The notes: generated by a model from the letters alone, not told the origin. DNA of 64,000 nucleotides from Gemmatimonadaceae bacterium (GCA_011525845.1 WYBP01000014.1:186001-250000), one strand, 5' to 3'; shown: positions 1 through 64,000, counted from the stretch's first letter. Program-made: numbers and translations.

Positions 1-102
1 CAGGGGTCGCCGGCGAACTACGACCGGTATGACGTGATCGCCTTCACGGCCGCAGGCGGAACGAGCGTCTTCGCCTCGCACGGACCCGCGCGGCGAGGGT
101 AG
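1..102 (+). CDS. C-terminal end of an unidentified protein (partial)
   Basis: An open frame enters from the left edge and ends at a TAG at 100-102, leaving 33 residues that include ANYDRYDVIAF and VFASHGPARRG. The stop lies 15 bases from the convergent stop of the next gene, which fits a real gene end. There is too little sequence to name a family. Confidence 0.45.
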   Translation, partial: QGSPANYDRYDVIAFTAAGGTSVFASHGPARRG

Positions 103-117
103 CGGCCGGCGTCCCCG

Positions 118-1506
118 CTAGGGGAACATCCGCTTCGTCCAGATCACGATCACCGCGCAGGGGTGCGGACCGCGCCCCCAGAACTCCTGCGGGATCATGG
201 TGGACTGCTGGTAGACCTCGATCGCGCCGATGTTCTCCACCGAGACGGCCTTCAGCTCGTCCTGGACGAGTTCGTCGTCGAGCTGGCGCCGGTCGATCCA
301 GACGCGCGGCGCGCAGGGGTCGACGCCCTGGGGGCCGATGAAGATCCGGCCCCGGTTGTTCACCCAGAGGTGCGCCGCGTTCGAGAGCGCCCCGACGATC
401 GTGCCGCGCCGCGAGACCGCGGTGGAGTCCACGATCGTGGCGATCCCGAGCGCACGCCGCTCCGCGAGCTCGTTCACGAAGCGCTGCACCACCAGCGAGG
501 TGGCGGCCACGCGCACCTCCTGCAGCACCGAGAGGCGCCGCAGCCCGAGCACCACGTCCACCGTGTCGTCGGCCGCCACGCGCAGGTGCACCGTGAAGGG
601 GGCGGAGCCGATCGAGCGCACGTCGAGCGCGGTGGTCCCGATCGGCACGCCCGGCATCACGAACCGCCCCGCGGCGTCGGTGAGCAGCTGAGCGTCGCCC
701 GGCCGCGCGACGCCGGCCCGCGCGACCGGCGCGCCGTCCAGGCCGCGCACCACGCCGCGCACCGTGCCCGTGAGCAGGGAGTCGCCGCGCGCGCGCACGA
801 AGAGGTCCTGCCGCAGCACGCCCGGTGCGGCGAGGGGCACGTCGATGCCGAGGGTCGCGTACCCGTCCGCGGCGAGCCGCAGCTCGAGCATCATCCCAAT
901 CGGCAGGCCGCAGGCCGTGTAGCTCCCGTCCGACGCGGTCCGCAGCTCCCCGCCCAGGAGGTCCTGCCGGACGCCGCGCTGGCGGTCGTACTCGATCTCG
1001 GACCAGGTGATGAAGAGCCGCGCGCCCGGCACGGGGTCGCCCGTGCGTGCGTCGCGCACCGCGCCGAAGACGAACCCCGAGTCGCTCGGCACGCGCGTGC
1101 GGCCGCAGGTGCGCCACCAGAGCGTCTCGATCGACGGCACCGCGATGCGCACCGTCTCGCGGCCATCGGTCACCGTGAAGTCGCGCCGCACCACGGCGAT
1201 GCCGAGCGAGTCGAGCGCGTCGTGCTGCATCAGCAGGGTGTGCGCGCCGGGCGCGACGCCGTCGAACTGGAAGCGGCCGGAGTCGTCGGAGATCGCGGTC
1301 TGGCCGGTGCGCTCAAGGCTCAGGAGCGCGCCGCGGAGGCGCTGCACGCGGAGCGAGTCGAACGCCACGCCGCGGACGGTGACGGTCGCCGATGCCTGCG
1401 CGGGGGCCTGCGCGGGGACCTGCGCGGGGACCTGCGCCTCAAGCGGAGCGCCCGATGCCGCGAGGGCGAACGCCAACAGCAGGGCGACTGGTCTGGGAAC
1501 TCGCAT
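118..1506 (-). CDS. Secreted carboxypeptidase-regulatory-like / TonB-plug-like protein
   Basis: Predicted 462-aa exported protein. The ATG at 1506 is chosen because it opens a clean signal peptide (MRVPRPVALLLAFALAASG) and because an upstream extension would run into the tRNA. About three carboxypeptidase-regulatory-like beta-sandwich modules follow (roughly residues 40-110, 140-235 and 245-325), each with a GRF-type strand such as SGRFQFDGVAPG. The last ~130 residues resemble a TonB receptor plug (RVWIDRRQLDDELV, then ENIGAIEVYQQ), but no beta-barrel follows. It may be a barrel-less paralogue of TonB-linked receptors. It starts 40 bases downstream of tRNA-Asn on the same strand. No specific substrate can be assigned. 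Confidence 0.8.
   Translation of the reverse strand: MRVPRPVALLLAFALAASGAPLEAQVPAQVPAQAPAQASATVTVRGVAFDSLRVQRLRGALLSLERTGQTAISDDSGRFQFDGVAPGAHTLLMQHDALDSLGIAVVRRDFTVTDGRETVRIAVPSIETLWWRTCGRTRVPSDSGFVFGAVRDARTGDPVPGARLFITWSEIEYDRQRGVRQDLLGGELRTASDGSYTACGLPIGMMLELRLAADGYATLGIDVPLAAPGVLRQDLFVRARGDSLLTGTVRGVVRGLDGAPVARAGVARPGDAQLLTDAAGRFVMPGVPIGTTALDVRSIGSAPFTVHLRVAADDTVDVVLGLRRLSVLQEVRVAATSLVVQRFVNELAERRALGIATIVDSTAVSRRGTIVGALSNAAHLWVNNRGRIFIGPQGVDPCAPRVWIDRRQLDDELVQDELKAVSVENIGAIEVYQQSTMIPQEFWGRGPHPCAVIVIWTKRMFP
1394..1437. repeat. 12-bp tandem repeat in the mature N-terminus
   Basis: Three full copies and one partial copy of a 12-base unit, (G/A)CCTGCGCGGGG on the plus strand. On the coding strand it encodes the QVPAQVPAQAPAQA stretch just after the signal peptide of the plug-like protein. 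It is low-complexity sequence prone to slippage and probably a flexible linker. Confidence 0.8.
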
Positions 1507-1545
1507 CGGCACTCCACGCACGGGATCCGTCCGGCAGGTCCAGCA

Positions 1546-1617
1546 CTGGGGCGGGAGGACTCGAACCTCCAACCACTCGATTAACAGTCGAGCGCTCTGC
1601 CATTGAGCTACACCCCA
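1546..1617 (-). tRNA. tRNA-Asn (anticodon GTT)
   Basis: The minus strand folds as a complete 72-nt cloverleaf. The acceptor stem pairs TGGGGTG with CGCCCCA, followed by a G discriminator as expected for tRNA-Asn. The anticodon loop is CTGTTAA, with anticodon GTT. The T arm carries GGTTCGAGTCC. CCA is not encoded: the bases after the discriminator are TGC. No other tRNA is seen in the window. Confidence 0.96.
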
Positions 1618-1629
1618 TCAGGCACGCGA

Positions 1630-1680
1630 GCCCCGGGGTGATACCCCGGGGCCCGCGATACTCTGCCTTGATGAGTATCG
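1630..1680 (-). terminator. Two tandem hairpins upstream of tRNA-Asn
   Basis: Two perfect inverted repeats lie side by side. At 1630-1652, 10-bp arms GCCCCGGGGT/ACCCCGGGGC enclose a 3-nt loop. At 1656-1680, 8-bp arms CGATACTC/GAGTATCG enclose a 9-nt loop. They lie between the end of the HEAT-repeat operon and the tRNA on the same strand. No T-run follows either, so they are not canonical intrinsic terminators. The position favours transcription termination or protection of the operon's 3' end. Confidence 0.5.
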
Positions 1681-1726
1681 GCAGACGGTGGCCGATTCTC
1701 CAGTCCCCCCGCTCGAATTCCCCCGT

Positions 1727-3037
1727 CTAGGGCTTCGGCGAGGCGAGGGCCGCCAGCGCCTCCCGGACCTCCGGGGAGTCGAAGCGCTCGAGCGCGCTGA
1801 TCGCGCGCCGCCGCACACTGGAGATCTCGCTCGAGCGGGCGATGGCCAGGAGCTTGTCGCGCGAGGGCTTGGACCCCTCCTGCGCGAGTGCCGAGATCAC
1901 GGCGTTCCGCATCTCGGTGCTCTCCATCGCGTCGTAGAGCCCCCCCAGCTGCGCACCGGTCGCGCCGGCGCGCTCGGCCAGGTTCACCGCCTTCCGCCGC
2001 AGCGCCGCGGGTTCACGGTCGTCCCGTGCGACGCCGAGCAGCCAGTCGGCATTCACCTTCCCCCCCACAGCGGCGACGGCGCCCAGCAGGGCGTCCTTCG
2101 TCTTGTCCACGCGCAGCGTGCGGTAGGTGTCGCGCAGGAGCTTGGCGTCCTGCCCGGTGGCCTGGTCGCCGCCGAGCCCGGCGATGGCCGCAGCGCGGAG
2201 GTCGTCGGCGAGCCGCTCGTTCGCCACCGCCTCGCGCAGGAAGACGCGGGCGCGCGGGTCGCCGCTCCGGGCGAGCGCGCGCGTGGCCTCACGGCCGAGC
2301 CAGGGGTCGCTCGCCACGACCGCGAGCTGCGAGAGGGGCTCGATCCCCGCGCCGGTCGGCAGCCGGCCGAGGGAGCTCACCGCCTGCTGCCGCACGGTGG
2401 GCGTGTCCCCCTCGTCGCGCGCGAGCTGGGCGAGGGCGCGGCTCGTGGCGTCAGTGCTCGCGTCGTTCGCGCGCGCCAGGTAGTTGATCGCGCTGCGCCG
2501 CGTCTCACGCGACCGGTCCTTGTCGCGCGCGATGGCGAGGAGCGCCGCCGAGGGCGTGCCATCCTTCGCCAGGACGGCGGGGAGGATCGCGTCGCGGGCC
2601 GGGCGGCCGTCGGCGCGCGCCGCGATGCCGAGCAGCCAGCTCGTCGCGTCACGCGAGGGCATCACGCCCAGGTCCGTGGCGCCCTCGGCGCGCTGCAGCG
2701 GACCGACGAAGGTCTCGATCTTCACGATCTCGCGGTCGGCCACGGTGAGGAGCACGCGCACCGGGCCGGCCTCGCACCCGATCCTCGCGCTCGCGTCGTT
2801 GGAGCTGAAGGTGCCGTACCAGGAGTCGTCGCCGAAGCGGAACCAGCGGGCGCCGTCGCCGCACGCATCCTCGCGCGCGTCGAAGCTCACCTGCGCCATC
2901 CCGTTCCCGACCCCGGCCACGCGCCGGTCCATCGCACTTCCCTGCCCGCCGGCCTGTGCGCCCGACTGCGCGCACGCGGCGGTCGCTGCTCCCGCGCTCA
3001 GGAGGAGCGCGACGAGTCCTCCGCGGCTGATGATCAT
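1727..3037 (-). CDS. Exported HEAT-repeat protein (last gene of sigma-factor operon)
   Basis: Predicted 436 aa. The ATG at 3037 overlaps the stop of the upstream HEAT gene as ATGA, indicating translational coupling, and opens a signal peptide (MIISRGGLVALLLSAGAATAACAQ). After an N-terminal domain of about 100 residues the protein is built of helical HEAT-type units. Recurring motifs include TRRSAINYLAR, VRQQAVSSLGRL and VRRRAISALERF. HEAT arrays usually serve as protein-binding scaffolds. It ends the operon that starts with the ECF sigma factor at 6061, so it is probably a stress-regulated envelope protein. No catalytic motif is visible. Confidence 0.85.
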   Translation of the reverse strand: MIISRGGLVALLLSAGAATAACAQSGAQAGGQGSAMDRRVAGVGNGMAQVSFDAREDACGDGARWFRFGDDSWYGTFSSNDASARIGCEAGPVRVLLTVADREIVKIETFVGPLQRAEGATDLGVMPSRDATSWLLGIAARADGRPARDAILPAVLAKDGTPSAALLAIARDKDRSRETRRSAINYLARANDASTDATSRALAQLARDEGDTPTVRQQAVSSLGRLPTGAGIEPLSQLAVVASDPWLGREATRALARSGDPRARVFLREAVANERLADDLRAAAIAGLGGDQATGQDAKLLRDTYRTLRVDKTKDALLGAVAAVGGKVNADWLLGVARDDREPAALRRKAVNLAERAGATGAQLGGLYDAMESTEMRNAVISALAQEGSKPSRDKLLAIARSSEISSVRRRAISALERFDSPEVREALAALASPKP

Positions 3038-4800
3038 TTGCTGATGAGCTCCAGGAGGAGTTGCGTGGTGCGCGGGTCGTTCTTGCGCCCGAGCGCGGAG
3101 ATGGCGGAACGGCGGAGCGAGGGATCCGTGCCCGTGCGGACGATCTCGATGAGCTTGTCCGTGGCCTCGGGCTCCTTGCGCGTGCCGAGCACGGAGACGA
3201 TCTGCTCCCGCACGGCGCGCGTGGAGGCGCCGTCGTAGAAGCGGTTGAGCTGCTGGATCGGGAGGTCGCGCCCCAGGCGCGAGAGCACCGTGGCGCGCAC
3301 GTCGGCCGGCTCCTCCTCGCGCTGGATGAGGTTCATCAGCCAGGTGAGCGTGGCCTCGTCCCCCGAGCGGGCGAGCACGGACACCGCCCGCGACTTGAGC
3401 CGCGTGGTCTCGAGCCGGGGATACACGCCGCGGAGCCAGGCCGCGTCGTCCGCCGAGAGGCGGCGGTCGGCCTGTCGTGACGCGAGCTCCCACTGCACGT
3501 CGCCCGAGTAGGTCACGGCGGCGGGTGTGGGGGCGATCGCGCCACTCACCTGCCCCGAGCGCACCGGCGGCACCGGGGGCACGGGGGCCACCGCGGGCAC
3601 CGGTGCCACGGCGGGCACGGGCCGCGGCGCGCAGTTCTGCCCGAAGCAACTGTCGTTCGTGCTGAACGCGTACGCGAACCCGCTCCCACGGTCGAATGTG
3701 GAGAGGGCCTCGAGCCGGAGGCGCTCGGGCGCGGAGGTGCGCTCCACGAGCGCACGGATGGCGGCCTTGGCGCGGGCGCTCTCGTGGTCGCCCAGCGCGC
3801 GCACCGCGGCGCGCTGCACGCCCTCGTCCTCGCTCTCGTTCCGGATCACGGCGTCGAGCGCGGCGACCACCTCGTCACCCGAGACGCGGGCGAGGTAGCT
3901 GATCGCACTCGAGCGCACCTCGGTGGACGGGTCGTTCTTCACGACGTCGGCGAGGCGCGCCTTGGCGGCCGCATCCCCGCGGGTGCCGACGAGCATCACG
4001 GCGTTCTTGCGGAGCGGGACGGAGCACTCGTCCCGTCGCTCGAGCACGCGCTGGAGCAGGGTCTGGGCCGCCTCCGGGTCGCTGCGCATGAGTGCGTTCA
4101 GCGCCGACGAGCGCACGGAGAGCTCCTCGGAGTCGCAGACGGCGCCCGAGGCGCCGGCCGTGCGGGCCACGCGTTCGCGGGCCGAGGCGTCGCCGCGCGC
4201 GGCGAGCGCGCCGCCGATCCGCACGGCGAGCGCGTCCGTCTCGGACTTGGAGCTGGCGTCCGGGAACTTCGCGCGCCGCGCATCGAGAGCGGCGAGGGCC
4301 TGCCGCAGCTCCTCGGTGCCGCCGATCCGATAGAGGGAGAAGGCCTGCCAGTAGAGCGCATCCGCCGCGTAGCGCGACACGGGCTGGCGGGCGGCGACCT
4401 GTGCGAAGAGCGCCGCCGACTTCCGCCACTCGCCGCGGTTGAGCAGCGTGCGGGCCTCGCGGTAGAGCGAGTCCGCCGGGTCCTGCGGGTAGCGGGCGTG
4501 CTCCTTGAGGCCGAAGTCGTACGAGTCGTCGAAGTGCGCCGGCGCGGGGAGCTCCCAGGTCGTGCCATCGGCCAGGAACGCGCGGGGCGCGTCGAGCGGC
4601 GAGAGCGCGAACATCGTCGGCTCCGGGGCCAGCGGCGCGAGCGGGGCCTCCGGCGCGAGGGGCGAGATCGGCGCCACGGGGGAAGCCGGCGGGGCCGGCG
4701 GCGCGGCCGGCACGCGCCGCTGCGCGCCCACGCCGGACGCCAGCAGCAGCACGAGGCCCGCGGCGCGGGCGACAGGGTGGTTCATCGGTCGGATCGTCAC
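3034..4800 (-). CDS. Exported TPR/HEAT-repeat protein
   Basis: Predicted 588 aa. The GTG at 4800 is preferred over the ATG at 4785 because AGGAG lies five bases before it. A signal peptide (ARAAGLVLLLASGVGAQ) and a Pro/Ala-rich linker (APLAPLAP repeats) precede a TPR-like helical part at roughly residues 95-200. Two HEAT blocks follow, with units such as LRKNAVMLVGTRGD, VRSSAISYLARVSGD and LRRSAISALGRK. A second low-complexity PAVAPVP linker separates the blocks. It lies 18 bases downstream of the anti-sigma-like gene and overlaps the following HEAT gene by four bases. It is probably a periplasmic scaffold paralogous to that gene. Confidence 0.85.
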   Translation of the reverse strand: MTIRPMNHPVARAAGLVLLLASGVGAQRRVPAAPPAPPASPVAPISPLAPEAPLAPLAPEPTMFALSPLDAPRAFLADGTTWELPAPAHFDDSYDFGLKEHARYPQDPADSLYREARTLLNRGEWRKSAALFAQVAARQPVSRYAADALYWQAFSLYRIGGTEELRQALAALDARRAKFPDASSKSETDALAVRIGGALAARGDASARERVARTAGASGAVCDSEELSVRSSALNALMRSDPEAAQTLLQRVLERRDECSVPLRKNAVMLVGTRGDAAAKARLADVVKNDPSTEVRSSAISYLARVSGDEVVAALDAVIRNESEDEGVQRAAVRALGDHESARAKAAIRALVERTSAPERLRLEALSTFDRGSGFAYAFSTNDSCFGQNCAPRPVPAVAPVPAVAPVPPVPPVRSGQVSGAIAPTPAAVTYSGDVQWELASRQADRRLSADDAAWLRGVYPRLETTRLKSRAVSVLARSGDEATLTWLMNLIQREEEPADVRATVLSRLGRDLPIQQLNRFYDGASTRAVREQIVSVLGTRKEPEATDKLIEIVRTGTDPSLRRSAISALGRKNDPRTTQLLLELISK

Positions 4801-4818
4801 GTGTACTCCTGGTTGTTC

Positions 4819-5463
4819 CTAGTAGTCGGACGTCGAGAGCGCGGCGGCGACGGTGCGCAGGCGCGGCACCACATCGCGTTCGTCCATCGCTTCGGCGATG
4901 AAGGTCAGTTCCTCGGCCCGCGGCTGCGTGCGCAGCCGTGCGGCCTGGGCGAGCACCAGCTCCAGGTCCTCGAGCAGGTCGCGGAGGCGGGGCTCGCTGG
5001 CGGCGGGGGAGTCGAGCAGGAGCCGCGTGGTGGCGAGCAGGCGCGCGGCGCGGGTGACGAACTGCGCGTCGTTCGCCTGCCCGTCCCGCGGGAGGGAGGC
5101 GAGCAGGGCGACCGTCTCGTCGAGGTACTCATAGGTGGTGCGCTGGAGCGGGTTCGAGATCCGCTCCGTCGCGTCCGCGACCGCCGGCAACTCGGGCGCG
5201 TCCAGCGTCGGGGCGGTCACGCGCCCGATGCCCACGCCGATCACGAGCGTCGCGGCCGTCGCGAGGAAGGGTGCCAGCCAGCGGCGGCGCGCCGGCCGCA
5301 TGGGCGTCGCGTCGGTCCCGTCCACCATGGGCAGCGCGCCCTCGCGCAGGTCGAAGTGCTCGCGCTCGATCCGCGCCCACATCGCCTCGAGGGGCGGCTC
5401 CGCCGGCACGCGGTACGTCGCGCGCGCATCATCGAGCAGTTGCTGCATCCGTTCGTCGGTCAT
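4819..5463 (-). CDS. Putative membrane anti-sigma factor (non-ZAS type)
   Basis: Predicted 214 aa with one membrane helix at roughly residues 88-106 (WLAPFLATAATLVIGVGIG). A short cytoplasmic N-terminus precedes it and a helical extracytoplasmic domain follows. It sits 28 bases after the ECF sigma gene with AGGA ahead of the ATG. That position and topology suggest an anti-sigma factor. The HxxxCxxC zinc-binding anti-sigma motif is absent, so the sigma-binding function is inferred only from context. An alternative is a structural partner of the HEAT proteins. Confidence 0.7.
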   Translation of the reverse strand: MTDERMQQLLDDARATYRVPAEPPLEAMWARIEREHFDLREGALPMVDGTDATPMRPARRRWLAPFLATAATLVIGVGIGRVTAPTLDAPELPAVADATERISNPLQRTTYEYLDETVALLASLPRDGQANDAQFVTRAARLLATTRLLLDSPAASEPRLRDLLEDLELVLAQAARLRTQPRAEELTFIAEAMDERDVVPRLRTVAAALSTSDY

Positions 5464-5491
5464 TCGTCCGTCCTGGGTTGTCCTGCCTGGC

Positions 5492-6061
5492 CTACGCGAA
5501 GTCCGCGAGCGCCACGCGCAGCTTCGCGCGCGCCTCGAAGAGCCTCGCCTTGCTGGTCCCTTCCGCCACGCCGAGCATCGCGCCGATCTCGTTGTGGGTG
5601 TAGCCCTCCACGTCGTGCAGCACCACCGTCATCCGGAGGCCCTCCGGCAGCGCGTCGATCGCCGCGTGCAGGCGGGTCTTGAGGTCGGGATCCGCCTCGC
5701 GGTCCGGGGCCGCGTGCCGGTCGTCGTCCTCGAGTGCCTCCTCGTGCGCCCGGATCCGCTTCACCTTCCGCATCTGGTTGAGTGCGGTGGTCACCGCGAT
5801 CCGGTGGAGCCAGGTCGTGAAGGCCGAGTCGCCGCGGAAGCCGGCCAGCTGGCCGAACGCCCGCACGAAGACGTCCTGCGTGAGATCGCACGCCAGCTCC
5901 TCGTCCCCGCAGATGCGGAAGACCAGCCGGTGCACGCGGCGCGCGTGCCGGTCGTAGAGCGTCCGGGCGGAGATCCGGTCACCCTCGAGCGTCCGGGTGA
6001 TCAGCGTCCACTCGTCCGGCCCCGCGTCCGGGGTCTGGAGTGCCATCGCAGAGGTCGTCAT
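5492..6061 (-). CDS. ECF-type RNA polymerase sigma factor
   Basis: Predicted 189 aa from the ATG at 6061; a GTG at 6082 would add seven residues, and neither has a clear ribosome site. Sigma region 2 is evident (ARTLYDRHARRVHRLVF, then LTQDVFVRAFGQLAGFRG and FTTWLHRIAVTTALN). A charged linker leads to region 4 (ALPEGLRMTVVLHDVEGYT, then IGAMLGVAEGTSKARLFEAR). It heads a four-gene minus-strand operon with the anti-sigma-like and HEAT genes, probably controlling an envelope response and possibly its own promoter. Regions 1 and 3 are absent, as expected for ECF factors. Confidence 0.95.
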   Translation of the reverse strand: MTTSAMALQTPDAGPDEWTLITRTLEGDRISARTLYDRHARRVHRLVFRICGDEELACDLTQDVFVRAFGQLAGFRGDSAFTTWLHRIAVTTALNQMRKVKRIRAHEEALEDDDRHAAPDREADPDLKTRLHAAIDALPEGLRMTVVLHDVEGYTHNEIGAMLGVAEGTSKARLFEARAKLRVALADFA

Positions 6062-6169
6062 CGGTCTCGCACAGTCTGACACGGGGGCAGGGGAAAGCGT
6101 TGGGCGTCCCCCGCGACGGAGGGGCGCACCCCCTTACATTGCACGCCATCCCCCACTGGAGCCTGCACG

Positions 6170-6667
6170 ATGGTCCGTTCCCTCCGTGTCCTGCTGGTCC
6201 TTCCCCTGATCGCCCTGGCCGCCGCGTGCGGCGAGAAGCCGGCCGAGGAGCAGGAGCCGCCACGGCAGCCCGGGCACATGTTCAGCGACGACCGGAGCGG
6301 CGTGGCCTTCGACCTCCCCGCGATCTGGGCCGGCCGCTACCGGCTGAGCGACAGTGTGACAGTGGCGGCTCCGGGGCTCGCGCGCGAGCTCACGCTCCGA
6401 TTCGTGAAGGCGGACTCGACCGTGGCCGCGTCGCCGCTGATCGTCGCGCGGGTGTTCGCGGCGGCCGACTGGGACGCGATGTCGCAGCCCGAGCGCGACC
6501 GCTTCGGCATCCGGATCGCGGCGGATCGCACCCACACGCTCGCCTTCGTCCTCGCGCCGGAGAACCCGCTCCCGGTCAACTCCGCGGACGCGCTCGCGTT
6601 CGACTCGCTGATGATCGCACTCAACCAACGCCCGTTGCGCGCCTGGTTGCGGCCGGGGACGCGCTAG
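6170..6667 (+). CDS. Small lipoprotein of unknown function
   Basis: Predicted 165 aa. The N-terminus has a type II signal with lipobox (VLLVLPLIALAAACG), so it should be lipid-anchored at about residue 20. GGAG lies eight bases before the ATG. The mature part resembles a compact alpha/beta domain (VAFDLPAIWAGRYRL, RELTLRFVKAD) with no recognised catalytic motif. It is divergent from the sigma-factor operon, with about 110 bases of shared upstream sequence. Confidence 0.75.
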   Translation: MVRSLRVLLVLPLIALAAACGEKPAEEQEPPRQPGHMFSDDRSGVAFDLPAIWAGRYRLSDSVTVAAPGLARELTLRFVKADSTVAASPLIVARVFAAADWDAMSQPERDRFGIRIAADRTHTLAFVLAPENPLPVNSADALAFDSLMIALNQRPLRAWLRPGTR

Positions 6668-6700
6668 CGGATTGCGCTAGCGGGTCGCGTACGACGCGGC

Positions 6701-6716
6701 GCGCCCGCGCGGGCGC
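6701..6716 (+). terminator. GC hairpin after the lipoprotein gene
   Basis: GCGCCC-GCGC-GGGCGC forms a perfect six-base-pair stem 34 bases after the lipoprotein stop. No T-run follows. It is a candidate terminator or pause site only. Confidence 0.3.
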
Positions 6717-6789
6717 TGCAACGCTGGTCGACGCGCGCGCGTTGAGTGGGGCAGATTCCGGCTCCCACCCCAGCCCCAGGGTCTCCCAC

Positions 6790-9700
6790 GTGCGTCGCCC
6801 GAGCCTCGTCCCACCGTTCGCCGCGGTGCTCGCCATCGCGTCCCTCGCGGACCACCCCGCCGCCGCGCAGTCCCCCTTCGACGCACTGCACTTCCGCTCC
6901 GTGGGCCCGGCCGTGATGGGCGGCCGCATCCACGACGTCGAGGTCGACCCGCGCGACCCGGCGACGATCTACCTGGGCACCGCCGCCGGCGGCATCTGGA
7001 AGACCACGAACAAGGGCACCACCTGGACTCCCGTGTTCGAGGGCCAGCCCGACAACACCTTCGGCGACATCGCGATCTTCGGCGGCGACTCCCGCATCGT
7101 CTGGGCGGGCACGGGCGAGCAGAACAACCGCCAGAGCTCCTCCTGGGGGGGCGGTGTCTACCGCTCCACGGACGCGGGGGCCACCTGGAGCTTCGTCGGC
7201 CTCAAGGAGACAGGGAGCATCGCGAAGGTCGTCACGCATCCCACGGACCCGAACGTCGCATGGGTCGCGGCGGTCGGACACCTCTGGAAGCCGAGCGCCG
7301 AGCGCGGCGTCTTCAAGACGACGGACGCGGGACGCAGCTGGACGAAGGTGCTCGCGGTGGACACGCTCACCGGCGCGACCGACCTCGTGATCGACCCGCG
7401 GAACCCGAACGTGCTCTACGCCGCGATGTACCAGCGGCTCCGCACCGTGTTCGGCTTCAACGGCGGCGGCCCGGGGAGCGGACTCTACAAGTCGCTCGAC
7501 GGCGGCGCCACCTGGACGATGGCGGAATCGGGACTCCCCACGGGCGACAAGGGACGCATCGGGCTCGCGATCGCGCGCTCCAACCCCGACGTCCTCGTCG
7601 CGACGGTCGAGCACCCCGGCAGCGGCGGCACCTTCCGCTCCGAGGACGCGGGTGCCACCTGGAAGCAGGTGAGCCGCCAGAACCCCCGGCCGATGTACTA
7701 CAGCAAGCCGGTGATCGACCCCACGAACGACAGGCGCGTCTGGCTGATGGGCGTGCAGCCCACCAAGAGCGAGGACGGAGGCACGACCTTCGCCACCCTC
7801 CCCAACGCCCCCACCTACGACGTCGGCCTCAAGGACGACCACCACTCCCTCTGGATCGACCCGCGCGACCCGCGCCACCTCCTCCTCGGCGGCGACGGCG
7901 GGCTGCACGAGAGCTGGGACATGGGGCTCACCTACAGCCGCATCAACAACTTCTCGATCGCGCAGTTCTACCGGATCGCGGTGGACGACCGCGACCCGTA
8001 CTGGATCTACGGCGGCCTGCAGGACGCGCACTCCTGGATGGGGCCGAGCGCCACGACGCACTGGCTCGGCATCCTGAACTCCGACTGGCGCCAGATCGGC
8101 TTCAGCGACGGCACCGGGCACGCGGTCGACAAGCGCGGCCATCGCTTCGTCTACTCCACCTCGAGCGGCGGGAGCATCACGCGCGTGGACGCGGAGACCG
8201 GGGACCGGCACGACATCCAGCCCGTCGCGCCCAGCGGCGAGAGCTACCGCTACGACTGGACGGCGCCGGTCGTCGCCTCGGTGCACACGGCGGGCACGGT
8301 CTACCTCGGCGCCAACAAGCTCCTCATCTCGCGCGACTTCGGCTCCACCTGGACCGCCACGGACGACCTCACGCGGCGGGTGAACCGCGACACGCTCCGC
8401 ATCGCCGGCGTCCTCACGCCGGAGATCCGCATCTCGCGCAACGACGGCGAGTCGAACTTCAGCGAGATCACCGCGTTCGCGGAGTCGCCGCTCGACAGGC
8501 TCGTGCTCTGGGTCGGCACCGACGACGGGAACGTCCAGCTCTCGCAGGACGGCGGGAAGACGTGGCGCGAGCTGAGCGCGGCGATCACCGGCGTGGAGAA
8601 CGGCAGCTTCGTCGACCGCATCGTCGCCTCATCGGCCTCCAAGGGGACGGCGTACGTCACCTTCGACCGGCACCGCTCGGGGGACTTCAAGCCGTACATC
8701 TTCCGCACCACGGACTTCGGCCGGAGCTGGACCGCGGTCACCGACGGACTCCCGGCGGACGCACCGGTGCGGAGCATCGTCGAGTATCCCGGGAAGGCGG
8801 GCGTCCTCTTCGCGGGCACGGAACGCCACGTGTTCTACAGCACCGACGCCGGCGCGCGCTGGACCCGCCTCAAGGGCGACCTCCCCACCACGCGCTACGA
8901 CGACCTGATCGTCCACCCGCGCACGAAGGACCTCGTGCTCGGCACGCATGGCCGCAGCATCTGGATCCTCGACGACGCGTCGCCGATCGCCGAGTGGACG
9001 CCGGAGGTCGCGGCGAAGAGGTCGCACCTGTTCAGCGTGCGGCAGGCGACGATCGTGAACTACTGGGCCGACGTCTCCACGGCGGCACAGGGGATCTACG
9101 CGGCGGAGAACCCGGTGGAGGGGGCGGTCTTCAGCTACCACCTCGGGCGCGCCGCGCAGTCCGTGAAGTTCACGGTGACGAACGACCGCGGGCGCGTGAT
9201 CCGTGAGTTCGCCGGCCCGACGGCGGCGGGCACGCTGCACCGGGTGAACTGGGACCTGCGGTATCCGCCCGCGTCCGGTGGCGGCTTCGCCGGGTTCGCG
9301 CGCGGTGGTGAGGAGGCGGGGATGGAACCGCCCGCTGGCGCGGCTGGTGGCGGCGGCCGCGCCGCGGGTCGCGTGGCGCTGCCGATCCCCGCGCACAACA
9401 TCGGACCGCGCGGCTTCTACGTGTCGCCGGGGAAGTTCACGGTCACGATGGACGTGGACGGCGAGAAGAGCACGCGCACCTTCGACGTGCGCGCTGATCC
9501 CATGCTCTCGGCCACGCTCGCCGACCACAAGGCGCGCGAGGCGTTCCTGCTCGAGGCGCAGGAGGTGCACGCGAAGCTCGTGACGGCGACGGCGTCGTTC
9601 CGCACGCGGCTCGCAGCGGCGGCCACCGCGGCCGATACCGCGCGTCTCGCGCCGCTCGCGGAACGGCTCGGGATCCCGGTCGCGGCGGCACGCGGCGCAG

Positions 9701-9912
9701 CGGGCGGTCCGGGCGCGGGCGGCCCAGGCGGGGGCGGCTTCGGTCGTCCGCGTGGACCTGTGGCCGCACTCGCGGCACTCCCCAACGCATGGAACGGGAA
9801 TGGCGCGCGGCACGGCGGGTTGCCCGCGCCAAGCGGGACGCAACGCGCGGTGCTGGAGGAGGCGAAGGCCGTGCTGCGCGACGTCGAGCGGGAGCTGGCC
9901 CGCACGCCCTGA
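6790..9912 (+). CDS. Large secreted BNR / sortilin-like repeat protein
   Basis: Predicted 1040 aa from a GTG at 6790, which opens a signal peptide ending near ADHPAAAQ. The mature protein starts DALHFRSVGPAVMGGR, a hallmark of secreted WD40/YVTN/BNR-repeat proteins. Many Asp-box motifs (STDAGATW, SLDGGATW, SEDAGATW, SQDGGKTW) mark a VPS10/sortilin-type beta-propeller over about 750 residues. A FlgD-like Ig module follows (VKFTVTNDRGRVIREF), then a Gly/Arg-rich stretch and a helical tail. Relatives are often annotated as glycosyl hydrolases, but no glycosidase residues can be confirmed here. It is monocistronic and convergent with the helicase gene. Confidence 0.88.
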   Translation: MRRPSLVPPFAAVLAIASLADHPAAAQSPFDALHFRSVGPAVMGGRIHDVEVDPRDPATIYLGTAAGGIWKTTNKGTTWTPVFEGQPDNTFGDIAIFGGDSRIVWAGTGEQNNRQSSSWGGGVYRSTDAGATWSFVGLKETGSIAKVVTHPTDPNVAWVAAVGHLWKPSAERGVFKTTDAGRSWTKVLAVDTLTGATDLVIDPRNPNVLYAAMYQRLRTVFGFNGGGPGSGLYKSLDGGATWTMAESGLPTGDKGRIGLAIARSNPDVLVATVEHPGSGGTFRSEDAGATWKQVSRQNPRPMYYSKPVIDPTNDRRVWLMGVQPTKSEDGGTTFATLPNAPTYDVGLKDDHHSLWIDPRDPRHLLLGGDGGLHESWDMGLTYSRINNFSIAQFYRIAVDDRDPYWIYGGLQDAHSWMGPSATTHWLGILNSDWRQIGFSDGTGHAVDKRGHRFVYSTSSGGSITRVDAETGDRHDIQPVAPSGESYRYDWTAPVVASVHTAGTVYLGANKLLISRDFGSTWTATDDLTRRVNRDTLRIAGVLTPEIRISRNDGESNFSEITAFAESPLDRLVLWVGTDDGNVQLSQDGGKTWRELSAAITGVENGSFVDRIVASSASKGTAYVTFDRHRSGDFKPYIFRTTDFGRSWTAVTDGLPADAPVRSIVEYPGKAGVLFAGTERHVFYSTDAGARWTRLKGDLPTTRYDDLIVHPRTKDLVLGTHGRSIWILDDASPIAEWTPEVAAKRSHLFSVRQATIVNYWADVSTAAQGIYAAENPVEGAVFSYHLGRAAQSVKFTVTNDRGRVIREFAGPTAAGTLHRVNWDLRYPPASGGGFAGFARGGEEAGMEPPAGAAGGGGRAAGRVALPIPAHNIGPRGFYVSPGKFTVTMDVDGEKSTRTFDVRADPMLSATLADHKAREAFLLEAQEVHAKLVTATASFRTRLAAAATAADTARLAPLAERLGIPVAAARGAAGGPGAGGPGGGGFGRPRGPVAALAALPNAWNGNGARHGGLPAPSGTQRAVLEEAKAVLRDVERELARTP

Positions 9913-9932
9913 CGGGGTGACGCCGCGGCCGT

Positions 9933-9950
9933 GCGGGGCTAGCGCCCCGC
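9933..9950 (+). terminator. Bidirectional hairpin between convergent genes
   Basis: GCGGGGC-TAGC-GCCCCGC is a perfect seven-base-pair stem with a four-base loop, 21 bases after the BNR stop and overlapping the stop codon of the convergent helicase gene. There is no T-run. It could end transcription from either side. Confidence 0.4.
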
Positions 9951-11654
9951 GCGGTCGCGGCGGACCTGCAGCTTCTTCCCCTTGATCGTCGTCGCCGAGA
10001 GCACGGCGACGATCTCCTCCGCCATCTCCTCGGGCACCTCGACGATCGAGTGGCGGTCGAAGACCTGGATCGCGCCGATCGCGCTCCCCTCGAGCCCCAT
10101 CTCGTTCGCGATCGCGCCCACCAGGTCGCCGGGCCGGATCTTCAGCTTGCGGCCCCCGCCCACGTAGAGCTTCGCGACCTTCCCGCCGCGCACGCCGTGC
10201 ACCACGCGCCCGGGGTGCGCCGGCTTGGCGGACTTCCGCTCCGCGCGCTCCGCCGCGCGCGCGCGCGCCGGATGCGTCTCCTTCGCGGGCGCGGCGGCCG
10301 GGATCTCCGCGTCGTCCGCCTCACCGTCCATCGCCATCCCCTGCTTCACGGCGGCCGCCGCGATGTCGAGCAGCTCGAACTCCTCCGCGAGCGAGGCCAC
10401 CACGCCGCGGAACGCGTCGAGCTCGCCCCCCAGGATCACCTCGCGCAGCGCCGCGGTCGCGAGCTCGAGCCGCCGCGCCTTGAGGTCGGCCACCGTCGGG
10501 ACCGCCATGATCTCGATCTTCTGCCCGGTCACCCGCTCGATGTTCTTGAGCATCCGGTTCTCGCGCGGCTCGGCGAGCGTGATCGCCACCCCGCTCCGCC
10601 CCGCGCGTCCCGTGCGGCCGATGCGGTGCACGTACGCCTCGGCCGCGGAGGGCACGTCGTAGTTCACCACGTGCGAGACATGCTCCACGTCGAGCCCGCG
10701 CGCCGCGACGTCGGTCGCGATGAGGAGGTCCGCGGTGTTCGCGCGGAACTTCTTCATCACGCGGTCGCGCTGGTCCTGCGAGAGCCCGCCGTGCAGCGCC
10801 TCCGCGCGGTAGCCGCGCGCGTTCAGCGTCTCGGCGAGCTGGTCCACCTCCGTGCGCGTGCGGCAGAAGACGATCGCGCTCTGGGGGTGCTCCACGTCGA
10901 GGATCCGGCCGAGCGCGGTCATCTTGTGGGCGCGCGCGACGACGTACGCCACCTGCAGCACCTTGGAGGCGCGCCCGGCCTTCACGGCCTCGCGGTCGAT
11001 CCGGATCACCTCCGGGTCGCGGAGGTGCGTCTTGGCGATCGCCGTGATGCGGGGGGCGAGCGTCGCCGAGAAGAGTGCGACCTGCTTCTCCGCCGGCGTC
11101 GCGGCGAGGATCGCCTCGAGGTCCTCGGCGAACCCCATGTCGAGCATCTCGTCTGCCTCGTCGAGCACCACGGTGCGCACGGCCGCGAGGTGCACCGTCT
11201 TGCGGCGGATGTGGTCGAGCGCGCGCCCCGGCGTCGCGATCACCACGTCCACGCCGCGCTTGAGGGAGCGGATCTGCGTCTCCATCGACGCCCCACCATA
11301 GATCGGGAGCGCCACCGCGCCGAGTCCCTTGCCGTAGCGATGAATCGCCTCGGCCACCTGCATCGCGAGCTCGCGCGTGGGGACGAGGACGAGTGCGGCC
11401 GTGCGCTCGCGCGGCGGTGCGCCCGTGTTCAGGCGGTGGAGGAGCGGGAGCGCGAACGCGGCGGTCTTTCCCGTGCCCGTCGCGGCCTGCGCGAGCACGT
11501 CGCGCCCCGCGAGGAGGGGCGGGATCGCCGCGCGCTGGATGGGGGTGGGTTCCTCGTACCCGAGCGTCTCGAGCGCCGAGAGCACGCGCTCGTCGAGTTC
11601 GAGGGCGGTGAAGCCGGCGGGGGTGTCTGTTTCAGGGCGCGAGGGCATGCCCAA
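9939..11654 (-). CDS. deaD: DEAD-box ATP-dependent RNA helicase with DbpA-type RNA-binding domain
   Basis: Predicted 571 aa. All core motifs are visible: Q motif (FTALELDERVLSALETLGY), Walker A (AATGTGKT), DEAD (VLDEADEML), SAT (LFSATL) and motif VI (HRIGRTGRAGR). A basic linker of about 70 residues leads to a C-terminal DbpA/CsdA RNA-binding domain (KLYVGGGRKLKIRPGDLVG, then IQVFDRHSIVEVP). This architecture matches DeaD/CsdA proteins, which unwind structured RNA during ribosome assembly, mRNA decay and cold adaptation. It is a single gene on its strand; the desaturase upstream is probably transcribed separately. Confidence 0.93.
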   Translation of the reverse strand: MGMPSRPETDTPAGFTALELDERVLSALETLGYEEPTPIQRAAIPPLLAGRDVLAQAATGTGKTAAFALPLLHRLNTGAPPRERTAALVLVPTRELAMQVAEAIHRYGKGLGAVALPIYGGASMETQIRSLKRGVDVVIATPGRALDHIRRKTVHLAAVRTVVLDEADEMLDMGFAEDLEAILAATPAEKQVALFSATLAPRITAIAKTHLRDPEVIRIDREAVKAGRASKVLQVAYVVARAHKMTALGRILDVEHPQSAIVFCRTRTEVDQLAETLNARGYRAEALHGGLSQDQRDRVMKKFRANTADLLIATDVAARGLDVEHVSHVVNYDVPSAAEAYVHRIGRTGRAGRSGVAITLAEPRENRMLKNIERVTGQKIEIMAVPTVADLKARRLELATAALREVILGGELDAFRGVVASLAEEFELLDIAAAAVKQGMAMDGEADDAEIPAAAPAKETHPARARAAERAERKSAKPAHPGRVVHGVRGGKVAKLYVGGGRKLKIRPGDLVGAIANEMGLEGSAIGAIQVFDRHSIVEVPEEMAEEIVAVLSATTIKGKKLQVRRDRAGR

Positions 11655-11679
11655 AGCTACACCCCGCGTCTCCGGCTCA

Positions 11680-11702
11680 TCGGTCGGGGAAGCGCCGACC
11701 GA
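11680..11702 (-). terminator. Hairpin after the desaturase gene
   Basis: Perfect 8-bp arms TCGGTCGG/CCGACCGA enclose a 7-nt loop, 25 bases past the desaturase stop and before the helicase start on the same strand. It is a likely terminator or pause despite the absence of a T-run. Confidence 0.45.
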
Positions 11703-11726
11703 GCAGTGGGCGCGTCGGCAGGCGTG

Positions 11727-12764
11727 TCAGCCTGCGCGCTGGAGCTTCCGGTACTCGCGGAACCCGATCATGCGCCCGCTCCCCTCGTCCCACAGCGTCA
11801 ACCGCAGCGTGCGGAAGGCCGTGCGGAGCGTGAGCTCCGGCGCCGCGTGGAAGATCGGGTTCTCCTCGTGTGCGCGCTTGAGCCGGTAGTTCGGGATCTT
11901 GGGGCCCAGGTGGTGCACGTGGTGCAGCCCGATGTGCCCGGTGAACCAGTTGAGCACCGCCGGCATGCGCAGGTGCGAGCTGCCGGTGATCGCGGCCGTG
12001 GCGTAATCCCACGACTTGCCGCGCTCCCAGTAGGCCTCCTCGAACTGGTGCTGCACGTAGAAGAGCCAGATCCCGCCGGCCGCGGCGAGGTAGTAGGCGG
12101 GCATGTAGAGGAGGAAGACCGACTTCCACCCGAACGCCACGATCCCGATCGCGACCAGGCCGAGGAGCGCGGCGTTGGTCATCCAGACGTTCCAGAGCTG
12201 CTGCGCACCCGAGGCCACGCTCGGCGCGCGGAAGCGCTGGAGGATCATCATGTGCAGCGGACCGACGCCGAAGAGCACGAAGGGGTGCCGGTAGAGCCGG
12301 TACTTGAAGCGGCCCCAGGGCGAGAGCGCCTCGTACTCGGCCACCGTCAGCGTCGTCACGTCGCCGTACCCGCGCCGGTCGAGGTCGCCGGAGGATGCGT
12401 GGTGGAGCGCGTGCTCGCGTCGCCACTGCGAGTAGGGCGTGAAGGTGAGCACGCCCGTGATGAAGCCCACCGTGTCGTTCGCCTTCGGCCAGGGGAAGAA
12501 GCTCCCGTGCCCGCAGTCGTGCATGATGATGAAGGTGCGGATCAGGAGCCCCGCGATCGGGAGGATCAGGAGCGCCGTCGCCCAGGGCGCGCGCTCCATC
12601 AGCCAGTAGCCGAGCCAGAGCGCCGCGACGAGCAGCACCAGCGTGACCGCCACCTGCCAGAGCGAACGCAGCGTGTCGGGGCCGGTGTAGCGGCCGATGA
12701 TCGCGCGCCACTCGGACGCGTCGAAGCGGCGGAGGGCGGGCTTCTGCTCGGCGGACTGCGCCAT
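11727..12764 (-). CDS. Membrane fatty acid desaturase
   Basis: Predicted 345 aa. The three histidine boxes of membrane di-iron desaturases are present in order: HDCGHGSFF, HALHHASSGD and HIGLHHVHHL. Hydrophobic segments lie around residues 40-85 and 185-215 (VTLVLLVAALWLGYWLM, LLGLVAIGIVAF). It should insert a double bond into acyl chains of membrane lipids using di-iron chemistry and an external electron donor. No ferredoxin or reductase gene is adjacent. Regiospecificity cannot be read from the sequence. Confidence 0.92.
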   Translation of the reverse strand: MAQSAEQKPALRRFDASEWRAIIGRYTGPDTLRSLWQVAVTLVLLVAALWLGYWLMERAPWATALLILPIAGLLIRTFIIMHDCGHGSFFPWPKANDTVGFITGVLTFTPYSQWRREHALHHASSGDLDRRGYGDVTTLTVAEYEALSPWGRFKYRLYRHPFVLFGVGPLHMMILQRFRAPSVASGAQQLWNVWMTNAALLGLVAIGIVAFGWKSVFLLYMPAYYLAAAGGIWLFYVQHQFEEAYWERGKSWDYATAAITGSSHLRMPAVLNWFTGHIGLHHVHHLGPKIPNYRLKRAHEENPIFHAAPELTLRTAFRTLRLTLWDEGSGRMIGFREYRKLQRAG

Positions 12765-12827
12765 GGGTCTCGGGTTCGGGGGGCCTGCGTCCTAACGTAC
12801 GGCGCCGGACCCGTGGGCGCTGACCGG

Positions 12828-13307
12828 CTAGGTCCGCGGGTTGATGCTCAGCAACTCCACCACGAAGACGAGGATGGCGTTCGGCGGGATACTACTTCCC
12901 GACCCCTGGCTCCCGTAGCCGAGCGCCGGGGGGATGATGAGCTGGCGCCGCCCGCCCACGCGCATCCCGCGGATCCCCTCGTCGAACCCGACCACGAGGT
13001 TGTTCAGGCCGATCACCACCGGCCCGAGCGTCCCCGTGTCGAACTGCACGCCGTTGCGCAGCCAGCCCGTGTAGCGGACCGTGACCGAGGTCCCCGTGTC
13101 GTCGGGCACCAGCGCGCCCCCGCCGATGACGATGTCACGGTAGTAGAGCCCGCTCTCCGTCCTGGTGGAGTTCGCGATGTCCACGCCGAGAGAGGCCGCG
13201 TAGTTCGTCTTCTCGAGGTCCGGCTGGAAGGGGCCGGGGCCGCAGGAGGCGAGGAGGGCGGCGGCGGCGAGGATGGCGAGCGGGAAGGAAGCGGCTTTGC
13301 GGGACAT
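12828..13307 (-). CDS. FKBP-type peptidyl-prolyl isomerase, lipoprotein
   Basis: Predicted 159 aa. A lipobox (AAALLASCGPG) predicts membrane anchoring. The FKBP fold is clear: VTVRYTGWLRNGVQFDTG, VVGFDEGIRGMRVGGRRQL, IIPPALGYGSQGSGSSIPPNA and LVFVVELLSI. It should catalyse cis-trans proline isomerisation during periplasmic folding. Its start is 45 bases past the AraC gene on the same strand, so the two could be cotranscribed. Confidence 0.93.
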   Translation of the reverse strand: MSRKAASFPLAILAAAALLASCGPGPFQPDLEKTNYAASLGVDIANSTRTESGLYYRDIVIGGGALVPDDTGTSVTVRYTGWLRNGVQFDTGTLGPVVIGLNNLVVGFDEGIRGMRVGGRRQLIIPPALGYGSQGSGSSIPPNAILVFVVELLSINPRT

Positions 13308-13351
13308 CGGTATCGGCTGGAGGCGGTGGATCGGTCCCTCAAGATACCCTG

Positions 13352-14302
13352 TCAGGGCGCCGGAGTGGCATTCCGCCGGACGGATCTTCGGTAGGTCCCG
13401 GGCGCCGTGCGCACCGTCCTCCGGAACGCCCGCGAGAGCGAGGCCGAGGAGTCGTACCCGACCTCGGTGGCGATCCGGTCCAGGGAGAGGTCGGATTCGG
13501 CGAGGAGCCGCCGCGCGTTCTGCACGCGCCAGAGCGTGAGGTAGCGGTGCGGCGTCTCGCCGACCACCGCCTTGAAGCGGTCCGCGAATGCGCTCCGCCC
13601 CATCGCCGCGCGCCGGGCGAGCTCGTCGAGGGTCCAGCGCTTCGCCGGCTCCTTGTGCATCGCCGCGAGCGCGGCCGCGAGACCGGGGTCCGCGAGCGCC
13701 GCGAGGATCCCCTGCTCGTGCCGAGACGACTCCGTCCAGGAACGCACCGCCTGTACGAAGAGCACCTCGGAGAGCCGGCGCGTCACCGCCTCGTGCCCGG
13801 GACGTCCCTCCAGCACCTCGCGCGTGATGAAGCGGAAGATGTTCTCCAGTGGCGAGTCCTTCACCATCTCGCTCCACCGCACGACGATCGCGGGCGGGAG
13901 CTGCGCCAGGAAGGAGTGGTCGAACCCGTCGTCGAAGGCGAAGTGCCCGCAGACGAGCCGCGTCGGGTTCCCGCGGTCCTCCCCGCCATGCACAAGCGCG
14001 CCCTCCCCCGTGAAGCCGGCTGCCTTCACCACCTCGTCCACCGTGCGGCAGGGCGTGTCCGGCGTGTCCGCCAGCACATGCTCGGCGCCGTGCGGGATCA
14101 GGATCAGGTCGCCGGGTTCGAGCAGGATCGCGGGCAGGTCGGGCATCACGCGCGCCCAGCAGGCGCCGCGCACCATCAGGTGGAAGCGCGCCACTCGCTC
14201 GAACTGCGGCACGCGCAGCCCCCACGGCCGGCCGAACTCGGTGGAGAAGTAGAGCGTGCCCCGCAGCCGGAGCGCGCCCAGGATGTCGCTCAGTACGTCC
14301 AT
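13352..14302 (-). CDS. AraC-family transcriptional regulator (cupin sensor)
   Basis: Predicted 316 aa. The N-terminal ~190 residues form a cupin-like sensor domain of the AraC-binding type (RFHLMVRGACWA, LEPGDLILIPHGAEH). The C-terminal ~100 residues carry two helix-turn-helix units (TLDELARRAAMGRSAFADRF, LDRIATEVGYDSSASLSRAF). The ATG at 14302 is chosen because the cupin begins right after it. It is divergent from the DUF4142-cupredoxin operon across a 157-bp AT-richer gap, making that operon a plausible target. The ligand is unknown. Confidence 0.92.
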   Translation of the reverse strand: MDVLSDILGALRLRGTLYFSTEFGRPWGLRVPQFERVARFHLMVRGACWARVMPDLPAILLEPGDLILIPHGAEHVLADTPDTPCRTVDEVVKAAGFTGEGALVHGGEDRGNPTRLVCGHFAFDDGFDHSFLAQLPPAIVVRWSEMVKDSPLENIFRFITREVLEGRPGHEAVTRRLSEVLFVQAVRSWTESSRHEQGILAALADPGLAAALAAMHKEPAKRWTLDELARRAAMGRSAFADRFKAVVGETPHRYLTLWRVQNARRLLAESDLSLDRIATEVGYDSSASLSRAFRRTVRTAPGTYRRSVRRNATPAP

Positions 14303-14459
14303 GTCTGACGATAGCACATCAACTGAGGATTCCGATAGCCCCGGACGAATCGCCAAGAAATATGGTTTTTTTGTGATGGAATCGCCGGATTTTTCGGGTG
14401 ATAGTCCTTGGCACCGGTGCCACTTCGGCGCCGCATCCACCAGCCCCACGGAGGCATCC
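14303..14459. promoter_or_regulatory. Divergent promoter region, AraC regulator / DUF4142 operon
   Basis: This 157-bp intergenic stretch separates divergent genes and is much more AT-rich than its surroundings, with a run of seven T around 14366-14372 and a TTTTTC tract near 14392. It must hold both promoters. I see no convincing -35/-10 pair or clean dyad to call as the AraC operator. Confidence 0.5.
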
Positions 14460-14987
14460 ATGAAGTCCCTCATCCTCGCCGCGGCGCTCGCCCTGGCATC
14501 GTCCACCGCCCTGCCCGCGCAGGCCCAGCTGAACGACCTCGAGATGGCGCACGTGGCCGTCACGGCGAGCAACATCGACATCGCCTATGCGCATCTCGCG
14601 CTCGCCTTCTCCGCCGACCCCGCCATCCGCGAGTTCGCCGAGACGATGATCCGCGACCATGCGGCGGTGAACGGACAGGTGGCCGCCCTCGCGAAGCGCC
14701 TCAACGTCACGGCGCAGGACAACGCGATGAGCCGGCAGCTGCTGGCCGACGCGGCGCGCATCAAGGACGAGATGAGCCGGCTGCGCGGCGCCGAGTTCGA
14801 CCGGTACTACGCGAAGAACGAGCTCGCGTACCACAAGACGGTGAACGGCGTCGTGGCGGAGAGCTTCATCCCGAACGTCAAGAACGCCGAGGTGAAGCAG
14901 GCGTTCCAGCAGGCACTCACGATCTTCCGCGGGCACGAGCAGCACGCCGCGAAGATGGCGGGTCGCCTCGCCGGCTCCGGGCAGTGA
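14460..14987 (+). CDS. DUF4142 exported protein
   Basis: Predicted 175 aa. A signal peptide (MKSLILAAALALASSTALPAQA) is followed by an all-helical domain typical of DUF4142, a ferritin-like four-helix family. Characteristic stretches are IREFAETMIRDHAAVNGQV and AYHKTVNGVV. Function is not established; family members are often stress-linked periplasmic proteins. It overlaps the cupredoxin gene by four bases (GTGA), so the two are translationally coupled. Confidence 0.9.
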   Translation: MKSLILAAALALASSTALPAQAQLNDLEMAHVAVTASNIDIAYAHLALAFSADPAIREFAETMIRDHAAVNGQVAALAKRLNVTAQDNAMSRQLLADAARIKDEMSRLRGAEFDRYYAKNELAYHKTVNGVVAESFIPNVKNAEVKQAFQQALTIFRGHEQHAAKMAGRLAGSGQ

Positions 14988-15319
14988 CGCACCTCTCCCA
15001 TTGTCGCCGGCACCTGGCGGCGGCCCTCGCCTCGGCGTGGGTCGCGGCCGGGTGCTCGGCGCCCGCGCCGGCGCGCCACGAGGTCGACGTGCGGGACCTC
15101 GCGTTCGCACCGGGTGCGCTCGCTGTCGCCGTGGGCGACACCGTCACCTGGGTGAACCACGACATCGTGCCGCACACCGTGACGCGCGCGGATGGCGCGT
15201 GGGATTCCGGCGAGGTGCTCCCCGGTGCGCGGTACACGGTGGTCGTCGATGCTGCGGGCCTGCTCTCCTACCTCTGCCGGTACCATCCGACGATGACCGG
15301 AACGCTCACCGTGCGCTGA
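14984..15319 (+). CDS. Plastocyanin-like cupredoxin lipoprotein
   Basis: Predicted 111 aa from a GTG that overlaps the DUF4142 stop. A lipobox-like WVAAGCSA ends the signal. The mature part is a single type I copper domain. Likely copper ligands are the His in NHDIVPHTVT and the Cys, His and Met in YLCRYHPTMTG, the compact loop of amicyanin/plastocyanin types. It probably carries electrons or buffers copper in the periplasm alongside the DUF4142 protein. Confidence 0.9.
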   Translation: MTHLSHCRRHLAAALASAWVAAGCSAPAPARHEVDVRDLAFAPGALAVAVGDTVTWVNHDIVPHTVTRADGAWDSGEVLPGARYTVVVDAAGLLSYLCRYHPTMTGTLTVR

Positions 15320-15339
15320 TCAGGCGCCGTCGCCCGCGG

Positions 15340-16587
15340 TCAGAGGTACTTCCGCGGCGGCACGAGGAGGCTGCCGAAGAGCAGCCCTGCGGTGAGCGCG
15401 AGCAGCGCGCTCATCACGGCCACCAGCGTGTCCACGCCGAGGGCGTAGTCGCGCTCCATCACGGCCCCGAGCGCCCGGAAGCCCACGCTCCCCGGCACGA
15501 GGAGCATGATCCCGGGGAGCCGCACGAGCACGCCTGGTCGGCCGCGGGCACGGCCATAGAGGTTGGAGAGCGCCGCGATGGAGAGGCTCGCGACGAACAC
15601 GCCCCCCGCGAAGGCGCCCTCGCCGAGCCAGTTGCCCGAGACGCGCGTGAGCACGTAGCCGAGGATCGCGCTCGCCATGACGAGGGGGATGTCGCGCTTG
15701 GTGGCGCGGAAGAGGATCGCGAATGACGCCGCGGCGAGCACCGAGCCGATCACCTCCACGGACTGTGGCAGCACCGCCGGCGCGGCCTGCTGCGGGATCC
15801 ACCCCACCGCGGTCATCAGCTGGCTCGCGGCCACGCTCCCGAAGGTGAGCTTGAGGAGCGTCGTCATCGCGCCGGCGAAGCGGGCCGTGCCCGACGCGAG
15901 TTGCTGGGTGGCGAGCTCGGTCACCGCTGTGGTGAGGGTGAGCCCGGGCATCAGCACGATCAGCGCGGCGACGATCACCGTCTGCAGCGAGAGCGGGGCG
16001 ACGAAGTGCGCGAACGCCGTGGCCAGCGTGGTGGCGACGAGCGCGGCCACCGCCTCGCTCGCCGCGCCCAGGTGCGGGCGCGTGCTGCTGAGCAGTGCGA
16101 TCCACCCGATCACGAGCCCGAGCACGCCGGCCACGGAGATATCGAGCCAGTCGGTGCGGAGGAGCCCCGCCACCGCCGACGCGGCGAGTCCGAAGGCGGC
16201 GACGTTCGCGAGCTGCCGCCGCTTGCCGAAGGGCCGGTCCACCGCGCGGAGCCGATCCCACGCCGCGGGGAGGTCGATCCGCTTCGCGATCACGTCCTCG
16301 ACGATCCGCTCCATCTCGGCGAGCGCCGTCAAGTCCACCTGCCCCGGCTCCAGCCGGAGCACCCGCGTCTGCTGCGACCCGCGGAGCGAATCGCCGTCGC
16401 CGAGCGAGAGGAGGAGTCCGGTGGGGGTGGACCAGATCTCCGCGGTCACGTTCAGCGCGCGCGCGGTGGCGTGCACCGCGCCCTCGAGGCGCGAGGCGGA
16501 GACCCCAGCGATGTGAAGGCGGCGGCCGAGCTCGGTGAGGAAGCGGACGCGTTCGTCGAGGTCGCTCACTTCTGCGGCGCCAGCCAC
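15340..16587 (-). CDS. ThrE-type threonine/serine exporter family protein
   Basis: Predicted 415 aa. A cytoplasmic N-terminal domain (FLTELGRRLHIAGVSASRLE, LLLSLGDGDSLRGSQQ) resembles the ThrE/DUF1212 module. It is followed by about ten membrane helices, combining the ThrE and ThrE_2 halves in one chain (VIVAALIVLMPGLTLTTAV, GIMLLVPGSVGFRALGAVM). Family members export threonine, serine or related small molecules. The start lies inside the 3' end of the S9 hydrolase gene, a 22-base overlap. Internal starts would shorten it slightly. Confidence 0.88.
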   Translation of the reverse strand: MAGAAEVSDLDERVRFLTELGRRLHIAGVSASRLEGAVHATARALNVTAEIWSTPTGLLLSLGDGDSLRGSQQTRVLRLEPGQVDLTALAEMERIVEDVIAKRIDLPAAWDRLRAVDRPFGKRRQLANVAAFGLAASAVAGLLRTDWLDISVAGVLGLVIGWIALLSSTRPHLGAASEAVAALVATTLATAFAHFVAPLSLQTVIVAALIVLMPGLTLTTAVTELATQQLASGTARFAGAMTTLLKLTFGSVAASQLMTAVGWIPQQAAPAVLPQSVEVIGSVLAAASFAILFRATKRDIPLVMASAILGYVLTRVSGNWLGEGAFAGGVFVASLSIAALSNLYGRARGRPGVLVRLPGIMLLVPGSVGFRALGAVMERDYALGVDTLVAVMSALLALTAGLLFGSLLVPPRKYL

Positions 16588-17642
16588 TTGTCGAAGAAGG
16601 CCCAGACGCGGTTCCAGGAGTCCACCTGCTCCGGCGAGTCCTCGCGCAGGAGGGTCTCGCGGTTCACGCGGCGGCTGAAGGTGTGCCCCACACTCGCGGG
16701 CCCCGGCGTCGGGTCCCAGTAGATCTTCGTCTCCGCGAGGTCCGGCCTCCGCGCCACCAGCGCGTCGATCAGCGGGCGCGCCTCCACGAAGTCGACGTCC
16801 GTGTCGTTGCTGGCCACGTGCACCAGGAGCGGACGCTTGAGGCTGTCCACATGGTAGTACGGGGAGCGGCGCACGTACTCGTCCCGCTGCTCGAACGGCA
16901 GCCCGGCGAGCTCCTTCTGCGTGGAGAAGCTCCGCTGGTACCCCGGCCCCTTATAAGAAAGGCGGAAGATGAGGTTCGTCACTGGCACGATCGCGGCGCC
17001 GGCCACGAAGCGCGCGCGGTCGCCGCGCATCATCAGGTGCGCGGTGATGAACCCCCCATGGCTCCACCCCATCACGCCGATGCGCGCCGGGTCCACCTCG
17101 GCGCGGCGGCCAAGGAAGTCCACCGCGTCCTCCACGTCGTCCACTTCCTTCCCGCCGTAGTCGATCGCGTTGTAGTGCGCCGCGCCATAGCCGGTGGAGC
17201 CACGGTAGTCGGGCGCGACCACCACGTACCCCTTCTGCACCGCCTCGATGATGAAGGGGAGGTAGTTCTGGTCCCAGTTCCCGTGCACGCCGCCATGCAC
17301 CCAGACGAGCGCGGCGTGCGCCTTCGGGCCGCGGGGCGTGAGTGGGGAGAAGACGTACGCCGGGATCTCGAGTCCGTCGAGGCGGCTCTTGTACGAGGTC
17401 TTCTCGTACTGCATCACGCCGCGGCTGCGCGCCGCGAAGATGCTGTCGGTGCGGGCCTTGGCGGCGATCTGCTGCGCGAAGTTCGCCTGCGGGTGTTCCT
17501 CGTGCCGGTCGCTCACGTAGAGCAGAGCGGCGCGGGCGGAGTCCATCGCCACCGGGGCGCGGCGGGGGGCCTGCTGTGCGAGGAGTGGCGCCGCGATGGG
17601 TGCGGCGAGCAGGAGGGCGGCGAGCGATGTGAGGGGTCTCAT
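16566..17642 (-). CDS. Exported S9-like alpha/beta hydrolase (prolyl oligopeptidase family)
   Basis: Predicted 358 aa. The signal peptide MRPLTSLAALLLAAPIAAPL fixes the ATG at 17642; an ATG four codons earlier is possible. The catalytic domain has nucleophile elbow GWSHGGF, an acid in ASNDTDVDF and a His in SVGHTF near the C-terminus. An oxyanion region is visible in YVVVAPDYRGSTGYG. The beta-propeller of full-length S9 enzymes is missing, so it is a stand-alone catalytic domain, perhaps a dipeptidyl peptidase or esterase. Confidence 0.87.
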   Translation of the reverse strand: MRPLTSLAALLLAAPIAAPLLAQQAPRRAPVAMDSARAALLYVSDRHEEHPQANFAQQIAAKARTDSIFAARSRGVMQYEKTSYKSRLDGLEIPAYVFSPLTPRGPKAHAALVWVHGGVHGNWDQNYLPFIIEAVQKGYVVVAPDYRGSTGYGAAHYNAIDYGGKEVDDVEDAVDFLGRRAEVDPARIGVMGWSHGGFITAHLMMRGDRARFVAGAAIVPVTNLIFRLSYKGPGYQRSFSTQKELAGLPFEQRDEYVRRSPYYHVDSLKRPLLVHVASNDTDVDFVEARPLIDALVARRPDLAETKIYWDPTPGPASVGHTFSRRVNRETLLREDSPEQVDSWNRVWAFFDKWLAPQK

Positions 17643-17689
17643 GCGCCTAAGCATCGCACATCCGCCCGCCTGCAGCCACGGTCCCGGGA

Positions 17690-18166
17690 CTAGGCCGGAC
17701 TCACCTCGGCCACCGGCTCCACCACCACCTCGCTGCGCACGGAGTTGGCGATGTAGCAATCCTCGTGCGCCCGGTGGTGCAGCTCCTGGAACTCCGCTTC
17801 GCCCGGCGCGCGCCCCTGGAAGGTCACGCGGGGGCGGAGCACCACGCGGGTCATCACTTCCTTCCCCTCCAGGTTCTTCGCGAGGGTGCCCTCCACCGGA
17901 TCCTCATAGGAATCCACGATGTAGCCGGCCTTCGCCGCGTACGCGAGGAAGAAGAGCATGTGGCAGCTCGCGAGCGCCGCGGAGAACGCCTCCTCCGGGT
18001 CCACCGCGGCGGTCACGGACCAGGGTGCGCGCACGACGTGCGGCGAGGCCGAGGCCGGCACCACGATCCCCTCGTCGAACGCCCACTCGTGGCCGCGGCT
18101 GTACTTGTAGCCCGCGAAGGCGTCGCTCCCGCGGCGCCAGCGGACCGTGGCATGATAGGTGGACAT
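17690..18166 (-). CDS. OsmC-family peroxiredoxin-like protein
   Basis: Predicted 158 aa, full length for OsmC/Ohr. The peroxidatic Cys is in ALASCHMLFFL and the resolving Cys in HEDCYIANS. The catalytic Arg may be in the N-terminal half. OsmC proteins detoxify organic hydroperoxides with thiol reductants. It starts four bases after the 18171-18584 gene, so the two are an operon. The start MSTYHATVRWRRG is typical of the family. Confidence 0.92.
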   Translation of the reverse strand: MSTYHATVRWRRGSDAFAGYKYSRGHEWAFDEGIVVPASASPHVVRAPWSVTAAVDPEEAFSAALASCHMLFFLAYAAKAGYIVDSYEDPVEGTLAKNLEGKEVMTRVVLRPRVTFQGRAPGEAEFQELHHRAHEDCYIANSVRSEVVVEPVAEVSPA

Positions 18167-18170
18167 CGCC

Positions 18171-18584
18171 CTACTTCCCGTGCCTGCAGCCCTTCTGCAG
18201 CACCTCGAACTGGTCGTGGAGCTTCACCATCGCCAGCGCCAGCAGCGCGTCGTTGGCCTTCTGCTCGACCATCGTGGCCACCTTCTTCGTCTCGGTCACG
18301 AGCGTCTGGCCGGCCTGCTTGAGCTCCGGCGTATCGCACGTGGCGGGCGCGGTGGAGCCGACGATCGCCTCGGCCGCCGCGACCATCTTGGGCGCGAGCT
18401 CGCGCAGCGGCGCGAGTTCACCCTGCTGCTTCACCGGGTGCCAGGTGGCCATCATGAGCATGTGGTAGCTGTCGAGCTCCTTCCAGCCGACGAGGGGCTG
18501 TCCGCCCCCCTGCCCCATCTGGGCGGCGGCGGGCGTGGCGAGGAGCAGCGCGGCGAAGGCGGCTGCGGCGAGGATGCGGGTCAT
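18171..18584 (-). CDS. Exported helical protein of unknown function
   Basis: Predicted 137 aa with a signal peptide (MTRILAAAAFAALLLATPAAAQ). The mature part is helical and has two cysteines (ATCDTPELKQ and KGCRHGK) that could form a disulfide. The overall pattern (HPVKQQGELAPLRELAP) resembles small periplasmic four-helix proteins, but I cannot assign a family. It is cotranscribed with OsmC. Confidence 0.7.
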   Translation of the reverse strand: MTRILAAAAFAALLLATPAAAQMGQGGGQPLVGWKELDSYHMLMMATWHPVKQQGELAPLRELAPKMVAAAEAIVGSTAPATCDTPELKQAGQTLVTETKKVATMVEQKANDALLALAMVKLHDQFEVLQKGCRHGK

Positions 18585-18687
18585 CGTTGCTCCGGAAGTT
18601 GAGGTCGTGCCGATGCGTGGAATCTGCGGGCACGGAGGCGTCCGCGCGCATCGGGTGATGCCTGACGGGCTGTAGGCGAGTCCCCGC

Positions 18688-18888
18688 CTAGCGGGCCCTG
18701 CACCCGGCGAGCCCGAAGCGCCCGAGCACGCGCTCCAGCGGACAGAACGCGGTGATGCTCGACTGGATCAGGTTCACGCCGACGAACGCGGTGAACAGGA
18801 ACCAGGCGGGGTGCACCCACCAGCCGAGGGCGAGCGAGGCGAGGATGAAGGTGCCGGCGAACCGGCGGATGATCTTGTCGTCGCACAT
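18688..18888 (-). CDS. DUF2892 (YgaP-like) small membrane protein
   Basis: Predicted 66 aa with two membrane helices (TFILASLALGWWVHPAW and LFTAFVGVNLIQSSITAF). The motif FCPLERVLGRFGL matches the transmembrane module found alone as DUF2892 or at the end of YgaP rhodaneses. It begins 10 bases after the PII-like gene, at the tail of the RND efflux operon. Confidence 0.88.
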   Translation of the reverse strand: MCDDKIIRRFAGTFILASLALGWWVHPAWFLFTAFVGVNLIQSSITAFCPLERVLGRFGLAGCRAR

Positions 18889-18898
18889 GGGGTGTCTC

Positions 18899-19189
18899 CT
18901 AGAAGAAGCGTTCGATGGGAAGGACCGCGAGGTGCAGGCGCTCGCCGGCGGGCAGCGCCTCGGCCTCCTGCTCCAGCGTGGCCGCGAGGGCGTCGGCGTG
19001 GGCGAGCGGCACGGCGCTCAGCAGCACCGTGGTCTCCCCCGGCCAGGCGCGGGTGCCCTCCCGGCGGCCGGTGCGCCCCGCGCCCCGCCCGCCCTCGAAG
19101 AGCGTGTAGTCGTGCAGGCCGTGCCGCTCGAGGATCGCCGTCACGCGGTCGGGCGACGGGCCGCTGTACATCATGAGAAAGAGTCGCAT
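18899..19189 (-). CDS. PII-like small protein associated with RND efflux
   Basis: Predicted 96 aa with a ferredoxin-like pattern of the PII superfamily (RLFLMMYSGPSPDRVTAIL, then LHDYTLFEGGRGAG). It resembles the PG0541-type proteins found beside RND pumps. It starts three bases after the pump gene. Role is inferred: a nucleotide- or metal-responsive modulator of the transporter. The PII uridylylation tyrosine loop is not recognisable. Confidence 0.7.
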   Translation of the reverse strand: MRLFLMMYSGPSPDRVTAILERHGLHDYTLFEGGRGAGRTGRREGTRAWPGETTVLLSAVPLAHADALAATLEQEAEALPAGERLHLAVLPIERFF

Positions 19190-19192
19190 CGG

Positions 19193-22100
19193 TCACCCCT
19201 CCTGGGGCGCGGGCTGCCGCCGCCGCAGCTCCCAGTAGAGCAGCGGGACGACGACCATCGTGAGCAGGGTGGCCGCGACCGCGCCGCTCATCAGCGCGAC
19301 GGCCAGGCCCTGGAAGATCGGGTCGAGCACCATCACCAGGCCGCCCACCACCACCGCGGCCGCGGTGAGCGCGATCGGGCGGAAGCGCACGGCGCCGGCC
19401 TCCAGCACCGCCTCGCGCAGCGACCGGCCCCGCGCCTCGGCGAGCTGGATGAAGTCCACGAGGAGGATCGAGTTGCGCACGATGATCCCCGCCAGCGCGA
19501 TCATCCCGATCATCGAGGTGGCCGTGAAGAACGCGCCGCTCACCGCGTGGCCGGGCAGGATCCCCACCAGCGTGAGCGGGATGGGCGCCATGATCACGAG
19601 CGGCACCGTGAAGGACTGGAACCACCCCACCACCAGCACATAGATGAGGAGGAGGACGATCGCGAACGCGATCCCGAGGTCGCGGAACACCTCGATCGTC
19701 ACCTGCCACTCGCCGTCCCACTTCACCGCCACCTCGTCGAGCGTGGCCGGCGGCACGGCGTTGTACCGGTTGATCGCCGCGCCGTTCACGCGGATGGTGT
19801 CGAGCGCGGCGTTCATGGCGATGATCGCATAGACCGGCGCCTCCACCACGTCCGCGACGTCCCCCGTCACGTAGATCGCCGCGCGCTGGTCCTTCCGCAC
19901 GCGCGCGCTCTCGCGCACCCCCGGCACCACGGTCACGAACCGCGCCAGCGGCTGCGGTCCCTGCGCGGTGGCGACCGGCACGCCGAGGAGCGCCTCCACC
20001 GAGCCGCGCGACGCCTCGGGGAGTCGTGGCACGATCGCCGTGACCTCGCGCGCGGTGGTCGAGGCGAGCATCCCGGCGCTCGCGCCCGAGAGCGCGAGGT
20101 AGAGCGTCTGCGTGACCTGCTCCACGCTCGCGCCCGCGGCCGCCGCGCGCGCGCGGTCCACGCGGAAGGTGCGGCGCTCCTGCGGGTCCTCCACCGTCCA
20201 ATCCACGTCCACCACGCCCGGCGTCGCCAGGAAGACCTCGCGCACGCGCGTCGCCGCGGCGAGCCGCGTGCTGTCGTCCCCCGCATACACCTCGGCCACC
20301 AGCGTCGAGAGCACCGGCGGGCCCGGCGGGATCTCCGCCACCTTCGCCGAGGCGCCGTACCGCGCGGCGATCTCCGCCACGCCCGGCCGGACGTCCACGG
20401 CGATCGCGTGGCTCTGCCGCGAGCGGTCATGCTTCGGCAGCAGGTTCACCTGCACGTCCGCGACGTTCGCGCCGCGCCGCAGGAAGTAGTGCCGCACGAG
20501 GCCGTTGAAGTTGAAGGGCGCCGACGTCCCCGCATACACCTCGGTGCTCTTCACCTCGGGGAATGTGCGCAGGTAGCGCGCCACCTCCTCGGCGGCGGCG
20601 GCCGTCGTTTCCAGCGTGGCCCCCTCCGGGAGGTCCAGCACCACCTGGAACTCCGACTTGTTGTCGAAGGGGAGCATCTTCACCTGCACCGCCCGCAGGC
20701 CCACCAGCCCCATCGATCCGGCGAGCAGGAGCAGCACGCCGGCATAGAAGGCGCGGCGGAGCCGCGTGCCGTCCATCAGCGCGCTCATCAGCCGCGCGTA
20801 CCGCCGGCCGAAGCGCGAGTCCTCCTCCGGCTCGTGCGCGCGGTCGTGCGGCACCGCGGGCTCCGTTGGGCCGGCGTTCCCGCCGACATGCCCCTTGAGC
20901 AGGCGGTACGCCAGGTAGGGGGTGACCGTGAACGCCACGGCGAGCGAGGCGAGCATCGCCACCGACGCCCCGATCGGGATCGGCCGCATGTACGGGCCCA
21001 TCATCCCGGAGACGAAGGCCATCGGCAGGATCGCCGCGATCACCGCGAAGGTCGCGAGGATCGTGGGGTTCCCCACCTCGTCCACCGCCTCGACGCTCGC
21101 CACCTCGGGCGTCCGGTCCCGCATCTGCAGGTGGCGGTAGATGTTCTCCACCACCACGATCGCGTCGTCCACCAGGATGCCGATCGAGAAGATCAGCGCG
21201 AAGAGCGTGATCCGGTTCAGCGTGTAGCCGAGCGCGTAGTAGGCGAAGAGCGTGAGGGCGAGCGTCACCGGCACGGCGACGAGCACCACCACCGCCTCGC
21301 GCCAGCCGAGGAAGATCCAGATGAGCGCCGTCACCGAGAGCGTCGCGATGAGGAGGTGGAGGATGAGCTCCTGCGCCTTCTCCCCCGCCGTCTCGCCGTA
21401 GTCACGCGTCACCTCCAACCGCACGTCGCCGGGGAGGAGCCGCTCGCGTGCCGCCTCCACCCGCTCGAGCACCGCATGGCTCACCGTCGTCGCGTTCGCG
21501 CCGCGGCGCTTGGCCACCGCGAGCGTCACCGCCGCGGAGCCCGGCGTGCTCGCGTCCTGGTGCGAGACGTAGGTGACCGGGTCGCCGAACCCCTCGCGCA
21601 CCGTCGCGACGTCGCGCACCGCGACCGGCGCGCCGCCCCGGCTGCTCACGATCACCGCGCCCACGTCGGCCGCGCCCGTGAGCGCCGCGCCGACGTCCAC
21701 CCGCACCACGCCGCCGGCCGTGCTCAGCTCGCCGGCCTGCAGGCGCGCGTTGGCCGACCGGAGCGCCATCGCGACCTCGCCCGGCGTCACGCCGCGGGCG
21801 GCGAGCCGCGCGGGGTCCAGCAGCACCTCCACCTGCCGCGGTGCGCCGCCGGTGATGAACGTCTCGGCCACCTCCGGCACCGTGCGCACCTCCTCCTCGA
21901 GGTGCGTCGCGACCTGGCGGAGCGTGTTCGCGTCGGAGACCTCGCTGTGCAGCGTGAGTGTGAGGATCGGGACGTCGTCGATCGAGTGCGGCTTCACGAG
22001 CGGCGGGAGCGCGCCCGGAGGCGCCTCGTCCATCGCGGCGGCGAGCTTCGCATGCACGCGCGTGATGCTGCGCTCCTGGTCCTCTCCCACCGCGAAGCGC

Positions 22101-22387
22101 ACGGTCACGAGCGCGTAGCCATCACCGCTCATCGTGTACACGTGGTCCACGCCGGGGATCTCCTGCATCCGCCGCTCGATGGGGCGCGCGATGCGCTGCT
22201 CCACCTCGGCGGGACCCGCGCCCGGCAGGGCCGCGAGCACGTCGATCATCGGCACCGAGATCTGCGGCTCCTCCTCGCGCGGCGTGCCCAGGAGGCCGAT
22301 CGCCCCGAGCGCCAGCGCGGCGAGGGTGACCAGCGGGGTGAGCTTGGAGCGCAGGAACGCCTGCGCGATGCGGCCGGAGATGCCCAT
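19193..22387 (-). CDS. RND efflux transporter permease
   Basis: Predicted 1064 aa, full length for an inner-membrane RND pump. It has the duplicated topology: an N-terminal helix (LTPLVTLAALALGAIGLLG), a large porter loop, a block of helices, a second helix near residue 545 (LLLLAGSMGLVGLRAV), a second loop and a final helix block. Paired aspartates of the proton relay sit in GILVDDAIVVVENIY. It should drive drug or toxic-compound efflux with the adaptor and TolC genes just upstream; one base separates it from the adaptor stop. Confidence 0.95.
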   Translation of the reverse strand: MGISGRIAQAFLRSKLTPLVTLAALALGAIGLLGTPREEEPQISVPMIDVLAALPGAGPAEVEQRIARPIERRMQEIPGVDHVYTMSGDGYALVTVRFAVGEDQERSITRVHAKLAAAMDEAPPGALPPLVKPHSIDDVPILTLTLHSEVSDANTLRQVATHLEEEVRTVPEVAETFITGGAPRQVEVLLDPARLAARGVTPGEVAMALRSANARLQAGELSTAGGVVRVDVGAALTGAADVGAVIVSSRGGAPVAVRDVATVREGFGDPVTYVSHQDASTPGSAAVTLAVAKRRGANATTVSHAVLERVEAARERLLPGDVRLEVTRDYGETAGEKAQELILHLLIATLSVTALIWIFLGWREAVVVLVAVPVTLALTLFAYYALGYTLNRITLFALIFSIGILVDDAIVVVENIYRHLQMRDRTPEVASVEAVDEVGNPTILATFAVIAAILPMAFVSGMMGPYMRPIPIGASVAMLASLAVAFTVTPYLAYRLLKGHVGGNAGPTEPAVPHDRAHEPEEDSRFGRRYARLMSALMDGTRLRRAFYAGVLLLLAGSMGLVGLRAVQVKMLPFDNKSEFQVVLDLPEGATLETTAAAAEEVARYLRTFPEVKSTEVYAGTSAPFNFNGLVRHYFLRRGANVADVQVNLLPKHDRSRQSHAIAVDVRPGVAEIAARYGASAKVAEIPPGPPVLSTLVAEVYAGDDSTRLAAATRVREVFLATPGVVDVDWTVEDPQERRTFRVDRARAAAAGASVEQVTQTLYLALSGASAGMLASTTAREVTAIVPRLPEASRGSVEALLGVPVATAQGPQPLARFVTVVPGVRESARVRKDQRAAIYVTGDVADVVEAPVYAIIAMNAALDTIRVNGAAINRYNAVPPATLDEVAVKWDGEWQVTIEVFRDLGIAFAIVLLLIYVLVVGWFQSFTVPLVIMAPIPLTLVGILPGHAVSGAFFTATSMIGMIALAGIIVRNSILLVDFIQLAEARGRSLREAVLEAGAVRFRPIALTAAAVVVGGLVMVLDPIFQGLAVALMSGAVAATLLTMVVVPLLYWELRRRQPAPQEG

Positions 22388-22388
22388 C

Positions 22389-23435
22389 TCAGTTCGCTCC
22401 CGGTGTGCTGGCCCGGACCACGCGCTCGCCCGCGCGCAGGCCCGCGTTCACCTCGACGAGTTCCCCGCGCTCGGCGCCGATGCGGATCCAGCGCCGCGCC
22501 ACGCCCGCGTCCGTGAGCACCTGGACGCCCACGAGGTCCCCTTCGCGGAGGAGTGCGTCACGCGGGATCACCGTCACGCGCCGCGGCGCCGTGGGGATCC
22601 GCAGCGACGCGGCACTCCCGGCGAGCAGGCGCGCCTCGCGGTTCGTCACCAGCGCGTTCACCGCGTAGAGCCCGCCCGCCACGGGGACCACGCCCTCGAT
22701 CGTCGCCTGCACGGGGGTTCCCTCCACCATCGCCTCGAGCACCTGACCGCGTGCGAGAGAGCGCGCGCCCTCTGGCGTCGTGTGCGCGGTGATGCGAAGC
22801 GACGCGGCGTCCTGCACGGAGACGAGTGGCGCGCCCGGCGCCGCGAAGGCACCCGGGTCCACGAAGCGCGCGGTCACGCGCCCCGCGAAGGGCGCGCGCA
22901 CCTCGGCGTACGACGCGACCGAGCTCAGCTCGGCCGCCGCGGCGCGCGCCGTGCGGAGGCCCGCGTCCGCCTGCGCCAGCGCGGCCTCGGCGGCCTCGAG
23001 CGTCGCCTTGGGCGCCGCGTCCTGCGCGAAGAGCGCCCGCATGCGCGCCGCGTGGGCCGCGGCCTGCGCCTGCATCGCTTCGGCGCCCGCCGTCGAGGCG
23101 GCCACCTGCTCGGCCTTGGCCGCGAGGTCGCGGCCGTCGAGCCGCACGAGCAGCGCGCCGGCCCGCACGACATCCCCTTCATGGACGAGCACCTCGGTCA
23201 CCGAGGCCATCAGCTTGGTGGAGAGGGTCGCCTCGCGCAGGGGCGCCGCGCTGCCGTGCAGCACCAGCGCGCCCGGCAGCGTGGTGTCCGCCACGAGCGC
23301 GGTGCGCAGGTCGGTGGGAGTCGGCGCCTGCTGCGCCGTGGACGCGTGCGCGTCGGTGGCCGCCTCGGGGCCACAGGCGGCGGCGACGAGGGGCAGCGAG
23401 AGGGCGAGGATCAGGGCGCGGGGTGCGATGGTCAT
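22389..23435 (-). CDS. RND periplasmic adaptor (membrane fusion) lipoprotein
   Basis: Predicted 348 aa. A lipobox (PLVAAACGPEA) anchors it to the inner membrane. Barrel-sandwich halves (VTEVLVHEGDVVRAGALLVR and YAEVRAPFAGRVTARFVD) flank an alpha-hairpin rich in Ala and Gln. A C-terminal membrane-proximal domain follows (GVQVLTDAGVARRW). Its start overlaps the TolC stop by four bases (ATGA), so the three efflux genes are tightly coupled. Confidence 0.94.
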   Translation of the reverse strand: MTIAPRALILALSLPLVAAACGPEAATDAHASTAQQAPTPTDLRTALVADTTLPGALVLHGSAAPLREATLSTKLMASVTEVLVHEGDVVRAGALLVRLDGRDLAAKAEQVAASTAGAEAMQAQAAAHAARMRALFAQDAAPKATLEAAEAALAQADAGLRTARAAAAELSSVASYAEVRAPFAGRVTARFVDPGAFAAPGAPLVSVQDAASLRITAHTTPEGARSLARGQVLEAMVEGTPVQATIEGVVPVAGGLYAVNALVTNREARLLAGSAASLRIPTAPRRVTVIPRDALLREGDLVGVQVLTDAGVARRWIRIGAERGELVEVNAGLRAGERVVRASTPGAN

Positions 23436-24796
23436 GGCGTGGTCAGCGTGTTGAGGAATGCGGGGTCTGCACCGAGCGCCTGGCGGCGCTCGGCGGCGGA
23501 GACGAGGAGGCGATAGCGGGCGGCGGACGCGCCGAGCCGGCTGCGGGTCTCCATCGCGGAGGCCTCCAGCAGCTCGGAGATCGTCGCGAGGCCGCCGTCG
23601 TACTTGAGGGCGACGATGCGGTGCGCCTCGGTCGCCTGGGCGACCGCGCGCTCGGCGATGTCGAGCTGGGCCAGCGCGACCTGGAGGCCGGTGCGCGTGC
23701 GCTCGAGCTCGAGCTCCGCCTGGCCGACGGCGGCATCGCGCTGCGCCGCGGCACTGCGCTCGCGGGCGGCGGTGGCGCGCAGGTCGGAGAGCTCGCTCGC
23801 GCCGGCGAACGGACTCCAGGTGGCCATCACGCCGACGGTCCAGCTCTTCACGTTGCGGAAGAGGCCCGTCGGGTCGTTCCAGTCGTAGCGCGCGAACCCG
23901 TTCAGCCGGGGGAGGTAGGCCGCCTTCGCGCGCCAGGCGTCGGCGCGGGAGGCCTCGAGGGCGCGTTCGGCGGCGCGCACGTCAGCGCGAGCCTCGCCTT
24001 GCACGGCCGTCGCGAGTGTCGCCGTGTCGGCGGCGACGAGCGCGCGGATGGCGTCCGCGTCCGGCAGCGCGACGGGAAGGGCCGGGCGGTCCTGCGGGTC
24101 ACCCAGCAGGAGGGCGAGCGCGCGCACCGCGTGGTCCGCGTCACCCGCGGCCTCGAGTCGCGAGGCCGCGACCTCTCCGGCACGCACCTCGGCGAGCAGC
24201 GCGTCCGAGCGCGTGACGAGTCCCGTGTCGGCGAGTGCCCTGGCCCGCGCGACGTGCGCGCGTGCCGCGCGCTCCGCCGCGTCGAGCGTCCCCCGCTTCT
24301 CGTTGGCGAGCGTCGCACCGAAGTAGGCGCGGATCACGTCGGTGCGGGTGCCGGTGCGCGTCCACTCCGCGGACGCGCGGGCGGCCGCGGTCGCGGCGGC
24401 CCCGGCGTGCCGCCCCACCCAGGCGTCGGCGTTCAGCAGCGGCTGCTCCACCACGAGTGCCGCCACCCGGTTGTCGGTGGCCTCGGGGTAGTTGAGGCGC
24501 GCGGGGTCGAAGTCCGCGGGCGTGATCGCACGCTGCCGGAGCGTGGTGCCGAAGACCCCGGTGGGGTCCGTGGTGCGCACGAAGCCCGCCTCCACGCGGA
24601 GCGAGGGGAGGATGCCGCGGTACGCGCCGAGCGCCGTCGCGGCCTGTGCGTCCGCCGCACCGGCGGCGATGCGGTTCGCGTACGCCCCGGACTCCGCGCG
24701 GGCGAGCGCCTCACCGAGGGTGAGGTGTTGCGCCGCGAGTGGACCGGGGATGATCGATGCGATGGCGAGCATCGCGACGAGTCGTGTGAGGGTCAT
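23432..24796 (-). CDS. TolC-family outer-membrane efflux channel
   Basis: Predicted 454 aa. A signal peptide (MTLTRLVAMLAIASIIPGPLAAQ) leads into LTLGEALARAESGAYAN, the usual N-terminal TolC motif. Two long Ala/Arg-rich helical halves follow, each about 200 residues, with internal duplication. It is the first gene of the efflux operon, which is less common than the adaptor-first order. An 18-bp dyad lies just before its start. Confidence 0.93.
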   Translation of the reverse strand: MTLTRLVAMLAIASIIPGPLAAQHLTLGEALARAESGAYANRIAAGAADAQAATALGAYRGILPSLRVEAGFVRTTDPTGVFGTTLRQRAITPADFDPARLNYPEATDNRVAALVVEQPLLNADAWVGRHAGAAATAAARASAEWTRTGTRTDVIRAYFGATLANEKRGTLDAAERAARAHVARARALADTGLVTRSDALLAEVRAGEVAASRLEAAGDADHAVRALALLLGDPQDRPALPVALPDADAIRALVAADTATLATAVQGEARADVRAAERALEASRADAWRAKAAYLPRLNGFARYDWNDPTGLFRNVKSWTVGVMATWSPFAGASELSDLRATAARERSAAAQRDAAVGQAELELERTRTGLQVALAQLDIAERAVAQATEAHRIVALKYDGGLATISELLEASAMETRSRLGASAARYRLLVSAAERRQALGADPAFLNTLTTP

Positions 24797-24813
24797 GACT
24801 TTGAGATAGAGTG

Positions 24814-24831
24814 ACTATATAACTATGTAGT
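24814..24831. promoter_or_regulatory. Putative operator before the RND efflux operon
   Basis: An imperfect 18-bp dyad of form ACTATA-N6-TGTAGT (seven of nine base pairs symmetric) begins 18 bases ahead of the TolC start codon in an AT-rich island. A second ACTATA-N6-TATAGT dyad occurs at 58353-58370. The geometry is consistent with binding by a small dimeric repressor, perhaps of the BlaI/MecI winged-helix type; no such regulator gene is in the window. Confidence 0.5.
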
Positions 24832-24878
24832 AGTTTATTGGACATGGAGCCTTCCCGCAAGGGGCCCCTGGGAGGCCC

Positions 24879-25439
24879 TCAGGGCTCCGCGAGGAGCCGG
24901 CGGACGGCGGGTTCGAGGGAGAGCGGCGCCACCGGACCGATCACGGTGTGCCGGATGCGACCGGAGCGGTCGAGCAGGAACGACGTCGGGTATCCCCGCA
25001 CCCCGCCGAACGCCCGCTCGGCTTCCGCCCCCACGTGCGCCACGGGGTACGTGATCCCCCGTTCTCTCACGAATGCCTCCACCGCGGCGGTGGGCGCGCG
25101 GTCCACCGCGAGCCCGACGATCGTGAACCCCGCGTCGCGGTGCCGCAGGTACATCCGCTCCAGCAGCGGCATCTCCACGCGGCAGGGCGTGCACCAGGTC
25201 GCCCAGAAGTTCACGAGCACCACCTGGCCGCGCAGCGAATCGGCATCGAGCGGTGCGCCGTCGAGCGATGCGTACGAGTACGCCGGCACCGCGTCCGCGC
25301 CCGACCGGATGCCCACCACCGCGCCCAGGTGCGGCAGGAGCCGGGGCGCCGCCCACGCGAGCGCGACGACGACCACGACGTTCGCGATGGTGAGGTGCCT
25401 GCGAAGCGCGGCGAAGCGCTTCGGCGGTGCCTCGGTCAC
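24879..25439 (-). CDS. Membrane-anchored TlpA-like thioredoxin
   Basis: Predicted 186 aa from a GTG at 25439 that overlaps the glutathione peroxidase stop (GTGA). One N-terminal anchor helix (LTIANVVVVVALAWAAPRLL) is followed by a TlpA/ResA fold with active site WCTPC in NFWATWCTPCRVEMP. A cis-Pro region follows (GYPTSFLLDRSGRI). It should reduce or exchange disulfides in the periplasm. Coupling to the peroxidase suggests a shared redox role. Confidence 0.9.
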   Translation of the reverse strand: MTEAPPKRFAALRRHLTIANVVVVVALAWAAPRLLPHLGAVVGIRSGADAVPAYSYASLDGAPLDADSLRGQVVLVNFWATWCTPCRVEMPLLERMYLRHRDAGFTIVGLAVDRAPTAAVEAFVRERGITYPVAHVGAEAERAFGGVRGYPTSFLLDRSGRIRHTVIGPVAPLSLEPAVRRLLAEP

Positions 25440-25915
25440 CCGAGCAGCCGCTCCACGTCGCGCGCGATCTCGCGCGGCGATGTCTTCGTGCCGTAGCGCT
25501 TGAGCACCTTCCCGCTCCGGTCGACGAGGAACTTGGTGAAGTTCCACTTGATCGACCTGGTGCCAAGGAAGCCGCGGCGCGCGCGCTTGAGCAGTTCCCA
25601 GAGCGGATGCGCGTTCGGCCCGTTCACCTCCACCTTCTCGAAGAGCGGGAAGGTGACGTCGTAGGTGAGCGAGCAGAACTGCTGGATCTCCTCCGCCTCC
25701 CCCGGCTCCTGGTCGCCGAACTGGTTGCAGGGGAAGCCGAGCACGGCGAAGCCGCGGGGGCCGAGCTCGCGGTGCATGCGCTCGAGCCCCTTGTACTGCG
25801 GCGTGTAGCCGCAGTGGCTCGCGACGTTCACGATCAGCAGCACCTTGCCGCGGTACGGTGCGAGCGTGCCGGGCTCCCCCGCGAGCGTCGCGACGGGGAT
25901 GTCGTAGAGGCTCAT
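25436..25915 (-). CDS. Glutathione peroxidase (thiol peroxidase type)
   Basis: Predicted 159 aa, standard length. Catalytic residues are visible: Cys in NVASHCGYTPQY (Cys in place of selenocysteine), Gln in GFPCNQFGDQEPG, and Trp/Asn in KWNFTKFLVD. The enzyme reduces hydroperoxides, usually with thioredoxin in bacteria of this type. Its start overlaps the SGNH hydrolase stop (ATGA) and its stop overlaps the thioredoxin-like start. Confidence 0.95.
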   Translation of the reverse strand: MSLYDIPVATLAGEPGTLAPYRGKVLLIVNVASHCGYTPQYKGLERMHRELGPRGFAVLGFPCNQFGDQEPGEAEEIQQFCSLTYDVTFPLFEKVEVNGPNAHPLWELLKRARRGFLGTRSIKWNFTKFLVDRSGKVLKRYGTKTSPREIARDVERLLG

Positions 25916-26727
25916 GCGCTCAGCTCCTCGAGGTGGACGGGCGCGAGCTGCGGCCGCTTCGGCTGGATGCCGTCGCCGGCCGACCGCCCCGTGGCGCGCC
26001 GCCAGGCCCAGGGGAGGAAGTAGCGATGTGTCCACCAGAGCTCCTCGGCCGCACGCGTGACGACGGAGGGTGGTCGCGCCGGCGGGAGGGGCTCCGCCCA
26101 CGAGCCGTCGGCGCCCGGCAGATCGAGCGCCTGCGCGAGCGCGGCGGCGATCCGCTCGTGGCCGAGCGAGTTGGCGTGCAGGCGGTCGGCACTCCAGAGG
26201 CGAGGGTCGGAGGTGAGGGGGACCTCGGCGAAGTCCACGAGGATCGCGCCGGTGCGCTCGGCCGTGAGGCGCAGCGCGTCGTTCATCGCGTCCACGCGCG
26301 GCGCGATCCGCCGCGCGAAGGGGATCACCGCCGAGAGGTCGGGAAGGGTGAAGGAGAGCACCGTCGCCCCCGACTCGCGGAGCGAGCTCCAGAGCCGCTC
26401 GACGTCGTCGCGCACGCTGGCCACGCGGAAATCGCCGCGGATCACGTCGTTCGTGCCGCTGAAGACCGTCGCGAGGTCGGGGCGCATGGCGAGTGCGCTC
26501 GGGAGCTGCTCCGTGAGCACCTGCCGCGTGCGACGGCCGCGGACGGCGAGGTTCGCGTACTGCAGGGCACCGATCGCATCGCCGTTCGTCCCGACCTGCG
26601 CGCGTGCCACGTGCGCCGCGAGTCGGTCCGCCCAGCCGCGGTAGTGGCCGCGGCCGTCGGGGTCGTCGAGGCCTTCGGTGGAGCTGTCGCCGAGGGCGAC
26701 GTAGCGCGAGAAGCGGGGTGCGGTCAC
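25912..26727 (-). CDS. SGNH/GDSL-family hydrolase
   Basis: Predicted 271 aa without an obvious signal peptide. Block I is VALGDSSTEGLD with the catalytic Ser, block III is FSGTNDVIRG, and block V is DRLHANSLGHERIA with the Asp and His. Such enzymes are esterases, lipases or carbohydrate deacetylases. It is first in a chain of three overlapping genes with the peroxidase and thioredoxin-like protein. Confidence 0.92.
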   Translation of the reverse strand: MTAPRFSRYVALGDSSTEGLDDPDGRGHYRGWADRLAAHVARAQVGTNGDAIGALQYANLAVRGRRTRQVLTEQLPSALAMRPDLATVFSGTNDVIRGDFRVASVRDDVERLWSSLRESGATVLSFTLPDLSAVIPFARRIAPRVDAMNDALRLTAERTGAILVDFAEVPLTSDPRLWSADRLHANSLGHERIAAALAQALDLPGADGSWAEPLPPARPPSVVTRAAEELWWTHRYFLPWAWRRATGRSAGDGIQPKRPQLAPVHLEELSA

Positions 26728-26782
26728 GGCCGAAAACTAACCTGCCCCGGGAGTGCGTCCGCCCCTGCGCGGATGCGCGGTC

Positions 26783-27049
26783 CTACGGGTTGCGCGCGAT
26801 CGAGTCGAGTTCCGCTTTGCGTCGCACCGCGGAGTCACTCACCGCCATCGCGTTCTTGACGCCTCCCGCGCCGGGGAGGCGCGAGGCGCCGATCGTGCTG
26901 TCCGCCGCGCGCTTCTGCTCGGCGCTGCGCGGCGGTGGTTCCTCCTTCGGGGCGCAGGCGCCCGACACGAGTGCGGCCGACGCGGTGACCAGCAAAGCCG
27001 CGATCAGCCTCACGCGCGGGCGCCGTACGTGGCCGGTGTTCTTCATCAA
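26783..27049 (-). CDS. Small putative lipoprotein
   Basis: Predicted 88 aa. A hydrophobic signal ends with VSGACAPKEE, a plausible lipobox. The mature peptide is short, charged and probably disordered (SAEQKRAADSTIG). Its start overlaps the esterase stop by four bases (ATGA), which supports its being a real gene. No family is recognised. Confidence 0.6.
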   Translation of the reverse strand: MMKNTGHVRRPRVRLIAALLVTASAALVSGACAPKEEPPPRSAEQKRAADSTIGASRLPGAGGVKNAMAVSDSAVRRKAELDSIARNP

Positions 27050-28767
27050 TACCTCCAGCTACGGATGTCCGCGCCCGCCGGCGCCGTGGTGAGGATCCGC
27101 TCCAGCGCCCAGGGAAGCACCATCTGCGGGTAGCGGAGCCGCGAGTACGCGTTCGACCTCGTGTGGTCGCCGTTCCAGCAGTGCTCGTCGCGGTCACCAT
27201 AGTCCACCACCGCGTCGGCCGGCGGATCGGCCTGCTTGAGGAACTTCTCCACCTCGTAGACCGCGTTGTTGAGGTAGTAGTTGTCCATGTCTCCCACGTA
27301 GATGCGGAGCTTCCCCTTGAGCTGGGGACCGAGGGTCCTCCAGTCGCGCTGGAGGATGTGGGAGAGGTCATAGTGCTCCTTCCAGTACGCGGCGACCTCC
27401 GGGTCGATCACGCCGGTTCGCTTGTCCCAGATCGGCTTCGGGTAGCCGTTCGCGCCCACGGGGGAGTAGACCGACTCCCAGACATCCCACTGGTCGCCCG
27501 ATCGCGAGTTGGTGCCGAGGGCGAGTTCGCGGTGGTTCGACTGCTCGAGCGTGGTGGAGATGTGGCCGAGGTAGTTGCGCTGGCCCGGCCGCGCGACGCG
27601 CTTGAAGGGCCCTTCAATGAAGTAGGCGTTCTTGTCCTTGTAGATGTCCACCACGGTGTAGTGGCGGAAGTCGATCGGGTCCGGGCAGGCGATCCAGGCG
27701 CCGTTGAAGTCCTGCGGATAGAACATCTGCACCGCCATCGCCTCCCAGCCGCCGGTGGAGCCGCCGTAGGTGAAGCGCGCCCATCCCTGGCCGAGTCCGC
27801 GGAAGTGCCGTTCGATCTCCGGCACCAGCTCGCGCATGATCGCGTCGCCGTAGGGGCCGTTGTTCGCCGAGTTCACCGCGTAGGAGTCGTCGTAGAAGGG
27901 CGTGGGGTGCTGGATCTCGATCAGGAGCATCCGAGGGAAGCCCGGTCCGGTCCAGTCCTTATAGAACTGGTGCGCGAGCTCCTGCTGGATCCGGTTGTAG
28001 CCGGCGAGGGAGAAGCGCGTCGAGTAGTCCGGCTTGAGGTCCGCGTCGGGCGGCGCCTCGCGCCAGCCGCCGAGCGAGCTCGGGAAGTGGCCGTGGTTGA
28101 TGACGAGCGGGTAGCGCGCCTGCGGGTGCGAGTCGAACCCCTCGGGGAGGAGGACCCAGGCGGCGAGGTACATGTCCGTGCCCCAGAACCTCGAGAGCAG
28201 CTCCGAACGGATCTTCACGTATTTGACGTATTTAGTCTCCTTCTGCGCAAAATCACCGACCGGCGGGATCTCCTGGTCGAGCTCGAGCCGGATGGCGCTG
28301 TTCGCCGCGACCGTGACCGTGGCCGCGCGCGAGAAGAGGTTCCCCGGCTTCTGCGTCATCTGCTGCCCCTCACCCCGGTCGGGCGGGAGCTTCACCGTGT
28401 GGCCGTCGCTGCGCGTGAAGGTCTGGTAGCGGTTGATCATCGCCTGCACGCGGTAGCGGCCGGGCTTGAGCTCGCGGAGCGACTGGAGCGGGTAGCCGAA
28501 GGCGCTCGCGTCCACCACCTGCGGCGTGCCCGGGCGCCAGCCGTCCACGTCCACGCCGAAGACCTGCGCCGTGGCCGCGTTGTCGCTCACCTGGAGGCGC
28601 GGGTCGCCGGTGGTGTCGGTGTGGAAGTAGACGAGGAGGCGGCCGTCGAGCGGGGTGCTGGAGCGGGCGGCGGGGAAGGTGACCGTGATGCGGGGTTGGG
28701 CGGTGGCGGTGGCGGCGAGTGCTGCAAGGATCGTGAGTGCACCAGCGAGTCGGGCGAAGGGCCGCAC
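27046..28767 (-). CDS. Secreted esterase-like alpha/beta hydrolase
   Basis: Predicted 573 aa. Signal peptide LAGALTILAALAATATAQ. The N-terminal ~170 residues form a beta-rich domain (VTFPAARSSTPLDGRLLVYF). The C-terminal catalytic domain has a nucleophile elbow in TYGGSTGGWEAMAVQ and a putative His in YGDRDEHCWNGDH. It resembles the putative-esterase (esterase D/enterochelin esterase) fold, although the length is unusual. Substrate is unknown. It marks the left chromosomal border of the accessory island. Confidence 0.78.
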   Translation of the reverse strand: MRPFARLAGALTILAALAATATAQPRITVTFPAARSSTPLDGRLLVYFHTDTTGDPRLQVSDNAATAQVFGVDVDGWRPGTPQVVDASAFGYPLQSLRELKPGRYRVQAMINRYQTFTRSDGHTVKLPPDRGEGQQMTQKPGNLFSRAATVTVAANSAIRLELDQEIPPVGDFAQKETKYVKYVKIRSELLSRFWGTDMYLAAWVLLPEGFDSHPQARYPLVINHGHFPSSLGGWREAPPDADLKPDYSTRFSLAGYNRIQQELAHQFYKDWTGPGFPRMLLIEIQHPTPFYDDSYAVNSANNGPYGDAIMRELVPEIERHFRGLGQGWARFTYGGSTGGWEAMAVQMFYPQDFNGAWIACPDPIDFRHYTVVDIYKDKNAYFIEGPFKRVARPGQRNYLGHISTTLEQSNHRELALGTNSRSGDQWDVWESVYSPVGANGYPKPIWDKRTGVIDPEVAAYWKEHYDLSHILQRDWRTLGPQLKGKLRIYVGDMDNYYLNNAVYEVEKFLKQADPPADAVVDYGDRDEHCWNGDHTRSNAYSRLRYPQMVLPWALERILTTAPAGADIRSWRY

Positions 28768-28894
28768 AAGAATCTCCGGAGTCAGGACTGGCGCGAAGAT
28801 ACGATGTAGCGAGCGCGGGTGCAGTCGGGTGACCGATCGCGCGGCATTCCGGATTCATCGCCCGCGCCGGACTGCGCGTTGACGAGCCGTGTGA

Positions 28895-29001
28895 CTATTC
28901 TACCAAGCTACGAGTCCATCTGGTATAACAGATACTATCTTGATGTTATTACCTGCTATAACGGATACTTCCTGCTAATTGATAGTTGGTATAATAGATA
29001 G
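28895..29001. repeat. Three 15-bp iterons at 33-bp spacing upstream of the mobile mystery genes
   Basis: Direct copies TGGTATAACAGATAC (28921), TGCTATAACGGATAC (28954) and TGGTATAATAGATAG (28987) start exactly 33 bases apart, about three helical turns. An inverted near-copy (TATTCTACCAA) lies at 28895-28905. The region is strongly AT-rich against the genome background. The third copy contains an extended -10 element, so this looks like an operator array through which the XRE protein could repress its own promoter. Confidence 0.75.
28987..28995 (+). promoter_or_regulatory. Extended -10 promoter for the mobile mystery operon
   Basis: TGGTATAAT is a perfect TGn-TATAAT extended -10 element, 29 bases before the ATG at 29024. 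No good -35 is seen, as is common for extended -10 promoters. It lies inside the third iteron, so bound repressor would block it. Confidence 0.6.
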
Positions 29002-29023
29002 TTACCTCACAGGATTTGATCGC

Positions 29024-29512
29024 ATGCCTAAGACTAACAACAAGTTGCGCTCATTGCACCTTCGACAGACGGAGCGCAAACTCGAGCCCTTCTCCGATTT
29101 GCGCGATCTCCGAGCTCCGAGTGGTGGATGGATCCGCGCCATTCGGACCGCCCTGGGAATGACCGCGACACAACTCGCTCACCGACTCGGCGTCAGTCAG
29201 GGGACCGCGACGGGCCTCGAGAGGCGAGAGTCCGAAGGGGCGGCAACGTTCGCCTCGGTCCGGCGCGCGGCCGAGGCGCTCGACTGCGAGCTCGTCTATG
29301 TACTCCTTCCCCGGAAGCGGCTCTCCGAGGCGCGCGCGATCCAAGCACGGATCGCCGCGCAACGGATCATGCGATCGGTCGATCACACCATGCGCCTAGA
29401 GGCGCAGCGGGTCGGTCCGAGCGGAACTGCAGCGACCGTGGACGAGCTGGCCGATGACCTGCTACGCAGCTGGTCTTCGCGCATCTGGGACGCCTCCCCG
29501 GAGACCCGATGA
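29024..29512 (+). CDS. Mobile mystery protein A (XRE-type regulator)
   Basis: Predicted 162 aa from the ATG at 29024 (AGGAT about nine bases before). A helix-turn-helix of XRE type is clear (WIRAIRTALGMTATQLAHRL, then VSQGTATGLERRES). The flanking regions (LRSLHLRQTERKLEPF, ALDCELVYVLLPRK) match mobile mystery protein A, always paired with a Fic partner. It overlaps the partner gene by four bases (ATGA). It probably represses the operon through the upstream iterons and may act as antitoxin. Confidence 0.9.
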   Translation: MPKTNNKLRSLHLRQTERKLEPFSDLRDLRAPSGGWIRAIRTALGMTATQLAHRLGVSQGTATGLERRESEGAATFASVRRAAEALDCELVYVLLPRKRLSEARAIQARIAAQRIMRSVDHTMRLEAQRVGPSGTAATVDELADDLLRSWSSRIWDASPETR

Positions 29513-30096
29513 GCCGTGATGGCGAAGCGCCTGAGTCCGACGGCGCGACTCCGCTGGATGAGGACGAGATGGCCGCACTCATTCCTCCGAGCGTGACTAC
29601 GCAGGGCGACCTGAACGAGTGGGAACAGGCAAACATCGCCGAGGCGTCACGTTGGCTCGGGTCGCGACGCCGGAGCATTGAGCACGTCCTGTCGGAGAAG
29701 TTCTTGCTCGACGTGCACCGCAGGATGTTCGACCAGACATGGGAGTGGGCCGGGAGCTTCAGGCGAAGCGAGAAGAACATCGGCGTGCCGTGGACCACGG
29801 TCCGGGCCACTATCCGGGAACTGCTCGCCGACACTGCGCACCAAATTGAAAGCCGGAGTACTGCGCACGACGACATCGCGGCTCGCTTCCATCACCGGCT
29901 CGTGGTGATTCATCCCTTCCCGAACGGCAATGGCCGTCACGCGCGACTGATGACGGACGAGCTGCTCAAGTGCCTCGATCGGCCGCCGTTCAGCTGGGGG
30001 TTGGGGACCAGCGACGCTCGCGAACGCTACCTGAGCGCGCTACGAGCTGCGGACAACGGGGACTTCCGGCCAATGGTGGCGTTCGTAAGGAGCTGA
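29509..30096 (+). CDS. Mobile mystery protein B (Fic-family AMP transferase)
   Basis: Predicted 195 aa. The full Fic active-site motif HPFPNGNGRHAR begins near residue 134. Fic enzymes transfer AMP or another nucleotide moiety to target hydroxyls. An N-terminal segment (TTQGDLNEWEQANI) is conserved in this family and may hold an autoinhibitory helix. With protein A it forms a toxin-antitoxin-like pair known from plasmids and genomic islands. It lies 87 bases before the defence operon on the same strand. Confidence 0.92.
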   Translation: MSRDGEAPESDGATPLDEDEMAALIPPSVTTQGDLNEWEQANIAEASRWLGSRRRSIEHVLSEKFLLDVHRRMFDQTWEWAGSFRRSEKNIGVPWTTVRATIRELLADTAHQIESRSTAHDDIAARFHHRLVVIHPFPNGNGRHARLMTDELLKCLDRPPFSWGLGTSDARERYLSALRAADNGDFRPMVAFVRS

Positions 30097-30183
30097 CGGA
30101 CGGAATCGCGGGGGCAGCTATTTCCGAAGCCTGTACCGGCGCACAGCTTAGTGGCACGCTCAAACCCCTAGCAGCGCCCACGC

Positions 30184-33100
30184 ATGGACGTCTTCGCACT
30201 TCGCGAATCCCTCATTGCGCAGTACCGCGCCTTCGCACGGTCGTTCACGACGATCCGCGCCTCGGATATCCGCGCCCAGGTGGACAAGGCTTACCAGAGC
30301 GGTCGCTTCTGGCCGGAGCCGCTCCTGCAGATCAATCCTCGATACAAGTCCGGCCGCCCGGTCTCCGAACTCGTCGCCGACGGCACGCTCGATCCGGGGA
30401 CCGCAGCGCTCTTCCCCGTTGACCTGTACCTGCACCAACTGAACGCCATCGCGATCGCGCGTTCCGAGAAGAGTTACGTCGTCACGACGGGCACCGGCTC
30501 GGGCAAGTCGCTCTGCTTCTTCATCCCGATCGTGGACGCAGTGCTCCGTAGCCGCGCCACGGACCCCACACCGCGCACGCGCGCGATCGTGATCTACCCG
30601 ATGAACGCCCTGGCCAACAGCCAGGTCGAGGAGCTCACGAAGTACCTCGGCGCGGCGGGGCCGGTCACGTTCGCACGATACACGGGCCAGGAGAGCGCCG
30701 AGGAGCGCGACAGGATCCGGCGCCACCCTCCAGACATCCTGCTCACGAACTTCATGATGCTCGAACTGCTGATGACCCGGCAGGCGGAGCTCGACCAAGC
30801 CGTGGTTCGCAATTGTGAAGGATTGCGCTTCCTCGTGCTCGACGAGTTGCACACTTATCGCGGGCGTCAAGGATCAGATGTTGCGATGCTCGTGCGACGC
30901 GTACGGGAAAGACTCGGGGGCCCGAAGCTCCAGTGCATCGGCACCTCCGCTACGATGTCGAGCGGAGATGGCTTCGAAGATCGCACCCGCAAAGTCGCGG
31001 AGGTGGCATCCCGCATCTTCGCCACCACTATCTCCCCCCTTGAGGTCGTCAGCGAGGACCTCGAGCGGACGACAGATCCGTCGCAGACCGCCGAGACCGT
31101 GAAGGATCGACTTGGTGCGGCCGTCGACGACAAGATTCCGGAAGGTTCGACGAACGCGGAATTGCGCGCACACCCACTCGCCATTTGGGTCGAGACGCGG
31201 CTCGGGCTCGACCGTCCGGACAACACCAAATGGGTGCGTGCTCGACCGCTCTCGATCGGCGAGGCTGCGGAAGCCCTTTCGGCGCACTCGGGCCGAGCAC
31301 AGGAGCGTTGCGCGACGGCGCTCCGCGCGTTCCTCCTGCTCGCCTCAACCCCCGAGCGGGACCGGCCTGGCGCCCGCGGCACCGGCGATCGACCGCTCTT
31401 CGCGTTCAAGCTGCATCAGTTCCTGAGCGGTGCCGGCGTTGCCTACGCCACGCTGGACGGGCCCGGGAAGAGACGCGTCGTTCTCGACGGCCAGCAGTAC
31501 CTACCGGGCGACGAGACCCGCCGCCTCTATCACACGGTCTTCTGCCGGGACTGCGGTCAGGAGTATCACCCGGTCCGGTTGCGCCGCGACAGCGGAGACT
31601 CCCTGCTCCTGCCGCGCGACATCGACGATATGCCGGCCCGTCGCGAGGACGCGGATTCAGAGGATGACGACGCCGCCGTCGATTCGGTGAGGGAGCGCCT
31701 CGGCTTTCTCACACCGGCGTCGGTCGGGGAGTCGGAGACTCCTCTGAGCTTCCAGGGACGCCTCGAGGACTATCCAGAGACATGGCTCGAGTTCACGCGC
31801 GCGGGAGTGCTGCGGCTGAAGAAGGGCTACCGTGCACTGGAGGTCGAGCGTCTGGAGATCCGGACCGACGGCACGGTAAGCGCGGGCGCTACACCCTTCT
31901 GGTTCCTGCCGGGAAAGTTCCGCTACTGCGTCCGTTGCTCGACCACGCACGGCGCACGGGGAAAGGACATCAACAGGTTGGCGAGCCTCTCGGCGGAAGG
32001 GCGTAGCTCGGCGACCACGATCGTGGTCTCGAGCACGCTGCGCTGGATGCACGAACAGCAGATGCCGGCCGACCCGCAGGCGCGGAAGCTTCTGAGCTTC
32101 ACGGACAACCGCCAGGACGCTGCACTGCAAGCCGGCCACTTCAACGACTTCACCTTCGTCTCGATCCTTCGCGCCGCGATGTACAGGGCGCTCCGGGACG
32201 CCGGCCCCTCTGGACTGCAGGACGCGCAACTGGGAGCGGCGATCGTCGCGGCACTCGGGTTCGACCGGGTGCTGCGCCCTGGTGAACGGCCTGAGTCGAC
32301 CCACCAGCGGGAGTGGCTCGACGACCCCGCGGTCGGCCCCTCAGACCTGCAGACGGCGCGGGAGACGCTGCGCTCGGTGCTCGCCTACCGGGCATGGTTC
32401 GATCAGCGACGCGGGTGGCGCTACACGAACCCGAATCTTGAGGAGCTCGGCCTCCTCCGGGTGAACTATCGCGACCTGAAGCGCTTTGCGGCTGAGCAGG
32501 CGCGGTTCGCCAGTGCACCGCCACTCCTGCGCGGCGCTTCCCCGGCGACGAGGGAGCGCGTATTCACGCTCGTGTTCGACCACCTCCGCAAGGGTCTGGC
32601 GATCGATGCCGCCGCGCTCGATCGCGATCGGCTCGCTCCGCTGCGCGAGACGTCGCAGAAGCTGCTGCGTGCGCCGTGGGGATTCGCACGCGGCGACGAG
32701 GCGCTTCCCTCCTGTCGCTGGCTCGTGATCGATCCGCCGGCCCGCCGGTCCCTGCGGCTCTCCGACGAGGAGATGCTGCTGCGGGGAGGCTTGCAGACGA
32801 CGCTCGGGAAGTCGCTGCGCTCCGCAGAACTTTGGGAGAATCCGGACGCGACCACGCTGAACACGCAGGCGTACCGAGAGTTGATCGACGCCATCATTCA
32901 CGCGGCAGTTGGTGGAGAGTTCATCCGGCGGATCACGACGACACCTTTCCAATCGGTCGGCTACCAGCTGAACAGCCTGGCGGTCTCGTTCGTGGAGGGC
33001 GCGCCGAGCGAAGGTGACCGGCGTGCCAATCCGTACTTTACCGAGTTGTATCAGGCATTGAGCGGTCTACTCGCGGCTCCCGGGCACCCGCTCTTCGAAC

Positions 33101-35493
33101 TCGAGGCGCGAGAGCACACGGCCCAAGTTGAACCGCGCGTTCGGGAAGTCCGTGAGATGCGCTTCCGCTTCGGTGAGAAGGATCGCGCCGAACTCGCCGA
33201 TCCGGTCGAAGGTTCGCGCGCCGTCGGCGAGTCCGCACGGTTCCTTCCCGCGCTGGTGTGCTCACCCACGATGGAGCTCGGCGTCGACATCTCGGCGCTC
33301 AACACGGTGTACCTGCGCAACGTTCCCCCGACGCCGGCCAACTATGTCCAGCGAGCCGGGCGCGCGGGGCGCAGCGGTCAGGCCGCCCTGGTGGTGACGT
33401 ATTGCGCTGCCCGAAGCCCGCACGACCAGTGGTTCTTCCGCGAGCCAAGGAATATGGTGCACGGCGAAGTGCGTCCGCCGGTGCTGGACCTTGCCAACCG
33501 CGAACTGATCGAGAGTCACTTGCAGGCGGTCTGGCTCGCCGAAACGGCCAAGGAGCTCGACGGGTCCATCGCGAGCCTGCTGCATGTGGACCTCCCAGGC
33601 CTCCCGTTGCGCGAGGAGATCCGCGATGCCCTTGGCGCGGCGGACGTGCGTGAGCGGGCGACCACGCGCGCGACCCGTGTCGTCCAGATGCTTTCGAGGG
33701 AGCTCACGGCCGAAGCGGCGCCCTGGTTCGAGGGCGCTGAAGTACTCGCACGAAGCACGGCCGAGTCCGCGCTCGGGCGCTTCGAGGGAGCCTTTCGGAG
33801 ATGGCGCGATCTGTTCGCCTCAGCCGAACGCCAGCGCGACCTCGCGAACGCTGTGATCGAGAATCACGCGATCACGAACGCTCAGGAGCGGAATGCGGCC
33901 AAGCGGCGCTGGCGGCAGGCGGTCGACCAGATCGAACTGCTCAAGAAGGGTACGGCTTCCCTCTCCAGCGATTTCTATACATACCGCTACCTCGCCACCG
34001 AGGGCTTCCTTCCCGGCTACAACTTCCCGCGACTGCCGCTCATGGCGTTCGTGCCGGGGAGTGCGGACGGATCCACCCGCACCGGGTTCCTCCAGCGCCC
34101 GCGCTTCCTGGGCATCTCGGAGTTCGGTCCGCGATCGCTCGTCTACCACGAGGGCCGGGCGTTCCGAGTGGTCGCGGCGCGGCTCGCGATCGTCAGCGAT
34201 GCCGGCGCCACCGCGGGCACGACGCTTCCCACCTCAGCAGCCCGGGTGTGCACGGCGTGCGGTGGCGCGCACTTCACGGACACGGTCAACCGGTGTCAGG
34301 CCTGCGGGTCGACGCTTGTGGGCGCTCAGAATATCGACAACCTGTACCGGATCGAGAACGTGGACACCGCGCCCACCTTGCGCATCACCGCCAACGACGA
34401 GGACCGGCAGCGTCAGGCATTCGAGTTGCAGACGGTGTTCCAGTGGGCGAGTCGGAGCGGCCGAGTGGATACCCGGGGCGTTCGTGCGAGCGACATCCAA
34501 GGCCCCATTGTCGAGCTGAGGTATGGGCCTGGCGCGACGATCTCACGGATCAACAAGGGCCTGCGTCGCCGGAAGGACCGCACCGTCAACGGATTCCTCA
34601 TCAACCCGCGCACGGGATTCTGGGCGAAGGCCGACGAGGCCGACGACGCGAGCGAGACCACCGCGACTCCGGACCAGACGCCGCCGCAGCGCATCGTTCC
34701 CTTCGTGCAGGACCAGAAGAACGCCCTCCTGCTCACGCCAGCCACTCCACTCGAACTCCGCACCCTCACGACGCTGCAGCATGCCCTGCGACGCGGCATC
34801 GAGACCTCATTCCAGCTCGAGGGCGGCGAGCTGCTGGTCGAACCACTGCCGGACCCCGCAGACCGCCGCGGTCTCCTGTTCTATGAGGCGACGGAGGGCG
34901 GCGCGGGCGTCCTGAGCCGCCTCGTCAGCGAACCGTCGGCCCTCGCGCGTGTCGCCCGGGCCGCGCTGCAGGTGATGCACCTCGACCTCCCTTCCGACGG
35001 CCCCCTCCCAGCACCCGATGGCCTAGAGGACGAACCCGGCACCCTGTGCGTCGCCGGCTGCTACCGTTGCCTCCTTTCCTACTACAACCAGCCGGACCAC
35101 GAACTCCTGGACCGCCGCGATCCCACGGCGCGTGAGATCCTCCTGCGACTGGCCGGCACGACGACTGCACCACTTGCGGACGCGACGCCCCCTGAGCTTC
35201 CGCCGGACGCCTCGGCAGGCACGGACTGGATCGATCGTTGGCACCAAGCGTTCGCCACGGCTCTCCCCGGAGCACCGGTGCCAGCTCGCTCCGACACGGC
35301 AGGTGGCATCGCCCTTCAGTGGCCGCGCGATCTCATCGCGATCGTCCTCCCTGACACCCCAAAGACGGTCGACCGGGAGTGGGATGAACGCGGCTATACC
35401 GTGATCCGCTTCGCCGCCGAGTCGTCGACTTGGGCGGCCTCCTTCCGCAAGCTCGGTCGCCTGCTTGGCACGCCCGGGAGTCAAGCCGAGTGA
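30184..35493 (+). CDS. Giant DEAD-like helicase with C-terminal DUF1998 (DrmA/DrmB- or DruE-like)
   Basis: Predicted 1769 aa. Walker A is VVTTGTGSGKSLCFF near residue 100; the Walker B variant is LVLDELHTYRG and motif III is CIGTSATMSS. Helicase lobe 2 has SFTDNRQDAALQAGHFND, PTMELGVDIS (near 1027) and NYVQRAGRAGRSGQ. Three Cys clusters look zinc-binding: CRDCGQEYHP, YCVRCS, and CTACGG with CQACGS. The C-terminus is DUF1998 (FYEATEGGAGVL, CVAGCYRCLLSYYNQP). In classical DISARM, helicase and DUF1998 are separate proteins (DrmA, DrmB); here both are in one chain. Druantia DruE has a similar build. Predicted to translocate on DNA as the core of a defence complex. No good ribosome site precedes the ATG. 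Confidence 0.88.
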   Translation: MDVFALRESLIAQYRAFARSFTTIRASDIRAQVDKAYQSGRFWPEPLLQINPRYKSGRPVSELVADGTLDPGTAALFPVDLYLHQLNAIAIARSEKSYVVTTGTGSGKSLCFFIPIVDAVLRSRATDPTPRTRAIVIYPMNALANSQVEELTKYLGAAGPVTFARYTGQESAEERDRIRRHPPDILLTNFMMLELLMTRQAELDQAVVRNCEGLRFLVLDELHTYRGRQGSDVAMLVRRVRERLGGPKLQCIGTSATMSSGDGFEDRTRKVAEVASRIFATTISPLEVVSEDLERTTDPSQTAETVKDRLGAAVDDKIPEGSTNAELRAHPLAIWVETRLGLDRPDNTKWVRARPLSIGEAAEALSAHSGRAQERCATALRAFLLLASTPERDRPGARGTGDRPLFAFKLHQFLSGAGVAYATLDGPGKRRVVLDGQQYLPGDETRRLYHTVFCRDCGQEYHPVRLRRDSGDSLLLPRDIDDMPARREDADSEDDDAAVDSVRERLGFLTPASVGESETPLSFQGRLEDYPETWLEFTRAGVLRLKKGYRALEVERLEIRTDGTVSAGATPFWFLPGKFRYCVRCSTTHGARGKDINRLASLSAEGRSSATTIVVSSTLRWMHEQQMPADPQARKLLSFTDNRQDAALQAGHFNDFTFVSILRAAMYRALRDAGPSGLQDAQLGAAIVAALGFDRVLRPGERPESTHQREWLDDPAVGPSDLQTARETLRSVLAYRAWFDQRRGWRYTNPNLEELGLLRVNYRDLKRFAAEQARFASAPPLLRGASPATRERVFTLVFDHLRKGLAIDAAALDRDRLAPLRETSQKLLRAPWGFARGDEALPSCRWLVIDPPARRSLRLSDEEMLLRGGLQTTLGKSLRSAELWENPDATTLNTQAYRELIDAIIHAAVGGEFIRRITTTPFQSVGYQLNSLAVSFVEGAPSEGDRRANPYFTELYQALSGLLAAPGHPLFELEAREHTAQVEPRVREVREMRFRFGEKDRAELADPVEGSRAVGESARFLPALVCSPTMELGVDISALNTVYLRNVPPTPANYVQRAGRAGRSGQAALVVTYCAARSPHDQWFFREPRNMVHGEVRPPVLDLANRELIESHLQAVWLAETAKELDGSIASLLHVDLPGLPLREEIRDALGAADVRERATTRATRVVQMLSRELTAEAAPWFEGAEVLARSTAESALGRFEGAFRRWRDLFASAERQRDLANAVIENHAITNAQERNAAKRRWRQAVDQIELLKKGTASLSSDFYTYRYLATEGFLPGYNFPRLPLMAFVPGSADGSTRTGFLQRPRFLGISEFGPRSLVYHEGRAFRVVAARLAIVSDAGATAGTTLPTSAARVCTACGGAHFTDTVNRCQACGSTLVGAQNIDNLYRIENVDTAPTLRITANDEDRQRQAFELQTVFQWASRSGRVDTRGVRASDIQGPIVELRYGPGATISRINKGLRRRKDRTVNGFLINPRTGFWAKADEADDASETTATPDQTPPQRIVPFVQDQKNALLLTPATPLELRTLTTLQHALRRGIETSFQLEGGELLVEPLPDPADRRGLLFYEATEGGAGVLSRLVSEPSALARVARAALQVMHLDLPSDGPLPAPDGLEDEPGTLCVAGCYRCLLSYYNQPDHELLDRRDPTAREILLRLAGTTTAPLADATPPELPPDASAGTDWIDRWHQAFATALPGAPVPARSDTAGGIALQWPRDLIAIVLPDTPKTVDREWDERGYTVIRFAAESSTWAASFRKLGRLLGTPGSQAE

Positions 35494-38321
35494 CCGAAAA
35501 GACCTCCACCCACGCGTTCGCTCCCGGCAGTCTGGTCCGCGTGCGCGGCCGCGAATGGATCACGCTCCCCGGCAGTTCTGCTGAGACCCTTCGGCTCCGT
35601 CCGCTCTCCGGCTCCGAGCACGACGTCGCGCTAATCCATACCGCCGTGGAGCCGGAGATCGAGCCCGCGACTTTCGCCCCTCCGACGATCGACCAGGAAG
35701 CGGGCCAGGAGTCGGCACTCCTGCTGCGCGACGCGATGCTCCTTTCCCTGCGGCGCGGCGCGGGACCGTTCCGCAGCTTCGGCAACCTCGCCGTGGAGCC
35801 GCGCGCCTACCAGCTCGTGCCCTTGCTGATGGCGCTCCGCCTCGATCCGGTACGGCTCCTGATCGCGGACGACGTGGGCGTCGGCAAGACGATCGAGGCC
35901 GGGCTCATCCTGCGGGAACTCCTCGATCGCGGCGAAGTCGCGCGGTGTGCAGTCCTCTGCCCGCCGCACCTCGTGGACCAGTGGGTCCACGAACTGCGGG
36001 AGCGATTCCACCTCCAAGCCACGGCCGTCACTGCGACGAGCGCCGGACGCCTCGAGCGTGGACTCCCGGTCAACGAGTCGATCTTCTCGGTGCACGACTT
36101 CACGGTCGTCTCGCTCGACTACATCAAGAGCGCGCGCCGTCGGGACGACTTCGTCCGGGCGTGCCCCGAGTTCGTGATCGTGGACGAAGCGCACACCTGC
36201 GTGGACCGCGGGTCAGGCCAGCACCTGCGCTACGAGCTCCTGGGCGCGCTCTCGGCGTCGGAGAGCAGGCACTTACTGCTCCTCACCGCCACTCCGCACA
36301 GTGGCGACGAGTCCGCCTTCTATCGGTTGCTCGGACTGATCGATCCGCAGTTCGAGCGGCTGGAGGATGCCGAGCACAAGGAACGCGATCAGCTGCGGGA
36401 GCGACTCTCCAGGCACTTCGTGCAGCGGCGCCGGCCTGACATCGACGAGTGGAGGGAGAATCCGCTCTTCCCGCAGCGCGAGGTCGCCGAGCTGACCTAC
36501 GCGCTCTCCGGCCCCTGGCAGCGCTTCTTCGACGCCGTGCTCGACTACTGCGCCGAACGCGTGCGCGCCTCCGGCGAGGACGCGCTCCACCAACGCCTCA
36601 CATTCTGGGGAACGCTCGCCCTGATGCGCTGCGTCTCCAGCAGCCCGGCGGCAGCGTTGCGCGCGCTCCGCACACGCCTCCCGGCGGACCCGGAGGGTGA
36701 TCCGGCCGCGATCGATCGCGTGCTCGATGGCGGTGCCGACGCGCTCCCCGAGGACGACCTCGAACCGGGCGCGGACAGCGGGGACTCGGCGCTCGCGACA
36801 CTGCGACGGCAGGCGGAACAGCTCGCCGGCCTGGATGACGATCCGAAGCTGCGGCTGGTCGCGGAACATGTCAGCCAGCTCGTCTCCGATGGCTTCTCCC
36901 CTGTCGTCTTCTGCCGGTACATCGCCACCGCGCACTACGTGGCGCATCACCTGCGCGCGCGCCTGCCCGACCATGAGATCGGGGTGGTGACGGGCGAACT
37001 CCCATCCGACGAGCGGGCCGAGGCGGTGGAGCGGCTCACCGATGCCGAGGGCCCGCGGATCCTCGTGGCCACCGACTGTCTCTCTGAGGGCGTCAATCTG
37101 CAGGAGGCGTTCGACGCGGTAGTGCACTACGACCTCTCCTGGAACCCCACGCGGCACGAGCAGCGCGAGGGACGCGTGGACCGCTACGGCCAGACCAGTC
37201 CGCGCGTTCGCGCCACGCTCCTCTACGGAGAGAACAACCCGGTGGACGGCGCGGTACTGCACGTGATCCTCCGCAAGGCGGAGAGCATCCGTCGTGAGTT
37301 GGGCGTACCCGTGCCGATGCCCGATGACGGCCAGACCCTTCCCAAGGCGCTCATGCGCGCCGTGATGCTCCGTCGCGGCGACCGGCGACAGGGCGACCTC
37401 TTCGCGGACCTCGACGACACCCCGGAGGTGCGCGACCTCACCGTCAACTGGACCTCGCTCGCCGAGAAGGCCAAGCGCAACCGCACGGTCTTCGCGCAAC
37501 GCCGATTGCGGCCGGACGACGTGATCCCCGAGTGGAAACGGATGCAGGAGTCGCTCGGCTCGCGGCAGGACGTCGTGCGCTTCGCACACCACGCACTCGC
37601 CCGCCTCGGCGCTCCGCTGCAGTCACTCGGGAGCCGCGCGCACCCGCGTGCCGTTCGGCTCCCCTTGGCTGGACTTCCGCCCGCGCTCCGCGAGCGTCTC
37701 GCCGCCGACGGGCTGGTCGATGCGGAGCGCCTCGACTTCGACGTGCCGCCGCTTCGGGGCGCACGACACATCCATCGCAGCCATCCGCTGGTCGCCGCGC
37801 TCGCGGAGGAGCTGCTCGAGCGGGCGCTCGACGAGGGCACGGCAGTCGGCGCGGGCGCGCTCGCGCGACTGGGCCGTTGCGGTGCGTGGCGCACCCCCGC
37901 CGTCGAGCGGCAGACACTCGTTCTCCTGCTGCGCATCAGGCATCAGCTGCAAGCCACATTCCGCACGCGGGACGGGAGCGAGATGCGCAGGGTGCTGCTC
38001 GTGGAAGAGGGCGTGCCCGCGGCGATCGTCGGACGCCAGGCACCGGAGTTCGTCACGGCCTCGGAGGTGCTCACCTGGCTGGAGACGGCGGCCGGAAGCG
38101 ACCTCACCCCCGCGGCTCGCCACCGCGCGCTGGAAGCCGGACTCCAGCTGATGCAGGCCGCACTTCCCACACTCGACGCGTTCGCCGCCGTACAGTCCGA
38201 GCGGCTGCTTGCGGACCATCGCCGGGTGCGAGAGGCTGCGGGAGCGCGCGGCAAGTACGAGGTGCGGCCGCTCACACCCGTTGATGTGGTGGGCGCCTTC
38301 GTTCTGCTTCCCGAGGCCTGA
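35490..38321 (+). CDS. drmD: DrmD-like SNF2 helicase
   Basis: Predicted 943 aa from a GTG that overlaps the upstream stop (GTGA). The N-terminus (APGSLVRVRGREWITLPG) is typical of DrmD. SNF2 core: Walker A DDVGVGKTIEAGLIL near residue 125, DEAH box VIVDEAHTC, motif III LLTATPHSGDE. Lobe 2 has VATDCLSEGVNLQEAFD and HEQREGRVDRYGQTS. A C-terminal region of about 350 residues follows the helicase core. In class 1 DISARM, DrmD accompanies an adenine methylase and drmAB. Its strong coupling to a DUF1998 helicase and the following methylase is the main support for calling the operon DISARM-related. Confidence 0.85.
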   Translation: MTEKTSTHAFAPGSLVRVRGREWITLPGSSAETLRLRPLSGSEHDVALIHTAVEPEIEPATFAPPTIDQEAGQESALLLRDAMLLSLRRGAGPFRSFGNLAVEPRAYQLVPLLMALRLDPVRLLIADDVGVGKTIEAGLILRELLDRGEVARCAVLCPPHLVDQWVHELRERFHLQATAVTATSAGRLERGLPVNESIFSVHDFTVVSLDYIKSARRRDDFVRACPEFVIVDEAHTCVDRGSGQHLRYELLGALSASESRHLLLLTATPHSGDESAFYRLLGLIDPQFERLEDAEHKERDQLRERLSRHFVQRRRPDIDEWRENPLFPQREVAELTYALSGPWQRFFDAVLDYCAERVRASGEDALHQRLTFWGTLALMRCVSSSPAAALRALRTRLPADPEGDPAAIDRVLDGGADALPEDDLEPGADSGDSALATLRRQAEQLAGLDDDPKLRLVAEHVSQLVSDGFSPVVFCRYIATAHYVAHHLRARLPDHEIGVVTGELPSDERAEAVERLTDAEGPRILVATDCLSEGVNLQEAFDAVVHYDLSWNPTRHEQREGRVDRYGQTSPRVRATLLYGENNPVDGAVLHVILRKAESIRRELGVPVPMPDDGQTLPKALMRAVMLRRGDRRQGDLFADLDDTPEVRDLTVNWTSLAEKAKRNRTVFAQRRLRPDDVIPEWKRMQESLGSRQDVVRFAHHALARLGAPLQSLGSRAHPRAVRLPLAGLPPALRERLAADGLVDAERLDFDVPPLRGARHIHRSHPLVAALAEELLERALDEGTAVGAGALARLGRCGAWRTPAVERQTLVLLLRIRHQLQATFRTRDGSEMRRVLLVEEGVPAAIVGRQAPEFVTASEVLTWLETAAGSDLTPAARHRALEAGLQLMQAALPTLDAFAAVQSERLLADHRRVREAAGARGKYEVRPLTPVDVVGAFVLLPEA

Positions 38322-38324
38322 GCG

Positions 38325-41300
38325 ATGGCCCGACGCGCAGGGGCGCTGATCGAGTTCGACGCGCTCACGATCGAGGGCTCGCTCCTGCCCGCCGAGTGGC
38401 TGAGCACCGTGGCGGCACTCAAGGCACCGGCGCAGGCCGAGGCTGACTACGGTGTGCCCAAGGGACTCCAACTGCGCGACGAGATCGCGCGCTTCTGGCA
38501 CATCGCTGAAGCACTCTGGGCCGAGGCGGAGGCGGCCCGGGTAGCGCACCAGGACCCGGAGCAGGTGAGCCGGCAGTTCACGCGCCAGCTGCTGGAAGAG
38601 GTGCTTGGTTTCGAGGAGCTCGAGCGCGATCTCACGCGAGAGATCGGCGGACGGGAGTTCACGCTCGCGTTCGAGGGGACCGGAGGACGCGCACCGGTCG
38701 TGGTCGTGGGCGACTCCACACCGCTGGACGAGAGTGTCACCGCACTCGGCGATGGCGGTCGGAGGCGCAGTGCGTGGGGTGCGCTGCAGGAGTATCTCAA
38801 CGCCACCGACGGTGCGCTTTGGGGAATTGCCACCAACGGCCGCCAGCTCCGGCTTGGACGCGACAACGCCTCGCTGACGCGCCCCGCCTGGCTCGAAGTG
38901 GATCTCGAACGGATCTTCCCCGAGGAGCGCTTCGCGGACTTCTCGGTCCTCTGGCTCGTCCTGCACGCGAGTCGCTTCGGACGCGCCGAGCAGCTGCCGC
39001 ATGAGGCCCCGCTGGAACGATGGCGCGAACAGGCGCAGGCGCAGGGGAGCCGCGCGCGCGACCTGCTGCGCGACGGGGTGGAGGAAGCCCTGCGCGAGCT
39101 CGGAATCGGGTTCGTCGAGCATCCATCGAACGCGATGCTGCGCGGTGCCATCGAGGATGGTTCGCTCTCGGCGCGGGATCTCTTCGCCGAACTTCTCCGG
39201 CTTGTCTACCGGATGATCTTCCTGCTCACGGTCGAGGAACGCGGGATCCTCCACGCCTCGGGCGTCTCCGGAGAGACCGCAGCGCTCTATCGCGAGGGGT
39301 ATGGCCTGCGCCGCTTGCGCGAGCGCGCGCTCCGCCGGTCCGCGCATGACCGGCACGGTGACCTCTGGATCTCGCTCCGACCGGTCTTCGCCGCCCTCGG
39401 CCGGCCCGGAGGAGAGCCGGCGCTCGGACTCCCCGCGCTCGGCGGCCTCTTCGCCGCGGGCCAGTGCCCACATCTGGACGGCGCCGCGCTGGCCAACAAC
39501 CGCCTCCTCGCGGCGGTCTTCCGCCTGGCGTGGATGCGAGAAGGAGCATCCCTCGCGCGCGTGAACTGGAAGGACCTTGGAGTGGAGGAGTTCGGAAGTG
39601 TGTACGAGTCTCTTCTCGAACTCGAACCGCAGGTGGACACCGAAGCTCGCTCCTTCTCGTTCGCCAGCCAGGAGGGGAGTGCGGGAAACGCCCGGAGGAC
39701 GACGGGGAGCTACTACACGCCCGACTCGCTCGTGCAGCAGCTGCTCGACACCGCGCTGGAGCCGGTGGTCGCCGCGCGGCTCGCGGGGGTGGGCGCGCGC
39801 GACGTTGCCGCGGCTGAGCGCGCACTCCTCGCCATCACCGTGGTGGATCCCGCGTGCGGGAGCGGTCACTTCCTGCTGGCGGCGGCGCGGCGGCTGGCGG
39901 CGCACCTCGCACGTTTGCGCGCAGGGGGAACCCCGGGGGCCGCCGAGTACCGACTAGCGCTGCGGGACGTCGTCACCCATTGCATCCATGGCGTGGACCG
40001 TAACCCGATGGCGCTGGAGCTGGCGCGGATGGCGCTCTGGCTCGAGGCGTACACGCCTGAGCGGGCGCTCGGCTTCCTCGACCATCACCTGCAGTGCGGC
40101 GACGCCCTGCTCGGCATCTTGGACACCGGCTCGTTGCGCGAGGGGATCCCGGAAGGAGCGTTCAAGGCGCTGACGGGAGACGACGCCGCGGTCGCACGGC
40201 TCCTCAAGAGGCAGAACAAGGAGGGCCTCAGGGCGCTGGAGCAGGCGAAGGAGAGCGGTCAGTTCACAATGGACCTGGGGCTGGGTGCGTTCGAGAAAGC
40301 GTATGACGAGCTGGAGGCGCTCACCGACGATGCGGTTTCCGGTGTTGAGGCGAAAGCAGCCAAGTACGGCGAACTCCGCGAGGCGGTGCTGGGGGGGCGC
40401 GTGGCCATCGCGGCGGACCTGTTGCTTGCCGCCTACCTCACGCCGATGCGGCTGCCCGCGGGTGCGCGAGCGCTCACCGAGCAGCAGGCGAGGGAGCGGT
40501 TCGCGACGACGGCGTCACTCTCGCTGGCGCTGGAGGGACTGCTCTCTCCCGATGCAGGGGTCGCCAAGACGGCGCGCGCGGTCTGCACTGCGGCGCGGGT
40601 CTTCCACTGGCCAATCGCGTTCCCGCAGATCTTCGCCAGGGGCGGGTTCGATGTGGTATTGGGGAATCCGCCGTGGGAGGTCTCTCAGTTGAACGAGCGC
40701 GAGTTCTTTCTCGCGCTTGCGCCAGAGATCGCGGCGCTCGCTAGCGCGCGGCGCAAGCAGGCTATCGCCTCGCTTGAGCAGGAGCGACCGGCCTTGTGGG
40801 AGATGTACCTCACCGAGAAGCGGAAGTTCGAGGTTACGAACACCTTCTGTCGTGATGCCGGCCGCTTCAGTCTCACCGCGCGAGGCAAGCTCAACACCTA
40901 TGCGCTCTTCGCCGAGACGATGCTCCGCATGTTTCGCGGGTCGGGCCGAGTGGGTTTCATCGTGCCGACGGGCATCGCCACCGACGACACTACCAAGGAA
41001 TTCTTCGCGGCGGTGTCGGGGTCTGGGCGGCTGGTCTCGCTTCTCGACTTCGAGAATCGGGACGCGGTGTTTCCGGCCGTCCACCGGAGCTACAAGTTCT
41101 CGCTGGTTACACTGGGTGACGCCGAATCGGCCGAGTTCTCCTTCTTCGCCACGTACGTGGCACAGCTCCACGATGCGCGACGACGATTCAGACTGAGGCC
41201 GGACGAGTTCGCGTTGATCAACCCGAACACACACACCTGCCCGACATTCCGGAGTGAATTCGACGCCGAGCTGACGAAGAAGATCTACAAGCGTGTTCCG

Positions 41301-42230
41301 GTGTTGATTGATGAGACGAAACCGGACGAGATCGGGAACCCGTGGGGGATCTCGTTCTCTCAGGGGCTCTTCAACATGGCGTCGGACAGTCACCTCTTCC
41401 TCGACCGGCCAGTGCGAGACGCGGTGCCGTTGTACGAGGCAAAGATGATCCATCAGTTCGATCACCAGTGGGCGACGTACGAGCGTTCCAGCGGCGGCGG
41501 GGCGCCGACGGTGCGGGACGTGACGGACGCGGAGAAGGCGGATCCCGCATTTGAGGTGACGCCGCGGTACTGGGTGCCGCAGGCGGAGGTCGAGGCGCGA
41601 CTGGAGTCGTACAGCGCTGCCGGTGCCCGGCTTTATGGCTGGCGACGAATTGCCAGAACGACGGACGAGCGAACAATCCTTGCCGCGGTTATACCGAGGG
41701 TCGGAGTTGGTGACAGCCTGTTTCTCTGGATGTTTGGCACCGACATATCCGATCGGCTGCGCCTAGCGTTCTTAGCTATCGCCAATTCACTCGTTTTCGA
41801 CTATGTGGCGCGCCAGAAGATCGGTGGTACGAATGTCAGTTTCTATTACATGCGGCAGCTTCCTGTTCCAAGTCCGGCCTCGCTATCTCCCGAACTGACT
41901 CGGTGCCTCTCCGAGGACGCCGCAGCCCTTGTCGGGACACGGCTGCATGACTCGACGTCCGACTCGAAACCGCTCTCGATCGATGAAGAAAATACGTGGA
42001 ACTCAGATCGCCGAGCGTATCTGCGTGCGACTATCGACGCACGCGTCGCTCGGCTGTATGGATTGAGTCGGGACGAGTTGCGTTACGTTCTCGACCCCAC
42101 TGAGCTTCTGGGGCCTGACTACCCCTCCGAGACCTTCCGCGTCCTCAAGGACAAGGAGCTTCAGCAGTACGGTGAGTATCGCACCCAACGCCTCATCCTC
42201 GACGCGTGGGACCGCCTTTTCGGCGGCTGA
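38325..42230 (+). CDS. Large N6-adenine DNA methylase (Eco57I / DrmMI-like)
   Basis: Predicted 1301 aa, three bases after the helicase. AdoMet motif I is VVDPACGSGHFLLAA near residue 507; catalytic motif IV is VLGNPPWEV near 779, the NPPW form of adenine methylases. The N-terminal ~450 residues resemble the helical part of type IIG and PglX/DrmMI proteins (WGIATNGRQLRLGR). I see no secure nuclease motif there. The C-terminal ~350 residues should recognise DNA; this part is markedly lower in GC than the rest of the gene. It probably marks host DNA so the helicases act only on unmodified DNA. Confidence 0.88.
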   Translation: MARRAGALIEFDALTIEGSLLPAEWLSTVAALKAPAQAEADYGVPKGLQLRDEIARFWHIAEALWAEAEAARVAHQDPEQVSRQFTRQLLEEVLGFEELERDLTREIGGREFTLAFEGTGGRAPVVVVGDSTPLDESVTALGDGGRRRSAWGALQEYLNATDGALWGIATNGRQLRLGRDNASLTRPAWLEVDLERIFPEERFADFSVLWLVLHASRFGRAEQLPHEAPLERWREQAQAQGSRARDLLRDGVEEALRELGIGFVEHPSNAMLRGAIEDGSLSARDLFAELLRLVYRMIFLLTVEERGILHASGVSGETAALYREGYGLRRLRERALRRSAHDRHGDLWISLRPVFAALGRPGGEPALGLPALGGLFAAGQCPHLDGAALANNRLLAAVFRLAWMREGASLARVNWKDLGVEEFGSVYESLLELEPQVDTEARSFSFASQEGSAGNARRTTGSYYTPDSLVQQLLDTALEPVVAARLAGVGARDVAAAERALLAITVVDPACGSGHFLLAAARRLAAHLARLRAGGTPGAAEYRLALRDVVTHCIHGVDRNPMALELARMALWLEAYTPERALGFLDHHLQCGDALLGILDTGSLREGIPEGAFKALTGDDAAVARLLKRQNKEGLRALEQAKESGQFTMDLGLGAFEKAYDELEALTDDAVSGVEAKAAKYGELREAVLGGRVAIAADLLLAAYLTPMRLPAGARALTEQQARERFATTASLSLALEGLLSPDAGVAKTARAVCTAARVFHWPIAFPQIFARGGFDVVLGNPPWEVSQLNEREFFLALAPEIAALASARRKQAIASLEQERPALWEMYLTEKRKFEVTNTFCRDAGRFSLTARGKLNTYALFAETMLRMFRGSGRVGFIVPTGIATDDTTKEFFAAVSGSGRLVSLLDFENRDAVFPAVHRSYKFSLVTLGDAESAEFSFFATYVAQLHDARRRFRLRPDEFALINPNTHTCPTFRSEFDAELTKKIYKRVPVLIDETKPDEIGNPWGISFSQGLFNMASDSHLFLDRPVRDAVPLYEAKMIHQFDHQWATYERSSGGGAPTVRDVTDAEKADPAFEVTPRYWVPQAEVEARLESYSAAGARLYGWRRIARTTDERTILAAVIPRVGVGDSLFLWMFGTDISDRLRLAFLAIANSLVFDYVARQKIGGTNVSFYYMRQLPVPSPASLSPELTRCLSEDAAALVGTRLHDSTSDSKPLSIDEENTWNSDRRAYLRATIDARVARLYGLSRDELRYVLDPTELLGPDYPSETFRVLKDKELQQYGEYRTQRLILDAWDRLFGG

Positions 42231-42257
42231 TCCGTCACCGCCAACGCTGGCATCCGC

Positions 42258-43064
42258 ATGCCCACGCCCCCACCCCTCGGCACCCTGCAGCGCAAGGCCA
42301 TCGCCGATGCCGGATTCGACCTCGATCCCGTCGCCGATGCCGGCTGGTGGCGGCTCGGAATCTCCGGCGTCCCGGGCACCTGCTGGGTCGCATCGGGCGA
42401 TCGCGGTACCGCGATCGCCCTCTCCCTCGCCGAACAGCACGACGAGCTGGTCACGGCGCACGGAGGGGGACTACCACTGTCCGAGGTGTCCGCCGCCGTG
42501 CGGGATGCCCTCCCCGCCGCGCCTGCGGGCGCCACAGGCGCCCTCCACTGCCCCACCGAGGGATCGCTCTTGGGAGCGCTCCAACGAATCAGGGCACTTC
42601 TGCTCGCTGCCCCCATGCGACTCATGGCTCGGGTCGAAGAGCGTAGCGCACGAGTCGGCACCACGGAAGCACTGGCGGAGGTCAGGCGCCGCATCGGACA
42701 GGACCTCTATCGCGAGGCGCTCCTGGGCTACTGGAACTCCGCCTGCGCCGTCACCGGGCTTCGCGTGCCGGAACTCCTCCGGGCCAGCCACGCCAAGCCG
42801 TGGAAAGATTCCTCCGACCGCGAACGGCTCGACGTCTACAACGGGGTTCTCCTTGCGCCACATCTCGACCTGGTCTTCGACTCGGGCTTCGCCACTTTCG
42901 CCGACGACGGCCGGCTGCAGTTCAGTGACCAGCTGACGATCGAAGCGCGCGCCTCACTCGGACTTACCGCCGGTGAGCCAAGGCTCCGGTGGGTGGCCCC
43001 CCAGCACCTTCCGTACCTCAAGTGGCACCGCACGAAGGTGTTCCGCTCCACCCCTGCTACCTGA
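42258..43064 (+). CDS. HNH_2-type endonuclease
   Basis: Predicted 268 aa, 27 bases after the methylase. The C-terminal half holds an HNH_2 nuclease domain: CAVTGLRVPELLRASHAKPW, then ERLDVYNGVLLAPHLDLVFD and FATFADDG. The His in ASHAKPW and the Asn/His in YNGVLLAPHLD are the likely metal and catalytic residues. The N-terminal ~120 residues (DADAGWW-like, with GISGVPGTCWVASG) are unassigned and may contact a partner. In this operon it could be the cleaving component of the defence system. Confidence 0.82.
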   Translation: MPTPPPLGTLQRKAIADAGFDLDPVADAGWWRLGISGVPGTCWVASGDRGTAIALSLAEQHDELVTAHGGGLPLSEVSAAVRDALPAAPAGATGALHCPTEGSLLGALQRIRALLLAAPMRLMARVEERSARVGTTEALAEVRRRIGQDLYREALLGYWNSACAVTGLRVPELLRASHAKPWKDSSDRERLDVYNGVLLAPHLDLVFDSGFATFADDGRLQFSDQLTIEARASLGLTAGEPRLRWVAPQHLPYLKWHRTKVFRSTPAT

Positions 43065-43071
43065 GGCGCAC

Positions 43072-44379
43072 ATGGATCAGTCATTGCTGATCGCGCTGGT
43101 CCTGCTTGGCGGGTCGCTGCTCGGTGGAGTGGTCACGTGGGTGGTCGCGGCCGGGCGGCACGCCGGTGCCCGCGCCGCCGACCGGGTCCGCCTCGTCTCG
43201 CTGGAGAAGGACCTCGAACTGGCGCGTCATCAGGCGAGCGCGCACGCGGAGGCCTTCGAGCGCGCGGAGTCCAGGTTCCGGGAGGCCTTCCAGTCGCTGG
43301 CCGGCGACGCGCTCCGCGCGAACGCCGACCAGTTCATCACCCGCGCCGGTGAGGCGATGGAGGCGATCCGCCGACAGTCGCTGGGGGAGATCGACCAGCG
43401 TCGCGAGTCGATCGCGCACCTGGTCGCACCCATCCGGGAGCACCTGGAGAAGGTCACAACGCGAGTGGACGAGCTCGACCGCATTCGGCAGGAGGCGGAT
43501 GGCGCGCTCCGACAGCACCTGACCGCGATGCAGACCGGGCAGCGCGAGGTTGCAGAACAGACACGGCACCTCGTCCAGGCCCTTCGTGCACCGCAGACCC
43601 GCGGCCGGTGGGGCGAGCTGCAGCTGCAGCGCGTCGTGGAGCTTGCCGGGATGGCCGAGCACGTGGATTTCGAACAGCAGGCCACGTTCGACTCCGATGC
43701 CGGGAAGCTGCGTCCAGACCTGGTCGTCCGACTTCCCGGAGGGCGGACGATCGTCGTGGATGCCAAGACTCCCCTCGATGCGTACCTTCGCGCTGTCGAA
43801 GCCGTGGAGGTGTCATCGCGCGAGCTCGCCCTGAGGCAACATGGCCAGCAGTTGCGTACGCACGTCACGCAGCTCGCCGGCAAGGGCTATTGGGACCAGT
43901 TCACCGACACACCCGACTTCGTCGTGATGTTCGTGCCGGGGGAGGCGTTCCTGAGCGCGGCGTGCCTCGAGGATCCACGACTGTTGGAGGATGCGCTCGA
44001 GAAGAAAGTGATCCTCGCCTCCCCCACGATGCTCGTCGCTCTCCTCCGCACCGTGGCTCTCGGCTGGCGGCAGGAGAAGCTCGCGGAGCACGCGGAGCGG
44101 ATCAGCGAGGATGCGCGCGAACTCCTCGATCGCCTGGCCGTGATGGCGGAGCACTTCGATGGCATGGGTGACAAGCTGCGAGGCGCCGTCAAGGCGTATG
44201 ACCAGACGGTGGCGACACTCGAGAGCCGCGTGCTGGTCACCGGCCGGCGGATCCGCGAGCACGGCGTATCCGGAAAGAAGGAGCTCCCAGAACTCACGCC
44301 GATCGGCCAGGAGCCAAGGCGGCTCAGCGCCGCCGAGTTGACTGAGCACCTTCCTCCACGCACCAACGAGCAATCCTGA
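43072..44379 (+). CDS. rmuC: RmuC-family protein with PD-(D/E)XK-like nuclease fold
   Basis: Predicted 435 aa, seven bases after the HNH gene. An N-terminal membrane helix (LLIALVLLGGSLLGGVVTWVV) is followed by a long coiled coil (about residues 35-190). The RmuC domain has RGRWGELQLQRVVELAGMA and the nuclease-like core RPDLVVRLPGG followed by IVVDAKTPLDAYL. RmuC in Escherichia coli limits recombination at inverted repeats; its biochemistry is poorly known. Housekeeping rmuC is normally stand-alone, so its place inside a defence operon suggests an added nuclease role here. A coincidental chromosomal copy is the alternative. Confidence 0.9.
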   Translation: MDQSLLIALVLLGGSLLGGVVTWVVAAGRHAGARAADRVRLVSLEKDLELARHQASAHAEAFERAESRFREAFQSLAGDALRANADQFITRAGEAMEAIRRQSLGEIDQRRESIAHLVAPIREHLEKVTTRVDELDRIRQEADGALRQHLTAMQTGQREVAEQTRHLVQALRAPQTRGRWGELQLQRVVELAGMAEHVDFEQQATFDSDAGKLRPDLVVRLPGGRTIVVDAKTPLDAYLRAVEAVEVSSRELALRQHGQQLRTHVTQLAGKGYWDQFTDTPDFVVMFVPGEAFLSAACLEDPRLLEDALEKKVILASPTMLVALLRTVALGWRQEKLAEHAERISEDARELLDRLAVMAEHFDGMGDKLRGAVKAYDQTVATLESRVLVTGRRIREHGVSGKKELPELTPIGQEPRRLSAAELTEHLPPRTNEQS

Positions 44380-44421
44380 GTCCGTTCGGCCAAGGACGTC
44401 TCCTCCCATCCGGTACAGCAC

Positions 44422-46161
44422 ATGGCTTTCGAACGCCCCATCAGCATCGCCGACGCCGTCCAGGCGATCAACGAACAGCGCTACGTGCTTCCGGCCATCC
44501 AGCGGGAGTTCGTCTGGAAGCCGGAGCAGATCATCCGGCTCTTCGATTCCCTGCTCAAGGGGTACCCCATCGGGTCCTTCCTCTTCTGGACCATCGGAGA
44601 GCAGCAGGTGAAGCAGTACGCGTACTACAACTTCGTTCGTGACTACCATGAGCGCGACGCCACGCACAACCCGAAGGCGTCCATCTCGCGAGCGGGGGAC
44701 CTCACGGCCGTGCTCGACGGGCAGCAGCGTCTCACGGCATTGTACATCGGTCTCAGCGGCACGCACGCCGCACGGAAGGCGAAGGCCTGGCGCAATAACC
44801 CGAACGCGTACCCGAAGCGCCGCCTCTATCTCTGCCTGACCGCCCGCCCTGACGACGCTGAGTTCACCTACCTGCTCCGGTTCCGCGAAGAGAAGGACGA
44901 CATCGTCCGCGATGAGGGTGGTCAGACCTGGCTCCGGGTCGGGGCGATCCTCGACTATCAGTCGATCGCGCAGGTGTTCAAGGTCCTCGCCGCGGAGGAG
45001 CTGGGCAACGACACCACGGCCGTGGATGCGATGAACGCGCTCTGGGAGGCCGTTCGGTTGCATCCCGTCATCTCCGCGTACCTCGTCAAGTCCGACGACC
45101 TCGACCGGGTCCTGAACATCTTCGTGCGTGTCAACAGCGGCGGCACGGTCCTCTCCTACTCCGACCTGCTGCTCTCGATCGCCACCGCGGAGTGGAAGGG
45201 TACGGACGCGCGCGAGGAGATCCACGAGCTCGTGGACGAGATAAACAAGATCGGGCAGGGGTTCGACTTCTCGAAGGACTTCGTGCTGAAGACCTGCCTG
45301 ATGGTCGCGGACCTGGAGACGCGTTTCTCGACGGCGAACTTCTCGCGCGACAACATGCGACTCATCGAGAAGCGATGGGAGGAGATCAAGAAGTCGATCG
45401 AAGTCACGGTGGAGCTACTGCATTCGTTCGGGCTTTCGTCCGCCACGGTCACGTCGGCGAATGCCGTGGTGCCGATCACGTACTACATCTCGAAGCGCAA
45501 GCTCGGCTCGTCGTTCGTCACCGGAAAGGCACACCGGGAGGACAGGGACGCGATCAAGCGTTGGCTGCTCCGTGCTCTGCTCAAGCGCACCTTCACCGGC
45601 CAGCCTGACTCGATCCTCCGCGTGGTGCGTCTCACCATCGCCGCTGACGGAGCAAAGGCCTTTCCGGCGGAAGCGATCGTCGCGGCGCTCGCCGGCGAGT
45701 CGAGGACCATGACCGTGTCCGATGCCGACCTCGATGGGATGCTGGAGGAGACGTACAAGAGCGGATACGCCTTCTCGACGCTCGCCCTGCTCTACCCCAC
45801 CCTCGACTTCCGCAACCAGTTTCATCTGGACCACATGCACCCGCGATCGACCATCACGCGGAAGAAGCTGTCGGCCGCCGGCGTGTCCGATGGTCAGGTG
45901 CGCGAGGAGTGCGTTCGGCGCCGGGACGACATCGTGAACCTGCAGTTCCTCCCGGGAACACAGAACCTCGAGAAGTCGGCGACACCGTTCGCCAAGTGGT
46001 TCGCTTCTGAGTTCGGCAAGAACGCGCGCGCAGCCTCCGAGTACAGGGAGTTGCACTACGTACCGGAGCACGTCGGACACGACGTTGGCGATTTCGTGGA
46101 GTTTACCGATGCGCGACGCGCGCTCATGAAGGATGCGCTCAGGGAGGCGCTCGGTGCCTAG
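44422..46161 (+). CDS. DUF262-HNH protein (GmrSD-like restriction nuclease)
   Basis: Predicted 579 aa, 42 bases after rmuC. The N-terminal DUF262 domain is clear: VLPAIQREFVWKPEQIIRLF, LLKGYPIGSFLFW and the nucleotide-binding VLDGQQRLTALY near residue 98. The C-terminal domain has an HNH nuclease of DUF1524-like type (HLDHMHPRS near 471, then NLQFLPGTQNLEKSATP). GmrS/GmrD-type proteins form NTP-stimulated, modification-dependent restriction enzymes. It may be the last gene of the defence operon or an independent adjacent system. Confidence 0.88.
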   Translation: MAFERPISIADAVQAINEQRYVLPAIQREFVWKPEQIIRLFDSLLKGYPIGSFLFWTIGEQQVKQYAYYNFVRDYHERDATHNPKASISRAGDLTAVLDGQQRLTALYIGLSGTHAARKAKAWRNNPNAYPKRRLYLCLTARPDDAEFTYLLRFREEKDDIVRDEGGQTWLRVGAILDYQSIAQVFKVLAAEELGNDTTAVDAMNALWEAVRLHPVISAYLVKSDDLDRVLNIFVRVNSGGTVLSYSDLLLSIATAEWKGTDAREEIHELVDEINKIGQGFDFSKDFVLKTCLMVADLETRFSTANFSRDNMRLIEKRWEEIKKSIEVTVELLHSFGLSSATVTSANAVVPITYYISKRKLGSSFVTGKAHREDRDAIKRWLLRALLKRTFTGQPDSILRVVRLTIAADGAKAFPAEAIVAALAGESRTMTVSDADLDGMLEETYKSGYAFSTLALLYPTLDFRNQFHLDHMHPRSTITRKKLSAAGVSDGQVREECVRRRDDIVNLQFLPGTQNLEKSATPFAKWFASEFGKNARAASEYRELHYVPEHVGHDVGDFVEFTDARRALMKDALREALGA

Positions 46162-46191
46162 CCGCGACGCCTCAGGGAGATCAACGGTTGC

Positions 46192-47301
46192 TCAGTCGGA
46201 CGCCGAACCCTCAGCAGGCGCCCACTGATAGCGTTCTTTGAGATCGTTCAGGTGACTGTGCGGCACGCGCCCGTCGTGCTGCAGACGCCCGACAACGATT
46301 CCGGGCGCAATCCCTATGCTCTTCGCGAATGAGCGCACTGCTTGAGCTGAGGGCAACTCAGTCATGCAGAACTCCAGGTACGTAGCTGGAGGGATCAGGA
46401 AGTCAGACGCCCATCGATTTGCCTGTTCTTCTTCGACGCTGTCAGCCGTTTTTGTCGACTCTACGAATATCAGTTTCTTGCCGTGAAGAAGGATGTGCGC
46501 AGCTTCGTGAAAGAATGTGAACCACAGATGATCGTTCGTCTTGTAGCGAAGACTCAGCTGAATCAGCGCTCTCTCAGGACTGACCCATCGCGTCGCACCG
46601 GAGGCACGCGATCTGGGAAGTTCTGGCACAAACACGACCGCTACTCCAGCGGCGGCGCAGGCGTCCCTGAGTTTCGGCATGAAAGTCGCCGGTGGCTCGC
46701 AGGTGAGCGCTCGAACAGCCTTCAGCGTCTCCGAGAACTTCTCGTGGTCGAACGGTTTCGTGTCAATCGCCATGGATTCGAGGATCCCCCGCCGCATCCA
46801 CGCAGCGAGGGAGTACTCATCGGGCGCGAACGCCTGAGACATCCGGAACGCGGCCTGGCTTTGAGCATAGACCTCGCTCCACTGAGAGAACGAGACAACA
46901 CCAAAGAATGAGAGGACGCTGCGAACGAGTTCCACTCGACCCTTCGCGTCGGGAATCCATCCGCTCTCCTTCATCGCGCGAAGCGGAAACTTCCGACAGA
47001 ACGCGTACTCATCCTCCAATCGACGCGCCTCTTCGAGGGAGGCGAGGTACGCCCGGTAGGCGCGTTCTCGGGCGTTCCAGAAGTCGGCCGGCACTCCAGT
47101 GACCAAGGCCAACTGCATCGCCGTTTCTGGTGTGATGGCCGCTTTGCCGCTCGCGATCTCGCTGATCGTCTTTCGAGGACGGCCCATGCGGCTTGCCAAC
47201 TCCGCCTGAGAGATCGCGCGATCCTCGAGCAGCTCACGGAGCGTCTCGCCTGGCGGTGAGACGCTGTCGGGGAGGTACTCGGTCGTTCGAATGTCAGCCA
47301 T
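46192..47301 (-). CDS. higA: HigA-type antitoxin fused to an ImmA/IrrE (M78) metallopeptidase
   Basis: Predicted 369 aa. Residues ~15-75 are a HigA-type helix-turn-helix (AISQAELASRMGRPRKTISE, then VTGVPADFWNARERAYR). The C-terminal half carries a zinc-peptidase motif HEAAH in FHEAAHILLHGKK (near residue 265) and EEQANRWASDFLIPP, typical of ImmA/IrrE. The start overlaps the toxin gene by eight bases. It should repress the operon and neutralise HigB; the peptidase may cleave a regulator. Rows such as 46441-46500 are near 50% GC, far below the window average. Confidence 0.9.
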   Translation of the reverse strand: MADIRTTEYLPDSVSPPGETLRELLEDRAISQAELASRMGRPRKTISEIASGKAAITPETAMQLALVTGVPADFWNARERAYRAYLASLEEARRLEDEYAFCRKFPLRAMKESGWIPDAKGRVELVRSVLSFFGVVSFSQWSEVYAQSQAAFRMSQAFAPDEYSLAAWMRRGILESMAIDTKPFDHEKFSETLKAVRALTCEPPATFMPKLRDACAAAGVAVVFVPELPRSRASGATRWVSPERALIQLSLRYKTNDHLWFTFFHEAAHILLHGKKLIFVESTKTADSVEEEQANRWASDFLIPPATYLEFCMTELPSAQAVRSFAKSIGIAPGIVVGRLQHDGRVPHSHLNDLKERYQWAPAEGSASD

Positions 47302-47629
47302 GGTAGTTGCAGATCTCCAGGATGCGCACGCGGGTCACCTTCGCCCAGTCCAACCCACCGTCGGGCTTCAACGGACGCTCATCATGCGCCGGCTCGAAGA
47401 TGAGTCGGAACGGCTCTTTCAGGGATATCGCGAGTTGCCCTTTGCGGTCCTGGCTCAGTTCGTGGCAATGCCCGGGAAGCATGCGCATGAGATCGAGGGA
47501 GACGGCGGCCGCGAGATCGTCAAGCCGCGTGCGCAGCTTCTTGGCCTGCACCAAGCCAAGTTCGCGACGCGCCGCCTTCTCCGAATTACACTGGCGGCGC
47601 AGGTCGCCGTTGGCGAACTCGATCTCCAC
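47294..47629 (-). CDS. higB: HigB-like RelE-family mRNA interferase toxin
   Basis: Predicted 111 aa from a GTG at 47629 with GAGG just ahead. Features are NSEKAARRELGLVQAKKLRT, MLPGHCHELSQDRKGQLAIS and PFRLIFEPAHDE, the usual pattern of ribosome-dependent RNA-cleaving HigB toxins. The order, toxin first and antitoxin second, is the HigBA arrangement. Base composition is low in GC like its partner, indicating transfer as a module. It is convergent with the defence operon. Confidence 0.87.
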   Translation of the reverse strand: MEIEFANGDLRRQCNSEKAARRELGLVQAKKLRTRLDDLAAAVSLDLMRMLPGHCHELSQDRKGQLAISLKEPFRLIFEPAHDERPLKPDGGLDWAKVTRVRILEICNYHG

Positions 47630-47653
47630 ACCTCAACCTTGTGGCTGGCCTGA

Positions 47654-47668
47654 TAACCTTTAGGGTTA
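47654..47668. promoter_or_regulatory. Putative operator of the HigBA operon
   Basis: A perfect five-base inverted repeat TAACC-TTTAG-GGTTA lies 25 bases upstream of the toxin GTG start in AT-rich sequence. Its position suits autorepression by the HigA helix-turn-helix protein. The arms are short, so the call is tentative. Confidence 0.45.
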
Positions 47669-47736
47669 ACGCTTCCATGAATAGTACGACCAGTACACGA
47701 GATTCGCAACCGGCGCCCGCGGCTCTCGGCGGCGCC

Positions 47737-49473
47737 CTAAGGAAAGAGCGGCGGCGCCACTCGCTTCTTCGTCGCCTGCTCGAACGCATACGCGATCGCG
47801 ATCAACTTGGGCTCACTGCACGCGCCCCCCGTGAAGCTCACGCCATACGGCGCCGGCCGCGGCTCGAACCCCGCCGGGAAGGCGTTCGCCCCCGTGCCCG
47901 CGCCCACCGGGATGAAGCTGTAGGGCACGAAGACGGTCGGGTACCCCGCGCGCGCGCCGATGTTGGCGCTGGCGACGCCCGGGAAGAGGATGGCGTCGAG
48001 CTGGTGGTTCTTGACCACCGCGTCGAGTCCGTTGGTCGCGGAGAGGAGCACGTCCTTGCGGCGGTCCGCCACGTACTTCGCGCGGTCGCCCTGCACGCTC
48101 ATCTCGTCCGAGACGTCGAGGTTGGCCTGGCCGTACTTGATCGCGCCCGCACGCTGGTGCGCGATGTTCCACTGCCGGAGCTCGGTGAGCGACTTCACGG
48201 GGGCGCGGTCGCCGAGCGAGGCGAGCCAGGTGTTGAAGTCGCGCTTCATGCCGTACTTGAAGGAGATCGAGCAGTCGGCGTCGAGCCCCTTGGCGTTCCC
48301 GAGACCGCTGCAGACGCCCCAGTTGAGGAAGTTCATCGCGGAGTCGGTCTCGACCACGCTCGGGATCTCGGCGGGATCCACGATGATCGCGCCGCGATCC
48401 TTGAGGAGCGCGATCACCTCGGTCATGATCTTGCGCTGCTCCTCGCCGAGCCCGCCGCGGGGATTCCCGCTCCCGCCGGCGGGCGGGACGGTGCGGTCGT
48501 AGAAGAAGGTGCGCGGGATGCCGATGCGGGCGCCGCGGAGCGCGTTGGCGTCGAGGAAGGCGGTGTAGTCGTTGCGCGGCGGAGGGGCGCAGGTCTTCGT
48601 GGCCTCGTCATTAGGGTCGGGCGTGCGGCCCTCCATCGCGCCGAGCATCAGTGCGGCGTCACGCACCGTGCGCGTCATCGGGCCAGGGGTGTCCTGGTCG
48701 GCGGTGATGGGGATGACGCCGTGCCGGCTCACCCGCCCGACCGTCGGCTTGATGCCGACGAGGTAGTTGCCGATCGACGGGCTCAGGATCGAGCCCGAGG
48801 TCTCGGTGCCGACGTTCCCGCCCCAGAAGCTGACGTTCGTCCCGGTGCCGGAGCTCGATCCGCCGGTGCCGAGCACCGGACGCCCGTCGAACTGCGCGTC
48901 GCGCGGGTCGCGCCGCGGGTCCCACGGGTTGAAGCCGTAGCCGGTGAGCCCGGTGTAGTTGGTCGGCATCCCGCTCGCGATCCAGTTCGCGAGCTCGGTC
49001 ATCTGCGTCTTCGCGATGATGATCGCGCCGGCCGCCTTGAGGTTCGCCGTGAGCGTCGCGTCGTACGGCGGCACGAGTTCGGCGAAGGCGAGCGCCCCGC
49101 CGGTCGTCCGCATCTCCGTCGTGTGGATGTTGTCCTTGAGCGCGACGGGGAGCCCGTGGAGCGGTCCGAGGATCCGGCCCGCGGCGCGCAGGCGGTCGAG
49201 CGAGTCCGCGATCTGGAGGGCGCGCGGGTTCACCGTGATGATGGCGTTGAGCTGGTCCTCGTAGGTCGCGATGCGGAGGAGGTACTGCGTCACGAGTTCG
49301 CGCGAGGTCGTGCGCTTCTCCTCGAGCGCCGTGCGGAGCTCGGCCATGCTCGTCTCGACGACGGTCACCGGTGCCGAGGCGGGTCGCCGCTGCGCCTCGA
49401 CCGTGCCGGCAACTGCGGGGAGAATAAGGGCGGTGAGTGCGACGGAAGCGAGGCTGCGCGTGCGCGTGGTCAT
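47737..49473 (-). CDS. Secreted amidase-signature family enzyme
   Basis: Predicted 578 aa. Signal peptide VALTALILPAVAGTVEAQ from the ATG at 49473. The Ser-cisSer-Lys catalytic triad of the amidase signature family is visible: Lys in PVALKDNIHTTEM and the Ser pair in LGTGGSSSGTGTNVSF, followed by GTETSGSILSP. It hydrolyses amide bonds, perhaps of peptides or small amides, in the periplasm. It marks the right chromosomal border of the accessory island. Confidence 0.93.
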   Translation of the reverse strand: MTTRTRSLASVALTALILPAVAGTVEAQRRPASAPVTVVETSMAELRTALEEKRTTSRELVTQYLLRIATYEDQLNAIITVNPRALQIADSLDRLRAAGRILGPLHGLPVALKDNIHTTEMRTTGGALAFAELVPPYDATLTANLKAAGAIIIAKTQMTELANWIASGMPTNYTGLTGYGFNPWDPRRDPRDAQFDGRPVLGTGGSSSGTGTNVSFWGGNVGTETSGSILSPSIGNYLVGIKPTVGRVSRHGVIPITADQDTPGPMTRTVRDAALMLGAMEGRTPDPNDEATKTCAPPPRNDYTAFLDANALRGARIGIPRTFFYDRTVPPAGGSGNPRGGLGEEQRKIMTEVIALLKDRGAIIVDPAEIPSVVETDSAMNFLNWGVCSGLGNAKGLDADCSISFKYGMKRDFNTWLASLGDRAPVKSLTELRQWNIAHQRAGAIKYGQANLDVSDEMSVQGDRAKYVADRRKDVLLSATNGLDAVVKNHQLDAILFPGVASANIGARAGYPTVFVPYSFIPVGAGTGANAFPAGFEPRPAPYGVSFTGGACSEPKLIAIAYAFEQATKKRVAPPLFP

Positions 49474-49510
49474 GGTCGGTCCTGAGGGTGGAAGCGAGCG
49501 CATCACTGAC

Positions 49511-50470
49511 TCAATAGATGGCGAGGTCGCGCGCGCTCTGCAGCGGCCGCGTGAACCCCGCCGCGCGCAACTCGGCGAGCAGCCCCGCGTCATCGGTGCC
49601 GCTGTAGAGCTGGTGGTAGAGCAGGAGCAGCTTGGGCGCGGCGCGCATCCCGAGCTCGGCGAGCTGCACGGTGGTCGTGTGCGCATCGCGGTGGTAGCGC
49701 TGCCAGTCCGCGGTACGGCGCGAGAGCCCCCACTCGGAGATCACCTCGTGCGCGAGGAGGTCGCACCCGTTGCAGGCCTTCACGAGATCCTCGCTGGGGC
49801 GCGTGTCCCCCGAGACCACGATCGACCGGTCCGCCGCATCGAAGCGGTAGCCGAACGCCACCTTCCAGTCCCCGTGCGGCACGGCGATCGCGGTCACGCG
49901 CATGTTACCGTCATTGAAGACCTCGCCGGGCACGATCTCGTGCACGTTCACCTTGTATCCCGTCTCGTTCGCGGGCTGCAGTCCGTCGATCCGGTTCCGG
50001 ATGTCGGCGTCGTACGCCGCGAGGATGTGCTCCACCATCGCCCTGGTGCCGGGCGGACCGTACACCTCGAGCGGCACCTCCCGCTCGAGCACCCAGGGCG
50101 TGAGGATCAGGTCGGGGAGGCCGAGGGTGTGGTCGGAGTGCAGGTGCGTGAGGAAGACGATGCGGAGCTCGGTGGGACCGAGCGCCGGCACGCCCCCTTC
50201 CGCCATCCGGTTCGCGCGGCGCACGAGACCGACACCTGCGTCGACGAGGTATGATTTGCCATTGCGCACGATGGCGAGCGAGGTCCCGTGGCGTTCGGGG
50301 TCCGGGTTCGGCGTGCCGGTGCCGAGCACGACGAGCCGTGTGGAGTCCGGCGGGATGATCGACGGCGGTGCCGGGGCCTGCGCGCCGATCTGTGCCGCGG
50401 CCATCGTGACCGCTGCGCCGACCGTGAGCGCCGCGCCGAGCGCGCCAAGCGTGCCGATGTGTCGCTTCAC
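49511..50470 (-). CDS. Exported metallo-beta-lactamase fold hydrolase
   Basis: Predicted 319 aa from a GTG that overlaps the S9 peptidase stop (GTGA). Signal: ALGAALTVGAAVTMAAA. The zinc motif is THLHSDHTLGLPD, with further ligands in AVPHG, VVSGDTRPSED and YHQLYSG. It resembles RNase Z/arylsulfatase-like secreted MBL proteins rather than true beta-lactamases. Substrate unknown. Cotranscribed with the peptidase gene. Confidence 0.88.
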   Translation of the reverse strand: MKRHIGTLGALGAALTVGAAVTMAAAQIGAQAPAPPSIIPPDSTRLVVLGTGTPNPDPERHGTSLAIVRNGKSYLVDAGVGLVRRANRMAEGGVPALGPTELRIVFLTHLHSDHTLGLPDLILTPWVLEREVPLEVYGPPGTRAMVEHILAAYDADIRNRIDGLQPANETGYKVNVHEIVPGEVFNDGNMRVTAIAVPHGDWKVAFGYRFDAADRSIVVSGDTRPSEDLVKACNGCDLLAHEVISEWGLSRRTADWQRYHRDAHTTTVQLAELGMRAAPKLLLLYHQLYSGTDDAGLLAELRAAGFTRPLQSARDLAIY

Positions 50471-52641
50471 GGTTCCGGCCTCAGCTTCCGCTCCAGATAC
50501 TCCGCGATCGCCGCGTTCACCCGCTTCTGGTTCTCGTGCCGCATGAAGTGGTGCGTGTCGTCCACGATCGTGATCTCCTCGTACTCGACACCCTGCGCCT
50601 TGAGGCGCTGGATCAGGTCCACCGTCTGGCTGAAGCGCACGTTCCGGTCGTCGTCGCCGTGGATGAGCAGCACCGGCGAGCGCCAGGTCTTCACCGCGGA
50701 GACCGGCGACGACTGCCAAGCGAGGTCGGCGAGCCACTGCAACTCCGCGGCGGGACGCTCGTAGCGCCAGGTCGAACCGCCGAATCGGCTCCCGCCATCC
50801 GAGGTGAAGTCGTGCACGCCGTGGATGTCCACGCCCGCCGCGAAGATGTCGGAGTTGCGGCCGAGGGCGAGGGCGGTGAGGTAGCCCCCATAGGAGCCGC
50901 CGTAGATGCCGATCCGCGCGGGGTCCACGTTGGCGAGCGTGCGCAGGTACTCCCCCGCCGCCTTCACATCGAGGTACTCCGACGCCCCCGCGACGCCCGC
51001 GCGGCGCGGGCGGTGGAAGTCGTGCCCGTAGCCGATGCCGAGCCGGTAGTTGATCGAGAGCACCACGAAGCCGCGGCTCGCGAGGTACTGGTTCATCGCG
51101 TACGCGTTCCAGTAGTAGTCGCTGTAGTGCCAGCCGAGGAGCATCTGGCGCGGCGGGCCGCCATGCACGTAGACCACGGCGGGCTTGCGGGCGGGACCGC
51201 CGGCGGGAGGCTCGAAGAGCTGCGCGTGCACGAGCACGCTGTCGCTCGCGCGGTAGGTCACCTGCTTGGGCGTGACGAGGCGCGCGGCGGGGAACTCCTC
51301 GGGCACGCGGTCGGCGCCGATCCAGCGTGGCGTGGCGCCATCGAGCACCATCGGCACCGGCGCGCGCTGTGCGGTGGCACCGATCGCGGCGATGCGGCCG
51401 CTGCCCATCGAGACTGGCGTCCACTCGAGTCCGGTGCCGGGGGTCAGCACCTCGGGCGCGGCGCGGTCCACCGGCGCGCGCACGATGTGGCGGCGGTCGA
51501 TGTCCCCGGCGGTGGCGCCGAGGTTCCCGGCGTAGAGCAGGTGCCGCCCGTCGCGCGAGAGCGTGATGTACTCCGCCATGTGGTCGCCCGGCGTGAGCAG
51601 GATCGGCGCTTCGCTCCCGGCGGCGGTCATCGAGTAGAGGTGCGGCCAGCCGTCGTGGTAGGAGAGGAATGCGATCCGGTCTCCCGCGGCCCAGTGTAGG
51701 TTCACGCCGCCGTGCGTGGAGGGCACGGAGCCCTTGAGGGAGAGCTCGCTGCTCCAGCGCAGCTTCGCCTCCCCGGTGCGTGCGTCGGCCACCATCAGGC
51801 TCCAGGGCGCGGGCACCGGCTCGAGCGATGGGTTCGGCGGCCCGCCCGCCCCGCTGCGCCGTGCGAAGACGAGACGAGTGCCGTCCGGCGACCAGCGCGG
51901 CGACCAGTCGCGGCTCGTGCTCGGTGCCACCCAGAGGATGGGGGTGGTGGCGTTGGTGTAGATGCCGATGAAGGCGTGGTCGCCGCGGCCGGAGACGAAG
52001 GCGATGCGCGAGCCGTCCGGGGAGAAGCGCGCGTCGCTCGCGGAGCCGCGGAGGGTGAAGAGCCGCTTGGCCGGCGCCGAGCCGTCTATCGGCGACTGCC
52101 AGAGTGCGCCGGCGCGCTGGAAGACGATCATGTCCGAGCGCGGCGAGATCACCGGGCTCTCGCCCTCGCCGAGCGAGACGGGCGTGCCGCCCGCGAACGG
52201 GACCGTCCAGATCTCGACGCGCGTGGGTGTCGGCATCCCCAGCGGGTTCACGGGGAGCGCGTCATCCCAGTTGGAGCCGAAGTCGCCGCCCCGCATGTAG
52301 ACGACCCACTTCCCGTCGGCCGAGATGGAGACGTCGTTGAGCTCCTGTCCGTCGTCGAGCGTGTAGTCGGTGAGCCGGCGTGCCGCGAAGGCCGGACCCT
52401 CCGCGACCCAGACGTTGCGCAGGCCGCGCTCGTTCAGGGTCCACGCGAGCCGCTCGCCCGTGGCGGCGGCGGTCAGGTTCGTCGGGTAGGGCGCGCTCAT
52501 CACCTGCGCGAGGGTGAACCCGCCGGTGGTCTGCTGCGCTGCGATCGTGAGCGGGAGGGCGAGCGCGAGCGCGGCAGCGCGTACGGTTGCGAGTGCGGCA
52601 GCGCGCGCGCCGGCGCGCGCGATTCTGGATCGTATCGACAT
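50467..52641 (-). CDS. Secreted S9-family prolyl oligopeptidase-type peptidase
   Basis: Predicted 724 aa. Signal peptide near ALALALPLTIAAQ from the ATG at 52641. The N-terminal beta-propeller (about residues 40-440) has WD40-like-type repeats such as ISADGKWVVYM, DARFSPDGSRIAFVSG and SPRWSPDGTRLVFAR. The C-terminal alpha/beta hydrolase domain carries Ser in GIYGGSYGGYLTAL, Asp in IHGDDDRNVRF and His in DDTHHFMRH. It should cleave oligopeptides outside the cytoplasm. It is divergent from the kinase gene. Confidence 0.94.
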   Translation of the reverse strand: MSIRSRIARAGARAAALATVRAAALALALPLTIAAQQTTGGFTLAQVMSAPYPTNLTAAATGERLAWTLNERGLRNVWVAEGPAFAARRLTDYTLDDGQELNDVSISADGKWVVYMRGGDFGSNWDDALPVNPLGMPTPTRVEIWTVPFAGGTPVSLGEGESPVISPRSDMIVFQRAGALWQSPIDGSAPAKRLFTLRGSASDARFSPDGSRIAFVSGRGDHAFIGIYTNATTPILWVAPSTSRDWSPRWSPDGTRLVFARRSGAGGPPNPSLEPVPAPWSLMVADARTGEAKLRWSSELSLKGSVPSTHGGVNLHWAAGDRIAFLSYHDGWPHLYSMTAAGSEAPILLTPGDHMAEYITLSRDGRHLLYAGNLGATAGDIDRRHIVRAPVDRAAPEVLTPGTGLEWTPVSMGSGRIAAIGATAQRAPVPMVLDGATPRWIGADRVPEEFPAARLVTPKQVTYRASDSVLVHAQLFEPPAGGPARKPAVVYVHGGPPRQMLLGWHYSDYYWNAYAMNQYLASRGFVVLSINYRLGIGYGHDFHRPRRAGVAGASEYLDVKAAGEYLRTLANVDPARIGIYGGSYGGYLTALALGRNSDIFAAGVDIHGVHDFTSDGGSRFGGSTWRYERPAAELQWLADLAWQSSPVSAVKTWRSPVLLIHGDDDRNVRFSQTVDLIQRLKAQGVEYEEITIVDDTHHFMRHENQKRVNAAIAEYLERKLRPEP

Positions 52642-52746
52642 GGGGACCTCAGGAGTGGGCACTTCCGTACGCGCGAAATCGTAGCCGTTCGCTGGCCGCG
52701 GCGCGACGGGTGAGGCATATTCGTCGGACCCCCGAACCCGGACGGC

Positions 52747-55700
52747 ATGGAAGACCTGCGGCCCAGACTCGAGAAGGCGCTCGCCGATCAGTACGTCATC
52801 GAGCGCGAACTCGGCGGGGGTGGGATGTCGCGGACGTATCTGGCCCGCGAGAAGGCCTTCGACCGGCGGGTGGTCATCAAGGTCCTGGCGCCGGAACTCC
52901 TGGCGGGGATCTCGGTGGAGCGCTTCCGTCGCGAGATCCTCCTGGCCGCGCAGCTGCAGCACCCGCACGTGGTGCCGGTGCTCACCGCGGGGGACGTGGG
53001 CGGGCTCCCCTGGTTCACGATGCCCTATGTGGACGGGAACTCCCTGCGCTACCGCCTGGGCGAGGGGCCGCTCCGCATCGCGGAGGTGCTGGGCATCCTG
53101 CGCGACGTGGCGCGCGCGCTGGCCTATGCGCACCAGCATGGGATCGTCCACCGCGACATCAAGCCGGACAACGTGCTCCTCTCCAGCGGGAGTGCGACGG
53201 TCACCGACTTCGGCATCGCGAAGGCGATCAGTGCCGCGCGCGGCGGCGACGAGCCCTTCGGCGCGACCCTCACGGTCGCCGGCACCTCGATCGGCACGCC
53301 GACGTACATGGCGCCGGAGCAGGCGGCGGGCGATCCCGGCACGAACCATCGCTCCGACCTCTACTCCTTCGGCGTGATGGCGTACGAGATGCTGGCGGGC
53401 CAGCCCCCGTTCCACGGGCTCACCCCCACGAAGATGCTCGCCGCGCAGCTGGGCGAGACGCCGAAGGACATCCGCACCCTCCGCGCGGACTGCCCCGAGC
53501 CGCTCGCGGACCTCGTCATGCGCTGCCTCGAGAAGGATCCCGACGCGCGACCGCAGCAGGCGGGCGATGTGGCCCGCGTGCTCGACAACATCGCGTCGAG
53601 CGGTGCGGGTGCGGCCGCGCCCTCGATCCTGGCGGGTGGGCGGATCCGCTTCGGCAAGGCCGTCGCGCTCTGGGCCGGGGCGACGGCGCTCGTCGCCCTC
53701 ACCGCTTGGGCAGCGACGGACGTGATCGGCCTCCCCGACTGGGTCTTTCCCGGATCGCTCGGCGTGATGCTCGCGGGACTGCCCGTGATCCTCACCACCT
53801 GGTACGTGCAGCGTGCGGTGCACCGGGCGTACACCGCCACGCCGCAGTACACACCGGGAGGCACGAACACGGCGTCGCACGGCACGATGCACACCTTCGC
53901 GATCAAGGCGAGCCCGCACCTTTCCTGGCGGCGCGCCTGGCTGGGTGGGGGGATCGCGGTGGGAAGCTTCGCGGCGCTGGTGATCTCGTTCATGGTGATG
54001 CGGGCGATGGGGATCGGGCCGTTCGGGTCGCTGCAGGGGCGCGGGACGTTCGGCGCGGAGGAGACGCTCGTCGTCGCGGACTTCCGGAGCCCGCCTGGCG
54101 ATTCCACGCTCGGGGCGACGGCAGCCGAGGCGCTGCGCACCGACCTCGCGCAGTCCCGGTCGCTGCAGGTGCTCTCGCGCGCCAGCATGCGGCAGGTCCT
54201 GTCGCTGATGCAGCGCGCGGACGAGAGCACCGTGCCGTTCGAGCTCGCGCGCGAGATCGCGACGCGCGAGGGCGCCAAGGCGCTGCTCGATGGCGGGATC
54301 GTCCAGATCGGGCAGAGCTACGTCGTCTCGGCGCGCCTCGTCTCGGCGCTCGACGGCACCGAGCTCGTCACCTTCCGCGAGACCGCGAACGGGGAGGACG
54401 ACCTGATCCTCGCCCTCGGCAAGCTCTCGCGCGCGGTGCGCGAGCGCGCCGGGGAGTCGTTGCGCAACATCCGTCGGAGCTCCGAGCTTGAGCGCGTGAC
54501 CACGCCCTCGCTGGCGGCACTCCGCAAGTACGTCGAGGGATCACTCACCGCGGATGAGCGCGGCGAGCAGGAGCGGGGGCTCGCGCTGCTGCAGGAGGCG
54601 GTCACGATCGACACCGCCTTCGCGATGGCATGGCGCAAGATCGCCGTGCTGCTGAACAACGAGGGGCGCGAGCGGGCGCGGGCGCTCGAGGCGATCGAGA
54701 CCTCGTTCCGGCATCGCGCACGGCTCACCGAGGAGGAGCGCCTCCTCACCGAAGGGTACTACTACACGCGCGGCCCGAAGCCCGACCCCGACAAGGCGAT
54801 CGCCGCCTATGAGGCGGCGGTGGTGCTGGACTCCACCAACACGTCGGCGTTGAACAACGCCGCGGTGGTGCGCGGCGACCGGCGCGAGTTCGAGCGCGCG
54901 GAGGAGCTCTACCGCCGGGTCGTCCGGCTCCCGCGCACCTTCGGGGGCGCGTTCACGAACCTGCTGGCGACGCAGATCCGCAATGGCCGCAGCCCCGCCG
55001 CGCTCGACTCCACGCGCGACCTGTTCCACGAGCGTTTCCCGACGAGCGCCGACCTCTGGGAGGGGGACTGGTTCGTCGCGGTCGGGAGCGGTGACTTCGG
55101 CGCGGCCGACTCGATCAGCCGAGCGGTGAGTGAAACCGCGCGCACGGCCCGGCAGTCGATCCGCTCCGCGCGGTCGGTCGGCCTGGTGGCGGAGTTGCGT
55201 GGCCGCCCTCGCGAGGCGCAGCGCTGGACCACGCGGACCAACGAGGCGACGCTTCGCGTCGACCCATCCGCCGCGACGCGCCAGCTCTTCGCGTTCGACT
55301 CCGCCTACTTCCTGGCGGGCGTGCTCGAGCGTCCCGCCGAGGCGCGTGCCATGCTCGCACGCGGCCTCGCCCGCGTGCCGATGTCGGCGATCCCCGCCGC
55401 GGAACGTGACTGGAACTACCTGGGCCAGCTCGCGGTCAACGCGCGCGACCCCGCACTCGCGCGCCAGGCGCGCGACGGATTCAGCCGCGACCAGGCCGCC
55501 TCGACGCCTGATCCGGAGGGCGCTCGCGCCCGGTTCGAGGTGTGGGTGGCCATGGCCGAGCAACGCTGGGATGCGGCCATCCCTCTCATCCACGACGCGA
55601 GTCGCCGGTTCATGATGTCCGAGCATCGCGCCACCGCACTCCTCGCGCAGGCGCACGACCTCGCAGGTCGACCCGACTCCGCGATCGTCTACTTCGAGCG

Positions 55701-55920
55701 CTTCGCGTCGATCCCCGACCCGAACCTGTTCTCGCACGCGGAGTACCTCGCGGGCACGCACAAGCGACTCGGCGAGCTCTACGACGCCAAGGGAGAGACG
55801 GCGAAGGCGATCGAGCACTTTACGGCGTTCGTGGAGCTCTGGCGGGACGCCGAGCCCGAGCTGCAGCCCAAGGTCACGGCCGTGCGCAACCGCCTCGCAC
55901 GCCTCCGCCCTCCTGGGTAG
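52747..55920 (+). CDS. Serine/threonine protein kinase with membrane segments and TPR tail
   Basis: Predicted 1057 aa. The kinase domain spans about residues 15-280: glycine loop ELGGGGMSRTYLA, Lys45, HRDIKPDN from residue 135, DFGIAKAI and the APE motif in YMAPEQAAGD. Hydrophobic segments near 305-350 and 395-420 are membrane helices. The extracytoplasmic part contains a domain like those in adenylate-cyclase/TPR proteins (VLSRASMRQVLSLM) and then tetratricopeptide units to the end. This architecture is frequent in Gemmatimonadota and Acidobacteriota. Substrates are unknown. A membrane gene follows 14 bases later. Confidence 0.93.
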   Translation: MEDLRPRLEKALADQYVIERELGGGGMSRTYLAREKAFDRRVVIKVLAPELLAGISVERFRREILLAAQLQHPHVVPVLTAGDVGGLPWFTMPYVDGNSLRYRLGEGPLRIAEVLGILRDVARALAYAHQHGIVHRDIKPDNVLLSSGSATVTDFGIAKAISAARGGDEPFGATLTVAGTSIGTPTYMAPEQAAGDPGTNHRSDLYSFGVMAYEMLAGQPPFHGLTPTKMLAAQLGETPKDIRTLRADCPEPLADLVMRCLEKDPDARPQQAGDVARVLDNIASSGAGAAAPSILAGGRIRFGKAVALWAGATALVALTAWAATDVIGLPDWVFPGSLGVMLAGLPVILTTWYVQRAVHRAYTATPQYTPGGTNTASHGTMHTFAIKASPHLSWRRAWLGGGIAVGSFAALVISFMVMRAMGIGPFGSLQGRGTFGAEETLVVADFRSPPGDSTLGATAAEALRTDLAQSRSLQVLSRASMRQVLSLMQRADESTVPFELAREIATREGAKALLDGGIVQIGQSYVVSARLVSALDGTELVTFRETANGEDDLILALGKLSRAVRERAGESLRNIRRSSELERVTTPSLAALRKYVEGSLTADERGEQERGLALLQEAVTIDTAFAMAWRKIAVLLNNEGRERARALEAIETSFRHRARLTEEERLLTEGYYYTRGPKPDPDKAIAAYEAAVVLDSTNTSALNNAAVVRGDRREFERAEELYRRVVRLPRTFGGAFTNLLATQIRNGRSPAALDSTRDLFHERFPTSADLWEGDWFVAVGSGDFGAADSISRAVSETARTARQSIRSARSVGLVAELRGRPREAQRWTTRTNEATLRVDPSAATRQLFAFDSAYFLAGVLERPAEARAMLARGLARVPMSAIPAAERDWNYLGQLAVNARDPALARQARDGFSRDQAASTPDPEGARARFEVWVAMAEQRWDAAIPLIHDASRRFMMSEHRATALLAQAHDLAGRPDSAIVYFERFASIPDPNLFSHAEYLAGTHKRLGELYDAKGETAKAIEHFTAFVELWRDAEPELQPKVTAVRNRLARLRPPG

Positions 55921-55934
55921 CGCTGGGAGCGCGG

Positions 55935-56786
55935 ATGTCGCAAGAGACGACGATCTACCTCGTCAACCTGATCATCGGCCTGATCCTCGCGGCGCTGATG
56001 ACGCAGCACTGGCGGCGCGACGGGACCGAGCACGGCCTGCACTACTGGGCGGCGGCGGCGTGGGTCCTCGCCGTCGCCGACGTGCTCTTCGCGATGCGCC
56101 CCCTCCTGCCGCACTGGGCCGGCCGCTTCTTCCCGACGCTGATGGTCACGTTCGGGCACGCCGTGCTGCTGCTCGCCGCGCAGCGCACTGCGGAGCGGCG
56201 GGTCTCGTGGCGGGCCGTCGGCACCGTCGCACTCGTGCACGCCGTCGCGCTCGGATCGTTCCTCGCCTTCGCGCTGCCCTCGGAGTGGCGCACGGCGGTG
56301 AACGGACTGGCGTGGGGCGGGCTCTCCCTCGCCACGGCCGCCGCGTTGCGGAGGGGACCCGCGTCGATCCGGCGGGCGTACATCATCCCGGCCATGGTCA
56401 TGCTCTGGCAGGCCGTGTTCCACGCGGTGCGGACGCTGGCGGCCGTCCGCAGCGCGATGCAGCCCGACTCCGTGCTCCTGCCGTTGCTGCAGCTCTTCGG
56501 GGACCTCGAGGTCAGCCTCTTCATGGTGGCGCTCTTCGTCAGCGTGCTCGTCGCGCACCTGAGCGAGGTGAACGTGCAGCTGCGGGCCGCCGTGGGGGAC
56601 GTCCGTCAACTGTCGTCACTGCTCCGCATCTGCGCCTGGTGCAACAAGGTGCGCACCGACGCCGGGGAGTGGGAGCGCCTCGAGAAGTACCTGCGCGAGC
56701 GCCAGATCGACGTCTCGCATGCGATGTGCGAGAGTTGCGCGGCGAAGGCGGAGGCGGTCGACGATCGGGCGGGCCCCGCCACCTAG
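55935..56786 (+). CDS. Multi-helix membrane protein with a cysteine-rich C-terminal motif
   Basis: Predicted 283 aa, 14 bases after the kinase gene. About seven hydrophobic segments cover residues 5-220 (IYLVNLIIGLILAALM, VLLLAAQRT, VSLFMVALFVSVLVAH). A short coiled coil leads to ICAWCNKVRTDAGEWERLE and AMCESCAAK, two CxxC pairs. The same tail ends many bacterial PAS and receiver proteins, so it is probably a sensory output module that binds metal or responds to redox state. The partner kinase may be its target. No histidine-kinase domain is present. Confidence 0.75.
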   Translation: MSQETTIYLVNLIIGLILAALMTQHWRRDGTEHGLHYWAAAAWVLAVADVLFAMRPLLPHWAGRFFPTLMVTFGHAVLLLAAQRTAERRVSWRAVGTVALVHAVALGSFLAFALPSEWRTAVNGLAWGGLSLATAAALRRGPASIRRAYIIPAMVMLWQAVFHAVRTLAAVRSAMQPDSVLLPLLQLFGDLEVSLFMVALFVSVLVAHLSEVNVQLRAAVGDVRQLSSLLRICAWCNKVRTDAGEWERLEKYLRERQIDVSHAMCESCAAKAEAVDDRAGPAT

Positions 56787-56813
56787 CGCGCCACCGCCGC
56801 GGCCGGCGCGCGT

Positions 56814-57755
56814 TCAGCGCTCCCAGCCGCTGCGCGGCAGCCCGAGCCGCCAGCCGAGCGACACGCCCCAGTCCGGCGTGGATTCCGTGAAGCCGATCGT
56901 GAGCGACGCATTGAGGAAGCGACGCTCGGCGACCATGAGTCCGATGCCGGCGGTGGTCGAGACCGCGGGATCCGTGTCCGCGATCACGGCGGTGGAGGCG
57001 GACGCCGACCCCATCAGCGACCAGCGTCCCATCTCGCCATAGCTGCGCCCGACGCCCAGCGCGAGGCTCGTGAGGTCGCGCAGCGGCAGGTCCGGCAGGT
57101 CGCCGAGGATCCAGTGACTGAGGTCCGCGAAGAAGAACGTGCCGTTCCTGGCCGCGGCGAGCGTGAGGCCCCCGCCGAAGTCGAACTCCCCCGTCCCGAC
57201 ACCGGACGCGGGGTCGGCGAGGGGGAGCTTCACGAACCCCTGGGCGTTCACCCGCACCGCCCCGTCGGACGAGCGGAGGAGCTCGACCCCCGCATCCAGC
57301 ATCGGGTCGCCCAGCGTCGCCTCGAACGGCCCGGGACCTTCCACCGCGCCGCTGTCCACGATGGCGGATCCACCGCCACCGGAGCCGCCGCCGCGCCCGC
57401 GACGCGGCGAGGCGACCGGCTCACCCGACGCCCGGTCGCGCACCGAGCGCGCGAACGGCCCGCCCGTCGCGACGAACCGCCCTCCCACGTAGCTCAGGGC
57501 ACTGCTGTTCTGGACGAGGATGGGGAACGTGGCCCCGAGCCGCCAACGCTCGGCGGCCAGCAGGAGCCCGCTGTTCAGCAGGTAGCTCGTCGTGGGCTCG
57601 GTGAAGAGGAACTCGCCCGTGGACGCGCTCAGGCTCCCGCTGTACTCGAACCGCTGCGCCCTCGCGTCCGCGCCGACGAGCGACGCGGACGCGAGGACAG
57701 CGGCCAGCACGAGGTGGCGGACCCCTCGCCGGGAGCGCGCGATGTCGTCTGCCAT
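56814..57755 (-). CDS. Putative outer-membrane beta-barrel protein
   Basis: Predicted 313 aa. The ATG at 57755 is favoured because it lies four bases after the upstream stop and precedes a signal peptide (HLVLAAVLASASLVGADARAQ). The mature part has alternating beta strands (FEYSGSLSASTGEFLF, LLNSGLLLAAERWRLGA, ASLTIGFTES, WGVSLGWRLGL), suggesting a barrel. A Gly/Arg-rich loop (RRGRGGGSGGGGS) interrupts it. No family is recognised. It forms an operon with the glutamine-rich exported protein. Confidence 0.7.
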   Translation of the reverse strand: MADDIARSRRGVRHLVLAAVLASASLVGADARAQRFEYSGSLSASTGEFLFTEPTTSYLLNSGLLLAAERWRLGATFPILVQNSSALSYVGGRFVATGGPFARSVRDRASGEPVASPRRGRGGGSGGGGSAIVDSGAVEGPGPFEATLGDPMLDAGVELLRSSDGAVRVNAQGFVKLPLADPASGVGTGEFDFGGGLTLAAARNGTFFFADLSHWILGDLPDLPLRDLTSLALGVGRSYGEMGRWSLMGSASASTAVIADTDPAVSTTAGIGLMVAERRFLNASLTIGFTESTPDWGVSLGWRLGLPRSGWER

Positions 57756-57759
57756 CGCG

Positions 57760-58281
57760 CTACTCCGGAGGCTGCGCTTCGGTGCGCTGACGCACACGCT
57801 CCATCAGGCGCAGCGCACCGTCCAGCTCGTTCGCCATCGCATGGAGGCGTTCACGGAGCTGCGTCATGTCGCGCTGCATCTCTCCGTCGCCCTGGAACTC
57901 GCGACTGCGGATCATCTCCTGCGCGCGCTCCGCCAGCATCCGCATCTGCTGCGCCTGCTGGTCGAACGCCTCGCAGGTGCGGAGCATCAGCCGTTGCTGC
58001 TCGGTGGCCTGCGAGCGGGCCTGCGACTGCTGCATCTGCTGCTGGGCCCCCTGCGCGAGCTGGTGCGCCCGCTCCTGCAGCTGCGTCATGCGCTGCACGG
58101 TCTCCTGCATCTGGGCCATCATCTGCTGGTGCTGCTGCTGTTGCGCGGCGCTCTGCGCCTGCCGTGCCTGCTGTCCCTGCGCCGGCGCCCGGCTCGTGCC
58201 CTGCGCCCATGCGGCGCCCGTGACGAGCGAGGCGGCGGCGACCGCGGCCAGCGTGGACCGGATCATGCGTGTCGGTGACAT
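57760..58281 (-). CDS. Exported glutamine-rich coiled-coil protein
   Basis: Predicted 173 aa. A signal peptide (TLAAVAAASLVTGAAWAQ) follows the ATG at 58281. The mature chain is a long Gln-, Met- and Arg-rich helix (QQHQQMMAQMQETVQRM, QQQMQQSQARSQATEQQ) with one Cys in RTCEAFDQ. It is likely a periplasmic coiled coil, perhaps a chaperone or an envelope stress protein. A 72-bp-distant dyad suggests repressor control. It starts the two-gene unit with the barrel protein. Confidence 0.72.
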   Translation of the reverse strand: MSPTRMIRSTLAAVAAASLVTGAAWAQGTSRAPAQGQQARQAQSAAQQQQHQQMMAQMQETVQRMTQLQERAHQLAQGAQQQMQQSQARSQATEQQRLMLRTCEAFDQQAQQMRMLAERAQEMIRSREFQGDGEMQRDMTQLRERLHAMANELDGALRLMERVRQRTEAQPPE

Positions 58282-58352
58282 CGTGCCCTCCGTGGCGGTG
58301 CACGGCCGGACGGGACCCGACGGTCGGGAGCGATGAGCGTCGACCATGCACT

Positions 58353-58370
58353 ACTATAGTCGCATATAGT
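58353..58370. promoter_or_regulatory. Putative operator with 18-bp dyad
   Basis: A perfect dyad ACTATA-GTCGCA-TATAGT lies 72 bases upstream of the ATG at 58281. Outward extension is also nearly symmetric: CAC at 58349 against GTG at 58374 with one mismatch. It matches the dyad before the efflux operon at 24814 in arm sequence and spacing, which suggests a common regulator. Confidence 0.55.
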
Positions 58371-58397
58371 GGTGCTCGGTGCAGTCGGGCGTTTCCC

Positions 58398-58425
58398 CCG
58401 TCCGGCGTCGGCGGTCACCGGACGG
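58398..58425 (-). terminator. Hairpin after ettA
   Basis: Perfect 8-bp arms CCGTCCGG/CCGGACGG enclose a 12-base loop, 21 bases beyond the ettA stop on the same strand. No T-run follows. It is a candidate rho-independent-like terminator or 3' stabiliser. Confidence 0.45.
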
Positions 58426-58446
58426 CGGGAGGTGCGGCGGTGGGCC

Positions 58447-60120
58447 CTACCGCACCAACGGCTTGAACTTGATCCGGTGCGGCTGGTCCGCGTCCGCGCC
58501 CTTCCGCCGCTTCAGGTCCTCGATGTAGGCGCCGTAGTTCCCCTCGAACCAGACCACCTCGGAGTTCCCCTCGAAGGCGAGGATGTGCGTCGCCAGCCGG
58601 TCGAGGAACCACCGGTCGTGCGAGATCACGACCGCGCACCCGGAGTAGTCCGCGAGCGCCTCCTCGAGCGCACGTAGCGTGTCCACGTCGAGGTCGTTGG
58701 TCGGCTCGTCGAGGAGGAGGAGGTTCCCGCCGCTCATCACCGTCTTCGCGAGGTGGAGCCGGTTCCGCTCGCCTCCCGAGAGCACCGCCACCTTCTTCTG
58801 CTGGTCGGTGCCCTTGAAGTTGAAGCTCGCGAGGTAGGCGCGGCTGTTGATCTCCTTCTTGCCGACGACGATCGTCTCGTTGCCGTCCGAGATCTCCTCC
58901 CAGGCGGTCTTCTTCGGGTCGAGCGTGCGGGTCTGGTCCACGTAGGCGAGCTTCACCGTCTCGCCGACCGTGAGCGTGCCCGCGTCGGGCTGCTCGTGGC
59001 CGGTGATCATCCGGAAGAGGGTCGTCTTGCCGGCGCCGTTGGGGCCGATCACCCCCACGATCCCGCCGCGCGGGAGCGAGAAGTCGAGCGACTCGATCAG
59101 CAGCTTGTCGCCGTACCCCTTCTTGAGCTTCTTCGCGATCACCACGTCGTTGCCGAGCCGCGGCGCGGGCGGGATCACGATCTCATTGTTGGCGATCCGT
59201 TCGCTCTGCGCCTCGCTCGCCAACTCCTCGTACTTCTGGAGGCGCGCCTTGCTCTTGGCCTGCCGCGCGCGCGGCGCCATCCGCACCCACTCCAGCTCCC
59301 GCTCCAGCGAGCGCTGCCGCGCCGAGGCGACCTTCTCCTCCTGCGCGAGTCGCGTCTTCTTCTGCTCGAGCCAGCTGGAGTAGTTCCCCTCGTACGGCAC
59401 CCCGCGCCCGCGATCGAGCTCGAGGATCCACTTGGCGACGTTGTCGAGGAAGTAGCGGTCGTGCGTGATCGCCACCACGGTGCCGGGGAAGCTCTCGAGG
59501 AAGTGCTCCAGCCATGCCACCGACTCCGCGTCGAGGTGGTTGGTCGGCTCGTCGAGGAGGAGCATGTCCGGCTCCTCGAGGAGCACGCGGCAGAGCGCGA
59601 CGCGCCGCTTCTCGCCGCCGGAGAGCGTCTTCACCCCCGCGTCCGGCGGCGGGAGCCGCAGCGCGTCCATCGCGACCTCGATCTTGTTGTCGAGGTTCCA
59701 GAGGTCGTGCGCGTCGATCTGCTCCTGCACCTTCCCCTGCTCCTCGATCAGCGCGTTCATCGCGTCGTCGTCCATCGGCTCGGCGAACTTGAGCGAGATC
59801 GCCTCGAACCGCTTGAGCAGGTCGCGCTGCGCCTTCACGGCGAGCTCCACGTTCCCCTGCACCGTGAGCGACTCGTCGAGCTGCGGCTCCTGCGGGAGGT
59901 AGCCGATGCGCGTGCCCTTGTGGGCCCACGCCTCGCCCTGGAAGTCGGTGTCGACCCCCGCCATGATCTTGAGGAGCGACGACTTGCCCGCGCCGTTCGG
60001 CCCCAGCACGCCGATCTTCGCGCCGGGATAGAAGGAGAGCCAGATGTCGTCGAGGATGATGCGCGAAGGCGGGATCACCTTCTTGAGCGCCTTCATCACA
60101 TAGATGAACTGCGGAGCCAC
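58447..60120 (-). CDS. ettA: Energy-dependent translational throttle protein EttA (ABC-F)
   Basis: Predicted 557 aa, full length. Two ABC domains: Walker [15 protein letters not shown] and [14 protein letters not shown], signatures [13 protein letters not shown] and [13 protein letters not shown]. Between them lies the arm/linker ([20 protein letters not shown]). The start ([17 protein letters not shown]) and end ([20 protein letters not shown]) are diagnostic of EttA. The protein binds the ribosomal E site and gates the first peptide bond in response to the ATP/ADP ratio. No membrane segments, as expected. A single-gene unit. Confidence 0.96.
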
Positions 60121-60196
60121 GGCGGGGACGGGTTCGGGATGAGGAGTGGTCGGCGGCGCGCGGGAGCGTGCCGGCCTCGACCGAGGGCCCAGAAAG

Positions 60197-61087
60197 TTAG
60201 CGGATGGTCGCCGCGCGGGCGCGGGCCCACTCCTCGAGCCGGGTGAGCGGCATCGGGAATCGCGCGAGCAGCGCGTCGGGGGCGTATGGCTCCTCCACGG
60301 TCTCGCCGTGCACCGCTGCCTGCAGGACCCGGGCGACGCCCTCGTGCAGCGGCCGGGCGAGCCGCGCGAGCGCGCGGGCCATCCCCATCGGCAGGTGCGT
60401 CACCTTCGCCTCACGCCCGGCCACGCGCGCGAAGGTCCTGACGACATCCATGCTGCTCAGGTCTTCCGGCCCATCGATCTCCAGGGTGACGTTCTCATCG
60501 CGCGCTTCCGCCAGCACCCGGACCACGAGACGCGCGACGTCCGCGGCGGCGACGAAGTTCCGCGGGCGATCTCCGGCGCCGAAGAGCACCACGCGCTTCC
60601 CGCGCAGGACCGCCTTGCCGATAAGCTCGTATGCGTGGAAGTCCATGAACGCGCTCGGCCGGATGATGGCGTGCGGGATCCCGCTCGCGCGCACCGCGCC
60701 CTCGATCGCCCACTTCGTCCGCCAGAAGTCGATCGGGTGTGTCGCCGAGGCCCCGAGCACGGAGATGAAGGTGAAGTGCGTCACCCCCGCGTCGCGGGCC
60801 GCGGCGATGAGCGCGCGCTGCCCGGCGTCGTCCACCCGCGCACTGGCGCCCCCGCCGGACCCGGTGATCGCGTGCGAGGCCGAGATCACGCTTGTGACGC
60901 CCCGCATGGCCGCCCGCAGCGACTCCGGGTCCCGCAGGTCTCCCGTCACGACCTCCACTCCGGGCGTGTCGTGCAACCCTGCGCGCGATGGCTTCCGCGT
61001 CAGGGCGCGGACCCGGTGACCGGCCTCGGTGAGGAGCGGGACCAACTGTCGGCCGAGGGTGCCCGAGGCCCCCACGACGAGGATCAT
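60197..61087 (-). CDS. NmrA-like NAD(P)-binding oxidoreductase
   Basis: Predicted 296 aa from the ATG that overlaps the serine hydrolase stop (ATGA). The Rossmann nucleotide-binding motif is [16 protein letters not shown]. Then [18 protein letters not shown] and [14 protein letters not shown] follow, as in atypical SDR proteins of the NmrA/complex I-linked group. The classical YxxxK is not obvious, which fits an atypical SDR. It may be a redox sensor or a sugar epimerase-like enzyme. Confidence 0.9.
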
Positions 61088-62142
61088 CGGGCGGACGTCT
61101 GCCCCGTCAGCAGCGCGAGGAACTCCGCGTCCTGGAACTGCTTCCCGACACTGTTCCCGAAGCGCACCACCACCATCCGCCGCGACGGGATCACGTAGAG
61201 CCGCTGCTTGAAGGCGCCCGCGGCCGTCACCATTCCCTCGAGACCGGGCACCTTCTCCATCCCGCCCCAGTTCACCTGCAGCAGCCGGATCTCCTCGCGC
61301 ATCTCGGGCGTGACCTCGACGTTGAGCCACCAGGTCATCCCGTACGCGGGATTCGCCGAAGTCCCCTTGAAGAGCTCCGCGAGAAGCTCCGGCGGCAGCA
61401 CCTGCTTGGCGCCGACCTTCCCGCCGAGCCGCACGAACTCGCCGAACTTCGCCCACTCGCGCGCCGTGAGGTAGGCGCCGTGCGGCAGCTGCGGCTGCCC
61501 CTGCAGCGCGCCGCGCCAGAACCCGGTCTTGATCCCGATCGGCCCGAGCACGCGCCGCTGCATGTACTGGGTGACCGTCTCCTTCTGCGGCGCGAGCTTG
61601 CGGCGCATCACCTCGCCGAAGAGCTGGAAGGGGTTCGGCCCGTACTGGAACTTTTCCCCGGGCGCCGCCTTCATCGCCGACGTGACGGACTCGCCGTAGG
61701 CGGGCGGGTTCCCGTTCGGGCCGCCGTCGAGCCCGCTCGTGAGCGAGAGGAGTTGCCGGATGGTGATCGCCGAGCGCTGCGGGTCGTTCCGCCACTCGTG
61801 GATGGTGTTCGCGACCGGCTCGTCGAAGGTGAGGAGCCCGTCCTCCACCGCGGCCACCGCCATCACCCCGGTGAAGCTCTTGGTGCCACTCGCCAACAGG
61901 TGCGTCTTGTTGACCGCGCCGCCGTTGTGGTAGTCCTCGAAGACGATCCGGTCGTCGACCATCACGAGCACGGCGTCGCCACGCTCCCCCTTGGAGTACT
62001 CGGCGGCCCGCTTGAACGCCTCGAGGTCCGGCCGTTGCGCCGCGCCTGGGTGCGGTGCGAGCGCGAGAAGGCCGAGGCCGGCGAGCACGGGGTAGATTGC
62101 GGGGACGCGTCTGGGCACGATTCGCTCCGAAGTGGACTTCAT
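61084..62142 (-). CDS. Exported serine hydrolase (beta-lactamase-like)
   Basis: Predicted 352 aa. The signal peptide runs through YPVLAGLGLLALAPHPGAAQ. The SxxK motif is in LASGTKSFTGV and a hydrophobic helix VMAVAAVEDGLLTFDEPVA follows, as in class C beta-lactamase-like and EstB esterases. TIRQLLSLTSGLDG is diagnostic of this family. Substrate is probably an ester or D-amino peptide. Coupled by overlap to the NmrA-like gene. Confidence 0.92.
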   Translation of the reverse strand: MKSTSERIVPRRVPAIYPVLAGLGLLALAPHPGAAQRPDLEAFKRAAEYSKGERGDAVLVMVDDRIVFEDYHNGGAVNKTHLLASGTKSFTGVMAVAAVEDGLLTFDEPVANTIHEWRNDPQRSAITIRQLLSLTSGLDGGPNGNPPAYGESVTSAMKAAPGEKFQYGPNPFQLFGEVMRRKLAPQKETVTQYMQRRVLGPIGIKTGFWRGALQGQPQLPHGAYLTAREWAKFGEFVRLGGKVGAKQVLPPELLAELFKGTSANPAYGMTWWLNVEVTPEMREEIRLLQVNWGGMEKVPGLEGMVTAAGAFKQRLYVIPSRRMVVVRFGNSVGKQFQDAEFLALLTGQTSAR

Positions 62143-62204
62143 AGATGGACGACGGACCGCCGCCCCGTGTTACCCGCTGAGCCCCCCATCGCACCGCCGC
62201 CCTG

Positions 62205-62921
62205 ATGGACTTCACCGACATCGCCACGCGCCTCTCGTCGAGCCCCCTGACGGCGATGCCGCTCGTCTTCCTGGCCGGGGTGCTCACGAGCCTCACCCCC
62301 TGCATCTACCCGATGATCCCGATCACCGCGGCGATCGTCGGCGGGCAGACGGTCGGTGCGGAGAAGCCCCCGCGGTGGCGCACGGTCGCGCTCACCCTCG
62401 CCTATGTGCTCGGGCTCGCGACGGTCTACTCGATCCTTGGCCTCATCGCCGGGCTCACGGGGACGCTCTTCGGCTCGATCAGCACGAACCCGTGGCTCTA
62501 CTTCGCGATGGCGAACATGCTCGTGCTCGCCGCCCTCGCGATGCTCGACGTGATCCCGGTGCGGCTCCCGGCGTCGCTCGTGCAGCGAGCCGCGACCGCC
62601 GGCACCGGCGGGCGCGCGGCCGGCGCCTTCGTGATGGGCGCGATGTCCGGACTGGTGGCGGCCCCCTGCGGCGCGCCCGTGATGGCCGCGATCCTCACCT
62701 GGGTGGGCTCCACGGGGAGCCCCACGCTCGGTTTCGTGTATCTCTTCGTGTTCTCCGTCGGGATGTGCACCCTGCTGGTGGTGGTGGGCCTCTCGAGCGG
62801 AGCGGTCTCGCGCCTGCCGCGCGCGGGTGCCTGGATGGTCTGGATCAAGCGGCTCTTCGCGTTCCTGATGCTCGGCGTCGCCGAGTGGTACCTCATCGAG
62901 ATGGGGAAGCTCCTCATATGA
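62205..62921 (+). CDS. CcdA/DsbD-type membrane thiol reductant transporter
   Basis: Predicted 238 aa with about six membrane helices. The two redox cysteines lie in SLTPCIYPMIPITAAIVGG and VAAPCGAPVMAA, the positions used in DsbD beta/CcdA proteins. It should carry electrons from cytoplasmic thioredoxin to periplasmic thioredoxin-like partners. The TlpA-like gene overlaps its stop (ATGA) and is the obvious partner. Confidence 0.92.
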   Translation: MDFTDIATRLSSSPLTAMPLVFLAGVLTSLTPCIYPMIPITAAIVGGQTVGAEKPPRWRTVALTLAYVLGLATVYSILGLIAGLTGTLFGSISTNPWLYFAMANMLVLAALAMLDVIPVRLPASLVQRAATAGTGGRAAGAFVMGAMSGLVAAPCGAPVMAAILTWVGSTGSPTLGFVYLFVFSVGMCTLLVVVGLSSGAVSRLPRAGAWMVWIKRLFAFLMLGVAEWYLIEMGKLLI

Positions 62922-63433
62922 CCAAGTCCCACGTGCGCGGCCCCACGGCCGCCATCGCCCTGATGCTCGCCTCCCTCACCTTCGTGCCCGAGGGTGCGGC
63001 GCAGGAGAGCGGCATCCCCGTCGGGAGCAAGGGCCCCGACGCGGCGATGGAGACGCTGGACGGCGCAGCTGCGACGCTCGCACCGGTGATCGCCGGGAAG
63101 CCCGCGGTGATCGAGTTCTGGGCCACCTGGTGCCCGAACTGCAAGGAGCTCGAGCCCGCGCTGATGGCCGCGCACAAGAAGTACGGCGACCGCGTGGCGT
63201 TCGTCGGCGTGGCAGTGAGCGTGAACCAGTCCACGGAGCGCGTGCGGAGATACACCGCCGAGCGCATGGTGGGGTTCACGCACTTCTATGACCGGCGGGG
63301 GAACGCGGTGGAGGTGTACGACGTGCCGGCCACGAGCTATGTGGTCGTGCTCAACAAGGAGGGCGTCGTCGTCTACACCGGACTCGGCGGCAAGCAGGAC
63401 ATCGAGGGGGCGATCCAGAAGGCGCTGAAGTGA
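62918..63433 (+). CDS. Periplasmic TlpA-like thioredoxin
   Basis: Predicted 171 aa. Signal peptide ending near FVPEGAAQ. The redox site WCPNC is in EFWATWCPNCKELEPAL and the cis-Pro in VPATSYVVVLNKEG. It probably accepts electrons from the upstream CcdA-like protein and reduces apocytochrome or other disulfides. The downstream hydrolase overlaps its stop (GTGA). Confidence 0.92.
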   Translation: MTKSHVRGPTAAIALMLASLTFVPEGAAQESGIPVGSKGPDAAMETLDGAAATLAPVIAGKPAVIEFWATWCPNCKELEPALMAAHKKYGDRVAFVGVAVSVNQSTERVRRYTAERMVGFTHFYDRRGNAVEVYDVPATSYVVVLNKEGVVVYTGLGGKQDIEGAIQKALK

Positions 63434-64000
63434 GCGGTGTGCGCCCGCGCGTGACTCTCCCGCCGGCGCCACGCCGCGGGCGCTGGCTCTTGATCGTTCC
63501 GCTCGCGATCGCCGTGCTCGGCTACCTCGGCGCGATCGCCTACCTCAAGGTGAACGAGACCGCGCTCGTCTATCATCCGGACGAGTACGGGGGTCGTGCG
63601 ATGGTCGCGCCGGCCGCGGACCTGCGCGTGGAAGAGGCGCGGGTGATGTCGCACGACGCGCCGGGCGACTCGCTCGCGCTCGTCACCTGGGTGATCCCAC
63701 CCGCCGACAGCGCGACCGCACTCGGGTTCTGGGTACTCGTCTGCCACGGCAACGCGGGGAACATCTCCCTTCCCATGCGTCAGGCGTGGACGCGCGCGCT
63801 CGTCGCGCAGGGCGTAGGCGTGGTCTCGTTCGACTATCGCGGCTATGGCGCGAGCGACGACGGTCCGCTCGACGAGGAAGGACTCTACCGTGATGCGCGC
63901 GCGGTCTACGACTGGATGGTGCGCGAGCGCGGGATCCCGCGCTCGCGGATCGTGATCTATGGACACTCGCTCGGGAGCGGCGTCGCGACTTCGCTCGCCG
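63430..64000 (+). CDS. Alpha/beta hydrolase (C-terminal part beyond window)
   Basis: Partial, 190 codons from a GTG that overlaps the TlpA-like stop. One N-terminal anchor helix (LLIVPLAIAVLGYLGAIAYL) is followed by an alpha/beta hydrolase of the BEM46/YfhR type: VLVCHGNAGNISLPM, VVSFDYRGYGASDDG, and nucleophile elbow IYGHSLGSGVATSLA. The acid and His lie outside the window. Likely a membrane-anchored esterase or peptidase. Confidence 0.87.
   Translation, partial: MSGVRPRVTLPPAPRRGRWLLIVPLAIAVLGYLGAIAYLKVNETALVYHPDEYGGRAMVAPAADLRVEEARVMSHDAPGDSLALVTWVIPPADSATALGFWVLVCHGNAGNISLPMRQAWTRALVAQGVGVVSFDYRGYGASDDGPLDEEGLYRDARAVYDWMVRERGIPRSRIVIYGHSLGSGVATSLA

Follow-up and report, generated by a model that had tools for sequence, protein, structure and literature searches.

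We analyzed a window of 64,000 nts from a Gemmatimonadaceae bacterium (GCA_011525845.1 WYBP01000014.1:186001-250000), in which six intact ORFs on the plus strand lie within positions 30184-46161. The intergenic gaps are -4, 3, 27, 7, and 42 nts, as an earlier note on this DNA had reported. The first gene, g1 (30184..35493, 1769 aa), encodes an ArmC-like protein, namely a YprA/DruE-like SF2 helicase with a fused DUF1998 (MZB) zinc domain, whose C-terminal domain (35221..35475) has a predicted Vsr-type PD-(D/E)xK fold from which the catalytic PD..DGxxH motif is gone. It is followed by g2 (35490..38321, 943 aa), which uses a GTG start that overlaps the end of g1 by 4 bases and encodes an ArmA-like BrxHII/RapA (SNF2)-like helicase, and by g3 (38325..42230, 1301 aa), which encodes an ArmB-like PglX/DrmMI-like N6-adenine DNA methyltransferase with an NPPW motif. 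The remaining genes encode an HNH endonuclease whose VcaM4I-like HNH domain occupies residues ~130-265 (g4, 42258..43064, 268 aa), an RmuC-family nuclease with an N-terminal hydrophobic stretch (g5, 43072..44379, 435 aa), and a DUF262/GmrSD-like protein of the PADLOC HEC-05 type (g6, 44422..46161, 579 aa). Pfam E-values across g1-g6 represent matches far beyond chance and bear out the families originally named (DUF1998 helicase, SNF2 helicase, NPPW methylase, HNH_2, RmuC, and DUF262). Mobile-mystery-type genes are located upstream of the operon, and an XRE-M78 gene and its short partner are located downstream, all in the same island. An empty-site comparison via a flanking esterase revealed that synteny was not kept among the relatives compared, and the viral contigs searched yielded only one partial locus.

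The three core genes were compared with profiles of known defence systems. In g1, the DEAD (2e-28), MZB/DUF1998 (2e-9), and Helicase_C (6e-9) domains all fall within one 1769-aa ORF, and the DUF1998 region has a structural match to MrfA. Besides its SNF2/Helicase_C Pfam domains, g2 matches the PADLOC models DpdE (PDLC02853, 1e-190), DrmD (5e-80), and BrxHII (2e-55). The methylase g3 (Pfam Eco57I N6-methylase 4.5e-17; PADLOC DrmMI 3e-62) closely resembles both DrmMI and type IIG enzymes; its full-length homologues are 36-52% identical, and its NPPW motif is invariant among relatives. As described in the searched text of PMC12458937 (Bell et al., bioRxiv Sept 2025), ARMADA consists of a YprA-like helicase, a BrxHII-like helicase, and a PglX-like methylase, which in type I generally appear in the order YprA, BrxHII-like, PglX-like. 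Thus, the content and order of g1-g3 are those of ARMADA type I as published in PMC12458937, and the core is not the undescribed system that the earlier note had supposed. Homology to the E. coli ARMADA II operon (L162, an IncY plasmid locus with ARMADA II gene order) extends to all three proteins (g2-ArmA, 3e-47; g1-ArmC, 8e-31; g3-ArmB, 9e-23). In addition, ARMADA I is distinguished by a YprA homologue nearer to Druantia than to DISARM, and g1 scores far better with DruE (1e-87) than with DrmA (8e-16).

These scores also bear on the first assignment of the operon, a DISARM relative in which DrmC had been replaced by new nucleases. The profile searches then proposed do place g2 and g3 with DrmD and DrmMI, which would suit a DISARM variant, and the operon is indeed of a related defence type. 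However, g1 is DruE-like rather than DrmA-like and has DUF1998 fused, no DrmB or DrmC match is among the PADLOC matches listed, and the genes are ordered as in ARMADA I; DISARM, whether known or newly fused, is thereby ruled out as the identity of the operon, and we regard such a variant as highly improbable. The apparent drmA/drmB fusion, once taken as a novelty, is ordinary, since the searched text of PMC12458937 describes helicase and DUF1998 as normally fused in the YprA family, with DISARM as the split exception. Dpd, to which the DpdE match of g2 points, was likewise ruled out because the operon has no deazaguanine genes. On its gene content, the locus is an HNH-armed variant of ARMADA type I with two accessory genes, and the operon very probably serves in anti-viral defence.

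The C-terminal domain of g1 is what sets this variant apart. Helicases of ARMADA I and II are described in the searched text of PMC12458937 as having a C-terminal Vsr nuclease that is predicted to be active. When 71 g1 proteins were aligned, many relatives were found to retain the Vsr signature (PDF..Y ... DGxxH), which is gone from g1 of the window and its closest relatives. An AlphaFold2 model of the domain has a pLDDT of 88, and VIA-align placed model residues 179-265 on 3hrl (Z 7.6) and I-Bth0305I (3r3p, Z 6.9), both moderate Z values. Foldseek alone did not recognise the domain, and Pfam DUF559 matches several intact-Vsr homologues but not g1 of the window. The assignment is therefore carried by VIA-align, the family alignment, and the Pfam matches of the intact homologues. 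Given a high-confidence model that can be placed on PD-(D/E)xK enzymes, the C-terminal domain is most reasonably interpreted as a dead Vsr domain. A Vsr predicted to be active is typical of ARMADA I as described and is not the naming feature of the class; since g1 keeps the fold in prediction and has lost the motif, the locus is called a variant lineage of ARMADA I and not a typical member.

The product of g4 appears to supply the missing nuclease. It matches Pfam HNH_2 (7e-8) and, more strongly, the HNH domain of VcaM4I (6yex; E 1.6e-22), with a structural Z of 17.9 and 32% identity over 137 aligned residues. Its HNH motifs are intact, and H178 aligns with the catalytic H224 of VcaM4I and is thus the predicted catalytic residue; H224A is an inactive VcaM4I variant (PMC7897488). 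In VcaM4I, a linker helix keeps the HNH domain inactive, and a similar inhibition is a possible model of how g4 is kept safe before recruitment. The N-terminal domain of g4 (residues ~1-122) has only weak matches, to frataxin-like folds and the MotA C-terminal domain (Z about 6.5). Neither profile nor structure searches found an EVE or SRA match in it, an absence that is weak evidence.

To place g4 among related operons, we surveyed ~85 loci from a collection of 80 loci in genomes and 8 on plasmids that had been gathered by similarity to g3; ORFs were called mechanically and trees were built as quick searches. The genome loci are the top-ranking 80 among at least 419 confirmed matches and the nearest to the query, so all frequencies are biased towards its clade. 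Of the 71 loci that were tabulated, 37 encode a member of the g4 family. Considering loci with enough downstream sequence, the HNH gene accompanies 33 of 40 helicases in which the Vsr catalytic pair is not aligned and 4 of 22 in which it is. The dead-Vsr clade comprises 36 surveyed rows from several phyla, and an HNH of the g4 family lies behind the methylase in 33 of its 35 scorable members. The only members without it are L025, where an IS21 element directly follows g3, and L081, so that a different nuclease may act in these two. Of the seven loci that lack both the aligned catalytic pair and HNH, the other five (L028, L088, L104, L105, and L062) do not belong to the main clade, and their domains are altered or truncated rather than clearly dead. 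McrBC pairs were considered as an alternative swap in the altered-Vsr loci L104/L105 and L028/L088; they are only a lead because the intact-Vsr locus L042 also has an McrB-like gene adjoining g3.

All dead-Vsr loci form one clade in both the g2 tree and the g1-core tree (SH-aLRT 97 each); the latter was built without the C-terminus, and neither tree includes the Vsr domain. With E. coli ARMADA II ArmC as the root, a very long outgroup branch, g1 nests among loci that share its gene set, and the dead-Vsr clade is nested inside intact ARMADA I. Its sister group contains six loci, all from Pseudomonadota and with Vsr intact, and four of the six (L051 and L045 among the loci with both nucleases) also carry the HNH gene; these are the only four intact-Vsr loci with HNH. 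These loci with both nucleases suggest, as the simplest order, that HNH was gained first and Vsr lost later.

Loss of Vsr is a single event on the tree. The contingency p of 1e-6 (Fisher) is hence not independent evidence, and significance taken from this table alone was rejected; an independent-pairs test has too few pairs. Stronger evidence than the contingency table is the co-divergence of HNH with the core. HNH and g2 divergence are correlated with a Spearman rho of 0.75 (0 of 2000 permutations), which equals the rho of 0.75 between g3 and g2. The HNH gene is found at varying positions relative to g3, from directly after it, as in L023 (Sphingomonas sp. MM-1 pISP0), to 8.2 kb away, and the slots around it are occupied by DUF2326/SMC, UvrD, Schlafen, kinase-helicase, AAA, and M78 genes. 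If g4 were a modification-dependent (type IV) enzyme of the VcaM4I kind, working on its own against modified phage DNA and merely linked to the operon, this would account for the HNH domain, whose nearest relative is that of the modification-dependent EVE-HNH enzyme VcaM4I. We consider this unlikely, as the retention in 33 of 35 members of the dead-Vsr clade and the co-divergence with the core would be difficult to understand if g4 were a casual neighbour; the N-terminal domain without an EVE or SRA match also speaks, weakly, against it.

Additional ARMADA loci outside the first survey set were taken from 298 genomes assigned to Gemmatimonadota, the phylum of the window, on the strength of named relatives (L034 and Gemmatirosa L144). 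Two of them (G177 and G250) combine a dead Vsr with strong HNH-family matches, which are on other contigs in these fragmented assemblies. G055 and seven further Gemmatimonadota genomes, several of the seven being near-copies of one another, have Vsr intact and yielded no such HNH match. Moreover, a Paracoccus locus (L163) has a dead Vsr and an HNH gene within the operon, and Deinococcus radiodurans pMP1 (L164) has an intact Vsr, with no HNH found. These out-of-sample loci agreed with the pairing of dead Vsr and HNH.

The last two genes behave differently from g4, and the earlier view of three equivalent effector nucleases did not survive the survey. Although g5 is a clear RmuC (Pfam 4e-97) and the sole RmuC of its genome, no RmuC was found in any other ARMADA locus of the survey (the top 80 out of at least 419 genome matches, together with the plasmid loci), by which it was ruled out as a recurrent component. 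RmuC is encoded anywhere in the genome in 44 of the 98 genomes searched (its own and relatives), and RmuC proteins from two genomes of the same genus show an identity of only 26-30%. For g6 (Pfam GmrSD_N (DUF262), 2e-30; PADLOC HEC-05, 2e-212, covering residues 1-577 of 579), a 59% identical homologue directly follows HNH in L034, also from Gemmatimonadota. Among the tabulated loci, a GmrSD-family gene occurs in 6 of 37 with HNH versus 1 of 34 others, which is suggestive of a preferred partner of HNH loci and not of an obligate part. HEC-05 homologues were found on plasmids in 426 records, many of them small plasmids, which far exceeds the ARMADA carriers. Judging from this distribution, HEC-05 is mobile and autonomous, sitting nearby in some cases and also occurring alone. 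The neighbourhood survey advised in the earlier note thus upheld the recurrence of HNH with the core and did not extend it to RmuC, nor to the GmrSD family beyond a minority of HNH loci.

Could all six genes nevertheless form one machine, with HNH, RmuC, and DUF262 as obligatory effectors of a new system? The short intergenic gaps suggest a single transcript, DISARM-like operons of Pseudomonas are reported to contain RmuC proteins (ShdA; PMC10270631), and the g6 homologue in L034 directly follows HNH. However, RmuC is missing from every other surveyed ARMADA locus, HEC-05 is widespread far beyond ARMADA, and many unrelated genes occupy the slots around HNH, as for defence-island cargo, making a single six-gene machine quite improbable. 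The Pseudomonas case instead gives capture of RmuC by such operons a precedent. It seems that g5 and g6 are probably co-transcribed at the 3' end of the operon as accessory genes, in line with an early suspicion that part of the set was separate neighbouring material. The GmrSD-family enzyme BrxU gives modified-DNA restriction beside BREX, and by analogy g6 most likely adds a type IV-like restriction of modified DNA.

Taken together, we think it likely that g1-g4 represent an ARMADA I lineage whose own Vsr is dead and in which the HNH protein g4 acts in trans as the effector. HNH would then replace the usual nuclease, as proposed at the outset, but the nuclease lost is the fused Vsr and not DrmC. 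In the mechanism we propose, g3 would methylate adenines at host recognition sites, as its motifs imply, and g2 and g1 would load onto foreign DNA that is unmethylated or contains ssDNA, along which they would translocate or which they would unwind, by analogy with MrfA, DrmAB, and DruE. g4 might be recruited there, possibly via the dead Vsr as a dock and/or via its own N-terminal domain, and would cut the foreign DNA with its VcaM4I-like HNH domain; g5 and g6 would remain accessory. In ARMADA II, the type used for the experiments described there, deletion of any of the four genes abolishes protection, which is non-abortive (PMC12458937, searched text), and DruE is a helicase-nuclease that shapes DNA on which the HNH nuclease ZorE acts in trans (PMC13192584). 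Work on ARMADA II and Druantia III thus makes a helicase with a trans-acting HNH plausible. Against an effector role of g4, the pattern reflects one evolutionary event and not repeated independent ones, and co-retention of HNH could also mean a specificity or regulatory role. The literature searched offered no phage data for the HNH-armed lineage or any ARMADA type I.

We further lean towards regarding HNH-armed ARMADA I as a distinct subtype present in several phyla, undescribed in the literature searched, in which a trans HNH was recruited, the cis Vsr was then lost, and the dead fold may persist as a dock. If so, the YprA helicase engine may be able to exchange the Vsr nuclease fused to it for an HNH enzyme encoded separately, and loci with both nucleases look like surviving intermediates. 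A dead Vsr together with HNH would provide a simple marker for subdividing ARMADA I. The name ARMADA dates only from 2025, and caution is needed in annotation since PADLOC 2.0 models label such operons as Dpd, DISARM, or Druantia.

Several known systems share parts of this architecture. ARMADA I, as far as the searched text of its description goes, agrees with the window in its three core genes and their order, including the fused YprA-DUF1998 protein and the PglX-like NPPW methylase; it differs in its Vsr, which is predicted to be active and in place of which the window has a degenerate Vsr, an HNH gene, and RmuC plus HEC-05, and the main text of PMC12458937, as searched, mentions neither RmuC nor DUF262 and uses the term 'HNH' once. 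In E. coli ARMADA II, ArmA, ArmB, and ArmC are homologous to the core of the window, but the order is ArmA-ArmB-ArmC-ArmD and the fourth gene encodes a RelE-GajB-like helicase rather than an HNH protein. DISARM class 1 shares DrmD-like and DrmMI-like genes, whereas its DrmA and DrmB are separate and it has the PLD nuclease DrmC, there being no PLD protein in the operon of the window. Druantia III (DruH-DruE) with ZorE of Zorya II resembles it in having the YprA-family DruE and in cooperating with a separate HNH nuclease (PMC13192584); yet Druantia III lacks both a methylase and a RapA helicase, the nuclease fused to DruE is retained, and ZorE comes from another system. VcaM4I, an EVE-HNH enzyme, has the HNH catalytic domain in common with g4, in which, however, no counterpart of its N-terminal EVE modification reader can be recognised. 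Finally, Shield has ShdA, a membrane-anchored RmuC-family nuclease; g5 likewise has an RmuC domain and an N-terminal hydrophobic stretch. In the window, the RmuC gene and the HEC-05 gene are both appended to an ARMADA operon.

Two further lineages of ARMADA loci in which the motifs of Vsr, the nuclease domain fused to the helicase, are altered were found to carry an McrB-like gene immediately after the methylase gene. The stretches concerned, directly 3' of the methylase, are L104:13876-17359 and L105:13873-17320 (positions within each surveyed locus) in one lineage, and L028:16411-21964 and L088:14043-20157, where the McrB-like gene is of the EVE-AAA type, in the other; in three of these four loci a McrC or DUF2357-PDDEXK gene follows the McrB-like one. 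These McrB-like genes are possibly another replacement of the Vsr nuclease. Counting against this reading, L042 has an McrB-like gene in the same post-methylase place, yet its Vsr is intact. McrBC genes also lie near the ARMADA I of a model organism, on Deinococcus radiodurans pMP1 (L164). The helicase there keeps an intact Vsr, but the methylase is divided between two main ORFs, and an IS630 element comes after them.

Between methylase and HNH genes, a DUF2326/SMC-like gene of ~660 aa is present in 11 loci (L024, L029, L033, L048, L049, L051, L064, L068, L070, L072, and L094), usually with a longer methylase (about 1500-1650 aa), and looks like a recurrent add-on module.

In the window, the operon is preceded on the plus strand by a helix-turn-helix gene (28979-29512), whose 3' end overlaps a Fic-domain gene (29509-30096). 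The Fic protein is a match to TIGR02613, 'mobile mystery protein B' (7e-67), and to the PADLOC candidate PDC-S04. The two genes were not seen in the other surveyed ARMADA loci. Downstream, on the minus strand, an XRE-M78 (HigA/IrrE-like) gene (46192-47301) is overlapped upstream by a short gene (47294-47629) with no Pfam match, which by eye resembles a RelE/HigB toxin; they are likely a toxin-antitoxin pair at the island's end.

The BrxHII/RapA-like helicase g2 (35490-38321) matches the PADLOC 2.0 model PDLC02853 'DpdE' over its full length (1e-190), despite the absence of a Dpd system at this locus. This model probably picks up ARMADA helicases and would give such loci a wrong label. Among the other loci, an E. 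coli IncY plasmid operon (L162) has the gene order ArmA-B-C-D, as in ARMADA type II. In a Gemmatimonadota MAG (L034:13862-16400, the stretch with both genes), a 59% identical HEC-05 gene is located immediately 3' of HNH; HNH is followed by HEC-05 in both this locus and the window, but RmuC intervenes only in the latter.
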